A stretch of 43,321 nt of DNA from positions 1 through 43,321 of IMG/VR virus record IMGVR_UViG_3300044950_000235. The stretch is one strand, 5' to 3'. Position numbers and translations under genes: made by a program. Below the pieces are notes generated by a model. It did no database searches. It had not been told where the DNA came from and saw nothing but the letters and a program-made list of their open reading frames with translations. Shown in pieces: positions 1 to 43,321 of the stretch (its first letter is position 1; each line of letters begins with the position of its first letter). The DNA comes from a virus.

Positions 1-2
1 AT

Positions 3-533
3 AACCAGTGGGGCTCTCGTATCTCTGAGAAGGGCGCTACCAAGGGTAAGGCTTGCAGCGATTCAGTTCGTATGGCAGTAGCACCTAATGGTCAGATCAA
101 TGACCCCATGTTGTTGCGTGTTCCTCCCGCATCCATCAAGGGCTTGGGCGAGTACGGCAAGATGTTGGCTAAGCGCGGTGTTGGCTATAACATGGTAGTT
201 ACCAAGGTGAGTTTTGACTTGGAAGCTGAGTCTCCTAAGTTGGTGTTCTCTGCCATTGGATTGTTGGACGACGAAGGCTTTGCAGAAGTGCAAGACGTGA
301 TTACTTCTGACTTGGTATCCAACATCCTCGGAGCATCCGAGACTGCGGTAGTTGCCATTGCCGATGCTGCTGAGCCAGCACCAGTAGTTAAGAAAGCTGC
401 GCCTAAGGTAGCGGTAGAACCCGAGGAGGCCGAAGCTCCTAAGGCTAAGCCAGTAGCCAAAGCCAAACCTGCTCCCGCACCTGCGGAAGAAGAACTTGAG
501 CTTGATTTAGACGGTATCAGTTTCGACGACTAA
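3..533 (+). CDS. Probable phage ssDNA-binding protein (5' partial)
   Basis: The reading frame is open from the left edge, so the N-terminus lies outside the window; the internal ATG at 72 is not likely to be the true start. The visible part is a compact N-terminal domain of about 115 residues, then an Ala/Pro/Lys/Glu-rich linker, then a very acidic tail ending ELELDLDGISFDD. That layout is typical of single-stranded DNA-binding proteins, whose acidic tail contacts replication partners. The adjacent downstream primase-helicase on the same strand supports a replication role. The domain itself was not matched to a named family, so the call rests on layout and context. An unrelated replication accessory protein remains possible. 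Confidence 0.55.
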   Translation, partial: NQWGSRISEKGATKGKACSDSVRMAVAPNGQINDPMLLRVPPASIKGLGEYGKMLAKRGVGYNMVVTKVSFDLEAESPKLVFSAIGLLDDEGFAEVQDVITSDLVSNILGASETAVVAIADAAEPAPVVKKAAPKVAVEPEEAEAPKAKPVAKAKPAPAPAEEELELDLDGISFDD

Positions 534-540
534 AGTCCCC

Positions 541-568
541 GTGGAGGGATTCAATGCAATCCCTCCAC
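541..568 (+). promoter_or_regulatory. Perfect 11-bp intergenic hairpin
   Basis: GTGGAGGGATT at 541-551 and AATCCCTCCAC at 558-568 are exact reverse complements around a 6-nt loop. The hairpin starts 7 nt after the stop of the ssDNA-binding-like gene. No T-run follows, so it is not a classical intrinsic terminator. An RNA-processing or mRNA-stabilising element between the two replication genes is more likely. This function is inferred. Confidence 0.7.
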
Positions 569-584
569 CACAAGAAGGAATAAC

Positions 585-635
585 ATGGCAGTTACTAACA
601 TAGGGGCCAGACTATGGATACCCTCGAATTTCTAA
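585..635 (+). CDS. Possible 16-residue leader peptide overlapping the primase start
   Basis: An ATG at 585 lies 4 nt after an AAGGAA Shine-Dalgarno sequence, the best ribosome site in this gap. It opens a 16-codon frame (MAVTNIGARLWIPSNF) that ends at 635. It overlaps the first 22 nt of the primase-helicase gene in another frame. Translation could deliver ribosomes to the primase ATG at 614, which has only a weak AGGGG of its own. It may be a coupling leader rather than a functional peptide. Nothing in the peptide was recognised. Confidence 0.3.
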   Translation: MAVTNIGARLWIPSNF

Positions 636-3600
636 AAACAATACTTCCCGAACATGGTATTCACTACTTAGCACTGTTCAAAGAGGGATACAAGTTCCCA
701 GCGCACAAAGCGTATGACGACTTGGACACTATGGCGGCAGCTATCGACGGCATGGCAAACAGCCAGTCGCTTTCGGTGTACCACGCTTGCGCCACATACC
801 AAAAAGCCGTAATAGAAGTAGAAGATGGTGACAAGATTAAACGAAAGTACCGCATCCCCGAGAACTGGGATAGGGCTCGATCATTCTGGGTAGACCTAGA
901 TTGCGGCCAAGACAAATTTGATAAGGGTCAGGGCTACTTGACCAAGTTAGATGCTACCAAGGCAGTGTTCAAGTTTTCTGCACTGGTTGGCTGGCCTAGG
1001 CCAATGCTAGTTGACTCCGGTAATGGGCTTCATGCTTACTGGCCGCTTACCAAAGACATCAAAGCAGAATCATGGCGCAGGGTAGCTGGGGTGCTTAAAG
1101 CATCGCTGGCTCACGCTGGAGTTCTTGCAGACCCTACCCGAACAGCAGACTTTAGTTCTATCCTAAGACCGGCCGGGTCAACCAATCGAAAGAATGGTAA
1201 TGCAAAGCCCGTAGTCGTAAAGTTCACCGGTATTCCCACAGACCCAAAAGAACTTGCCGAGGCCATTAACAACTACGCCGTCACCAACAGCGTGAAACTT
1301 ATTCGGGAGCAGAGCAGCAGGGCCGCACCAGTTAGCGACTTGAATTCTGACCTGACCGGCCACCTTACGCAGTACCCCGATGTTCCAACAGATGCCGATG
1401 AGATGGCTTCCAAGTGCGCTCAAGTTGCTGTCATGCGAGATACCGGCGGGAATGTTGAGTACAACATGTGGCAGAAAATTATTGGGCTGCTTACCTTCTG
1501 CGAGAACGGCCGGGAACTGGCTCAACTGTGGACTGCAAACCGCGAAGAGACGGGGCACACTAACCTAGACTGGGATGTTAAGTTTGATTCGTGGAACTCA
1601 GGGCCTACGCTCTGCACCACACTGGAAACTTGCAAGCCTCAGGGGTGTAGCGGTTGTCCATACAAAGGCAAGATTGCAACTCCTTTGGCGCTAGGTAGGG
1701 TAATCCCTATAAACCAAGAAGTAGTTGAGGAAGTCATCAACGACGAGGGCGAACCAGCCGAGGCCACAATTCCAGCGCTTCCCCAAGGATATGTATGGGA
1801 TGGGCGTCTTCTATCGCGGCTACTGCCTGACAAGCAGGGTGTTCTACACCCTTTGGCGTTCTGTGAAAACTTGTTTTATCCTACCTCCCGTATTCGGGGT
1901 GAAGATGGCACGTTTAGGTACGGCATCCGCTTCCACCTACCCGACAAACGAGTGCGGGACTTTGAAATAACCGGAGAGTCCGTAGCATCGCCAGTAGATT
2001 TACTCCGAGGACTGGCTAAATACGAACTTACTAAGAGCAACCACAAAGACGCAGGAAACCACATGGCCGCGTACCTACTAGATCAACTGCAGTCGCTAAA
2101 ACGACGCATCACAGAAACCAACACGCTTACCTCGTTCGGATGGAAAGACAACTACAAGAACTTCTTACTTGGAGACAACCTCTACAGCGAAGACGGAACC
2201 GAACGCAAGGTTTTAGTCGGAGGCAATGCTAGGGAGAAGGCCAGCGCCTTCATTAACCCCAAGGGCTCCCTAGAGAAGTACGCAGAGTCCCTAAACTTTA
2301 TGTACAGCCGTCCGGGTGCAGCTCACTGGCAGTACACCATATGCGCTGGCTGGGGTTCGCTCCTGTCCCACTACTGCGAAGATTTGTACAAGGGGTTGAT
2401 TGTGGCGTTGCATGGTGGTGACACCGGCCGTGGGAAGACAACTGTATGTCATGCTGCTATGGCAGCTTTCGGGCAGCCAGCCAAGATGACCCTCAACTCC
2501 AAGGACGGATTTACTACCAATGCTTTGTGGGCTACGTTGGGTGTTTACAACAACATCCCAGTTCTGGTAGATGAGTTGACTGCCGTTGACCCTGCTACTT
2601 TTAGCGACATTGCTTACGGGGTATCCAACGGACAAGACAAGACACGCATGACTTCCAAAGGTGGCGCGGTAGTATTTGCCAAGTCGTCGGAGTGGAGACT
2701 CAACGTATATGTTACTGGTAACAAGGATTTCCACGGGCTGCTAGCGTCCAACCAAGCTAACTCCCAAGCCGAGGCGGTTCGCCTTATCCAGTTAAGCATT
2801 GACCGGTACGCGCCGCTTATGCTTATTGACCGGAGTAAGTTTGCCAACACGGATGCGGGTGAGGAAGACTGGAAATCAGCATCATCGCTCCTAGCTGCAG
2901 AGCACATTAAGAAGATGCAATTGAACTGCGGTCACGCAGGTGTTGCCCTGATTAAGTACATTCTTGCTAATGAAGCCGAGGTGTCCAAGCATATGCAGGA
3001 AGCACTGGCCTTCTTTACGCAGCAGTTGCCAAGCCCCAAGTACCGGTTCTATCGCGCCCACAGTGCTTGCACTATGGTGATTGCAAAGATTGCTGAAAAA
3101 ATAGGCATCATCAACTTTGACTTGTCGGCACTGGGAACCTTTACGCTGAAACTTGTAAACGACTTAGCCGAGTCTGTCATGGAGACCAACACAGTATCTG
3201 CGGATGACGCGTTCAACCGCATGGTCAGCTACCTAGGGCCAAGGATTATTGTTACTACAGAATATCGGGACAAGCGCGACGGCCGAGGGCCTGAGAGCCC
3301 ACGCAACCGTATCCTTGGGGAAGTGGCTGGGCGTTACATCTTGGGGACTAACAACCACAAGGAGAACTCAGGTCACCTTATGCTGTCCCAGAAGGAAGTG
3401 CGTGACTGGTGTATGAAGAACCGGATTGACTTCAAAGCCATGATGGACAGCCTTGACAAAGACGGAGCACTCATCAAGATATGCAAGCCCGGAGAGAAAG
3501 TTACCATGACTAGGGGGACAGACTACCCCATAGTGCAGCAGCGTTGCATTGTCGTGGACACGTTGAAGTTGGATATAGACTCGATTGCCCCTGCACTTTC

Positions 3601-3646
3601 ACTGGTAAGCAATCAATTTGACGGAATCGCTGCTGGCGATGTATGA
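614..3646 (+). CDS. Fused primase-helicase (AEP-type primase plus DUF927-like ATPase)
   Basis: The protein has 1010 residues. The N-terminal third carries archaeo-eukaryotic primase-like signatures: an FWVDLDCG metal-binding DxD near residues 91-98, an SGNGLHAYWP motif near 135-144, and a PAGSTNRKNG segment near 187-196. A Cys-rich patch (CKPQGCSGCPYKG, about 340-352) may bind zinc. The C-terminal half has a Walker A motif (GGDTGRGKTT, about 600-609) and a Walker B-like NIPVLVDEL near 648-656, as in DUF927/superfamily 3-like phage helicases. It probably makes primers and unwinds the fork, working with the upstream ssDNA-binding-like protein. No DNA polymerase is present here, so that gene probably lies in the missing part. 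The gene ends 44 nt before a strong terminator. Confidence 0.85.
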   Translation: MDTLEFLKTILPEHGIHYLALFKEGYKFPAHKAYDDLDTMAAAIDGMANSQSLSVYHACATYQKAVIEVEDGDKIKRKYRIPENWDRARSFWVDLDCGQDKFDKGQGYLTKLDATKAVFKFSALVGWPRPMLVDSGNGLHAYWPLTKDIKAESWRRVAGVLKASLAHAGVLADPTRTADFSSILRPAGSTNRKNGNAKPVVVKFTGIPTDPKELAEAINNYAVTNSVKLIREQSSRAAPVSDLNSDLTGHLTQYPDVPTDADEMASKCAQVAVMRDTGGNVEYNMWQKIIGLLTFCENGRELAQLWTANREETGHTNLDWDVKFDSWNSGPTLCTTLETCKPQGCSGCPYKGKIATPLALGRVIPINQEVVEEVINDEGEPAEATIPALPQGYVWDGRLLSRLLPDKQGVLHPLAFCENLFYPTSRIRGEDGTFRYGIRFHLPDKRVRDFEITGESVASPVDLLRGLAKYELTKSNHKDAGNHMAAYLLDQLQSLKRRITETNTLTSFGWKDNYKNFLLGDNLYSEDGTERKVLVGGNAREKASAFINPKGSLEKYAESLNFMYSRPGAAHWQYTICAGWGSLLSHYCEDLYKGLIVALHGGDTGRGKTTVCHAAMAAFGQPAKMTLNSKDGFTTNALWATLGVYNNIPVLVDELTAVDPATFSDIAYGVSNGQDKTRMTSKGGAVVFAKSSEWRLNVYVTGNKDFHGLLASNQANSQAEAVRLIQLSIDRYAPLMLIDRSKFANTDAGEEDWKSASSLLAAEHIKKMQLNCGHAGVALIKYILANEAEVSKHMQEALAFFTQQLPSPKYRFYRAHSACTMVIAKIAEKIGIINFDLSALGTFTLKLVNDLAESVMETNTVSADDAFNRMVSYLGPRIIVTTEYRDKRDGRGPESPRNRILGEVAGRYILGTNNHKENSGHLMLSQKEVRDWCMKNRIDFKAMMDSLDKDGALIKICKPGEKVTMTRGTDYPIVQQRCIVVDTLKLDIDSIAPALSLVSNQFDGIAAGDV

Positions 3647-3690
3647 TGCAAGGGCTAGTTGCCATGCTAGCTCTCCTTGTGGTTGAAGTT

Positions 3691-3717
3691 AGGGGCCCTT
3701 CGGGGCCCCTCTTTTTT
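3691..3717 (+). terminator. Rho-independent terminator after the primase-helicase
   Basis: AGGGGCCC (3691-3698), a TTCG loop and GGGCCCCT (3703-3710) form a perfect 8-bp GC stem followed by C and six T. It closes the + strand replication block. The T-run overlaps the 3' end of the convergent - strand gene. On the - strand the stem has no T-run after it, but it may still slow transcription leaving the late block. Confidence 0.93.
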
Positions 3718-3901
3718 ACTTCTTCATACCTTTGTGCATACCGGGTTCCATCTTTTTTTCCATAGCAGCATAGGATTTTTTACCCGGAGCCATTTTCTTT
3801 TCGGCGGCTTCCATTTTCATGGACTCACCCTTACCAAAAGGATTGGCTTTGTTAGCTTTGTTGGTAGCGGTACGTTGACCGCGCATTGGCATAGATTTCA
3901 T
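3716..3901 (-). CDS. Small Lys/Met-rich basic protein, end of late block
   Basis: This 61-residue protein is strongly basic and has repeated Lys-Met motifs (EKKMAPGKK, EKKMEPGMHKGMKK). It was not recognised. The start is supported by GGAG 7 nt upstream of the ATG. It is the last gene of the - strand late block, after the giant internal virion protein and another small basic protein. Its charge suggests nucleic-acid or membrane binding, and packaging in the virion would fit its position; this is inference. The run of lysines and methionines could also mark a poorly conserved tail gene of the operon. Confidence 0.6.
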   Translation of the reverse strand: MKSMPMRGQRTATNKANKANPFGKGESMKMEAAEKKMAPGKKSYAAMEKKMEPGMHKGMKK

Positions 3902-3931
3902 AAAAGTTCTCCAGTTAAAAATTAGTTGCCA

Positions 3932-4192
3932 TTACCACTTCACCTTATCAGCCCAGTAAGCTGCAGACATTGGCCCTTTTGCAATATTCTTTGCGTGGCG
4001 ATCTTTGAATGCTTTGTTACGAGCAGACCCATCAGGGCTACCCGAAACTCCTTGCTGGCCAAAGTGAATAGTTTTTACTTGGTCACCTGACTTAGCCACC
4101 ACAACATGGCTCTTGGTTGGATGACTTGGAGTAGCCTTGGGCTTGTTGTAGCCCGATACCCCAGCGCGTTCTAAACGAGAATCTTTCTTCAT
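3932..4192 (-). CDS. Small basic conserved-type phage protein, unknown function
   Basis: The protein has 86 residues, is rich in Lys and Arg, and ends AAYWADKVKW. It starts with an ATG that overlaps the stop of the giant protein gene by 4 nt (ATGA), so translation is probably coupled. The N-terminal third is Pro/Ser/Lys-rich (KPKATPSHPTKSH), followed by a short beta-like stretch and a basic helix (FKDRHAKNIAKGPMSAAYW). Similar short proteins are familiar from aquatic phage genomes as hypotheticals, but no function is known to me. Its position suggests a late, possibly virion-associated protein. Confidence 0.7.
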   Translation of the reverse strand: MKKDSRLERAGVSGYNKPKATPSHPTKSHVVVAKSGDQVKTIHFGQQGVSGSPDGSARNKAFKDRHAKNIAKGPMSAAYWADKVKW

Positions 4193-7100
4193 AAAGTAGC
4201 TTCCTCAGTTACGGCACGTTTGTTTGCCTTGTTGAACTGTACACCGCCGCGTGTGTCGCGTTCCCGTTTTGCTTGCTCTTGGGGAGCCCGTAGCAATATG
4301 GACAACGGCTGCCGAGTGTAACCTTTTTCAACTCTAGTTGCTTGCAACTTAGCCCAAGCAGCCCTAGCTTCCGCAGCAGCTTCTGTATCACGCCCCTTAA
4401 CAGCCTTGACATACTCATTCTTTATTTGAGTAGCGCGAGACTGAAATTTTTGGTCTTGGTCACGAATGTTCTGCTGGCGTTCGTACACAACAGCCTGCTT
4501 AACTGGTTGAATTCCAAATAACTGCAGTAAGCCAGCCATCGCGCTAATGTCTTCCGCTGGAAGAATAACGTCGCCATTACGACGAGTCATACCTTCGGTC
4601 TGCATACGGTACGCTTTCATGGCGTCACCGACACCCTTAGGCATTGTCCGCTCGATACCTTTATGCCAATCCCCAGCAAGCATTAGTCCCAAGCCGTCTA
4701 CCATATTGGCAGTCATACCTAGGGAAGCTCCGCCAACTAGCGTACCGACAGTCTGGAAAAGACCAGCACGAGTAGTTATGTCCGCGTTGTTGAATGGCAG
4801 TACCGACAGCATATTACCCGCACCAACTTTACCGGAAATGTCAGCACCTAGTAAAGTAGGAGTTCCACGCAGTACCATGTTGGAAATATCTTCATCACCT
4901 ATGGCCTTGCGAATCTCTTGGGTCAGGTTGTAGTCTTCGTCGTCGTCGCCAAACATAGCACCAATAATCCACGATAAAGCCGCGTATCCGGGCAAGCCCA
5001 TTGCACCGGCCAGCACCCCAGTGTGGGCAAGAGAGTAACCTAGCGTACGCAGAGCGGCAGCACGTTCAGCAGGATTGGTGAATGCATCTTTAATCAGCTT
5101 TGCATGGAACGCCAACTGAATAAGCTGGAACTTGCGGAACTGCAAAGCAACCTTACCGACCGGGTTGTTAAACGCCCTAGGCGCATTGAAGCTGGTGTAA
5201 TCACCGTGAGTTTCTGTCAGGATACGACCGGCATACTCAGTAGCTTTGGCTTCATCTTTAGTCTTGGCAAACTCAAGGCGGTAAGCAGCCATCGCTGTAG
5301 ACAACCGGTTAACAGACTCAACTTTCTGCACTGCCAGACGGAGCGCCTTGTCAACAGCGTTGAACTTCTCGCGGATAGCCCCTTGGCCCTCGATGCGGAA
5401 CTCACCAATCTCGCTGTCCAGACCGATGTCAATCTTGCCTTGGTCAGCTAAAGTCTTAATGGCGTTACGCACATCAGCCGGAACTTGAGCAAAGTCAAAC
5501 TGTTGCTTGAGCAACTTAGCACTACGCATGACCGGGCCGAGCTCGGTGTACGCTTTGAACAAGGCTGCCGATGCTGCGGTGTAGTCGTGGCGACCCGCCA
5601 TAGCCGGTACGGACATAATCCAAGGCTGGGTCAAGTTCTGCAAGTAGTACGCTGGGCTAGTAGCCAAGAAGTACACAGACGACATGCGGGTTAACTTGTT
5701 CAGCCAAGGGTTTGGAGAATAGTCCATCGACTGCATGTAGCGTTTAGACAACTCGTTGAGCAACTCCGACCTGCGAGCGCGGTCTCCGGTCTTGGCCTGA
5801 TTACGCATTTGTTGCAGCGCGTCTTGTACTTGGGGGTTGTACTTGACCGAAGCCATGAACTGGGCATCAGCACGACCCTGTTGAGCAAACGACTGTAGCA
5901 TATCCAGTTCACCAGCAACTCCACGGCGACGCATCTCTGACTTACGAGCACTGCCCTCTGCCAAAGCCTCCAAGTACATCTGGCTCACTATGCTCAAGAG
6001 TTTAGATGCTGACTTGTCTCCGGCTTGCAAATTACCTTCAACCTTAGCCCGCATCTTGGTCAACTCGCGTAGCGAGGACGCACCACCAAACAGTTCATCA
6101 GCAACGGTATCGCGCTCAGCAATGTCAACAGACTCAAAGAATCCTTGGTCTTGCAACTGCGACTGCAGCGTACGGGCATCCCATTTACCGTCAGTAAAAC
6201 TCACATGGTAGTGGTCACCATCGTTCTCTAATTTGGCAAGAGCAACTTTGTCTTTGCGCTGTTCAGCAGCCGCGTACTCGGCAGACTTGGCAATAACCAC
6301 ATGGCTACCAGTACGTTTGATAGGTGCATACGGCAGGCCATCGCGTACCTTAAATAGAGTGTCAAAGCGTTTAAGCGTAGAAACCTTTTCGCCTTTGAGC
6401 TTACCCTCGGCTTCTTTGTCGCCCATATCTTGGGCAGACTTAATCATGGCGTCGTACTCGCTAACAGCGGAGTCAATTACCACTTTCTTCTTCTGCGACA
6501 GGACGGTAGAACCGTGCTCAAAGATAGCCTTTACCAGCTTCTGGGTTTCTGGAGCCAACGCATCAAACCGGTCACCCATAACGTCGTCGCGGTATTTGCC
6601 GTATCCCCACTTGGTTTCCCGTGTGGAGTCAAATAAGAACTGGTTAAAGCTGCTAGGCCCGATGCCCCGGTCTTGCTCTGGTACAAGCGCGTACATATCA
6701 GCAATTTTTTCAACAGTGCGTTCGGCTTCGCGGGCTTCTGACTTGCTTGCAGAGATTAAGTCCGCAAAGTTTCTAGCCGAGGTAAGCCCACCGGCAACCG
6801 CACGGTTCACCAAGTCACTTGTAAACACTAACTTGTCAAGGCCCTTACCAGCAAAGTCACCAAGCGCAGCTAAAGAATTACGAACTGGCTGCTGCAACGC
6901 CTGAGGCAGCTTGGCAATATTTTTCTGGACTAGCCCTTGGTCTGGGCGGTTGAGGAACCTTGGCCGGTTTGGTTGAAGGGGGTTAGAGAGCCCCGAGCCT
7001 CCACGATTTGACGGGGCTTGCGGCCCGCGTTCTTTAACCGGTGTTCTTGCAGCTGCTTGAGCCGCTGTGCTACTTTCAGCTTGTTTTGTGGTTGCATCTG

Positions 7101-10100
7101 TAATCTCCATGAAAGCAAAAGCCTTAGGCAAGTTTTCTTCGAGAAAACTATTACCGCCGGGTGTGTTAAACATAGCCCACAACTGGGCAAACATCTCTAA
7201 GCGAACTTCGTCGGAAGTCAGTTTACTATTTTTGCTACGGTCTAAAGGGTACTTGAATGTTGTAGCAAAATCAGAATCCGGGTTGTTAGTTGCGTACTCA
7301 GCAATCTCAATGGCAACTGCGCCCCGTGCAATGATTCTATTGTCTTTTACCTGCAAGTTAAATTCTGGCTGGCTGGAGTGAATACCATTCTCTCCAAAAG
7401 CATTGTCGGCAATGTGGCCCAACTCGTGGTGGATAGCCCACTCGGATTTGGTTCTATCTACAAGAACCCCGGAGCGAACGGCCACAGTCTGCTTGCCATC
7501 TACCATCATTATGGCGGCATCAAAGTCCACGGTGTCTGGGGCAATCATCCAAGTCTCTACGCCATCAATGACGCTCTGCATACCGTTGGTTTCGTAATGG
7601 CGCAAGGCAGCATCCACGCCGGGAGAGCGACGAAGACTTTCCACATCGGTAATCAGACCATCAAACTTTAGTCCCTCGGCTTTGACTTCAACCGTGTCTC
7701 CACGCTCTAACTGGCGTATTGCACTGGCTTGGGTGCTTAACGCGGATTTCAACGCATTAGCTGTTCTGTTTGAGTCCCGGCTAGAAACAATATCTGAAGG
7801 GTTAATGCTTTCTTGGGAAACTGTAATACGTTCCCCGTTTCGGTCATAGCCACTAAAAACCGACTGGTCTTGGCTAGTAAAGCCATCCAAACGAGTGCCG
7901 TTAGCCAGAGTTACAGGGTTGCGTAGCTCTCTACCAAACTCAGGCTGTCCGGCTACATTTTCTTTACCGAGATACAAGTCAGTAGCAAACAACTGCTTTG
8001 GTTTTTCCCGCTCCATCCTGCGGATTTGAGCAGTAGTTACGTTTTCTTCCTTGCCGACTTGGGTTCTGTCTACGGTAGTGGTCTTTGCGTTTGGTACTAC
8101 CGAAGTTGTAGTCTTTGTCTTAGGGGTAAACGTAGTCCGGGTCAGGTCGTCTTTACCGGATTTGTTTTGCGCAGTGGCTCCAGTCAGAAACTCACCAGTC
8201 AACTCGGCTTTGTCAGGGACAATGAACAGCGCTGCGCCATCCATCTGGGCCATGTTGTTTTCTGTAAGGCTCTTAAAAGTAGCCTTGTCTACATTGATAC
8301 AACCAAACGAGTAGCGGGAATCCCCTGCGCCTTCTTTATTTAGGGCTGCTAAACGTTGTTTGGCGTCGGTCTCTTTTGTCCAAACAGAATGGAACAGGGT
8401 TACGCTGTACTCGCCATCAATGGCTTTGTCTAAAACAAACACTTTTCCAAAGTCATAGTCACCGGCGGTATAGGCTTCGCCTTCGCTGCGCTTTGCGTCA
8501 CGCAGGCCCATAGTAAACAGACCAGCGGGTGTAATGCGGTTTTGTACTTTGTCAGTATTGCCTTTGTAGAAGTCACCCACGGTACGGCCAACCAGTACTT
8601 TCTTTTGCAAGAATAATGAGCCATCAGGCTTAAAGATAAATACGTTGGCTGTCTGCTTGTCCGTAATCACCATGAACTTGTCTTGGGAAACTAGACGGTC
8701 TTTGATGGCCGGATACAGTGTTTCGTACACTTGCTGCGCGGAAGCGGACATCTTGGCTTTTGCCTGCGCTGGTACATCTGCTTTTACCTGTACCGTTTGC
8801 GCTACAGTTTTCGGAGCCATGATAATAAGCTCGCTATTGCCAGCCATCTGCATAGGATTAAAGATCATGGCAACCGACAGTACGCCAGCGTGAATAGCTT
8901 TAATCGTAGAGCGAATGGCTCCGGCAACGGCTTCTGCACCTTTAGTTGCGTACAGGATAACGTCGGCTTTGACCCTAGCCAAGAACTCAGCGGTATCTGA
9001 CTTTACGCCGTAATGTTTTTCCAGTTGCTGGATTGCTGGCGCGGGCAGAGCTAAAACTTGAGGCTTGATAGTCTCATCAATAATCCGAGATTCCACGTCA
9101 ATGATGTTGAACTCGTCGGTTACTTTAAGTGTGTTTCCGTTCGTAGCTTCGTTGTAGTCAATAGATAGCGTGTACAACGGCAAGCCATATTTGGCGTACT
9201 GCTTAGCGGGTGAAGCGGGAGAATCTGGCAACGATTCTGCACGATCCATTTCTTTAAAAATTTTGTCTTGTTCCCGGCTAAGCTGGGTAATTCGGTCGTA
9301 AAAATCTCCGAAAGCTAACTTGGCAGCTTCTCTGTTTCCACTTTTACCTTCGGCGCTAACAATAATTTTTAAGCGTTCTTCAGCAGTAATGCCCAGAGTT
9401 TTATCAAATTTAGCTAACGCACTATCAACTTGTTCGTACTTAGCAGCAAGTTTGTCCAGCGTATCTTCTTTAGTTCCTTCTTGGGTTAGCAAGGTATCTT
9501 TTAGTATTGCAACAGGAAATACCGCATTGGTAACTACGCTATCAGTTTGGTAACCCTTGGAGGTAACACCGGCTTCAACTTTCGGCAATACCAAAATAGT
9601 ATCGCCTTCTCCAGAAAAAGCTTGCCCATCTTTTGTAGTACTAACATTTGTGCCGGGTTTAATTCCGTCGCGCATGATGGACTCTAAGTCTGCATCGGAG
9701 CGTACTGCGTGGTAAACATACTTGGACATGTCCAAGACAGTTTTGGCTGTTAAATCTTTAGTGGTGCTGGTACTCTTAACAGAAACCTTGGCCAGCTTAA
9801 CCAGTTCGGTCTTGACATCATCGGCAGTCCAGTTGTCAGGCCCAAAGCCTACAAATTCTTTTTGCTGCGCTGCAGTCAAGTCAGCAAACTTGGGAGCCTC
9901 AGGGTACTCGGCAACTACCAAGTCCCAAGATTCGGCAGCCTGTTCGGTGTCGGTCTTTATTTCTTTGGCAAAAAGACTACTGGGTTTAATTCCAGCTACA
10001 GGACGTGATTCTGATCTGTTGATAAGCGAGTGCAGTACCACAGGGATTTTTTTAATTTCAAGTTCTCTAGCAATTTGCAGTCGATGATTACCCTCAAATA

Positions 10101-13100
10101 CCTCTGGTTTACCCGCTGGCGTAGTAACAATCGTAATGGGGTCAACTATCCCAGTTTCAGCAATGCTGGCTTTAAGCGCCGCATATTCGGGTGTGCTGGT
10201 GTTTGCTTTATTTCTTTGGTCAACACCGTCAAGCAAGGAAGTGTTAACTACTTCGACTGTGCCTTTTGTTTTGCTGGTGACGCCTTCCCACGGGGCTTTT
10301 GTTTCACTTTTTCCGGCAGGTTTTTCGGCACGCCGTACTTGTCCGCCCACTCTTTGGCTAACTTCGGCTTTTGGCTGAACAGAAACGCTTGTTGTGCTAG
10401 GCTCTTGAATGGCATTGGTTTTCTCCAGTTTGGCTAGTTTGACCGACAGTTCTTTTACCTGTCCGCTTTTGAACTTGACAGTAACCGTTGTGGCGTCACC
10501 AGTACCATCAAAACTCTGCACTACACCAGTACCCAGCTTGGGGTTCGTTACGGTGTCGCCTTTTTGCAGACCTTTACGATCAGTTTCCAGTTTAGCCCGA
10601 GCGTCGTCACGGGCTTTAATTGCTTCAGGGCTTAGTTTTTTCTTGTCCCCGTAATCTACTTCAGAGCCCAATGGAACTGCGCCAGCTTTGGCTTTAGGTG
10701 CTCGTTCAACTTGCCCTTTTTCTTTGGGGGTTGCTTCCAAAAGAGCGGCTTCCAGCTTGGCTCGTTCGGTTTCAATTAGTTCGTTGATGGCTGCAATAGC
10801 TTCTTGGTCGCCTTGCGCTTCAAACTCAGCAAGGGTAGCCCTAAGGGTTTCTTCGGCTTCCAGAGCCGCAGTTATTTTGGATGCAGCTCGGCCTTCTTCG
10901 CCTACCTTTGACCACTCACGCTCGGTGTCCATGCCAAAGCCAGCAGTTTCACCTTCTTCGGATTTAAAGCCTTCGTCAGACAAAGCAGAAGACAACGCTC
11001 GCGTCTGCTCTACTCGGGCTTCTTCCTCAAGGCGATCAATTTTTTCACTGGTTCTGCTAAGTTCTTTAGCAATACGCGCTTTTTCTTCTGGGGTCTTGGC
11101 TGCTTTGTACTCGTTACGCAGATTTTTAATCTCGGCTTCCAATTGCCCAATTTGTGTGTACTGGGCTTTGGTGTTGTCGTCCACCCCAAACAAGTTGAGT
11201 ACTTGGTCAGAGTCTAATCCTAAAGTTTTACCGGCAGCCACCAGCTCACTGGGGTTTCCAATTTTGCGAACACTGACTGGCTTTATTCCGTACCGAGCTG
11301 CAATGGCAGCAACAATTTCGGCTGAACCTTTTACGCGGTCGGCACGGAGTACAGTTAAATACGCACGCAAAATACCTGCATCACGCACTTTATCTTTTGA
11401 CTTGGCAAAGCGGGTGTCAATCAGTTTGGCTACCTGTTCATCGCTAAGGTCTCCAGAGTCAATGCGAGTGCCAGCATCTTCTTGGGCTTGCGCTTCTAGT
11501 TCTGCAGCGTTACCTGTTGCTCTAGCAATGGCTAGTCGATCTTCTGGGCTACGCAGCGGCTGTTGTCTAGACCCAGTAACTGGGGCTTCGTTTAAGTCAG
11601 TTGGAGCCGCAGTAGCTGCCCGCTGTCCCATTCCGGGAGTAACTGTAACTACACGTTTACGGCTAACCACTGGGCCGCTAGGAGCCGCAGTAAGCGCAGC
11701 CACATCAGGAGCAGACACATCAGGAGCAGACACTACAGGAGCGGCAGTCGCAATAGTATCGGTAGTGTCGGGAGTAGAAATTACACCGGTAGACTGTTCG
11801 CCACCGGTATCTGGAAGAAGGCTAACCGACGGAGCTGGGGCTCTAACGAGTCCGGCATTACTACCCACTGTGCTTCGGACTGCATTAGTTGATCCTGAAG
11901 GAGCCAGAGTTCCCGGGAGGACAGTACCCCCAGTTCCCACGCCAGTTGTAATTCCGGCTGCAGGTGCATTTGGTACGCTGACATTGGGAGTTCCTTTGCG
12001 TGCGTTGATAAGCGCAGAGTCAAGTAGCTGCTGGGCTCTCTCCAACCGCTTAAGAGTCATGGGCTTATCGCCAGCAAACTTCCATACATCAATCAGCAAA
12101 TCTGAATCTACAGGAATGCCGGACTGCTGTATCTCGCCGTAGAGTTGGAGAGCTTGTGGCGTTGGCACTACACCGAAGGTATCACGGAGTTCAATTGCGC
12201 GTGGGTCACGAACAATGGTCGCAGCAGCTTTACCTGTTCCGGCAGTAACTTCAGTAGAAGCGGGAGCTGTTAGGTCAATACCGCCAGTGTCTCGTTGGAA
12301 CTGTTCGCCCACGGAGAGTTCGCGCTCTAACCCAGTAACTGGGTCTTGTACGCGCTGGCCGGAGGGTTCGCTGTATGCGGCCTCAAATGTTTTTGCGTAG
12401 TCTTTGGCAGAAGAAGTACGGGTTAACCCTAAGTTCTGCTCAATTCTGTCTTTGATTGGGTCTGGTTCTGTAACTAATAAGTTACGTTCACCGCGTTTGC
12501 GTTCTTCTTCAAGCCGGGCTAGTGCGGCATTGCGAGTATCTTCTAACTGCAACTGGCTATCAAACCAGCTGTCTACGTCTTTCTCGGAAATCCCTTGGCG
12601 GCGAGCCTCGTTGATTACCATGTCGGTAGCTTGAGCCCGAATTTCTGTTGGGGTATCTTGTCCGTACAGGGCTTGTTTTAATTGCTCGGCGCGACGCGAA
12701 CGGCTTACATGTCCACCCAAAGCCAACGGGCCCAAGATGGCTGTTAGGCCAGCACCACCAAGAGCAGACTGCTTGGCGATATCTTCAAGGTCTTCTTCTT
12801 TTGCTCCGTAAGAGCGTTCAATCAGGGAAGTACCAACGTCCTGAGCCACCTCAGTAAGCGGCTGTACCGCCAAGTTGGTAGCGTAGGCTTTGGCAAGTGG
12901 CTTTACTATGGCGGTATCAGTTAATTTACTTGCCAGCCCACCAGTGGTTTTTCCAGTAAGACCAAATAAAGGCCCCGCAGCTCTGATAGCACGTCCGCCT
13001 ACAAAGCTACCTATGGCTTCACCACCACCTTGAAGGACGCCGACACGACGAGCAGCAGCAATAGCCTGTTCTTCGGGTATGCCTTGGTCTATGAGTTTTT

Positions 13101-13581
13101 GATACGTTTCTTGTGCGCTAGAAGTACCATAGAGCAAACCAGCTCCACCAACCATAGCTGCTTGACCAATTCCGGGGATAAATGCTAAAGGCGCAACGGA
13201 CAACGCTGGAGCAACACCGCGAGCGCCAGCAACAAGAGCTTGGCCAACAATACCGCGAGTTTTGTCACCCCGGGTATCTTGTTCGTATTCGGGTGCTCGG
13301 GCTTCGGCAGCCCGCTGCATCTCTAAGCCGTATTGGGGGGCAACACCTGTGTACTGAAGACCCTGCCCAACCATCTTTGGCAAGTCAACCATAGCACCAC
13401 CAGCAAGCTGACGGCCCATTTCACCAACAGTGCCCTTGGGTTTTAAACCAAAGTAGTCGGCGTTATCTTCAAACCGTTCTCCGGTTCTGCGACTGTATTC
13501 CCGTAGTAAGTCTTCATCGGAAAGCCCTTGGAGGTCTTTTGGAGCCGAATCTCTAAGTTCTCGGATTGTATATACAGCCAT
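4189..13581 (-). CDS. Giant polyvalent internal virion protein (ParB-like, L,D-transpeptidase, HELGH zincin)
   Basis: At 3130 residues, this gene fills over a fifth of the window. Approximate regions are: small hydrophobic Ala/Gly-rich segments at 110-300; a Thr/Ser/Val-rich linker at 540-650; a coiled coil at 800-865; a Tudor/CarD-like beta patch near 1005-1045; a ParB-like domain near 1105-1200 (GIVDPITIV, FEGNHRLQIA); a possible ADP-ribosyltransferase-like segment near 1287-1340 (YHAVRSDADLESI); a YkuD-type L,D-transpeptidase at about 1630-1790 (LFHSVW, then SFGCINVD); a zincin motif HHELGHIAD near 2047-2055; and a C-terminal helical part with hydrophobic stretches near 2840-2880. This matches large polyvalent proteins that enter the host with the DNA. 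Likely jobs are wall remodelling during entry and host-directed activities. It overlaps the upstream stop by 1 nt (TAATG). Confidence 0.82.
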   Translation of the reverse strand: MAVYTIRELRDSAPKDLQGLSDEDLLREYSRRTGERFEDNADYFGLKPKGTVGEMGRQLAGGAMVDLPKMVGQGLQYTGVAPQYGLEMQRAAEARAPEYEQDTRGDKTRGIVGQALVAGARGVAPALSVAPLAFIPGIGQAAMVGGAGLLYGTSSAQETYQKLIDQGIPEEQAIAAARRVGVLQGGGEAIGSFVGGRAIRAAGPLFGLTGKTTGGLASKLTDTAIVKPLAKAYATNLAVQPLTEVAQDVGTSLIERSYGAKEEDLEDIAKQSALGGAGLTAILGPLALGGHVSRSRRAEQLKQALYGQDTPTEIRAQATDMVINEARRQGISEKDVDSWFDSQLQLEDTRNAALARLEEERKRGERNLLVTEPDPIKDRIEQNLGLTRTSSAKDYAKTFEAAYSEPSGQRVQDPVTGLERELSVGEQFQRDTGGIDLTAPASTEVTAGTGKAAATIVRDPRAIELRDTFGVVPTPQALQLYGEIQQSGIPVDSDLLIDVWKFAGDKPMTLKRLERAQQLLDSALINARKGTPNVSVPNAPAAGITTGVGTGGTVLPGTLAPSGSTNAVRSTVGSNAGLVRAPAPSVSLLPDTGGEQSTGVISTPDTTDTIATAAPVVSAPDVSAPDVAALTAAPSGPVVSRKRVVTVTPGMGQRAATAAPTDLNEAPVTGSRQQPLRSPEDRLAIARATGNAAELEAQAQEDAGTRIDSGDLSDEQVAKLIDTRFAKSKDKVRDAGILRAYLTVLRADRVKGSAEIVAAIAARYGIKPVSVRKIGNPSELVAAGKTLGLDSDQVLNLFGVDDNTKAQYTQIGQLEAEIKNLRNEYKAAKTPEEKARIAKELSRTSEKIDRLEEEARVEQTRALSSALSDEGFKSEEGETAGFGMDTEREWSKVGEEGRAASKITAALEAEETLRATLAEFEAQGDQEAIAAINELIETERAKLEAALLEATPKEKGQVERAPKAKAGAVPLGSEVDYGDKKKLSPEAIKARDDARAKLETDRKGLQKGDTVTNPKLGTGVVQSFDGTGDATTVTVKFKSGQVKELSVKLAKLEKTNAIQEPSTTSVSVQPKAEVSQRVGGQVRRAEKPAGKSETKAPWEGVTSKTKGTVEVVNTSLLDGVDQRNKANTSTPEYAALKASIAETGIVDPITIVTTPAGKPEVFEGNHRLQIARELEIKKIPVVLHSLINRSESRPVAGIKPSSLFAKEIKTDTEQAAESWDLVVAEYPEAPKFADLTAAQQKEFVGFGPDNWTADDVKTELVKLAKVSVKSTSTTKDLTAKTVLDMSKYVYHAVRSDADLESIMRDGIKPGTNVSTTKDGQAFSGEGDTILVLPKVEAGVTSKGYQTDSVVTNAVFPVAILKDTLLTQEGTKEDTLDKLAAKYEQVDSALAKFDKTLGITAEERLKIIVSAEGKSGNREAAKLAFGDFYDRITQLSREQDKIFKEMDRAESLPDSPASPAKQYAKYGLPLYTLSIDYNEATNGNTLKVTDEFNIIDVESRIIDETIKPQVLALPAPAIQQLEKHYGVKSDTAEFLARVKADVILYATKGAEAVAGAIRSTIKAIHAGVLSVAMIFNPMQMAGNSELIIMAPKTVAQTVQVKADVPAQAKAKMSASAQQVYETLYPAIKDRLVSQDKFMVITDKQTANVFIFKPDGSLFLQKKVLVGRTVGDFYKGNTDKVQNRITPAGLFTMGLRDAKRSEGEAYTAGDYDFGKVFVLDKAIDGEYSVTLFHSVWTKETDAKQRLAALNKEGAGDSRYSFGCINVDKATFKSLTENNMAQMDGAALFIVPDKAELTGEFLTGATAQNKSGKDDLTRTTFTPKTKTTTSVVPNAKTTTVDRTQVGKEENVTTAQIRRMEREKPKQLFATDLYLGKENVAGQPEFGRELRNPVTLANGTRLDGFTSQDQSVFSGYDRNGERITVSQESINPSDIVSSRDSNRTANALKSALSTQASAIRQLERGDTVEVKAEGLKFDGLITDVESLRRSPGVDAALRHYETNGMQSVIDGVETWMIAPDTVDFDAAIMMVDGKQTVAVRSGVLVDRTKSEWAIHHELGHIADNAFGENGIHSSQPEFNLQVKDNRIIARGAVAIEIAEYATNNPDSDFATTFKYPLDRSKNSKLTSDEVRLEMFAQLWAMFNTPGGNSFLEENLPKAFAFMEITDATTKQAESSTAAQAAARTPVKERGPQAPSNRGGSGLSNPLQPNRPRFLNRPDQGLVQKNIAKLPQALQQPVRNSLAALGDFAGKGLDKLVFTSDLVNRAVAGGLTSARNFADLISASKSEAREAERTVEKIADMYALVPEQDRGIGPSSFNQFLFDSTRETKWGYGKYRDDVMGDRFDALAPETQKLVKAIFEHGSTVLSQKKKVVIDSAVSEYDAMIKSAQDMGDKEAEGKLKGEKVSTLKRFDTLFKVRDGLPYAPIKRTGSHVVIAKSAEYAAAEQRKDKVALAKLENDGDHYHVSFTDGKWDARTLQSQLQDQGFFESVDIAERDTVADELFGGASSLRELTKMRAKVEGNLQAGDKSASKLLSIVSQMYLEALAEGSARKSEMRRRGVAGELDMLQSFAQQGRADAQFMASVKYNPQVQDALQQMRNQAKTGDRARRSELLNELSKRYMQSMDYSPNPWLNKLTRMSSVYFLATSPAYYLQNLTQPWIMSVPAMAGRHDYTAASAALFKAYTELGPVMRSAKLLKQQFDFAQVPADVRNAIKTLADQGKIDIGLDSEIGEFRIEGQGAIREKFNAVDKALRLAVQKVESVNRLSTAMAAYRLEFAKTKDEAKATEYAGRILTETHGDYTSFNAPRAFNNPVGKVALQFRKFQLIQLAFHAKLIKDAFTNPAERAAALRTLGYSLAHTGVLAGAMGLPGYAALSWIIGAMFGDDDEDYNLTQEIRKAIGDEDISNMVLRGTPTLLGADISGKVGAGNMLSVLPFNNADITTRAGLFQTVGTLVGGASLGMTANMVDGLGLMLAGDWHKGIERTMPKGVGDAMKAYRMQTEGMTRRNGDVILPAEDISAMAGLLQLFGIQPVKQAVVYERQQNIRDQDQKFQSRATQIKNEYVKAVKGRDTEAAAEARAAWAKLQATRVEKGYTRQPLSILLRAPQEQAKRERDTRGGVQFNKANKRAVTEEATL

Positions 13582-15140
13582 TAGAAACTTCCGTTAATTG
13601 ATCTCTGTCCTGACGGCAGTAACCCCCGTGGAGGCACTCCAAGTGTTGGCGGATTATATACAGGAGCGGGTCTATTGGGTGTAACTAAGTTGCGCAAATC
13701 TAAAAGTTGTTGACCTTCCGGTGTGGCAGTTTGCAACGCTGTTTTTGCTTTGGTAGGAGGAGCCGCAGCGGGAGCAGCAGGGAATGCCGGTTTACCGCCT
13801 CCGCCGCCAACAAACTTCTCTACCCGGTACTTTTTGGCTAAGGCATCTCGTTCTGCCGGAGAAGCGTCTTCGGGAAGTTCGGCTAAAGCTTTTGCGTACG
13901 CACTGTAGTTAATTTTATCTACGTCGTTCATGGTCTGATTGGGGTTGCTTTTAGGCGTAAGTCCTACGAGCGTTGACTTTTCCTCATCAGTAAGTTTTCT
14001 GTCCAGAACTTTTTCTATGTCAGTTATTTTTTTCTGGATATCTTTAGTATTTTCGCGGCCTCCCCCAGCATAGTAATCTCCCATGCGGTTATCTTTATTG
14101 GCGCTAGCTTCTTTAGCTTTAATACCTGCTTCTTTTTCGCGTAGGGCTAGTTTCCACTCAGCTACATTTGCTGGGTCTTGGGCAGCTTTGTTTAAGTACG
14201 CCGTAGCTAAGTCAGCATTTGTAAAGCTCTCGGTGCGAATTACCTTTGTTGGCTCTGCGTCGCTGACAAGGTTAAGAATAATTTCTCCCTTGGCCCCTAC
14301 GCCTTTGATGAAGTGTGTTCCATCGCCGAAGCGTTTGTCTTCTTTGTGCAGTTTTAAAAGGCCGTCTAGGTCTTTACCCTTTGTGGCTTTTTTGATATCC
14401 AAGTCAAATTGCTCTAACTCCAGCTTGTCCAACCCAGTCATTTTTGTAACTACGTCAAACTGTTGGCTCCGGTTTAGGTTGTAAGTAGCAGCAAGTTCTT
14501 TAAGTTTGTCTGCGGCAGGAGGAGCTCCTGTTTCTTGTTGGTGTGCGCTAACAGCATTTTCAAAGGCAAGCATATTGCTGTCTTCTTTTTCTTTGCGTTC
14601 CGCAGCGGTCAACTCTAATTCGCCTTTTTTAAGGCCTTGTTTGAGGCGTTGTTCCTCCAGCGGACGCATCTTGGCTTTGTAGTCCAACTCATCAGCGTCC
14701 GCAAGCATCTGAGCCGCCCTAACTGGGTCGCCGTAAGCACCAACGATACGAGCAGCTTCGCGCATCTGCAGACCCTGCAACTTCATTGGCTCCATTGCAC
14801 CAGCAACGGTAGTACCTTTGTAACGCTGAACTTGCTGTGGCGCTATGTCCGTTTGGATAAGTGGGCCCGCTGTCCCTTCTGGAAAAGCTAAACCCTGTTT
14901 TGGCGTGTATCGCAATGTTGGCACTTGGCCTTCAGCCCCGGGCATAGCCGACACATCGTACAGCCCGGAGTCTTGAAAACTCTGAATTTTTTGCTGCCCT
15001 TCTGGGGTGTAGTCGAGGAAACTTTCTGCGGGGTTAAACGCTTGGGCAAGTTCCTCGCGTTGGTTGCGCTCGCGCATGGCCTGACCAAGTTGGAGTCCGG
15101 CTTGTAGTCCGCCGGAAAGACCTTTAAAAAAATCAGCCAT
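13581..15140 (-). CDS. Putative internal virion protein (519 aa)
   Basis: This mostly helical, charged protein starts MADFFKGLSGGLQAGLQLGQAMRE. That Gly/Ala/Leu-rich N-terminus, followed by a long alpha-helical Gln/Glu/Lys-rich body and a Pro/Ala-rich C-terminus, is common in proteins ejected through podovirus tails. It lies between a second internal-type protein and the giant polyvalent protein, the usual cluster of ejection proteins. No catalytic motif was seen. A GGGGGK stretch near residue 445 looks like a flexible linker. The family could not be named, so the role is inferred from layout and position. Confidence 0.65.
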   Translation of the reverse strand: MADFFKGLSGGLQAGLQLGQAMRERNQREELAQAFNPAESFLDYTPEGQQKIQSFQDSGLYDVSAMPGAEGQVPTLRYTPKQGLAFPEGTAGPLIQTDIAPQQVQRYKGTTVAGAMEPMKLQGLQMREAARIVGAYGDPVRAAQMLADADELDYKAKMRPLEEQRLKQGLKKGELELTAAERKEKEDSNMLAFENAVSAHQQETGAPPAADKLKELAATYNLNRSQQFDVVTKMTGLDKLELEQFDLDIKKATKGKDLDGLLKLHKEDKRFGDGTHFIKGVGAKGEIILNLVSDAEPTKVIRTESFTNADLATAYLNKAAQDPANVAEWKLALREKEAGIKAKEASANKDNRMGDYYAGGGRENTKDIQKKITDIEKVLDRKLTDEEKSTLVGLTPKSNPNQTMNDVDKINYSAYAKALAELPEDASPAERDALAKKYRVEKFVGGGGGKPAFPAAPAAAPPTKAKTALQTATPEGQQLLDLRNLVTPNRPAPVYNPPTLGVPPRGLLPSGQRSINGSF

Positions 15141-15142
15141 TT

Positions 15143-15979
15143 TTACTTGCCCCCAAACAGTGTTTTAACCGCAGCACCACCGGCAGGGCTGCCCATGTAA
15201 GCACCAACCCCCATACCAACGATGGAAGCAAACGGATCGGCTTTACTCTGGTCGGTGTTGTACACGCTAGTCTGCGAGTTGAGAATATTTCCTGCGCCTT
15301 GGATACCCATCTGGCCTCCAGCAAGCGAAGTACCAACTCCACGTCCGTAAGCATCAGAGAATTGATTACCGGGAGCCATAGCAGAATTGAGTCCTGAACT
15401 ACCTGCACCAGTAGCTCCTTGGTATGCAGCAGTAGAAGCCCCAGTGAGTCCGCGACCGAGACCAGTAACGTCCATTTTGCGTGCCCAGCCAAGCTGGTCG
15501 GCTTGCATACGAGCTCCGGTTTGTGCTCCAGCTCCCATAGAGGCAAGCGCTAACGCGTTCTGGTTACCCATAGCAAGGGCATTACCTGAGCCGGGGCCAA
15601 TGCCGCGACGAGAAAGGTCTCGCCCACTTACCGCTTGCGCGTTACCAAAAGCTCTAGCGACGTCAGCAGCCGCTTGAGACCCTAACTGCTCTTTGTACGC
15701 AGCCGTATCAAAATTCATGGCGTCCGCCACCAGCCCCTTTTCAACCGGTCGGAACGTATTTACGTTGTAGTCGTAGTAATCCTTGGCTTGGCTCATTTGC
15801 TGCTCTTGTGCAGCAAGCTGGGACTCTGATACCTGCTTAGCAAGTGGCTGCATTTCAGCATACTGCTTCTCAGCAAATGCTTGTTGCCTATTACCTAGTT
15901 TTTCTGCAACATCAACACCACGTTGAGTCGCTGCAGCCATCGCGGTATAGTCTGGCGCTGGGGCCGATTTTCCACCCAT
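15143..15979 (-). CDS. Putative internal virion protein (278 aa, T7 gp14-like layout)
   Basis: The protein starts MGGKSAPAPDY, a start style common in podovirus internal core proteins. It then has a long amphipathic helix rich in Gln and Ala (about 15-90) and a Gly/Ala/Ser-rich C-terminal half with a hydrophobic segment near the end (VGMGVGAYMGSPAGG). Such proteins are carried inside the capsid and form part of the channel for DNA entry. AGGAG 6 nt before the ATG supports the start. It is followed 2 nt later by the 519-residue gene. Sequence similarity to T7 gp14 is not demonstrated; the comparison concerns size, composition and position. Confidence 0.65.
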   Translation of the reverse strand: MGGKSAPAPDYTAMAAATQRGVDVAEKLGNRQQAFAEKQYAEMQPLAKQVSESQLAAQEQQMSQAKDYYDYNVNTFRPVEKGLVADAMNFDTAAYKEQLGSQAAADVARAFGNAQAVSGRDLSRRGIGPGSGNALAMGNQNALALASMGAGAQTGARMQADQLGWARKMDVTGLGRGLTGASTAAYQGATGAGSSGLNSAMAPGNQFSDAYGRGVGTSLAGGQMGIQGAGNILNSQTSVYNTDQSKADPFASIVGMGVGAYMGSPAGGAAVKTLFGGK

Positions 15980-15982
15980 AAT

Positions 15983-16399
15983 CTACTCCTTACGTAACCA
16001 ACGACATCCGTCGGGCCACAAAACAAGAACATGCATATCAGCGCCGGGAGCGCCGTCTTTCATTACGAACTCTTCTACGAAACCTAAGTGCTTATCGAAC
16101 TCTATAATATGGGGCTCATTGCTGGGAACCATACCTGTCAACCGTTTAAGCCCGCACTGGTGAAATGCGTAATCGCACACTGCTTGGAACAGAGGAACAA
16201 TGAGTTTGGTGTGTCGTGAAATTGCTATATGGCATGTCGCGTTTGCACCGTTAAAATTGTTCACTACTACTCCGGCAATAACATCACCGTTCTGGGTTAC
16301 ACCCATTGCGTAGAAACTACCCCAATCGGCTACTTGTCCCACTTGCTGGGCAACCCACGCCCCAATGCGTTCTTTCTGGTTGAATACAAGTTCTGCCAT
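15983..16399 (-). CDS. GNAT-fold acetyltransferase-like protein
   Basis: The 138-residue protein has the secondary-structure order of GNAT N-acetyltransferases: a beta strand with GVTQNGDVIAGVVVNNF, then CHIAISRHTKLIVPLFQAV leading into a helix, then the typical late motif GFVEEFVMKDG. The substrate is unknown. GNAT-like proteins occur next to internal virion protein genes in other podoviruses. No good Shine-Dalgarno sequence precedes the ATG at 16399. It sits between the small 64-residue gene and the internal virion proteins, so it is expressed late and may be packaged. Confidence 0.7.
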   Translation of the reverse strand: MAELVFNQKERIGAWVAQQVGQVADWGSFYAMGVTQNGDVIAGVVVNNFNGANATCHIAISRHTKLIVPLFQAVCDYAFHQCGLKRLTGMVPSNEPHIIEFDKHLGFVEEFVMKDGAPGADMHVLVLWPDGCRWLRKE

Positions 16400-16417
16400 A
16401 TGCGTATTATGGCCTAT

Positions 16418-16612
16418 CTACTGCAATCTATCTACTATTTCGTTAAGCCTAGCAATAACTTCTGCAAGCGTTGCTCCGGAACTTAAATGTTGAAACCTAG
16501 TTACGTTGCGTCCTTGTCCGGTTATGGCATCCAAATTTTGTTTTACCGAAGACAGCGCAAGGTCTAAATCTCCCTTACCGGTACGGACAGTGGGGATGGC
16601 AGCTTTGGTCAT
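16418..16612 (-). CDS. Small late protein (64 aa), unknown function
   Basis: The protein is helical in its C-terminal half (ATLAEVIARLNEIVDRLQ), which could form a short coiled coil. Its ATG overlaps the stop of the nozzle-like tail gene by 4 nt (ATGA), showing coupled translation and supporting reality despite its size. Similar short proteins sit between tail and internal virion genes in other podoviruses, where they may be assembly or tail-plug factors. That assignment is inferred from position only. Confidence 0.65.
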   Translation of the reverse strand: MTKAAIPTVRTGKGDLDLALSSVKQNLDAITGQGRNVTRFQHLSSGATLAEVIARLNEIVDRLQ

Positions 16613-18618
16613 GCGGATGTTTGAGATAGTTCAAATACAGATTCAGCTACTGTTATGGTATACACGTTGACGGAGGTATTTATACCCACGCTGTACACCT
16701 CGGTCAAGTAGCCAGCGGGCATACGGAACGGGCTAACCGAAGTTACGTTTTTGGTAAACACGGGTACATCCTTGGAGAACAACGTAAACTGAACCCGCTT
16801 GGGGGTATCTTGATCCACTGGAATAATATTACTTCCGTTGACCTCCATAGACAGGAGCTCCATACCGTTCAGGTGACCCGATACCGCATCAGCCCCCAGT
16901 GCTATAAGGGCTACGTTAGCGGCAATCTGCGTTGTATTGATAGGCACAATCGCAGAATAGTCAGCGTGAATCTGGGCTGTCGTAAAGTTCAGAGGCTTAG
17001 GTAGCTGGAAAGATGCGCTCAACCAATCGCTCTCGTAACTTTTCCCCCCATCGTAGTCCCACTGGTACAGTTTATTGGCCTTAGCTACATATAGCTTGCC
17101 GTCGTAGTCGTTGCGGTAGATATCTGTAACATAGTCGTCGACCTCAATAATGCTATCAGCCTCGGTTATGTCCAGAACAATCATACGGCTTTCGGCCCCC
17201 ACGTAGGCTGCGTAGTATTTGTTGTCGTGGAACGCCGCATCAAACGTCGACGGATTAAGCAATGACCACTCATCAATCCGGTACAAGTTACGAGTAATAC
17301 ACTCAACCCGCCCGGGAGCAATTAGCCACAAGCCGTCGTAACTGGGGTACAAGGCTCCACCACCAACATTGGCAATTCCGCGTTTAGCTACGCAAGGAGC
17401 GTAGGTTTCCAGCGTACTAGCGCTCATCCCTTGGGGGTCAGAGCCCGTGAACAGAACTGGGAACGTGTCAGTTAGCAAAATAACCGCATTGATAGATGGC
17501 ACTACAGCTACACCACGCCCGCTAAAAGAGTACCGATTACGGACTGGCCACGAGTACGGCATGTAGGGGTCACTGAAGCACAATTCGTTTTCAGCAATTC
17601 CAACCAAGCACCCGTTGGGGAGTGCGGCTATGCTTACCAAGTTCTTCGGTGGTGTAGAGGAGTCAGCAGTCGGAAGTACCTCACCCAAGTCAGCAGAAGT
17701 AACGGTATCCGCGTACGACGTTGTGGCTACAGCGACTTCACCAACATACAAAAATGTGCCCGCAGTACCGACAGTACGGTATATCCGTTTGACCATGCCA
17801 GTGACGTTGTGGGGTGCGTTTCTAGTCCAAGTCCCGCCGCTAGTGTATGTTTGAGCTGTTTGTAGAGCGACTTCAACGTAACTACTGGCTACATTTACAG
17901 TTAAAACACGATAAGAGGCGTTCAGGCTAGTCATCCCAACCACACTAGCAAAAGTCAAAGTATCGTACTGCTGTATGCCGAACACGGTATCTAGGGTGAT
18001 ACGAATTCGTCCAGTACCGGTAGTAGTGGCTCCGGTAATAGTTCCGGAGTTTGGTGGCGCTGTCTGCATGGACGCAACTGTCCACGTACCACTGGCGTTG
18101 CCCGTCACTATCGTAGATGGGGGAGACGGGGGAGATTCTTCTCCCAGAGTTGTAACGTATGTATATACATACGAGCGCGATTCCGTTGGAGCAGCTCCGC
18201 CAGCCACCGTCACACCTGCAGCCGTTGAGGGAGCCGAAACACCTAAAGCGAACCACGCCGTTGGGTACGGAGTCGCGCTAATAGCGGCCGTGTAGGTTGA
18301 CATTCGAGGTTCAAAGTTCTCCCCAGTAAAGTAGAACCGCCCTTCGGCATCGTTGGCAATCAGCGATTGCGCCACGTCCACGTCCGAATCCCAAGTCAAC
18401 CAGTTGGTCTCAAAAACTTCGTTCCTGTATACGCGATAGCGATTGGTAGTCTTAATATTTCCAGTAGTGGTAAACACCAGCCCCAACCCAGCAAGAGGGT
18501 CTAGGCGTCCGGAGGTTAACTTGCAGTTAAGAGCCCTAACCGCTTGGTTTGATTTAAGTAGGCGGTCGCTTGTACGGGGAACTTGTCCCCGAAACGCTTT
18601 GATGTTTATAGCAACCAT
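16609..18618 (-). CDS. Putative tail nozzle/tubular protein (669 aa)
   Basis: The start was set at the ATG at 18618 (MVAINIKAFRG), which has AAGG 7 nt upstream and follows the previous stop by 11 nt; a longer in-frame start at 18669 would run into the preceding gene. The protein is beta-rich with an Ig/fibronectin-like insertion (ESRSYVYTYVTTLGEESPPS, about 165-185) and repeated blade-like strands, as in tail tubular protein B or nozzle proteins of podoviruses. Those proteins form the distal tail that fibres attach to. Its position between a fibre module and the internal virion proteins agrees. The assignment is by layout, so another large tail protein is possible. Confidence 0.6.
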   Translation of the reverse strand: MVAINIKAFRGQVPRTSDRLLKSNQAVRALNCKLTSGRLDPLAGLGLVFTTTGNIKTTNRYRVYRNEVFETNWLTWDSDVDVAQSLIANDAEGRFYFTGENFEPRMSTYTAAISATPYPTAWFALGVSAPSTAAGVTVAGGAAPTESRSYVYTYVTTLGEESPPSPPSTIVTGNASGTWTVASMQTAPPNSGTITGATTTGTGRIRITLDTVFGIQQYDTLTFASVVGMTSLNASYRVLTVNVASSYVEVALQTAQTYTSGGTWTRNAPHNVTGMVKRIYRTVGTAGTFLYVGEVAVATTSYADTVTSADLGEVLPTADSSTPPKNLVSIAALPNGCLVGIAENELCFSDPYMPYSWPVRNRYSFSGRGVAVVPSINAVILLTDTFPVLFTGSDPQGMSASTLETYAPCVAKRGIANVGGGALYPSYDGLWLIAPGRVECITRNLYRIDEWSLLNPSTFDAAFHDNKYYAAYVGAESRMIVLDITEADSIIEVDDYVTDIYRNDYDGKLYVAKANKLYQWDYDGGKSYESDWLSASFQLPKPLNFTTAQIHADYSAIVPINTTQIAANVALIALGADAVSGHLNGMELLSMEVNGSNIIPVDQDTPKRVQFTLFSKDVPVFTKNVTSVSPFRMPAGYLTEVYSVGINTSVNVYTITVAESVFELSQTSA

Positions 18619-18629
18619 TGTGCGGCCTT

Positions 18630-19355
18630 TTAAGTTATGGAGCCGTAGCGCGTGCCCGTGACTAACCAAGTCGCAAATGAATTTCCTACTACCGCAAGGC
18701 CACCAGCGCCTCCGGCGGTTGCATCACTGCCACCGTAGTTTTCTCCCATTACGCCTGAAGAACCCCAATTTCCTCCGGGGCCACCGGTTCCAGCACCGGG
18801 TGTGTTATTTGGAGACGCTGCGGCAGCAAAGGTTCCGTATGGAGTTTCACCTGATCGACCGCCAGACCCAGTAATAGAATTATTACGACCCGTTCTACCA
18901 CCGCCACCGCCGCCGCCAGCACCACCTCCTGAGCCATACCCACCGCCGCCGCCGCCGCCGCCAATAATGTTATTGTTCGTTAGGGTGGTATTTCTAAGCA
19001 ACCGCAGCGCGGGGCCGCCAGCAGAACCGCTTAAACCTGATCCAGAATTGGCTCCGTTGCCGCCTTGCCCAATGATGTACCCATTGTTGATGACTGTTAC
19101 CGTATCGTAGGGGCTAAATGCCGAATCAACTGTTAGCGCGTAAAGGGATGTGCTATTTGCGGAAATAACAATTCCGCTTGCAATTGTAAAAATAACGTCC
19201 GTTAAACCCGGCAAATATCCCGGCCCGGGAGATGGTGAGTCTGAAGCAACAGTAGTGGGACTAAGAGAATAATTAAAAACATCACTCGAAATAGTAATTG
19301 TTTTTGTTAACCGCTGCCCCCCGCTGCCAGAAAGGACGTTATGGATTGCGGCCAT
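18630..19355 (-). CDS. Glycine-rich tail adhesin, copy 2
   Basis: This 241-residue protein has an N-terminal beta domain (TITISSDVFNYSLSP, then PYDTVTVINNGYIIG) and a C-terminal region made of Gly-rich stretches, including runs of eight and seven glycines. This resembles the polyglycine-II sandwich of gp38-type tail-fibre tip adhesins, which decide receptor binding. Its N-terminal domain clearly matches that of the protein at 28428-29222, so the two are paralogues. The ATG shares 1 nt with the stop of the fibre gene at 19355 (TGATG), so fibre and adhesin are probably made together. Confidence 0.72.
   Translation of the reverse strand: MAAIHNVLSGSGGQRLTKTITISSDVFNYSLSPTTVASDSPSPGPGYLPGLTDVIFTIASGIVISANSTSLYALTVDSAFSPYDTVTVINNGYIIGQGGNGANSGSGLSGSAGGPALRLLRNTTLTNNNIIGGGGGGGGYGSGGGAGGGGGGGRTGRNNSITGSGGRSGETPYGTFAAAASPNNTPGAGTGGPGGNWGSSGVMGENYGGSDATAGGAGGLAVVGNSFATWLVTGTRYGSIT
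18941..18962. repeat. Trinucleotide (CCG)n tract in adhesin gene
   Basis: An almost uninterrupted CCG run on the + strand encodes consecutive glycines on the - strand. Slippage would change the number of glycines without shifting the frame. Similar but shorter tracts lie in the other two glycine-rich genes (for example near 25440 and 28709-28732). Confidence 0.75.
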
Positions 19356-20293
19356 CAGAACACTCCGGCCCCAGAAATTACAGCCGTAGTTGCATTTATG
19401 TAAACAACAGTTGCAAGACCGTTAAGTGCAAGGCTCCTATTTCCGGTGCTTCCAAGTCCAGCCCAGTAAAGAGTCAAGCTAGTTCCAGAAACTAAAGACT
19501 TTGTAGTATTCGTGCTGTTGTAAATTGTCACAACATCATTGGCTGCAAAAATATTGGCGGGTAACGTTAAGGTAGCAGAAATTGATACTAGGCCCCCGCG
19601 ATCTGTAAGAACAAGAGTCCCCGTAGTTGTGCTGGGAGAAAGCGACCGTAAGCGATCAACAAATGCGGTACTGGCAAGAGCTGTAGTATTAGTTCCCGAA
19701 GCCTGAGTAGTAGTCGTGCCGGTGTAAACGCCGTTAAATGTGTTAGCCCCGCTAAAGGAGTTATCCCCACTAAAAGTGTTGTTACCGCTCAGGGTATTAG
19801 CCCCGCTCAGGGTATTAGCCCCGCTAAAAGTGTTAGCCCCGCTGAAGGTGTTAGCTGCGCTAAAGGTGTTAGCTGCGCTGAAGGTGTTAGCTGCGCTGAA
19901 GGTGTTAGCTGCGCTGAAGGTGTTAGTCCCACTAAACGCGTTATTTTGCGAGGGAATAGCCAAGGCTACGGCCAAATCAGCAGCCGTAACTCGTAGCCCA
20001 ACAACTGTACCGGCAGTAAAAGCAAGAGCTGTTGTACTTTCTTGGCCACGAATTACGTTGCTTAAAATAGCTGAGCCAGACGCTCGTGTGCGTACATAAA
20101 CAATTTCTACGTTCCCTGCTGAGTCTTGAAGAGTAACCTTAAACCAGTTGGTCGCCGCCGGAACTGAGCTTGTGCCCGTGTTGGCTACGGGAAAAAGGTC
20201 TGCGCTAGCGGAGTCCACGACAATAGATGTCGCCGTATCCGTAATGGTAGACGCAAGCACCGCTCGGGCGTTATTAGTAAATTGTTGTGGCAT
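19355..20293 (-). CDS. Tail-fibre protein with hexapeptide repeats
   Basis: This 312-residue protein has three parts. The N-terminal 110 residues (MPQQFTNNARAVLAS, VEIVYVRTRAS) look like an attachment domain. The middle, about residues 117-188, holds twelve tandem hexapeptides of the NTFSAA/NTFSGA type that should form a stiff fibrous stalk. The C-terminal domain (ANDVVTIYN, LNGLATVVYINATTAVISG) resembles the end of the protein at 29224-29703. It starts with GGAG 6 nt before the ATG, close behind a candidate promoter, and overlaps the downstream adhesin gene. The fibre probably carries the glycine-rich protein at its tip, by analogy with fibre/adhesin pairs in other phages. Confidence 0.72.
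   Translation of the reverse strand: MPQQFTNNARAVLASTITDTATSIVVDSASADLFPVANTGTSSVPAATNWFKVTLQDSAGNVEIVYVRTRASGSAILSNVIRGQESTTALAFTAGTVVGLRVTAADLAVALAIPSQNNAFSGTNTFSAANTFSAANTFSAANTFSAANTFSGANTFSGANTLSGANTLSGNNTFSGDNSFSGANTFNGVYTGTTTTQASGTNTTALASTAFVDRLRSLSPSTTTGTLVLTDRGGLVSISATLTLPANIFAANDVVTIYNSTNTTKSLVSGTSLTLYWAGLGSTGNRSLALNGLATVVYINATTAVISGAGVF
19730..19945. repeat. Twelve tandem 18-bp units in the fibre gene
   Basis: The 216-bp array encodes twelve hexapeptides. The four units around 19850-19928 are nearly identical (GTTAGCTGCGCTGAAGGT type), while outer units have diverged. This suggests recent expansion in the centre. It is a coding minisatellite, not a CRISPR array: there are no spacers. 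Confidence 0.9.
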
Positions 20294-20319
20294 AGCTCAC
20301 TCCATAGAGACTGAGGGGC

Positions 20320-20349
20320 ATTGTAACCCCATATACGCCCAGCCGTCAA
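20320..20349 (-). promoter_or_regulatory. Candidate sigma70 promoter for the second fibre module
   Basis: On the - strand a TTGACG -35 box (20344-20349) is followed after 18 bp by TACAAT (20320-20325). The predicted start near 20312 gives a leader of about 20 nt with GGAG before the fibre ATG at 20293. The 155-bp gap between endolysin and fibre genes, rare in this compact block, fits an internal promoter. Confidence 0.55.
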
Positions 20350-20354
20350 AGCGT

Positions 20355-20367
20355 AGACAGTCTGTCT
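20355..20367. promoter_or_regulatory. 6-1-6 palindrome next to the fibre promoter
   Basis: AGACAG-T-CTGTCT is a perfect palindrome lying 5 bp upstream of the -35 box of the candidate promoter. It could be an operator or activator site. It lies in the non-coding gap after the endolysin gene. No cognate regulator can be named. Confidence 0.4.
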
Positions 20368-20449
20368 TGTGTTTTAAAACGGCGAATATCAACGCGATTG
20401 ATTTTCATACCGATATTAGACTGCACCAGTATGAATTATTTATAAATTT

Positions 20450-20959
20450 CTACGCTAGGGCAGACGCGGCGGATTGGACTTCAGAAACCCTACGGCTCCA
20501 TCCCTTGCCAAAGGTGGCGAAGGTGGGCAACCCCTCAAGGAACTGTAGTCGTCTGTCGTTGTACTTGGCAATAAGGTCTTGTACATCCATCGTGTGTACA
20601 GCAGCCAAAGTACCTTTACCGATAGCCCCGTCAGCAGTAACTTCCACAATTTCCTGCAACCACTTTGCAGCTCGTCCGGGGCCGCTATTGATAGCAGCGT
20701 CAAAGACGGCATAGTCAAGCCCTGACGGAAGGTCATCACCGGCAACTTTGTCCCAGTACTTGCGTTTGTATAGCGGGGCAACAGAGTCGGGAGTTAGCGC
20801 CCTCATGTCGGCTTCAGACACCGGATGCCCAACATACTCTTCCCAAGTGTTCTTAGTACAGCCAAGATTAGTCATTCCACCGGGGTCTTTTGGGTGATTA
20901 ACAAAACCACCCTCCGATTTAAGTACGTGGTCTAAAGCTGCTTTAAAGTTAGAGTTCAT
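20450..20959 (-). CDS. Endolysin, GH108-type muramidase with PG_binding_3-like C-terminus
   Basis: The 169-residue protein carries the family signature SEGGFVNHPKDPGGMTNLG near residues 15-33, with Glu16 as the expected catalytic acid. The C-terminal half (FDAAINSGPGRAAKWLQEIV, then DGAIGKGTL) matches the peptidoglycan-binding domain usually found in these enzymes. It cleaves the glycan backbone of the cell wall to release progeny. No signal peptide or SAR segment was seen, so it needs the holin for export. The ATG overlaps the stop of the preceding oxygenase gene by 4 nt. This is one of the firmest family calls in the window. Confidence 0.93.
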   Translation of the reverse strand: MNSNFKAALDHVLKSEGGFVNHPKDPGGMTNLGCTKNTWEEYVGHPVSEADMRALTPDSVAPLYKRKYWDKVAGDDLPSGLDYAVFDAAINSGPGRAAKWLQEIVEVTADGAIGKGTLAAVHTMDVQDLIAKYNDRRLQFLEGLPTFATFGKGWSRRVSEVQSAASALA

Positions 20960-21546
20960 TTTATGTAAAGCCTTTGGTTAATAGAAGCCCTGACGTACCC
21001 GTCGTCTTTTGAGTTAACTGGCGAAAGTGCATGCGGCTCAAAACTTGGAAAAATTAAACAGCAATTGTCCTCTAGGTGCGGTGTGTAGTCGTACCGAGTA
21101 AAGGTTAATTTACCACCCTCAAAATCTTTACCTAAAAGAATTGGGTACAACATAGTCACGACTGCGGCATCTTGGTGCGGGAAATAGCTGCTGCCGTTTT
21201 TATAAAGCTGCACATACGTAGTGTCGTGGTTGCTTGTTGGTATATACCCAATAAACGGGTTATCTTTATCTTGCAATACGCCTTGCGTACAAAGGCTAAA
21301 AACCTCTCGGGTAGAAGTAAGTATTTTGCTTGCTTCGCGCTCTTGCCCAAAAACTTTATCTAACCAAGTAGATGGGGTGTTGGCAGTATTAAGCAGCTTT
21401 GTATGGTGTGCATCCTCGGGCACAACACTTTCCACAACGGGAATTAACGAAATTATTTCCTGTTTAATAGCGCCCAGAGTTACACCATCAAAAAAGTTGT
21501 AGATGATGGTGTGGTGAAACGGATGTTTCATGTGCTGGATTATCAC
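20956..21546 (-). CDS. 2OG-Fe(II) oxygenase (prolyl-hydroxylase-like) inside the lysis cassette
   Basis: The 196-residue protein has the iron and 2-oxoglutarate binding set: His124-x-Asp126 (YFPHQD), a distal His172 (FPSFEPHALSPV) and a candidate 2OG-binding arginine (Arg187 or Arg192) near the end. The strands between them (GGKLTFTRYDY) fit the double-stranded beta-helix fold. It should hydroxylate a protein or small molecule using Fe(II) and 2-oxoglutarate; the substrate is unknown. The chosen start is GTG at 21546, overlapping the holin stop (GTGA) with GAGGG 7 nt upstream; an ATG at 21531 is the alternative. Its place between holin and endolysin, coupled to both, is unusual. Confidence 0.82.
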   Translation of the reverse strand: MIIQHMKHPFHHTIIYNFFDGVTLGAIKQEIISLIPVVESVVPEDAHHTKLLNTANTPSTWLDKVFGQEREASKILTSTREVFSLCTQGVLQDKDNPFIGYIPTSNHDTTYVQLYKNGSSYFPHQDAAVVTMLYPILLGKDFEGGKLTFTRYDYTPHLEDNCCLIFPSFEPHALSPVNSKDDGYVRASINQRLYIK

Positions 21547-21959
21547 TTCTTAGCCCTCATGTCGGCTAATTTCTCAAGCGTTCTGCCACCAAAATACGCA
21601 CCCATTACAAGCATCCCCCACTGCCCAAGCAGCGTAACGTAAGACTCGGAAATCTTAAATCCGAAGCCGTCCAAAATAGCCAGCGTAAGGTACGCTGTCA
21701 GGATATACACCAAGGTCATTGGACGTACGTTTTTAGACAGCCACGAATCCGAAGCCATGTCAGCAGTCCAGCGGTCTGTGGTGTTTTGCTGCTCGGCTTT
21801 AAACATCTCGGTCTCGTTTGCCATCTTCGCCAGTTCACCGTTTTGCTGCATCTGAAACAGTTCAGCTTTGGCCTTTTCAGCAGCAATTGGGTCAGGCAAA
21901 AAACGGTCAATGAGTTTGCCTCCAATAGCGGCAAGTGGGTTTAGGTCACTCAAGGTCAT
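21543..21959 (-). CDS. Holin, GTA_holin_3TM-like
   Basis: The 138-residue protein begins with a helical N-terminus (DLNPLAAIGGKLIDRFLPDP), then a charged amphipathic helix, a conserved RPMTLVY entry to a first strong hydrophobic segment (about 79-97) and a second hydrophobic segment (about 108-124) ending GGRTLEKL. This order matches the three-TM holin family known from gene transfer agents and many phages. It would make the membrane lesion that lets the endolysin out. It overlaps both neighbours by 4 nt, in a run of coupled lysis-region genes. Confidence 0.82.
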   Translation of the reverse strand: MTLSDLNPLAAIGGKLIDRFLPDPIAAEKAKAELFQMQQNGELAKMANETEMFKAEQQNTTDRWTADMASDSWLSKNVRPMTLVYILTAYLTLAILDGFGFKISESYVTLLGQWGMLVMGAYFGGRTLEKLADMRAKK

Positions 21960-22573
21960 TGTTTACTCCTAGATAACATGGTTGCGGCAATACTCAGCAT
22001 TGTTCGTGCTGACTCTAAGTTTTCGGGTTCGGTTTCCCATCCCACGGTTATCTGCCCCACAAACCGCCCCGGCTCTGGTGGAACACTGATTCTGCAAGTA
22101 TAGGTAACACCCTTGTTGATGTACCAAATACCCATTTCAGACTGCGCCGTGCGGTACTCCCCGCAAGGGATTTCGTTTGCCATCAGTTTTACAACATCGG
22201 CGTTATTGGCTGCGTTCTGCGTGAACAGTCCAACATCCAGCCCGTCATTGGTTTTGTCTCGCCCATCCTTGGCATAGGCTCGGTACAGCACACGAGTACC
22301 AAACATAGGGTTGACTTTAAAAACCGCAACCACAGTGGCGTTGGTAGTTTTAAACAAGTGGGCAGACGCATCTTCAACCCTGTCCTCGGCAATGCTGGGT
22401 ATCTTCTTGGATTCTTTGTAAGCCCCAATCAGCAAGTCTTGGTTTGTGTACACAAAATAACCAGCAAAAGCAACTACGCCCATGACAAGGATGGCGGCAA
22501 GTTTAAATGGCGAATCTACATACCCCAGAACTTTGTCAAGGGTTGAATTAGCGTTTAACGTTCCTTCGCTCAT
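21956..22573 (-). CDS. Membrane-anchored protein of the lysis region (205 aa)
   Basis: The start was set at ATG 22573, with AAGGGA upstream and an ATGA overlap with the previous gene; a longer frame to 22642 is less likely. Residues 24-42 form one transmembrane helix (FKLAAILVMGVVAFAGYFVY). The rest, probably periplasmic, is a globular domain with two or three cysteines (IPCGEYR, YTCRISVPP). The family was not recognised. The position beside the holin suggests a role in lysis or envelope modification. A spanin is possible but the large globular domain does not fit the usual coiled-coil form. Confidence 0.65.
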   Translation of the reverse strand: MSEGTLNANSTLDKVLGYVDSPFKLAAILVMGVVAFAGYFVYTNQDLLIGAYKESKKIPSIAEDRVEDASAHLFKTTNATVVAVFKVNPMFGTRVLYRAYAKDGRDKTNDGLDVGLFTQNAANNADVVKLMANEIPCGEYRTAQSEMGIWYINKGVTYTCRISVPPEPGRFVGQITVGWETEPENLESARTMLSIAATMLSRSKQ

Positions 22574-23043
22574 AGCTTCCCTTTCATTTCGATTACACCC
22601 CAAGCCACCAAAATAAAGATGGCTGCAGCCACCAAGATACAAAGCCCCATTGTGATGGCCTCGTCAATCTCTGCCTTGCGGTTCTTAGCCGCTTTAGCAT
22701 CCAATATCTCCTGTGTTCTCCTGCGCTGCACAATCGAATTGCGCTCAAGCAGAATCTGACTCCAAAGCTGGCTGTGACCCTGATTGATAAAGTGCCACTT
22801 GAGTTCTTCTTCAGCCCGATTCAGTTCATGCAACTGCATGACCGTGGACATTGCTTGGCTGGTATCTGAACTGTACTTTTTCTTTGGGTCTTTAACTGCT
22901 TCCTTGGCTACCTTTTCCTTCGCGTCAAAAAACTTCATCACGTCATTCGTGATGCCTTGGACATCCTTGCCCATCTTGATGGCTGCTTGGATGCCTTTGA
23001 TGGCTCCTTGGGCAACTGCAAACGCTGTTAGGGGATCAATCAC
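22570..23043 (-). CDS. Tail-anchored membrane protein of the lysis region (157 aa)
   Basis: This protein starts at a GTG (23043) that overlaps the stop of the preceding 53-residue gene (GTGA). It is helical and charged (MIDPLTAFAVAQGAIKG, later a long Glu/Arg-rich helix) and ends in a single C-terminal transmembrane helix (about 131-150, MGLCILVAAAIFILVAWGVI). Similar MIDPLTAFA-type proteins occur next to holins in other aquatic phages. The function is unknown. It may act in lysis timing or superinfection exclusion, but the sequence alone does not show it. Confidence 0.65.
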   Translation of the reverse strand: MIDPLTAFAVAQGAIKGIQAAIKMGKDVQGITNDVMKFFDAKEKVAKEAVKDPKKKYSSDTSQAMSTVMQLHELNRAEEELKWHFINQGHSQLWSQILLERNSIVQRRRTQEILDAKAAKNRKAEIDEAITMGLCILVAAAIFILVAWGVIEMKGKL

Positions 23044-23201
23044 TTTTTAGGCTCCAGCACCCACCGGCAGACTCTACCGTCCTTATCTAAAAATTCATTG
23101 GCTCCGTACTTTTCGCTGGGCAGCACAACGCGGCACACCAACACGATTCTTGTCTCGGTGTTGGGCCATTGAACTTGAGCAGAGGCAATTGCATCTATCA
23201 C
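23040..23201 (-). CDS. Small 53-residue protein with GTG start
   Basis: The frame runs from a GTG at 23201 to a TGA at 23040 and fills the gap between two other lysis-region genes exactly. It overlaps the previous stop by 4 nt (GTGA), and the next gene overlaps its own stop the same way. The peptide starts MIDAIASAQVQWPNTETR and has a beta-like RIVLVCRVVLP stretch and a CRWVLEPKK end. It was not recognised. The double overlap is the main evidence that it is real; it is short enough to be missed by gene callers. Confidence 0.65.
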   Translation of the reverse strand: MIDAIASAQVQWPNTETRIVLVCRVVLPSEKYGANEFLDKDGRVCRWVLEPKK

Positions 23202-23434
23202 TTGAATCCGTGGTTCTTTGCAAAGTCAAATATAAGGTAGGCTAAACCTGCAAGCGCAGCCCACACCAAGCCGCCCAAGGTCTTCTCAATGATGGCCTGG
23301 CGTAACTTAATGGACTGCTCTTGCTTTTCAATGGCAAGTTTGACCCAACGCACCTCATCTTCAGACAGAGTAGATGATGCTTTAATCGCCGCAGCAATAT
23401 CGGCAACGAGTTCAGCGCGTTCGGATTGGTTCAT
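23198..23434 (-). CDS. Small membrane protein, possible holin or antiholin (78 aa)
   Basis: The N-terminal 50 residues are helical and charged (MNQSERAELVADIAAAIKAS) and are followed by one transmembrane helix (about 53-71, GGLVWAALAGLAYLIFDF). AAGG lies 6 nt before the ATG. The layout is seen in small phage proteins of lysis regions, including antiholins and accessory holins. Since a 3-TM holin gene lies about 1.2 kb downstream in the same operon, this may be its regulator. The functional call is inference. Confidence 0.6.
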   Translation of the reverse strand: MNQSERAELVADIAAAIKASSTLSEDEVRWVKLAIEKQEQSIKLRQAIIEKTLGGLVWAALAGLAYLIFDFAKNHGFK

Positions 23435-23488
23435 GATGAGCCTTATGTTGGTTAAGCAGCCGGAGTTTCTACGGCAGATTCTACCGCG

Positions 23489-23671
23489 TCAGCCAAAGTT
23501 CGACAACATTTTCTGCCACAGCACAACGGCAAAAACAAAAATTGCAAACAGCGCAACAGTAAACGCAATTAAAACTGCAAAAAAAGTAATCTCCACTGGG
23601 ATTACATCCAGTGGAATGTGCTTCCACAAAAAGTACATAAACCGTTCTACCATTATTGAGTAAAAGTCCAT
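23489..23671 (-). CDS. Small membrane protein (60 aa)
   Basis: The protein has one long, very hydrophobic segment (about 29-52, TFFAVLIAFTVALFAIFVFA) and a short cytoplasmic or periplasmic end. The ATG shares 1 nt with the stop of the 2OG oxygenase upstream. It could be a pinholin-like or other membrane effector of lysis. In the next frame directly after its stop lies a protein-like tail (LADAVESAVETPAA, ending near 23453), so the C-terminus may have been changed by a frameshift or may be extended by recoding. Confidence 0.55.
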   Translation of the reverse strand: MDFYSIMVERFMYFLWKHIPLDVIPVEITFFAVLIAFTVALFAIFVFAVVLWQKMLSNFG

Positions 23672-24165
23672 TATTTAATTTTACCGGTCAAATTAATATA
23701 CGCAGTTTCAGCAATATGCTTTTCAATCAAAGATGCTACGGACACAATAACGCGATCCCCGTTTTTTATGGGTGTAGACGAATGCTCCTCAATACTAGAA
23801 AAACACACCCAAGCATCTCCCTCTTTTACTCCGATTTTTACTCCGTCTAGTATAGGCTCACCACCGAACTTAGGCATTTCTACGGCTACGTTACACCGAA
23901 CATGGTGAAAACCTTCTGGTGCTGGATCGGTATGTATATGTACATGCGCCCCCATTAAGTAGTTAGTGCCTACAAAATGCCCCAATTCAGGTTCTTCCAT
24001 CTCCCACACCAGACCAAAACGGAAAAACAACTCGTTAACAATACTTTGGTCTATTTTTACTTTTGGAACAAAACGCCGACCGTATCCATTTGCACGCATT
24101 TTTCCATGACTAATCAACGGTTTTAACTGTTCAGCTATATCGGGGGCGTGTATGACCCGCTGCAT
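23671..24165 (-). CDS. 2OG-Fe(II) oxygenase-like protein, copy 1
   Basis: The 164-residue protein shows His78-x-Asp80 (HIHTDP), a distal His128 (SIEEHSS) and Arg138 (NGDRVIVS), in the spacing expected for Fe(II)/2-oxoglutarate oxygenases. The middle has a double-stranded beta-helix character (FHHVRCNVAVEMP, GEPILDG). The substrate is unknown. It is only distantly similar to the oxygenase at 20956-21546, so this is not a recent duplication. It follows a cupin-like gene by 5 nt and has no clear Shine-Dalgarno, so translation probably depends on coupling. Confidence 0.75.
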   Translation of the reverse strand: MQRVIHAPDIAEQLKPLISHGKMRANGYGRRFVPKVKIDQSIVNELFFRFGLVWEMEEPELGHFVGTNYLMGAHVHIHTDPAPEGFHHVRCNVAVEMPKFGGEPILDGVKIGVKEGDAWVCFSSIEEHSSTPIKNGDRVIVSVASLIEKHIAETAYINLTGKIK

Positions 24166-24170
24166 GAATT

Positions 24171-24533
24171 TTACTGGTTCACCGTAGGTTTGGCAAAGGA
24201 TAACGGATTTACGCCTTTTGGGACGGTAGCTGGATCAATGATGTCTTCAACGTTTTCACCAAAACGCAGTGCGTGTATGCAATAGGCTACGGTGTCTGGT
24301 TCCAACGCTACCAGCTTGTGTTCCTTTTCCGCCTTAATGTAGATCATGTGGGGGGCTGAAAACTGCGTAACCACGCCGTCTACCTCAAGCTCTACAGAGC
24401 CAGAAGCCAGCAACGTAAGGTGATCGAACGGGTGTGTGTGCCCGTGCTCAATGTCGCCAGCAGCTTTAAAGTGCATCATTCGGCAAAACAAGTTTGCCAC
24501 GCAACTTATTGCTATGTGCGGGGGTAGGTTCAT
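24171..24533 (-). CDS. Cupin-domain protein
   Basis: The 120-residue protein is a single cupin barrel. Motif 1 is EHGHTHPFDHLTLLASG (His32, His34, with His38 where Glu is usual) and motif 2 is around EKEHKLVAL (His72). The three or four histidines should bind a metal ion. The function could be enzymatic or ligand-sensing and is not known. It overlaps the preceding gene by 4 nt (ATGA) and precedes a 2OG oxygenase, so two metal-binding beta-barrel proteins are made together from the end of a fibre module. Confidence 0.82.
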   Translation of the reverse strand: MNLPPHIAISCVANLFCRMMHFKAAGDIEHGHTHPFDHLTLLASGSVELEVDGVVTQFSAPHMIYIKAEKEHKLVALEPDTVAYCIHALRFGENVEDIIDPATVPKGVNPLSFAKPTVNQ

Positions 24534-24814
24534 CGGTTACCGTCCATGAAAGATGTGGTGGGTATCTCGTTCCAAAACCACGTCCATGTTGTTTGGTCTA
24601 GCGTGGCTTCTTGATTTGGTTTTGGGCCGTAAAACACATTGTTCAAAGCGTCATAGCTAAAGCCAATACCCGCGTAATGCGCTCTAGGGTTATCGGCGGT
24701 TGTTTGGTACGTTTGAATCCACAAATCTTTATCCGGCAGAGTATCAATAAAATCTTGCTCCGCAACAATTACTGAATCTACCACACTATCAATTACGCGG
24801 GCAAAATAATTCAT
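24530..24814 (-). CDS. Small fibre-region protein (94 aa), unknown function
   Basis: The N-terminus (MNYFARVIDSVVDSVIVAEQ) and the aromatic-rich remainder (HYAGIGFSYDALNNVFYGP, TWTWFWNEIP) are of a type seen beside tail-fibre genes in cyanophages and other aquatic phages. It might be a fibre-assembly or small structural protein. Its ATG overlaps the stop of a glycine-rich adhesin gene (ATGA), and its stop overlaps the cupin start. No catalytic motif was seen. Confidence 0.65.
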   Translation of the reverse strand: MNYFARVIDSVVDSVIVAEQDFIDTLPDKDLWIQTYQTTADNPRAHYAGIGFSYDALNNVFYGPKPNQEATLDQTTWTWFWNEIPTTSFMDGNR

Positions 24815-25527
24815 ACTATAAAGTTCCCCGAAGTTGTGAACGTGTGGTACGTATATCCACCGGCAGATGTAACGGTTCCTCCGGTGGCAGCCTGTGCTCC
24901 TAAGTAACGAATAACAACCACGCCCGATCCGCCCGCTGCTCCGGGGTAAGAAACATAAGCACTTCTACCGTTACCGCCTGCTCCGCCACCCAACCCGTTT
25001 GTCCCGTTACTCAATGAATTTGGCGCAGTTGTTCCATTAGCTCCGCCACCCGCACCACCTGCACCGCCGCTTCCTGTGGAGTAAGTTCCGCCACCACCGC
25101 CCCCTCCGTAGTAAGTGCTATTTGCAGGCCATAAATAACCAGCGCCGCCAGCGCCACCATTGCCTTTGTATCCTGTTGCGGGAGAACCGTTGTTTCTTGC
25201 GCCGCCTGCTCCTCCAAAAGCCCATGTATTGTCACCGCCGCCCGTATAACCATTGCCACTTACTGCTGTTGGCGTTCCGCCTGTTTGAGATACAAAAGAA
25301 CCCAAAGAGCTTGTCCCGCCCGTAGTATTAGATGCACCACCTGCGCCTACCCCAATGGCAGTAATTCCACCGAGGTAAGCCGTACCTGAGGCTACACCGC
25401 CACCGCCGCCAGCAACTGAAATATATGCCGCTTGGCTGCCGCCGCCGCCGCCAGCAACAACTAGGTAATCCACCGTCAAAATAGTCGGCGCTAAAGCTAT
25501 GGCTACCAGATTTCCGGGTATGCTCAT
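24811..25527 (-). CDS. Glycine-rich tail adhesin, distinct type
   Basis: The 238-residue protein starts with a short lead and VDYLVVAGGGGGSQ, followed by alternating Gly-rich stretches and short loops, and ends GGSGVVVIRYLG, then YTYHTFTTSGNFIV. This layout is common in phage tail-tip adhesins with polyglycine-II packing. It lacks the N-terminal domain shared by the other two glycine-rich proteins, so it is a separate type. The ATG overlaps the previous fibre gene by 4 nt. A receptor-binding role is inferred. Confidence 0.7.
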   Translation of the reverse strand: MSIPGNLVAIALAPTILTVDYLVVAGGGGGSQAAYISVAGGGGGVASGTAYLGGITAIGVGAGGASNTTGGTSSLGSFVSQTGGTPTAVSGNGYTGGGDNTWAFGGAGGARNNGSPATGYKGNGGAGGAGYLWPANSTYYGGGGGGGTYSTGSGGAGGAGGGANGTTAPNSLSNGTNGLGGGAGGNGRSAYVSYPGAAGGSGVVVIRYLGAQAATGGTVTSAGGYTYHTFTTSGNFIV

Positions 25528-25982
25528 GATACGTTTTTAATTAAAGAACCTAAGATTTTGGTACTGTCTGCTACGTAATATGTAAGATAGTCTACGGCGT
25601 TTGCCGTCGTAGTTAATACGGGAACCGTAGCATTAGAAAATTTCCAGTATGTACCAAACGAAATAGTCCGACTGCCTGTGGCGTCCTGAGTAATGACAAT
25701 TACGCCGCTTTGCCCCGGCACAATGTTCGTGGGGTTAGCCAAAATTACGTTGCCTGTTAAGGTGACGCTAAAGTTGTTGGATGTTGCAAGGTCTGGGGTT
25801 ACGGTAGACGCATATGTTAGCGCTGACACCGTACCACTCTGACCCTTTGTGTAGGATTGAGTTTGCTGCAGTATTGCCGCAGTCCCCGTCACAGCAGGAA
25901 AAGTAATAGTTACGTCAGCCGCCGTAGAAGACGGAGTAAGGACAACCGCGCCACCGAGAGCAGATTTAAGATTTATAGGCAT
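25524..25982 (-). CDS. Tail-fibre-like protein (152 aa)
   Basis: The N-terminus MPINLKSALGGAVVLTPSST and the TVTITFPAVTG-like strands resemble the repeat domains of phage fibre proteins. The C-terminal half (SGVIVITQDATGSRTISFG) is a beta domain typical of phage tail proteins. AAGGA lies 6 nt before the ATG. It precedes the glycine-rich adhesin gene and may be its stalk or connector. No enzymatic motif was seen. Confidence 0.65.
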   Translation of the reverse strand: MPINLKSALGGAVVLTPSSTAADVTITFPAVTGTAAILQQTQSYTKGQSGTVSALTYASTVTPDLATSNNFSVTLTGNVILANPTNIVPGQSGVIVITQDATGSRTISFGTYWKFSNATVPVLTTTANAVDYLTYYVADSTKILGSLIKNVS

Positions 25983-25991
25983 ATTCAGTCC

Positions 25992-26615
25992 TTATTCGTA
26001 CAAAATGTTAACTGAACCAGCGTCAAAGGTATCTGTGCCGTTGACTGTGGTGATGCGAACCCTATCCAAGACCCCTGCAAGGTCAATAGTCCCTATTGCG
26101 TTAAATATACTATCAGAAGCAGGGCGAGAAAATAAACCTGTAATTGACCACTTGTTGCTACCCAACAGAGTTAGCGTAAACGCCCCACCTAATACGGCAG
26201 CGGCGTTATCTACATTGATGCCAATACCAGATGTGTAAGACGCAATTGTTACTGCTGAACCGTTTGTAAAGCGAGCACCAGACCCTAAATACCCTGTGCT
26301 TGTAATGCTTCCACTTCCAAGTTGTAATACCCAATTTGATGACCCACTAGTACTTACCCCATTTAGCACCACAGTAATTCGTTTAACCCAAGACGGGATG
26401 CTGGTAAAGTCAATGCTTGTGCCTGATGTAGAAGCTACAGCAGTTCCGGAGGTAATCGAACCTCCCTGAATTGTTTTATTGGTCAGCGTCTGGGTTGTAT
26501 CAGTACCTACTAAGGTAGTGGTTGCCGCAGGTACGGTTACCGTGAAGTTGCTGGCTGTATTTGTTGGTATTAGCTCGATGCTGCCGCCGCTTGCTGCTGA
26601 AAGTTTAACGCCCAT
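25992..26615 (-). CDS. Tail-fibre-like protein with TLTNKTI motif (207 aa)
   Basis: The protein starts MGVKLSAASGGSIELIPTNT, a start shared in style with the next fibre-like gene, and carries TTQTLTNKTIQGGSI near residue 40, a hallmark of phage fibre stalks. The C-terminal part (WVKRITVVLNGVSTSGSSN) is a beta-sandwich-like domain seen in many aquatic phage fibres. AAGGA 6 nt before the ATG supports the start. It follows the PF10118-like gene by 11 nt, so the fibre genes continue on both sides of that insert. Confidence 0.7.
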   Translation of the reverse strand: MGVKLSAASGGSIELIPTNTASNFTVTVPAATTTLVGTDTTQTLTNKTIQGGSITSGTAVASTSGTSIDFTSIPSWVKRITVVLNGVSTSGSSNWVLQLGSGSITSTGYLGSGARFTNGSAVTIASYTSGIGINVDNAAAVLGGAFTLTLLGSNKWSITGLFSRPASDSIFNAIGTIDLAGVLDRVRITTVNGTDTFDAGSVNILYE

Positions 26616-26626
26616 GATGGTTCCTT

Positions 26627-27442
26627 TTAAGCTACGAGCTTTGAGTATTTAGCCAAAAGAGGCCGAGTATCGTGATCCCAAGGGTGGTATCCGGGTTTCA
26701 TAAATGCAATCCAAGGCAGGAACGTAGAGTACACCATACCTCTGCGCCCAAAAAGGAAACTCATGCCATCCCGCAGAGTACGCCACTTCCAGAACTGTTT
26801 GTCGTGCATTAAGAGCTTACAGGTAATACGCAGCACACGCCCGTTAAATACCCCCGCAACAAGAAACAAACCTACCGTCCGCAGTAAGAACTCGTTAAAC
26901 CCAAGGCGGTCTTTCATGTCGTACCACATATCTAGGGCTACGCCCTTATGTTCAATTTCTTCTATACCGTGCCACTGCCACGCTTGTCGGAAGTGTGGGT
27001 GCATCTCTGCAAGGAGGTCGGGACGAGCTAAAAGGTACTGGAAGAACACCGCAGCATTGTGCTCGGCAAGGGTAATGATTGCCATCCATAGGCGTTTAGG
27101 GATGAGTTTCAATCGCCGCTGCATGTTGGCTCCGTTGCGGGCATCAATCTCTGTTGCGGGAAGTCCTATCTTCGTAAGCCACCCGTTGTACTTTTCATGA
27201 GAATGGGAGTGCCAATGCTCCTGCGCCACCAACATTTTTGACTGCTCAAGTATTTTTGGGTCGGACACAAAGGGTTGAAAGTCTTTAATTACGTGCAGCA
27301 GCGCACGTTCTCCGGACGGGATTAACGCGCCAAAAGCATTCATGAAATGCGTTTTGAACGGGCTGCCGCCAAACCAATAGCGTGGTAATTCCTGATCCCA
27401 ATCTTGTTTTAGGGATACTGACTCGAACTCAAACTTTTCCAT
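26627..27442 (-). CDS. PF10118-type metal-dependent hydrolase-like protein (ferritin-like)
   Basis: The 271-residue helical protein carries the expected metal-ligand motifs: AQEHWHSHSHE (Glu75, His76, His78 to His82), LAEHNAA (Glu127, His128) and WHGIEEIEHKG (His158, Glu161 to His165). These are characteristic of the predicted metal-dependent hydrolase family PF10118/COG3687, normally bacterial and with a di-metal ferritin-like core. The substrate is unknown. ATG 27442 was chosen (AGAGG 5 nt upstream) over an in-frame GTG two codons earlier. It lies among fibre genes, where such an enzyme is unexpected, and probably represents an acquired auxiliary gene. Confidence 0.8.
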   Translation of the reverse strand: MEKFEFESVSLKQDWDQELPRYWFGGSPFKTHFMNAFGALIPSGERALLHVIKDFQPFVSDPKILEQSKMLVAQEHWHSHSHEKYNGWLTKIGLPATEIDARNGANMQRRLKLIPKRLWMAIITLAEHNAAVFFQYLLARPDLLAEMHPHFRQAWQWHGIEEIEHKGVALDMWYDMKDRLGFNEFLLRTVGLFLVAGVFNGRVLRITCKLLMHDKQFWKWRTLRDGMSFLFGRRGMVYSTFLPWIAFMKPGYHPWDHDTRPLLAKYSKLVA

Positions 27443-27533
27443 ACGCACCTCTAAAGCGATTTGTAATCTTCTGCACTGTAGACTTCAGTGTCATAGACAA
27501 TAACTTCAGTCCTATTGCAAGGGATATAAGCAT
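27429..27533 (-). CDS. Possible 34-residue protein before the PF10118-like gene
   Basis: An ATG at 27533 begins 1 nt after the upstream stop and opens a frame (MLISLAIGLKLLSMTLKSTV, then KITNRFRGAYGKV) that overlaps the PF10118-like start. The peptide has a hydrophobic N-terminal half and a basic end. GAGG lies about 9 nt upstream of the ATG. It may be a coupling leader that carries ribosomes over the 92-nt gap, or a chance frame. Confidence 0.25.
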   Translation of the reverse strand: MLISLAIGLKLLSMTLKSTVQKITNRFRGAYGKV

Positions 27534-27534
27534 T

Positions 27535-28059
27535 TTACTTAACCTCGGCTTTAAAAACTACAACTCGCATAGCAGTATTAGCTTTGATGGTTGTAGCATT
27601 GTTCTCCGTGGCTAACACCGCATTTTGCGTGTAAAGCTTATCGCCTACCAAATAGTCCGAGCCAAGTGTAAATATGATGCTGCCTACCTCTACCGCAAGC
27701 TCTTCGCTTGGCAATAGGTCTGTAGTAGCAAAATTTACTTTGTACCCGGGGAACGGCTGTACGCAGTTAAAACGCGTGTCGTCTTGGAGGATGTCTAGCT
27801 TAACAACTTTTTTGCCCCAAGCAAACTGCCGTGGAAAAACTGCTCCGAGTTCGTCGCATTCAATGTCTTGCGTATCGGTTCCCGGGTAACTAACTTTAAC
27901 TTTGCCGTTAAGCAGAATAGTTTTGATGGGGTTTGATATCTCAGTCATTGGCTCTTGCAGCGTAGTCAAGTTGCTTTCGCCAAAAAATTCATAACGCGTA
28001 GCCGACACCCCTAATTTTGCTCTAGGATATAAAACAGCGGGGTTGATGATGTAAGCCAT
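27535..28059 (-). CDS. Beta-rich unknown protein, possibly cupin-like (174 aa)
   Basis: The protein is rich in alternating strands (GKVKVSYPGTDTQDIECDEL, GSIIFTLGSDYLVGDKLY, MRVVVFKAEVK). The order of strands recalls a cupin or related beta-barrel, but the histidine motifs are absent, so no metal site can be claimed. Its ATG directly abuts the stop of the gene upstream (TAA-ATG). It lies between a small fibre-region protein and the PF10118-like gene. Function unknown; a structural role is equally possible. Confidence 0.55.
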   Translation of the reverse strand: MAYIINPAVLYPRAKLGVSATRYEFFGESNLTTLQEPMTEISNPIKTILLNGKVKVSYPGTDTQDIECDELGAVFPRQFAWGKKVVKLDILQDDTRFNCVQPFPGYKVNFATTDLLPSEELAVEVGSIIFTLGSDYLVGDKLYTQNAVLATENNATTIKANTAMRVVVFKAEVK

Positions 28060-28428
28060 TTATAAAACCTCCGCCGGTGCGGGATTACTTACAAATGTTG
28101 GTTCTACCAACCTAGACTCAATGACCGTTAGGTGCTCGGTTCCAGTAGAAACTGTTTGCGCTGGTAACACCGACTCCTGCACTGTTGGTGCTTGCACTAA
28201 AGAATTGATTTCTTCAAATCCTAAAGCAGCGGCAACTTCTTTCTTGCGCTCAATAAGCCATGTCGGGGCACGAACACGGATTTCCGCATCAAGAATTTCA
28301 CCTGTAATAAACGCCCCATTAACTACAGGTACATCAATTGCATATGTGCCAATATCAATATTTTCACTTGAATATGTAACTTGGATTTGTCCAAGCTCTG
28401 CGTTTGCAGATACGATTTTATAGTCCAT
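28060..28428 (-). CDS. Small fibre-region protein, possibly assembly factor (122 aa)
   Basis: The N-terminal half is beta-rich (MDYKIVSANAELGQIQVTYS) and is followed by WLIERKKEVAAALGF and a Pro/Val-rich tail. The Trp-Leu-(x)n-Arg-Lys helix after a beta domain is reminiscent of small tail-fibre assembly proteins. Its ATG shares 1 nt with the stop of the adhesin gene (TAATG). A chaperone or connector role for the adhesin is inferred from position only. Confidence 0.55.
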   Translation of the reverse strand: MDYKIVSANAELGQIQVTYSSENIDIGTYAIDVPVVNGAFITGEILDAEIRVRAPTWLIERKKEVAAALGFEEINSLVQAPTVQESVLPAQTVSTGTEHLTVIESRLVEPTFVSNPAPAEVL

Positions 28429-29222
28429 TATGATTGGCCTCCAAAAGTTGTTCCTGTAATACCTGCTCCGGCGTTAACATAAGATTTACCTACTAAGCAT
28501 GCAGCTGCCGCCCCTCCCGCAGCGCTACTTGCGTTTCCTGCAGAGCCAAGTGCGCCACCGCTTGCGCCATTAGCGGTACCTGCACCAGAATTTGAACCAA
28601 GGCCACCGGTACCCACTCCTGTTTTTGTACCTGCAGTACCCGTCCCTCCGTTAGCTTGAGTCCATTGGCCGCCAGCACCCCCGGAGCCTCCACTGTAACC
28701 TTGACCGCCGCCACCGCCACCGCCGCCCCAATAGCTGGTGGTGTAATATGTTGTGTATTCGGGGCCAAATTTGCCAACACCCGTTTGTACTTGATAACTG
28801 GTTGTGTAAGCATTGCCTGTACCGCCACCGCCCCCGCCACCGCCACTTCCAACAGTTCCGCTGTTTGTAAAAGTAACGATTCTCTGTGCGTAAACTGCGT
28901 TACCACCAGAACCACCCGCTGCTGCTGTGGGTGCTCCACCAACACCGCCAGCGCCAGCAGCGCCAACTATAAACCCGTTGTTTATAACCGTTACCGTATC
29001 CGCCGGATGCCAAGAAGTATCAACAGTAAAAGCGTATGACCCCGCAGATGACGACCCTACATAAATTCCGCTATCAACAACAAAAGTTACATCCGTTGCA
29101 CCAGCTAAATAACCCGACACTTTAGCCGTATTAAGTGTGTAGTTCTGAGTGTCTGCGCTAATGGTAATGGTTACATTTTTTCTACCGCTGCTAACCGACA
29201 GAACTTGTAGCATTGCAGCCAT
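28428..29222 (-). CDS. Glycine-rich tail adhesin, copy 1
   Basis: The 264-residue protein has an N-terminal beta domain (TITISADTQNYTLN, PADTVTVINNGFIVGAAG) and then Gly-rich stretches with runs of seven or eight glycines separated by Tyr/Ser/Thr-rich loops. The N-terminal domain matches the protein at 18630-19355 along its length, including DTVTVINNG. It probably forms the receptor-binding tip on the fibre encoded just upstream (29224-29703). The loops between glycine runs are the likely host-range determinants. Confidence 0.72.
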   Translation of the reverse strand: MAAMLQVLSVSSGRKNVTITISADTQNYTLNTAKVSGYLAGATDVTFVVDSGIYVGSSSAGSYAFTVDTSWHPADTVTVINNGFIVGAAGAGGVGGAPTAAAGGSGGNAVYAQRIVTFTNSGTVGSGGGGGGGGTGNAYTTSYQVQTGVGKFGPEYTTYYTTSYWGGGGGGGGQGYSGGSGGAGGQWTQANGGTGTAGTKTGVGTGGLGSNSGAGTANGASGGALGSAGNASSAAGGAAAACLVGKSYVNAGAGITGTTFGGQS

Positions 29223-29223
29223 G

Positions 29224-29703
29224 TTATGTCATCCCGCTTCCGGCAATCATCCAAGTTGTAGCCGTCATCTTTACAACAGTTGCTAGGCCGTATTGAGCTA
29301 AGGTTCTAGTTCCGGTTGTTCCCGTTCCTGTTTGGTACATGGTGTCCGACGTTATAACAATTGTGCAAGCACCAGCATTCATGTTAATAAAAGTAACAGC
29401 CGTGCCAATTGGGAACGCTACAGAACTATTTGCCGGAATGGTAAAAGCACCGGCGCTAGTCATATAAATAGACTTACCAGAATCACCCAGCACCAATGTG
29501 TATCCAGCAGCCTGCGCGTTCTGTGTGATCTCTAGGATACCCATGTTTGCGTTAGCCGCAGGGACGGTAATAGTATACGTACTGGAAGACGCGGCAGGAG
29601 CGAGCACTGCCTGCCCTCCCCCCGATGTAGCAAGATAAACAGAGTTTGCCGCAATAGACGACGACCCCGTAATTGCACCCGTACCTGATAAAGTCATCGC
29701 CAT
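29224..29703 (-). CDS. Fibre protein with C-terminal domain shared with the second module (159 aa)
   Basis: The N-terminus (MAMTLSGTGAITGSSS, TYTITVPAANANMG) is a typical phage fibre domain. The C-terminus (YGLATVVKMTATTWMIAGSG) is close to that of the protein at 19355-20293. AAGGA before the ATG supports the start. It is followed 1 nt later by the glycine-rich adhesin gene, giving the same fibre-then-adhesin order as the module at 18630-20293. No hexapeptide stalk is present in this copy. Confidence 0.68.
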   Translation of the reverse strand: MAMTLSGTGAITGSSSIAANSVYLATSGGGQAVLAPAASSSTYTITVPAANANMGILEITQNAQAAGYTLVLGDSGKSIYMTSAGAFTIPANSSVAFPIGTAVTFINMNAGACTIVITSDTMYQTGTGTTGTRTLAQYGLATVVKMTATTWMIAGSGMT

Positions 29704-29712
29704 AATTTTTCC

Positions 29713-30969
29713 TTAGACAATTGTCCAAACGCTGTCATTTGCAATCGTTACGGAAACCCCGCTTGCAATAGAAATTGGCCCAGCACTCATACCATTAAAT
29801 CCAGAGGCAATTGTGTAGTCCGCGTTTACCGTACTGGCTGTTACCACAATGCCATTGGACGCATTAAGCACTGTTGATTGCAACTCGCCAGTAGAGGGCT
29901 TGTACAGGAGTTTTGAATTGCCCGTGTACAGAACTGTTGGTACGCCTGTAGTAACGCTAGCAAACAACGGGTAAACATTAGTCGAAGTGCTTGTGTCGTT
30001 GCTAATAGAAGCACCGGAATTTACTGTGGCCCAGCTGGGGGTAGTTCCGTCGGTAGTTAAATATTTACCTGAATTTGTGGCTTGGGATGGAAGGGAATCC
30101 ACAGTAGCCCAACTGCTGTTAGTTCCGTCAGTAGTTAGATACTTTCCTGAGTTTGTAGCCTGAGAAGGAGCAAGAGCATTAAATGCTGTAGTAGCAGTAG
30201 TTTGTCCAGTACCACCGTTGGCAATTGGAAGTGTTCCTGTTACGCCTGTAGTTAGGGGTAAACCCGTAGCATTTGTAAGTGTTGCGCTAGCAGGAGTATT
30301 TAAAACAGCCCCAGCACCTAGTGTAGCTACACCTGCTACATCCAATTTACCGCTTGTCGATATACCTTCTGCGCTATCGGTAGTGATAATTTTGAGAATT
30401 CCAGCTTTGCCTGTCGTATCAATGCTCAATGCTACTGCTTCGTTGTCAGGCACAGCCCATGTTTGGGTCACAGCGGAATAGATGTTCCCGCTTGCCATAA
30501 ACAGCGAATAGTTTGATGCGCCGCCAGTGGCTTGCGAATACAAGCCAATGTTCTGACCGCCAGCGTGTGCGCCTGTTGCATAACCACGAACACCAATTGC
30601 AGCCGCAGTATCAGCAGTGTTGCTTACATGACCATCACCTACAACACCAATACCACGAGTTGCGCCTGTTGTTGCGCCTGTGCCGTAAACACCAACACCC
30701 CATTGACCAGCGCCAGCCACATCGGTTGCAACACCTTCACCAGCAACACCAATGTTGTAGACGTGTGCGCTACCTGTGTTGGCCTGACTGCCTATAAATT
30801 TAGCATTGGGGAAATCGGTAAAGTTGGCGTTTGTGCCTACCAGCCCCGTAGCAAAATACGGATTATCGCCGCTTTGATATTTGTCGGTGTTAAGGTTTGT
30901 AAAATTAGAGTCGACCTCCGTATTGGTCAGCGGAGTTCCTTTAACCGAGCGAAGAACAATGGTTGACAT
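29713..30969 (-). CDS. Long tail-fibre protein (418 aa)
   Basis: The start MSTIVLRSVKGTPLTNTEVD is a conserved tail-attachment N-terminus in many aquatic phage fibres. The middle holds GVVGDGHVSN and GVRGYATGAH repeats of a trimeric beta-helix-like kind, then LPIANGGTGQTTATTAFNAL, a widespread fibre motif. Two copies of a 26-residue unit (PSQATNSGKYLTTDGT) follow near residues 265-320. AAGGAT before the ATG supports the start. This is probably the main fibre, with the smaller proteins downstream acting as distal parts. Confidence 0.8.
   Translation of the reverse strand: MSTIVLRSVKGTPLTNTEVDSNFTNLNTDKYQSGDNPYFATGLVGTNANFTDFPNAKFIGSQANTGSAHVYNIGVAGEGVATDVAGAGQWGVGVYGTGATTGATRGIGVVGDGHVSNTADTAAAIGVRGYATGAHAGGQNIGLYSQATGGASNYSLFMASGNIYSAVTQTWAVPDNEAVALSIDTTGKAGILKIITTDSAEGISTSGKLDVAGVATLGAGAVLNTPASATLTNATGLPLTTGVTGTLPIANGGTGQTTATTAFNALAPSQATNSGKYLTTDGTNSSWATVDSLPSQATNSGKYLTTDGTTPSWATVNSGASISNDTSTSTNVYPLFASVTTGVPTVLYTGNSKLLYKPSTGELQSTVLNASNGIVVTASTVNADYTIASGFNGMSAGPISIASGVSVTIANDSVWTIV
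30023..30167. repeat. Two diverged copies of a 78-bp unit in the long fibre gene
   Basis: The stretches 30023-30092 and 30101-30167 encode near-identical SQATNSGKYLTTDGT-containing units. The nucleotide copies have diverged mostly at third positions, so this duplication is older than the 18-bp array at 19730-19945. Confidence 0.75.
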
Positions 30970-30979
30970 TAGCTAATCC

Positions 30980-31426
30980 TTAGCTGACGGTGATTGTCCA
31001 AGTTATGCTCATCGCGTCTGCCGCGCCTTTGTTGACGACTGAGAAGACAGTGCGGCAGAGCATTGTGCCCGCGCTAGCATCGTTGAATACACCTGCCTCT
31101 GTAACAGCGCCAGTGCCTGTTCCGGCTGGAAAACTTGCTACGTACGTAACTACCGCTGCTGCTGAAGTACCACTGGTCAGCGCTACACGCGAACTACCAA
31201 TAGCAGTCTGCAAAGTAGTGTCGCCAACGGCTGCGGCTGTAGTCCCGGTGCCTAGTTCCATAAACCCCATAACAGTGGCCGAAACCCCAACCATGCGCGA
31301 AGCAATAAATGTTTTGCCTGCTGTGACAACAAGATTTTTTATTTCTCGGGTATCAGTTACAGTCCCATCCGCACCGATGATGTCGATCTTGACATCGCCC
31401 GTGATTTTAATAGCGTCGTTTACCAT
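30980..31426 (-). CDS. Tail-associated structural protein (148 aa)
   Basis: The N-terminus has a KITGDVKIDIIGADGTVTDT strand-rich domain and a conserved ELGTGTTAAAVGDTTLQTAI segment, a pattern found in phage tail or fibre-hinge proteins. The C-terminus (FSVVNKGAADAMSITWTITV) is typical for the same group. AGGAG lies 6 nt before the ATG. It sits 10 nt upstream of the long fibre gene in transcription order and may link fibres to the tail. Confidence 0.65.
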   Translation of the reverse strand: MVNDAIKITGDVKIDIIGADGTVTDTREIKNLVVTAGKTFIASRMVGVSATVMGFMELGTGTTAAAVGDTTLQTAIGSSRVALTSGTSAAAVVTYVASFPAGTGTGAVTEAGVFNDASAGTMLCRTVFSVVNKGAADAMSITWTITVS

Positions 31427-31439
31427 AAAATACTCCTAT

Positions 31440-32129
31440 TTAAAAAGTTCTGGATTCCCCGACATAATCTTCGGCAAAATATGTCAGATCGCAATAATCT
31501 TGAACGCTAACTGTACCACTGTCCGCTAGGGAGAGCAAGTCTGACAGTGCCTTGGAGTTACCTATCGCAGGGCTATCCAAGGCTAAAACGGTGTTGTTTG
31601 TGAAATCAGCGAAAGAAAATGTCGGCCCTGCGGCGTCTGACAAGTCGTTTAACGCAAAAGAATCAGTCAGAGCCTTGTCTATTGAGAGCGCAGACGTTTC
31701 ACTTGCAGCAATCGTATCTGAATAAGCTGGGCTAACAAGCAGCGTATTGGCATCTGCCAAACTAGCCGTATCTGCAAAATCGCGGATAAAGATCAAGACC
31801 GTCAGCACACTATCGCCCAGCGTAGCCGTGTCGTCTAAAGATTTGCTAGAACTTAGAATCGTGTCGTCAGTTACCGCAAATGTGTCGGCGTCTGCTACTT
31901 TGGCTGTGCTAAGGCTGGTGGAATCAGCAATGTTAAAGATGTCAGTGGTGTACTTAAACCGGCCCGTTGTATCTAAATACGCTCCAACTACAAGAAGGAT
32001 ATACGCAACATTGGCAACTGGGGACGCACTGGTAACACCTGCTATAGGGATAACTGTAGCAACGCTCGCCCTCAGTCTGACTGAAGAGGACGCCGCAGAA
32101 ATGCTATTCCCAATAATTTGTGCGGGCAT
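31440..32129 (-). CDS. Asp/Ser-repeat virion protein (229 aa)
   Basis: After an N-terminal hydrophobic domain (about 1-60, VAYILLVVGAYLDTTG) the protein consists of degenerate repeats of roughly 20-25 residues with DSTSLSTAK, DTFAVTDD, DTASLADANTL and DSFALNDLSD-like cores. Such Asp-x-hydrophobic repeats may bind calcium or form a stacked beta structure. It is highly acidic. The ATG shares 1 nt with the stop of the preceding gene. The family was not recognised; a tail appendage is the most likely place. Confidence 0.6.
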   Translation of the reverse strand: MPAQIIGNSISAASSSVRLRASVATVIPIAGVTSASPVANVAYILLVVGAYLDTTGRFKYTTDIFNIADSTSLSTAKVADADTFAVTDDTILSSSKSLDDTATLGDSVLTVLIFIRDFADTASLADANTLLVSPAYSDTIAASETSALSIDKALTDSFALNDLSDAAGPTFSFADFTNNTVLALDSPAIGNSKALSDLLSLADSGTVSVQDYCDLTYFAEDYVGESRTF

Positions 32130-32461
32130 TAAAAATCACTCCGCACCTTGAATTTCAAAAGGTCATAGACAGTCTGAATCTGGCCGTCCGAAAACGTAAT
32201 CTGTATCTCACCCTCGTAGTCACCAGCATCGCCGGTTAGCATTTCAGGAGCCGAAGATGGATAGAAGACAACGACTCCATTGGGGCCATCGGTTACAACG
32301 CCCGTAACTGTTGCTTGCAAAGTAGTAGACCCAGCGGCCCGGAACTTCAGCAAAACCGTAGCGCCCGTCAAAGCAATGATTGCACCAGTCGTGTCGTCTG
32401 TAATTGAACAGACTACTGCTGGGCGGGTATCGTCCTGAACTAACCTAATTTTGTCAACCAT
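32129..32461 (-). CDS. BppU-like N-terminal-domain protein (110 aa)
   Basis: The protein starts MVDKIRLVQDDTRPAVVCSI and continues TDDTTGAIIALTGATVLLKF. That pattern (a LVQ-D-T-P entry, then a GATV-KFR strand) matches the Ig-like N-terminal domain of upper baseplate BppU-type proteins and related fibre-holding proteins. It probably forms an adapter on which the fibres sit. The stop overlaps the start of the next gene by 1 nt. Family assignment is from the motif only. Confidence 0.65.
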   Translation of the reverse strand: MVDKIRLVQDDTRPAVVCSITDDTTGAIIALTGATVLLKFRAAGSTTLQATVTGVVTDGPNGVVVFYPSSAPEMLTGDAGDYEGEIQITFSDGQIQTVYDLLKFKVRSDF

Positions 32462-32471
32462 AATTTACTCC

Positions 32472-33158
32472 CTATGTAGCTACAGCACCGCCGCCAGCGG
32501 GTACGGGGGCAACACCAACAGTGCCTTTAATCTCAACACCCAGAGCGTTAGCAAACACAGAGTAGTGCCCGGCGGCTCGGGTAGCATTTCCTGCGTATTC
32601 CGCATCTTTGGTGAACGCTCGATACAAAATGTAATCACATAAAGCATTTGCGTAGATATCGGGTAAGCTGATACTTCCAGTAACCGCAGTGTATAAGGAA
32701 CCCACAGCAGGTTCAGTTATATCCACAGGGTATGCTGTATACACAATGTCTATCTGCGCGGCAGTGGTAGCTGGTGGATAAACATAAAACTTCTTTGGGT
32801 CTCTCGGATCGTACATAAAATGCACAATATTTACCGAGCTTGTAGAGTCGTGCCAGCCGGGAGACTGAACGTCCAGCAGCTCGCGGTTTACCATCCGAAC
32901 AGCTTTCTTAGTACTCGAAGCGGCAGAGTTTCGGATTACCGAAATTAGTTTTACGCCGTTGGTTGGCAGTGATTGTTTTGTTCCGGAGATACATGTAACC
33001 GTTGCGTTGGTCGACATTGAGTCCGGGCGAAAGACAATTACTTCTCGCTGGCCATCATTTAAATAACGCACCAACTCAGCAATAGACCAGCGAACGGAAT
33101 CAGCGTCCTGCAGTGTTTCTACAGCTCGTTGAATAATTGATTGCGCGGTAGTAGCCAT
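32472..33158 (-). CDS. Phage adaptor-like (head-tail connector) protein, 228 aa
   Basis: ATG 33158 (MATTAQSIIQRAVETLQD) has GAGGTG just upstream and begins 7 nt after the preceding stop; a longer frame to 33203 would overlap that gene. The protein resembles adaptor proteins of podoviruses (DUF6682-like): an N-terminal helix with RWSIAELVRYLNDGQREV, a central beta domain with VHFMYDPRDPKKFYVYPP, and a C-terminal helix (YANALCDYILYRAFTKDAEY). It should form a ring under the portal. The following Pro/Gly/Ala tail is unstructured. Confidence 0.72.
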   Translation of the reverse strand: MATTAQSIIQRAVETLQDADSVRWSIAELVRYLNDGQREVIVFRPDSMSTNATVTCISGTKQSLPTNGVKLISVIRNSAASSTKKAVRMVNRELLDVQSPGWHDSTSSVNIVHFMYDPRDPKKFYVYPPATTAAQIDIVYTAYPVDITEPAVGSLYTAVTGSISLPDIYANALCDYILYRAFTKDAEYAGNATRAAGHYSVFANALGVEIKGTVGVAPVPAGGGAVAT

Positions 33159-33165
33159 AGTCACC

Positions 33166-33798
33166 TCAAGCAAAAGGGCGAGAACGAACTCGCATGGAAC
33201 CACGGATTAGACCATAGTTTCCTTCGATCCTAGAGCTATTGGTCTGCCGAGCTGCGCTATCTAAAAGATATTTAGCTTGAGCAAAATTGGTAAACGGCTG
33301 ATCCGGCATTTGCATGGCTCTGGCTATAGCGCCGGAAACAATAGGGTCAATCCAGATGTTGTAAAGATCGTCTTCAAGTAACGTAGCTGTCCTAGCAGGG
33401 CGCAAAGTTACGCCAACTACTACCGGGTAAACGTCATCCGGTGGAGGTGAAAGCCGTAGCGTAAATGTAGAGCCTGTGCGGTCAGTATAAAAACCACGAG
33501 GGATAGCTCGTGCTGTTTGCAAGTCGTTCTTGATGACTTCAGCCATTCCGGGGGATAGCTCTTTGCCATCGACGGCAACACTCATCACACGGGCAATGTC
33601 GTGCTGAGAAGACGGGGGGTCTAGGTCGTACTCAATAGCACCAGCACGGGTGTTAAAAGTGTCTAGGTTTTCTCGGAGAGTCAGCGAGTTTTCGCAAAAT
33701 TCGATGGCCGAATTTAAAATGACTTGATCCGCCATTGGCTCTGAGCAGCCGGGCAAATACGGCATTACACGCGGATAAAAGGCGCTCAGAGCTTTCAT
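33166..33798 (-). CDS. Head-tail adaptor-like protein, 210 aa
   Basis: The protein has the same general layout as its neighbour: an N-terminal helical part (LSAFYPRVMPYLPGCSEPMA, then AIEFCENSLTLRENLD), a central beta domain with FTLRLSPPPDD, and a C-terminal helix (AIARAMQMPDQPFTNFAQAK). This pattern is found in the first adaptor ring of podovirus and siphovirus connectors. Order in the cluster (coat, decoration-like, small protein, two adaptors) supports the assignment. No catalytic site is expected or seen. Confidence 0.68.
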   Translation of the reverse strand: MKALSAFYPRVMPYLPGCSEPMADQVILNSAIEFCENSLTLRENLDTFNTRAGAIEYDLDPPSSQHDIARVMSVAVDGKELSPGMAEVIKNDLQTARAIPRGFYTDRTGSTFTLRLSPPPDDVYPVVVGVTLRPARTATLLEDDLYNIWIDPIVSGAIARAMQMPDQPFTNFAQAKYLLDSAARQTNSSRIEGNYGLIRGSMRVRSRPFA

Positions 33799-33806
33799 AC
33801 AAGACC

Positions 33807-34109
33807 TTATTTGTCGGTAACTGGATCGAGCTCTATTTCAGGCTCAGCCGGGGGTTTTACCAATTCTACCAGCGGGGCTTTCTTTTTGCTAGTTTTTACT
33901 TCTGCTGGGACTTTGGCTGGGACTTCTGCTACCAGTTCGTCAGCCACAATATTGGAATGGAGGTTAAGCAACTCTTGGCCTCGTTCTGTAGGAACCCACT
34001 CGCCATCCGCTAATTCGGCCAATATGACTATCTTACTATCAATACTAGCGCGAACTTTGTTCGCCAGAATTTCGCCATTAAGACGTTCCATCAGGTCAAA
34101 TACATTCAT
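33807..34109 (-). CDS. Small late protein (100 aa), unknown function
   Basis: The N-terminal 65 residues form a small domain (MNVFDLMERLNGEILANKVR, ILAELADGEWVPTERGQELL). The C-terminal 35 residues are a Lys/Pro/Glu-rich tail, probably disordered. TAGGAG lies 6 nt before the ATG. It is placed between the decoration-like protein and the adaptors. A head-completion or assembly role is possible, but nothing in the sequence decides it. Confidence 0.65.
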   Translation of the reverse strand: MNVFDLMERLNGEILANKVRASIDSKIVILAELADGEWVPTERGQELLNLHSNIVADELVAEVPAKVPAEVKTSKKKAPLVELVKPPAEPEIELDPVTDK

Positions 34110-34127
34110 TCAAAACTCCTATAAGGA

Positions 34128-34153
34128 GTAAGGGCCCCCGAAGGAGCCCTTAC
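34128..34153 (-). terminator. Hairpin after the decoration-like gene
   Basis: On the - strand GTAAGGGCTCC, loop TTCG and GGGGCCCTTAC form an 11-bp stem with one G-T pair. It begins 8 nt after the stop of the gene at 34161-34529 and is not followed by a long T-run. It may act as a weak terminator or an RNA-stabilising element that lowers expression of the distal genes. Confidence 0.6.
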
Positions 34154-34160
34154 AACGCCA

Positions 34161-34529
34161 TTAGGCGGGGGTAGCTACAGCGCCGTAGACTGCAATCCAA
34201 GACAGGCCGTCTGTGCCCAATTGGATGAACTCAGCAACTTGCTGTTGTCCCATAACCAAAGCGGCGGTAGTCGCTGCACCATTGATGGTAGCACCGGTGT
34301 TAGGCCATACTTTGATGTCTTGAGCGGAGTCAAGGTTAGCAACAGTAATACGATCACCTTGACCGCGACCTGCTGGCAGAATAACACCGTCGTTGTCAGT
34401 TCCGACAACAGTAACAGTGTTGATAGCGCCGGTCAGCGCGGTAGCGCCTGCAGCAGTTTGAGTTGTACCAGCTGTCAAAGCAGTGGTTACGCCGCCGACA
34501 ATGCGGCCAAAAGAAGTAACATTAGGCAT
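34161..34529 (-). CDS. Putative capsid decoration or small structural protein (122 aa)
   Basis: The start was set at ATG 34529 (MPNVTSFGRIVGGVTTAL), with GGAG 7 nt upstream; the longer frame to 34586 would run into the terminator that follows the coat gene. The protein is beta-rich (INTVTVVGTDNDGVILPAG, ITVANLDSAQDIKVWPNTG) with a compact C-terminal strand pair. Position directly after the coat gene, flanked by two hairpins, is typical for decoration or head-fibre proteins that need their own expression level. The fold could not be assigned. Confidence 0.6.
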   Translation of the reverse strand: MPNVTSFGRIVGGVTTALTAGTTQTAAGATALTGAINTVTVVGTDNDGVILPAGRGQGDRITVANLDSAQDIKVWPNTGATINGAATTAALVMGQQQVAEFIQLGTDGLSWIAVYGAVATPA

Positions 34530-34561
34530 TTTAAATCTCCAAAAAAATAAAGTGTTGGAAG

Positions 34562-34583
34562 AAAAGGGGCCGAAGCCCCCCTT
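34562..34583 (-). terminator. Terminator-like hairpin after the coat gene
   Basis: On the - strand GGGGC, loop TTCG and GCCCC are followed by TTTTC. The stem is only 5 bp plus flanking G residues, so read-through is expected. This arrangement would make coat mRNA more abundant than that of the genes downstream. Confidence 0.7.
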
Positions 34584-34586
34584 CAT

Positions 34587-35588
34587 TTAGCTGGCAGAAC
34601 CAACTTGAGCCACAACCAAAGCTTGAGGCTTAACAGTCTTACGACCATAAACAGCCAAACCACGGACGATATCGCCGAAGTCTGTCTGGTTACGCAAAGG
34701 CTCAGTCTTGTTCACAGTCATTGCAAACGAAACAGCGGCCTTAGTGCCAGCAACCATAGTGCGGCGAGCTTTAGCGCTAGCGACAGCAGCACCGGTAGAG
34801 GTGTCGGTCAAACCAGCAACCAAAGCTTTACCAGCAGCGCCGCGAGGCAACAAGTTAGACACGTAGACCGAGAAACGATCCAACATACCAATCTTGCCGG
34901 TACGAACAACGCTTGACTGGTCACCAGTGAAGTACGCCTGAGCGATGCTAGATTGCATCAACAAGTGACGATCATAAGGAGACAAGATCAACCAGCGGCC
35001 GTCTTCAGGAACGTTTTGCTCATCCAACACAGTAGACATACGCAAGATAGCCTTGAGCACGTTTTCTGGGGTGGCTTGGTCAACTGGAGTTACGTCCGAA
35101 CCAAGGTTATAAGCAGCGGAGATAGCACCGGCGGTAGCGCCGACGTTAGCTGAGTCAGGGCCTTCAGTCACGAATGAATTGAAGAAAGTCTCATTTTCAA
35201 TCTGAATTTTCAGCTGTTTAGCTGCGTCTTCAGTGAAGATGTTCATCAAGTTCATATCAGATTGATATGCCAACACATCATTGACTTGCACGCCAAAGTA
35301 TTTACCTTTGGTAACTTGCATGTCTTGATAGATTGGAGTGGGCACTTCATAGTTCAAGCTCTGACCAACGGTGTAGTCGGAGATTGTGATAGTGGGAGCC
35401 AAACGGATACGGATAGTATCGCCTTGGTTCTTCAATTCACCTTCGTAATCAGTGTTGCACACTTCAGACAGCATGGTGTTTTGGTAGAACTTAGCAAGTA
35501 ACTTTCCAGACCACAGAGTGGGGATAAATGCACCGGAATACGAAGTAGACGTATTGAACGGGGCTTGGACGGGATAAACAGCAGCCAT
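34587..35588 (-). CDS. Major capsid (coat) protein
   Basis: The 333-residue protein starts MAAVYPVQAPFNTSTSYSGA and has the strand and helix order of an HK97-fold coat protein: an extended N-arm, FIPTLWSGKLLAKFYQNTML, a DTIRIRLAPTITISDYTVG P-domain strand pair, and DDEQNVPEDGRWL-type A-domain segments (EQNVPEDGRWLILSPYDRHL). It is flanked by scaffold and decoration-like genes in the usual order. AGGAGG lies 4 nt before the ATG, the strongest ribosome site in the block, in keeping with the need for many copies. It belongs to the type seen in podoviruses with short coat proteins. Confidence 0.88.
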   Translation of the reverse strand: MAAVYPVQAPFNTSTSYSGAFIPTLWSGKLLAKFYQNTMLSEVCNTDYEGELKNQGDTIRIRLAPTITISDYTVGQSLNYEVPTPIYQDMQVTKGKYFGVQVNDVLAYQSDMNLMNIFTEDAAKQLKIQIENETFFNSFVTEGPDSANVGATAGAISAAYNLGSDVTPVDQATPENVLKAILRMSTVLDEQNVPEDGRWLILSPYDRHLLMQSSIAQAYFTGDQSSVVRTGKIGMLDRFSVYVSNLLPRGAAGKALVAGLTDTSTGAAVASAKARRTMVAGTKAAVSFAMTVNKTEPLRNQTDFGDIVRGLAVYGRKTVKPQALVVAQVGSAS

Positions 35589-35634
35589 AGGGCCTCCTAA
35601 AAATTAAACAGGTTGGATTAGGCTGCTTCGTGGT

Positions 35635-36585
35635 TTACGCAGTTACGCGGTTCTCCATAAAGGCAGCATCAATTTCAGCTTCAAGTTTCCGTGCCTCTTC
35701 GTGTTTGCCACTGCTCGCCAGATTAGCCGCTTTCAAGTACATCTTCTGGACAGCTGCGTCCGTATAGATGCGCCCTTGGGCAGATATCGGCGTAGAGCCT
35801 GCAGCGCTACGATTCGGCTGGATTTGACGTTCCAGTTCAGCGGCCTTGTTGCTTGGTTGCTCTACGGGAGCTACGCCTTGGCGGAACATTCCCACATAGT
35901 ATGCAACGGCTTCGGCATCGCCTCGGTTGAACGCTTCTTGTGCAACGGTTTTTCGAGGTGCTCTGAGCAGAGGATCGGTTTCGTTCAGCCAATTAACCCA
36001 ACGCTCATCAGCGTTAAGGGCGTCAAAGTCAGGAACCATACGATGTAACCGCTGCTCAAAGGAGGCTTCGGAGACTTGAGTGCCAGTAGTAGTCATCTGC
36101 TCGCGCAACTTGACGTTTTCTGACCGTAGGTCTTCGATATCCTTACGAAATTCCATTGCCACTTCGCGGGCAACTTTGCGTTGGACTTCAATTAAGTCCG
36201 CACCAAATGCTTGAACATCATCATCCGTAACCAGTTTCTCCTGCGTAGCGGGCTTAACTTCTGGCTTAGGAGCTGCGGCGTCACGTTGAATTTGCTCAAC
36301 GCGGCCGGACAACTCTTTTACCTGAGAGTGTAAGCGAGGTACTTCGGCGTCATACATACCTTTAAGCGTTCGGTATTTCTGCTGCCAAGTATCTTCCGGT
36401 ACTTCCGGTTCAACTGGTTTTTCTGGCTTAACCTCTGGCTGCGCAGCAACCGGTTCAGGGGGCGGGACATTAGTCTCGGGCTCTGTTGGTTCGGGTTTAC
36501 CCTGTAGGGTTTGCTCGTCACTCAACTGCTTTTCGATAATTTCCAGTTCTCTCAACTGGGCTTCAACTTGCCGTGGTAGGGCCAT
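35635..36585 (-). CDS. Capsid scaffolding protein
   Basis: The 316-residue protein is highly charged and mostly helical. A Pro/Glu-rich stretch (about 25-65, EPTEPETNVPPPEPVAAQPE) is followed by long coiled-coil segments (about 70-175, for example LHSQVKELSGRVEQIQRDA and DLRSENVKLREQMTT), and the C-terminal helix is basic and acidic (KHEEARKLEAEIDAAF). This composition and the position directly upstream of the coat gene are standard for podovirus scaffolds. AAGGAG lies 6 nt before the ATG. No protease domain is visible, so it is probably not self-cleaving. Confidence 0.8.
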   Translation of the reverse strand: MALPRQVEAQLRELEIIEKQLSDEQTLQGKPEPTEPETNVPPPEPVAAQPEVKPEKPVEPEVPEDTWQQKYRTLKGMYDAEVPRLHSQVKELSGRVEQIQRDAAAPKPEVKPATQEKLVTDDDVQAFGADLIEVQRKVAREVAMEFRKDIEDLRSENVKLREQMTTTGTQVSEASFEQRLHRMVPDFDALNADERWVNWLNETDPLLRAPRKTVAQEAFNRGDAEAVAYYVGMFRQGVAPVEQPSNKAAELERQIQPNRSAAGSTPISAQGRIYTDAAVQKMYLKAANLASSGKHEEARKLEAEIDAAFMENRVTA

Positions 36586-36674
36586 TACTTACTCCTTAAG
36601 CTCCAACTCTGTTTCGGGCTCCTACTTCGGTCTGCCTTACGCATAATGGTTTGCCAAGATTACAAAAATACGAG

Positions 36675-36917
36675 TTATTTCACTCGCTCTAAAATCTCGG
36701 GCGATTTTTCAACCGCTTCGAGAAAATCGGCTAGGACTTCTGCCCGACCTTGAAGGCGATACATCCTGATAGGTTCGTCTGCCGACACTAGGGAAGATTT
36801 AACTTCCTCCAGCTTCGCTCTAAACAAACTTAACAGGGCTTCGCTTTCTGGCTGCTTGCAGCGAAATAACGCTTGCATGTGCTGCCGATCCGGTTTCGCT
36901 CCTACAAAAATTTTCAT
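36675..36917 (-). CDS. Small late protein between portal and scaffold (80 aa)
   Basis: The protein (MKIFVGAKPDRQHMQALFRC, then ADEPIRMYRLQGRAEVLADF) is helical and charged. Similar short genes occur in this place in other podoviruses with no known function. There is no Shine-Dalgarno before the ATG. A strong promoter whose -10 box ends 8 nt before the ATG implies a leaderless or nearly leaderless mRNA. Its GRAEVLADFLEAVEKSPEIL end suggests a protein-contact helix. Confidence 0.7.
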   Translation of the reverse strand: MKIFVGAKPDRQHMQALFRCKQPESEALLSLFRAKLEEVKSSLVSADEPIRMYRLQGRAEVLADFLEAVEKSPEILERVK

Positions 36918-36925
36918 ATGTTGTT

Positions 36926-36954
36926 TTTATATCACTGTTTTTTACAACAGTCAA
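36926..36954 (-). promoter_or_regulatory. Near-consensus sigma70 promoter for scaffold and coat genes
   Basis: On the - strand TTGACT (36949-36954), exactly 17 bp, then TATAAA (36926-36931): each box differs from consensus at one position. The predicted start at about 36919 is next to the ATG at 36917. It probably drives the 80-residue gene, scaffold and coat. The portal gene ends 15 bp before the -35 box. Confidence 0.72.
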
Positions 36955-36968
36955 GTAAAAAATTTATT

Positions 36969-39068
36969 TTACATGCCGTTAGGTCGTGGGGAAATCATAT
37001 TAGATTCGCGCCCGCCAACTTGTGACCCATCAGGCAACATGTTTTTTGGATCCATTTGCGGTTGCATAGGTTGCTGTGGAGACCCACCAGCGTTAACTGT
37101 TGCGCCCTGCATTCCCGCCACGATACCTTGAATCTGTTGCTGCAACTGACCAATCATTTGTTGCTGCTGTTCCACAACAGTGACTTGTTTGCGATCCGGA
37201 ATAATGCGGTCAACATTCCCGCTGAGGTTTCTAGCGGAGTCTCTGAGCAGTTCGGCCGTACCGTTAAGTCCAACAATTTGCTGGGCTACTGGACTGTTGA
37301 GTACCAACTGCAGGAACTCGTTTCGGCGGATAGCTTCAGCTTCCTTAATAACTAGGCTAGAAGCCCCGGTAGCAATAATATTTACGTCTCCGATCAAGTC
37401 TGGGTCTTCGCTATACCGCAAGTTATCTTGGTACAAACGCTCAATAGCAGGCATGATTACGTTCTGGTCAATGTTGCTGATGACCTGTTTAATACCTTTT
37501 CCGGCATTGGAAATCAGCATCGACAGACCTGAAGATGTACGCCCCGCGCCGGGAGAACTTTCGCCAGTCATGTACCGAGGAATCATTGTGTCTTCGTCTG
37601 CGCGGGCCGAGAACTTCTCAAAGACACCCATCAACTCATTGGCATTGCTGCCCGGCTGGAAGAAGCTAAGAGGCGCAGTATTGTCGTTAAAGTCCGAAGA
37701 CTGAAACTGCCAAATCTTCCAAGGGTGCATATCGGTAATGTCTTCGCCCGGGGGTAGGCGCGAAATGTTCACACCGACTTGGGGGCCAGAGCTGATACCC
37801 ATGTTGTTTGCCAGAGAGCGGGCTGATGCGTTTACCATCGACTGAGAGTCGCGGCACAAATCAGTTACGCCTTTACCGTCAACCGCACCGGGTACATTTT
37901 CGTAAGAGGTTAGGTAGTATGGTTTGCGTCCCAGCGGGTCGTAGTTCAATACCGCACGAATGACAATGTTGCCGATCAACCACACTTCGCAAGGGTAGTT
38001 AATAGCTGCGTCAGGAATTTCTTTTTCTGTCAAACCCCATTCAAGAAGCAGACTTCCTTTTACAGAATCCCACAACTGAATGGCATCAATCAAGTCGCCG
38101 CTGATGATGGCTTCAGTAACGTATTTGCCCTCGGCCTGAGCTTTGGATGCGTCAGTCCACAACCACTGCTTCATGCCGGAAGTTGTAAAGTCATTCAGGA
38201 CAGTGCGAATGGCATCGTCGTTGTATCCGGGCACACCCAAGAGAGCTTGCAGCTCATCTGCTGTCAGGCGGTGACGCTCAATCACGTAACCATCGTTAAG
38301 TTCCCAAGCCCACGGAGCCCAGTACAAATAAAACGGATCGACGCGTTCCCACTCGTTACGAATCTCTTCGACTGGAACTAACTTGCCATCCTGCCACTGC
38401 AACGTCTTGCGACGGCGTTTTACAGGGCCTTTTAGCACTGCGTAAGGGAATGTGACGATATCGTCTAAGAACTCGTTAAACGCCTTGTACCAACCGCCTT
38501 CACTAAGCTGGTCTTCCATCTTGCGGCTCATACGATCTACGCGGTCGTTGGCTTCTTCACGAAGACTGCGTTCAGCTTCGTCTTTCATCTGAGTAGCAAA
38601 CACGCGAAGCGTTTCGTCATCGGGTTTCTGACCGCCCTGCTCCAAGTGCGTCATCAATTCTTGCGTGAGTTTCTGTTGCAGACTAGCCATCACATCGGGC
38701 GGCATAGTTGGGTTTGGTGTCGCGTTGATGGCCCAAGGCTTGTCAGACCCAGACCCAAGCAACGTATCGCGCAACCAGCTTGTAGCAGCGCGGCATTTGA
38801 CCGATGTCAGGTTAATAAAAATATCAGAGCCGCCCTGCTCTTTAATTTCTTGCGCTTTTTCCGGATCGTACTCACCGTTGCGCTGACGCAAACACGCCAA
38901 CATGCGTTCTTCAAGTTTTCGTTTGGCAATGCGGGAACTGTCCCACCGTTGACGAACGTGGGCTGCAAGCCCCTGAATTACTGGGGTGTTCTGCATTTCC
39001 TGACTGCGGCGTTTTGATTCCGCTTCAAGGTCAGAAGCCCGAGCAACGGGTATAAGAGCGATACTCAT
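36969..39068 (-). CDS. Portal protein
   Basis: The 699-residue protein has the size and layout of P22-like portals. It shows an N-terminal helical arm (EAESKRRSQEMQNTPVIQGL), a core with WINATP-like segments (SDKPWAINATPNPTMPP), a long wing domain, and the conserved GRTSSGLSMLISNAGKGIKQ stretch near residue 516 that leads into the stem helix. The C-terminus is Gln-rich (QQQQMIGQLQQQIQG), suggesting a barrel or flexible end. It forms the dodecameric DNA entry ring to which terminase and adaptors bind. A candidate promoter lies directly upstream, overlapping the end of the terminase gene. Confidence 0.86.
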   Translation of the reverse strand: MSIALIPVARASDLEAESKRRSQEMQNTPVIQGLAAHVRQRWDSSRIAKRKLEERMLACLRQRNGEYDPEKAQEIKEQGGSDIFINLTSVKCRAATSWLRDTLLGSGSDKPWAINATPNPTMPPDVMASLQQKLTQELMTHLEQGGQKPDDETLRVFATQMKDEAERSLREEANDRVDRMSRKMEDQLSEGGWYKAFNEFLDDIVTFPYAVLKGPVKRRRKTLQWQDGKLVPVEEIRNEWERVDPFYLYWAPWAWELNDGYVIERHRLTADELQALLGVPGYNDDAIRTVLNDFTTSGMKQWLWTDASKAQAEGKYVTEAIISGDLIDAIQLWDSVKGSLLLEWGLTEKEIPDAAINYPCEVWLIGNIVIRAVLNYDPLGRKPYYLTSYENVPGAVDGKGVTDLCRDSQSMVNASARSLANNMGISSGPQVGVNISRLPPGEDITDMHPWKIWQFQSSDFNDNTAPLSFFQPGSNANELMGVFEKFSARADEDTMIPRYMTGESSPGAGRTSSGLSMLISNAGKGIKQVISNIDQNVIMPAIERLYQDNLRYSEDPDLIGDVNIIATGASSLVIKEAEAIRRNEFLQLVLNSPVAQQIVGLNGTAELLRDSARNLSGNVDRIIPDRKQVTVVEQQQQMIGQLQQQIQGIVAGMQGATVNAGGSPQQPMQPQMDPKNMLPDGSQVGGRESNMISPRPNGM

Positions 39069-39113
39069 GTGTTAAATCCTATTGTGCAACATCTGTGGCA
39101 GGAATTTGGGCGA

Positions 39114-39141
39114 ATTGTACTCTTTACCATACATTGGTCAA
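39114..39141 (-). promoter_or_regulatory. Candidate sigma70 promoter for the portal gene
   Basis: On the - strand TTGACC (39136-39141), 16 bp, TACAAT (39114-39119). The predicted leader to the ATG at 39068 is about 40 nt and contains an AGGA 8 nt before the start. The -35 box overlaps the terminase stop codon. This is a motif-based call, weaker than the promoter before the 80-residue gene. Confidence 0.5.
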
Positions 39142-40610
39142 GTATATATGTATCCGGTTGACTTTATTTCTCGGCGTTTCTGGCCAAACTCAGCACCCCG
39201 GATGTTCATATCCATCACCGAATCGGCGTACTGGTTCGCGTCGTGGCAGTGAGAAAACTCGTTTTTGTCCGGTTTATCCTCGATTTCACCGTTTTTCTTG
39301 ATCTTGTAGCGGTACCCGTACCGAAATCCTTTTATGAGCTGAACGCAACCCGGGTCAATCAGGTACATGGCTTTACCCTCCATCTGCTGGCTGAGTAGGC
39401 GCTCCACTGCCTGAATCCGCAATTCTGGCTTGTTTGTCGGCGGCCGCACACACTTAAACCCTGCCTGCTTGAGCACATCTACAAGCGACATCTCGTTCTG
39501 CTGCTGTTTGGCAAACCCAGCTGGGTCAGGCGCACACAGCATGGTACACCCTTGCAGGTGATTGGCAATAAACGGATTGAGTTTAGTCCGAACAAAAGTC
39601 TCTATTCCCATGTTCTCGGACACCAGCTCGGCCAGCGTGACTACACGCCCGCGAGGGTCTCTCTGCTTAAACACAGCCGCCGGGGTTCTACCAAAGTCTA
39701 TACCAATAATCACTGGGTAGTCCGCGCTGCGTATTGGTTTTATGGGCTCCTTGGCTACGTGGAAGTCCGCTGTAAATGTCTTCTCGTACACCGGCGTACC
39801 GCTCAAGCTACGGCCGTATTCAGACCGCAGATACACACGTAACCAGTCCTCGGTCTTACCCGGGATCAAGTTGGGGTAGTACGCTTTTGGCAGGTGGTCG
39901 TAGTTGTCGCACTCTGGATTGACCGCCCACTCTCCGCCGTCTTTGTCCAGCAGTACCTCTTCCGGTTCTTCCTGAAATTTATCCAAGTACGCGTCCGGCT
40001 TCAAGATGGCTGTCGGCTGTTTGTAAATCGCCCAGTTCGATGGGGGACTCTCCATCTTGTCGTGCCACCAAGTGTCCTCGTCCGGCATGTTGGTATCGAA
40101 CAACGCACACGACCGCGTGGGCCCACCGTCCTTCATTGACGGATACCTGTTCAGACGACCGAGCAGACCATCAACAACGTCTTGGTGGAGCTCCCTTGCC
40201 TCGTTACCCCAGATAAATGTGGTCTCCAGTGACAGCGCCTTACGCACGTCGTCCGGTGTATCCAACGCAATGAACAGCCACTCCGACTCCACCTGCGTCC
40301 CGTCCGGCAGCCGAGCCATCAGGATAAATGTCTTCTCTACGGCTTTCCATATCCCAGCCTCTCCGGGCGGCAGCCAGTCAAACACCGTTTTGCGAGTTGT
40401 CAACGCCAGCTGGTCGGCCGTGTTACGCACAATAACCGCTCGAGTCTTACGAATATTACGGGCATTCGGGGCCTGCCCCATCGCCAGTCGTACAAGTTCG
40501 TGTACACACGTCACCGATTTGCCCCCTCCAACCGGCCCCGCTAAGACTCGAACGTATTTCTCATCAAGCATGAACTCTCGTTGGGTGGGCGTGGGTTTGT
40601 ATGTACTCAT
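39138..40610 (-). CDS. terL: Terminase large subunit
   Basis: The 490-residue protein has Walker A GPVGGGKS (residues 25-32), a Walker B-like TFIWGNEARE (about 131-140) and a C-terminal RNase H-like nuclease: GIDFGRTPA near 300, PDPAG near 365, and HDANQYADS near 455. These residues power DNA packaging and cut the concatemer at the portal. The ATG overlaps the small-subunit stop by 4 nt (ATGA). It is somewhat short among terminases but has all the expected motifs. Packaging type (headful or fixed-end) cannot be decided from it here. Confidence 0.92.
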   Translation of the reverse strand: MSTYKPTPTQREFMLDEKYVRVLAGPVGGGKSVTCVHELVRLAMGQAPNARNIRKTRAVIVRNTADQLALTTRKTVFDWLPPGEAGIWKAVEKTFILMARLPDGTQVESEWLFIALDTPDDVRKALSLETTFIWGNEARELHQDVVDGLLGRLNRYPSMKDGGPTRSCALFDTNMPDEDTWWHDKMESPPSNWAIYKQPTAILKPDAYLDKFQEEPEEVLLDKDGGEWAVNPECDNYDHLPKAYYPNLIPGKTEDWLRVYLRSEYGRSLSGTPVYEKTFTADFHVAKEPIKPIRSADYPVIIGIDFGRTPAAVFKQRDPRGRVVTLAELVSENMGIETFVRTKLNPFIANHLQGCTMLCAPDPAGFAKQQQNEMSLVDVLKQAGFKCVRPPTNKPELRIQAVERLLSQQMEGKAMYLIDPGCVQLIKGFRYGYRYKIKKNGEIEDKPDKNEFSHCHDANQYADSVMDMNIRGAEFGQKRREIKSTGYIYT

Positions 40611-41149
40611 TCGGAGTTCTCGGAATCAGACTTCGCCTTTTCAGGAATCTGTTTGGGTGAAACGTCTATGACCATCGGGGTTGCCGCGTTCTGGCTGCTC
40701 ATGCTCACACTACGGTCTCCCAAGTCGATGGACAAACTAAACGTAGGCCCAGAATTCTGGGATTTTTCTTCTTTGGGTTCAAGTCCAGCGGCTCGTATCA
40801 TGGTTTTCATAATGTCGTGCTTCTGATTCAGGCTAGCATCAGGACTTGCGGCCATCACATACACCTGATCCAAGAGCTCAGCGGCCATCCATGTGGCTTT
40901 AGCCTTGAATGTAACCCCATTCTTGACAAACTCGGAGCGTTTTACCTCAACTTGGAGCTGGAACCAAGGCTGGACGGCCAATTCTTGGTACTTTTCCATG
41001 CTGATACCGTGCCGAGCGGCCACGATTAGCTCATCTTCGGCTCCCAGAGCGATACTTGCCAGCATTTCATCGCTGACTTGCGGGAACGACAGTGTTTTTG
41101 GAGCGTACTCCAAGGGTTCGTCCCCAATATCTAGGTCAGCCAGCGACAT
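40607..41149 (-). CDS. Probable terminase small subunit
   Basis: The 180-residue protein lies directly before the large subunit and overlaps it by 4 nt. An N-terminal helix-turn-helix-like region (DELIVAARHGISMEKYQELA, about 38-57) could bind the packaging site. A central helical part (KATWMAAELLDQVYVMAASP) may mediate oligomer formation. The C-terminal third is charged and probably contacts TerL. GGAG lies 7 nt upstream of the ATG. The start overlaps the RHH gene end by 14 nt. Sequence families of TerS diverge greatly, so the call is mainly from position and layout. Confidence 0.75.
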   Translation of the reverse strand: MSLADLDIGDEPLEYAPKTLSFPQVSDEMLASIALGAEDELIVAARHGISMEKYQELAVQPWFQLQVEVKRSEFVKNGVTFKAKATWMAAELLDQVYVMAASPDASLNQKHDIMKTMIRAAGLEPKEEKSQNSGPTFSLSIDLGDRSVSMSSQNAATPMVIDVSPKQIPEKAKSDSENSE

Positions 41150-41321
41150 TTTCGCTCTCCAAAGCCGCAGCTTCAGCTTTTTTTACGGCTGCCATGTACT
41201 TTTCGCACGCTACACGCATGACATCAGCGGCTGTTACGCCCTTTTTGACTGCTAATTTCTTGACTTCCTCCAGTAAATCTTGGGGGAAAAACATGTTCCA
41301 TCGCTTCATTTCAGAGGACAT
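41136..41321 (-). CDS. Ribbon-helix-helix (Arc/MetJ-type) regulator, first gene of the late block
   Basis: The start was set at ATG 41321 (61 residues), with AGGAG 6 nt upstream; a longer frame to 41585 crosses repeats and the promoter and is rejected. The peptide has a ribbon strand (KRWNMFFPQ, about 6-14) and two helices (LLEEVKKLAVKKG; TAADVMRVACEKYMAA), the classic RHH plan for dimeric DNA-binding proteins. A Lys/Ala/Glu-rich tail follows. It overlaps TerS by 14 nt. A TACACACC sequence lies between its promoter and its ATG and recurs in the early region, so it may repress its own operon and the early genes. This link is inferred. Confidence 0.75.
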   Translation of the reverse strand: MSSEMKRWNMFFPQDLLEEVKKLAVKKGVTAADVMRVACEKYMAAVKKAEAAALESENVAG

Positions 41322-41332
41322 TTCTGCTCCTA

Positions 41333-41395
41333 GGTGTGTATATGTATGTGAGTATAACACTTTTTTTATTTTTTGTGCGTATATGTATACACACC
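41333..41395. repeat. Inverted TACACACC pair flanking the late promoter
   Basis: GGTGTGTATA (41333-41342) and TATACACACC (41386-41395) are exact reverse complements 43 bp apart. The promoter of the RHH gene lies between them, and the left arm is 11 bp upstream of its ATG. An operator pair for looping or for cooperative binding by a dimeric RHH protein would fit. Confidence 0.6.
41351..41359 (-). promoter_or_regulatory. Candidate extended -10 promoter for the late block
   Basis: On the - strand TGTTATACT reads as an extended -10 element (TGn followed by TATACT, five of six matches). No good -35 box was seen; the upstream DNA is an A-tract run that could help RNA polymerase bind. The predicted start near 41344 would place the TACACACC arm within the first transcribed bases, 20 nt before the ATG. 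Confidence 0.45.
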
Positions 41396-41439
41396 CCCTA
41401 TTTTTTTCGTCTGCTGTAAGACTGGGCCCTAAGCAGGCA

Positions 41440-41476
41440 GGGGGCGGGGGGTGGGTGTGGGGGGCCTGGGGGTGGG
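41440..41476 (+). other. G-quadruplex-forming sequence
   Basis: The + strand has five tracts of three or more G (5, 6, 3, 6, 5 and a final 3) separated by loops of one to three bases. This fits the intramolecular quadruplex rule with room to spare. It lies about 120 bp upstream of the RHH start, in the non-coding control region. Nothing else of this composition was seen in the window. Confidence 0.7.
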
Positions 41477-41481
41477 TGTCC

Positions 41482-41543
41482 GAGTAGCAAGGCCGCCGAC
41501 TATGGGAAGTGGGTTTGGCTACACGGAGTAGCAAGGCCGCCGA
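41482..41543. repeat. 18-bp direct repeat in the control region
   Basis: GAGTAGCAAGGCCGCCGA occurs at 41482-41499 and again at 41526-41543, 44 bp apart (start to start). The second copy also has a GCAAGG that can pair with CCTTGC at 41578-41583. Neither copy lies in a credible gene. They may be protein-binding sites or part of an RNA. Confidence 0.8.
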
Positions 41544-41674
41544 ACATGGATTGAGCATCGGCTCTCCGCCCCGTGAACCTTGCATCTAGTAGGCTCATGC
41601 TAAGCGCCAAACCCGAAAGGGCGTGAGGTAGCAGTGTGGACACCCGAACGAAGTGTAGGTGGGATTCTTGCCCA
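41544..41674. other. Unassigned part of the control region
   Basis: From the repeats to the candidate early promoter, no credible gene was seen on either strand. The - strand frames through here cross the repeats and lack ribosome sites. The segment could hold an untranslated RNA, but no tRNA or other known fold was recognised. Confidence 0.4.
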
Positions 41675-41704
41675 TTAACAATTTGATGCGTGAACCGATA
41701 TGCT
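41675..41704 (+). promoter_or_regulatory. Candidate early promoter, + strand
   Basis: TTAACA (41675-41680), 18 bp, TATGCT (41699-41704). The predicted start at about 41711 would leave a 190-nt untranslated leader before the ATG at 41902. The -10 match is modest (four of six), so the call leans on its position next to the palindrome that follows. Confidence 0.38.
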
Positions 41705-41705
41705 T

Positions 41706-41720
41706 TGAGAATGATTCTCA
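41706..41720. promoter_or_regulatory. Perfect 7-1-7 palindrome resembling a Fur box
   Basis: TGAGAAT-G-ATTCTCA matches the 7-1-7 Fur model TGATAAT-n-ATTATCA at 12 of 14 positions, and 41707-41725 matches the 19-bp consensus at 14 of 19. It covers the predicted +1 of the candidate promoter, a repressing position. A phage-coded regulator with a similar site cannot be excluded. Confidence 0.5.
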
Positions 41721-41743
41721 TTGTGTCGCAGTAACACGATTTT

Positions 41744-41857
41744 ATAGGTTTGCGTGAAGTAACCTATCGGTAATACCGCATCCAATACCGCAAGCCATAG
41801 GGGTAGGTATAAACACGCAAGGCATGGCGTGGGATGCGGCTTTAATATAAGCCTTGC
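41744..41857 (+). promoter_or_regulatory. Structured leader of the 142-aa gene
   Basis: Several inverted repeats lie here: ATAGGTT/AACCTAT (41744-41767), GCAAGGC/GCCTTGC (41817-41857) and an inner GGCTT/AAGCC (41838-41853) that shares bases with the previous pair, so the two stems compete. A 9-bp direct repeat AATACCGCA (41772, 41784) lies between. The leader may control expression, but no known riboswitch was recognised. Confidence 0.4.
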
Positions 41858-41901
41858 ATGGTGTAGGGTTTATATATCAAGCCAACTTTTAAGGATAAAT
41901 C

Positions 41902-42330
41902 ATGTCTAATTCTATTACCGTATTTTCCAACGACAATTCTATCGTTACCTTTGAGAACAAAAGCGGTGTGCAATTTGCGCTTAGCGCCGAGGGTGCATTG
42001 TTCAAAGGTGGTGCAGCATTGGTGGCATTAAAAGATGCAGCATTGTTGTCAGCATACAACAAAGCCCGTGATGGAAAATACCGCAGTGCGGCCGATGTAA
42101 TCGGGGCGTCATTCCCTTCGACTACCAAAGCCTTCGAGAAAATTATCGGTAGCGCATGGGCCAACAAGTCTGCTATGTGCTCATTCCTCAGCGCCATTGA
42201 GCGTGCCGAGCCTGGAAAATCTGGGTACAGCAAAAAGCAAAATGATGCCAAAGGGTTTGTTGCATACCTTCGTGAGAATGTGCCTTCGCTGGCCGCAAAC
42301 CCAGAAGATGCATTCACTATCAACGCCTAA
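41902..42330 (+). CDS. Unknown early-type protein (142 aa)
   Basis: The protein begins MSNSITVFSNDNSIVTFENK, a short beta-rich start. It continues with an Ala/Lys-rich helical part (FKGGAALVALKDAALLSAYN; TTKAFEKIIGSAWANKSAMC) and a C-terminal helix. AAGGAT lies 5 nt before the ATG. It is the first gene of the right-hand + strand block, behind a long structured leader. No family was recognised. Length and position suggest an early host-takeover or regulatory protein, but this is inference. Confidence 0.7.
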   Translation: MSNSITVFSNDNSIVTFENKSGVQFALSAEGALFKGGAALVALKDAALLSAYNKARDGKYRSAADVIGASFPSTTKAFEKIIGSAWANKSAMCSFLSAIERAEPGKSGYSKKQNDAKGFVAYLRENVPSLAANPEDAFTINA

Positions 42331-42354
42331 ACCTTGCCCCTAGGTCATAGCCTG

Positions 42355-42373
42355 AAGCCCATCATGTGGGCTT
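42355..42373 (+). other. 7-bp hairpin between early genes
   Basis: AAGCCCA (42355-42361) and TGGGCTT (42367-42373) pair around TCATG. No T-run follows. It lies 25 nt after the 142-aa gene and 27 nt before the next ATG, so it may separate or protect the two messages. Confidence 0.55.
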
Positions 42374-42399
42374 TGGAGTGTCACCTTCAAAGGAAAGAT

Positions 42400-42648
42400 A
42401 TGCGTACACACCTTGTACCCAAGGGCGCGATGCCTCCAATGCCACCACTCGTAACTGGCGATGTGGGGCGCAAACTCCAAGGCGGATTACCACCCGAGCC
42501 ATACCGCGCTCGTAATGCATGGGGCAATGCGTATCGCCGTGCTCAAAATGATGGTGTGAGTAAATCATGCCGTGCCGAATGCTTCCATGCAACAAGCGAA
42601 TGGGATAAAAATGCCCGCAAAGGTATGGGCGGATTCATCGCCGCCTAA
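42400..42648 (+). CDS. Unknown early-type protein (82 aa)
   Basis: ATG 42400 was chosen (AAAGGAAAG 4 nt upstream); a longer frame to 42334 begins at a weak TTG inside the previous spacer. The protein starts MRTHLVPKGAMPPMPPLVTG and is basic and aromatic in the middle (PYRARNAWGNAYRRAQNDG), with two cysteines and two histidines nearby (SKSCRAECFHATSEW), which could be a small metal site. The DNA for MRTHLV contains one TACACACC copy. Function unknown. Confidence 0.65.
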   Translation: MRTHLVPKGAMPPMPPLVTGDVGRKLQGGLPPEPYRARNAWGNAYRRAQNDGVSKSCRAECFHATSEWDKNARKGMGGFIAA

Positions 42649-42992
42649 TTATCTTGCCAAAAAGTGTCGGATAAATGTACGGATAAATACAAAACCTAGT
42701 GTTTGTGCGGTCTCCCAAGCCTATTTATCTAATTATCTAATTATCTTATTAAATATGGGTACGCGTGTATGTGAAGCCGACTTCGTGCATACACACCTTA
42801 GAGCGCGCAAAGAAAAGCGACCCTTAAAATCCGCCCTGCCCCAAACCACCCCGAGATAATTACCCTAGGGTAAACCCTATACATACGCCACAAGCGTGTG
42901 TTCATGCGGGCTGCGGGACATACACACCCAATTTCTATTTATCTTGGGGGGTGGATAATTGCATTTTTCAAGATAAATGCCCCGAGATAATT
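42647..42992. repeat. Cluster of eleven GATAAWT boxes, possible origin or operator array
   Basis: GATAAWT or its complement starts at 42647, 42670, 42682, 42723, 42731, 42739, 42855, 42937, 42954, 42972 and 42986. Inside are a perfect 10-bp inverted repeat (ATTTATCTTG 42937-42946, CAAGATAAAT 42969-42978) and a 15-bp direct repeat CCCCGAGATAATTAC (42849, 42980). The 410-bp stretch from 42649 to 43058 has no credible gene. AT-rich iterons next to replication-type genes suggest an origin; a repressor array is the alternative. Confidence 0.55.
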
Positions 42993-43002
42993 ACAACTTC
43001 AC

Positions 43003-43021
43003 ATACATACATTGTATGTAT
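43003..43021. promoter_or_regulatory. Perfect 9-1-9 palindrome
   Basis: ATACATACA-T-TGTATGTAT. Its last base is the first base of a TACACACC copy, and it lies 38 bp upstream of the next ATG. A similar but imperfect ATATGTATAC stretch precedes the copy at 41388, so palindrome and TACACACC may form one composite site. Confidence 0.55.
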
Positions 43022-43058
43022 ACACACCAAATCCCTGTCAACCAACTGGAGAATCAAA

Positions 43059-43214
43059 ATGATGTTTTTCATCAACACATCCCTGCCTGAGCGTACGCAT
43101 ACACACCAAATTCCACAAATCGCGGAAGATGATGACGAATTCGTATTCGAGTATCGCCCCGAAATCATGGACGAAGAGACCGACCGTATGCAGCACTCAT
43201 TCGACCGCGACTGA
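43059..43214 (+). CDS. Small acidic early-type protein (51 aa)
   Basis: ATG 43059 is chosen because GGAG lies 7 nt upstream; a longer frame to 42951 would start inside the repeat array. The peptide (MMFFINTSLPERTHTHQIPQ, then EDDDEFVFEYRPEIMDEETD) is strongly acidic, the sort of small protein that often inhibits host DNA-binding enzymes by mimicking DNA charge. That function is only a suggestion. Its leader is nearly the same as that of the next gene. Confidence 0.6.
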   Translation: MMFFINTSLPERTHTHQIPQIAEDDDEFVFEYRPEIMDEETDRMQHSFDRD

Positions 43215-43256
43215 CCAAATCCCACTGCCAATCCCCCAACCAACTGGAGAATCATC

Positions 43257-43321
43257 ATGCGTGTAATAGTATCTTTTGGCTTCATTGGGGTAGACCCCGA
43301 CAGCCCAGTAGCCGATGAAAT
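43257..43321 (+). CDS. Start of a further early-type gene (3' partial)
   Basis: An ATG at 43257 follows an 18-nt leader identical to that of the preceding gene (with GGAG as Shine-Dalgarno). Twenty-one codons are visible (MRVIVSFGFIGVDPDSPVAD, E) before the window ends. Too little is present to assign a function. Confidence 0.65.
   Translation, partial: MRVIVSFGFIGVDPDSPVADE

Follow-up and report, generated by a model that had tools for sequence, protein, structure and literature searches.

We propose that the copies of TACACACC clustered near the right end of the window (the whole stretch of DNA analysed, an entire virus record of 43,321 bases) are operators of an Arc/CopG-type repressor, the product of the RHH gene lying beside them, which would act on its own late promoter and on the early/origin region. 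We give this reading a probability of about 0.6; from the arrangement and the conservation of the sites we infer physical binding, the sign of the regulation and the consequences for the early region. The record is probably a fragment of a genome of about 60 kb; the longest relatives reach 55-63 kb, and two of these, G004 and G001, have matching 127-base ends. More than 80 related contigs were recognised by their terminase, and the comparison set comprised about 145 loci with 50 distinct RHH proteins. Prophage relatives were not found among 84,980 species, nor were cultured phage relatives found for the RHH protein or for the window DNA. The features of the window are collected in Table 1.

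Table 1. Genes, putative operators and promoter elements near the right end of the window.
Feature	Position	Strand	Basis
Terminase large subunit (TerL)	39138..40610	-	PHROG terminase large subunit, 3.6e-24
180-aa protein between RHH and TerL	40607..41149	-	possible small terminase by position
Predicted gene of a 61-aa RHH regulator, at the head of the leftward late/terminase block	41136..41321	-	Pfam RHH_5; PHROG Arc-like repressor
Putative promoter-proximal operator CATACATATACACACC, covering the late transcript from about +5	41333..41348	-	18.6 bits; position relative to -10 and SD as in 41 promoters
-10-like TATACT of the RHH/late promoter, A-tracts at the -35 place	41351..41356	-	alignment of 41 promoters, CAAAAAATTAAAAAA..TAxAAT
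Putative upstream operator, imperfect palindrome ATATGTATACACAC	41381..41395	.	2 mismatches to GTGTGTATACACAC; 20.1 bits
TACACACC copy just past the start codon of early gene 42400-42648	42405..42412	+	exact copy; weak by matrix
Early noncoding region interleaved with putative operators	42649..43058	+	AATTATCT iterons (42731, 42739), GGGTAAACCC (42868), TTCATGCGGG
Early-region half-site	42782..42798	+	17.4 bits
Early-region half-site ACATACACACC, downstream of conserved TTCATGCGGG	42921..42928	+	exact copy; conserved context
Best putative early operator, near-palindrome GTATGTATACACAC, upstream of the 51-aa ORF	43013..43029	+	23.0 bits (best in the window); 1 mismatch to the palindrome
Early-region half-site inside 51-aa ORF 43059-43214	43092..43108	+	18.9 bits

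Profile searches and modelling place the predicted protein in the RHH (MetJ/Arc/CopG) superfamily, both by its profile and by the order of a strand followed by two helices. The match to Pfam RHH_5 (E=4.3e-6) scores 26.8 bits for a cut-off of 26, and among PDB profiles ORF56 (8e-7) and CopG (1.4e-4) were matched. The AlphaFold model has a mean pLDDT of 88, and its closest folds are those of ORF56, CdbA, Arc and CopG, with Foldseek E-values of 0.04 or more. In the monomer the helices span residues 14-27 and 31-60, and the strand forms only in the dimer. Throughout the family (about 145 loci) Arg7 is invariant and Asn9 nearly so, in the DNA-reading strand of the fold. The preliminary description had taken the protein for the first product of the late block, and its gene does stand at the head of this block, ahead of the genes of the 180-aa protein, TerL and the portal on the same strand; many relatives likewise have it before TerL. 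For the 180-aa protein profile searches gave no match, and its model, with a predicted N-terminal three-helix region, is poor (mean pLDDT only 61.7). A 3130-aa protein is encoded elsewhere in the window (4189-13581, minus strand), with weak matches to ParB_N and YkuD and with a 2927-aa counterpart at a similar place in G004. Hairpin promoters of an N4-type virion RNA polymerase were considered and rejected, the 3130-aa protein having no polymerase match in Pfam. The late gene 19355-20293 (minus strand) contains a short tandem repeat of GGTGTTAGC words with an 18-bp period, at 19740-19926.

Exact copies of TACACACC stand at 41333(-), 41388(+), 42405(+), 42790(+), 42921(+), 43021(+) and 43100(+), with one more at 21080(-), which bears out the seven copies in less than 2 kb and the single copy elsewhere that had been counted by eye. 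The eight copies compare with 1.23 expected, and none of 100 dinucleotide shuffles reaches eight. A scan of 1.8 kb stretches, which corrects for the post hoc choice of the 8-mer, yielded seven copies for TACACACC, while the highest count of any 8-mer was 3-5 over 40 shuffles; the count is thus far above chance even when the word is picked afterwards. The 8-mer consists of one C and the downstream half of GTGTGTATACACAC, a 14-bp palindrome. The palindromes of the window are degenerate, the promoter-proximal one reading CATACATATACACACC and the upstream one ATATGTATACACACC. A weight matrix trained on relatives only, with the window left out, placed five of the seven clustered copies among the seven best matches of the window, 43013 being the first; the copies that it favours (43013, 41380, 43092, 41332 and 42782) score well above most of the window. 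Of the remaining two of the seven best matches, one is the 43013 site read on the opposite strand and the other lies off the clusters, at 18155. The copy at 42405 is weak by the matrix, and that at 42921 falls outside the top 16, yet the context of the latter is conserved in relatives. The off-cluster match, third best in the window, is a near-operator sequence, TATGTATATACATACG (18155-18174), inside the late gene 16609-18669. An Rfam search of 41100-43321 returned no known RNA element.

Conservation of the motif upstream of the RHH gene in relatives, the lack of which would have refuted the proposal according to the preliminary description, is clearly seen. Among the 39 distinct RHH lineages with 320 nt of upstream sequence, 37 (95%) carry at least two half-sites in that interval, as against 0.5% of control pieces from the same contigs; the mean number of TACACAC/TACATAC half-sites per 320 nt is 3.7 upstream of RHH and 0.1 in the controls. 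The alignment of 41 distinct RHH promoters from relatives reveals a common layout in which A-tracts at the -35 position are followed by a -10 of the form TAxAAT, mostly with GTGTGTATACACAC directly next to it, and then by the Shine-Dalgarno (SD) sequence and the ATG. Most relatives have a second copy of the palindrome further upstream. The sigma-70 scan, for which a -35 is required, did not report the -10 of the window. Phased A-tracts CAAAAAATTAAAAAA (41341-41395, minus strand) replace the -35 box and are conserved in the 41 promoters; the late promoter may need an activator or may use the A-tracts directly. Further upstream (41400-41430 in the window), TCTTACAGCA and GCTTACGAC-like words are conserved in many relatives.

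The copies at 41333 and 41388 had been described as an inverted pair around the promoter. They do face in opposite directions with the -10-like TATACT between them, but the pair could not be upheld as an operator unit: the sites of relatives are palindromes or half-sites, and their promoter copies usually point in the same direction. Some lineages have an extra small gene between the promoter and RHH, and in these the site remains beside the -10 and not beside the RHH start codon; therefore it belongs to the promoter. The inserted gene, found in L140, L142, L048, L076 and L079, encodes a small, apparently membrane-type protein. This fixed position also bears on the proposal that another phage protein, be it a small terminase at a packaging site or a replication initiator, reads the sites, their presence at the RHH promoter being incidental. 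Packaging sites often lie near terminase genes, and the 180-aa neighbour is possibly a small terminase by its position. However, a site that is near-constant after the RHH -10 in most of the 41 promoters, and that stays put despite gene insertion, makes such a coincidence quite improbable.

Lone half-sites have a preferred direction. At the promoter they follow the RHH sense (53:7) and in the early region the early sense (122:35); counted by locus, the two arms give 27:3 and 27:2 along transcription. The p-values of this polarity overstate the case because the loci are related, while the direction is consistent. Polarity speaks against the operator model, as simple operators need not have it, and would suit a terminase or an initiator as the reader of the sites. 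It would also suit a function of the motif in the nascent RNA or at the transcription start, of a leader or antitermination-like kind and read by host or phage factors, since the half-sites follow the sense of transcription on both arms and several of them lie just upstream of an SD sequence and a start codon. We consider this function highly improbable. It accounts poorly for the polarity: of the two promoter copies the second, which in most lineages is oriented likewise, stands ahead of the -10 and so is not transcribed. Furthermore, SD and ATG follow 16 of the 122 early half-sites and 12 of 122 control positions, that is, without excess, and a palindrome is the usual target of proteins that bind DNA as dimers.

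The motif also changes together with the RHH protein. Of the 50 distinct RHHs, only that of the L078 lineage and of the contigs sharing it has Thr in place of Asn-9. Here TACACAC gives way to GTATTAAC, of which three copies lie at the RHH promoter and two in the early region, their orientations unchanged; the swap of motif and residue is a single, though specific, evolutionary event. Coming on top of the conservation in 37 of the 39 lineages, this replacement alongside a changed contact residue makes binding of the motif by RHH, as originally suggested, a well-supported prediction, and it argues against a terminase or an initiator as the reader of the sites. TACATAC accompanies a Phe-to-Tyr change in one clade. 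A simple code linking Phe11-to-Tyr with TACATAC was rejected, as it fits only partly: L006 and L105 combine TACATAC with Phe, and TACACAC persists at the promoter or in the early region of some Tyr lineages.

Most relatives possess further putative operator copies 1-2 kb from the RHH promoter, at the start of the early block. The spacing of the early-block sites in the window is 79-385 bp, and no promoter could be recognised next to most early copies. Near-complete relatives of 55-63 kb have all or most of their sites at the RHH promoter and in the early cluster. Thus, all six palindromes of G007 fall within 57810-59562 of 61,578 bases, the seven TGTATACAT matches of the L033 genome all lie within 2 kb of 58,566 and the four ATACAYAC matches of the L142 genome all lie within 1.7 kb of 62,982; scattered extra half-sites occur in some genomes (G001, G017 and G018). 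The long leader ahead of the first early gene of the window contains a palindrome, TGAGAATGATTCTCA (41706-41722), which is Fur-box-like by eye.

A second repeat family is found among the early sites, AATTATCC with the lineage variants AATTAGAC, TAATATCC, TTAATCC and AATAAGAC, often in three copies with an 8-bp period. About 115 nt past these iterons there is another copy of the repeat and then GGGTWWACCC, followed about 34 nt later by YCATGCGG; each of these two words occurs in the early region of 23 of 28 lineages, and the order and spacing of the whole iteron-like element, which more than 20 relatives have at this place, are conserved in most of the 28. The corresponding noncoding region of the window is, by its sequence, a candidate replication origin. 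The iterons drift in sequence by lineage, which implies a second, co-evolving DNA-binding protein. GC skew gives no consistent sign of an origin, its minimum lying at 41330 in the window, near the RHH promoter in G001 and far off in G004. The interleaving of the early sites with triple 8-bp repeats, GGGTWWACCC and YCATGCGG at constant order and spacing is consistent with RHH binding mainly as a controller of replication or copy number at the early origin, where it would limit initiation or origin transcription in the manner of the plasmid repressors CopG and ORF56, self-repression only holding its level constant, and the nearest solved relatives, ORF56 and CopG, are plasmid copy-control proteins. 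On the other hand, RHH is cotranscribed with terminase and structural genes and not with a replication gene, and the origin is itself a candidate for which the GC skew minima of relatives disagree. A main role of this kind appears to us unlikely.

We describe the mechanism in terms of an autoregulatory repressor. Arc and CopG repressors bind as dimers, two per palindrome. By analogy with them, each half-site, 6-7 bp long, would be recognised by one RHH dimer, and a whole palindrome by a pair. With a site lying across the late-promoter start, RHH would be expected to repress its own operon: bound at the -10/start, it would block RNA polymerase, acting as a self-limiting repressor of the RHH-terminase-structural operon, and on accumulating it may occupy the early/origin-like sites and damp early transcription and/or replication. 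Since putative sites lie at its own promoter and across the early-gene start, self-regulation with early damping is the probable outcome. A switch between early and late transcription, which had been suggested at first, finds no support; the overlap of the site with the late-promoter start points to self-repression of the late operon, and most early copies lack a recognisable promoter. A broader picture, which we advance with considerable doubt, is that the first late protein of a virulent family, an RHH with polar half-sites, represses the late promoter and the origin/early region and so restrains lytic replication much as plasmids control their copy number, the protein having diversified along with its operator across the lineages (TACACAC, TACATAC and GTATTAAC). 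A large uncultured phage family gains here its first predicted regulon, comprising a single regulator with its operator code and a mapped late promoter. Furthermore, the natural operator swap with a single DNA-reading residue provides a ready test of specificity change in RHH proteins, and the conserved iteron-like element nearby can be tested as an origin.

Literature searches found only archaeal-virus and plasmid analogues of this RHH. The protein resembles Arc (phage P22), CopG (pMV158) and ORF56 (pRN1) in being a small RHH with sequence and fold matches to them, in its predicted self-regulating operator over the promoter and in a palindromic site fitting two dimers. Whereas Arc belongs to the immunity region of a temperate phage, the window RHH heads a late operon, has extra early sites and belongs to a phage for which the search found no prophage relatives. 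CopG and ORF56 control plasmid copy number, in contrast to the late-operon position of the window RHH gene; a CopG-type operon with a replication initiator is absent, the downstream genes being those of the 180-aa protein, TerL and the portal. Among viral RHH repressors, which bind as dimers, two per palindrome, SvtR (SIRV1) and F55 (SSV1) are archaeal-virus proteins that bind several viral promoters besides their own; a structural gene is among the targets repressed by SvtR, and F55 lies over early-gene transcription starts and maintains lysogeny (PMC5569661). Their hosts are archaeal and their motifs are different, whereas in the phages studied here most early sites lie off recognisable promoters and the half-sites are polar. 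Oriented, non-palindromic 7-bp half-sites over several promoters including its own are bound by Omega, the RHH ParB of pSM19035 (PMC9499535). Omega sites form contiguous arrays of 7-10 heptads and the protein has a ParA partner, whereas the sites described here are tens to hundreds of bases apart; contiguous heptad arrays are absent from the early block of the window, and no ParA was found among 11 early G004 proteins scanned against Pfam and/or PHROGs, the small ORFs being scanned in part. The feature shared by Arc, SvtR and F55, a conserved operator at the repressor's own promoter, has its counterpart here in the site found in 37 of 39 lineages, directly after the -10. In a family for which cultured relatives of the regulator were not found, the window RHH is, judged from its sequence, a further case of the autoregulated RHH repressors known from viruses.
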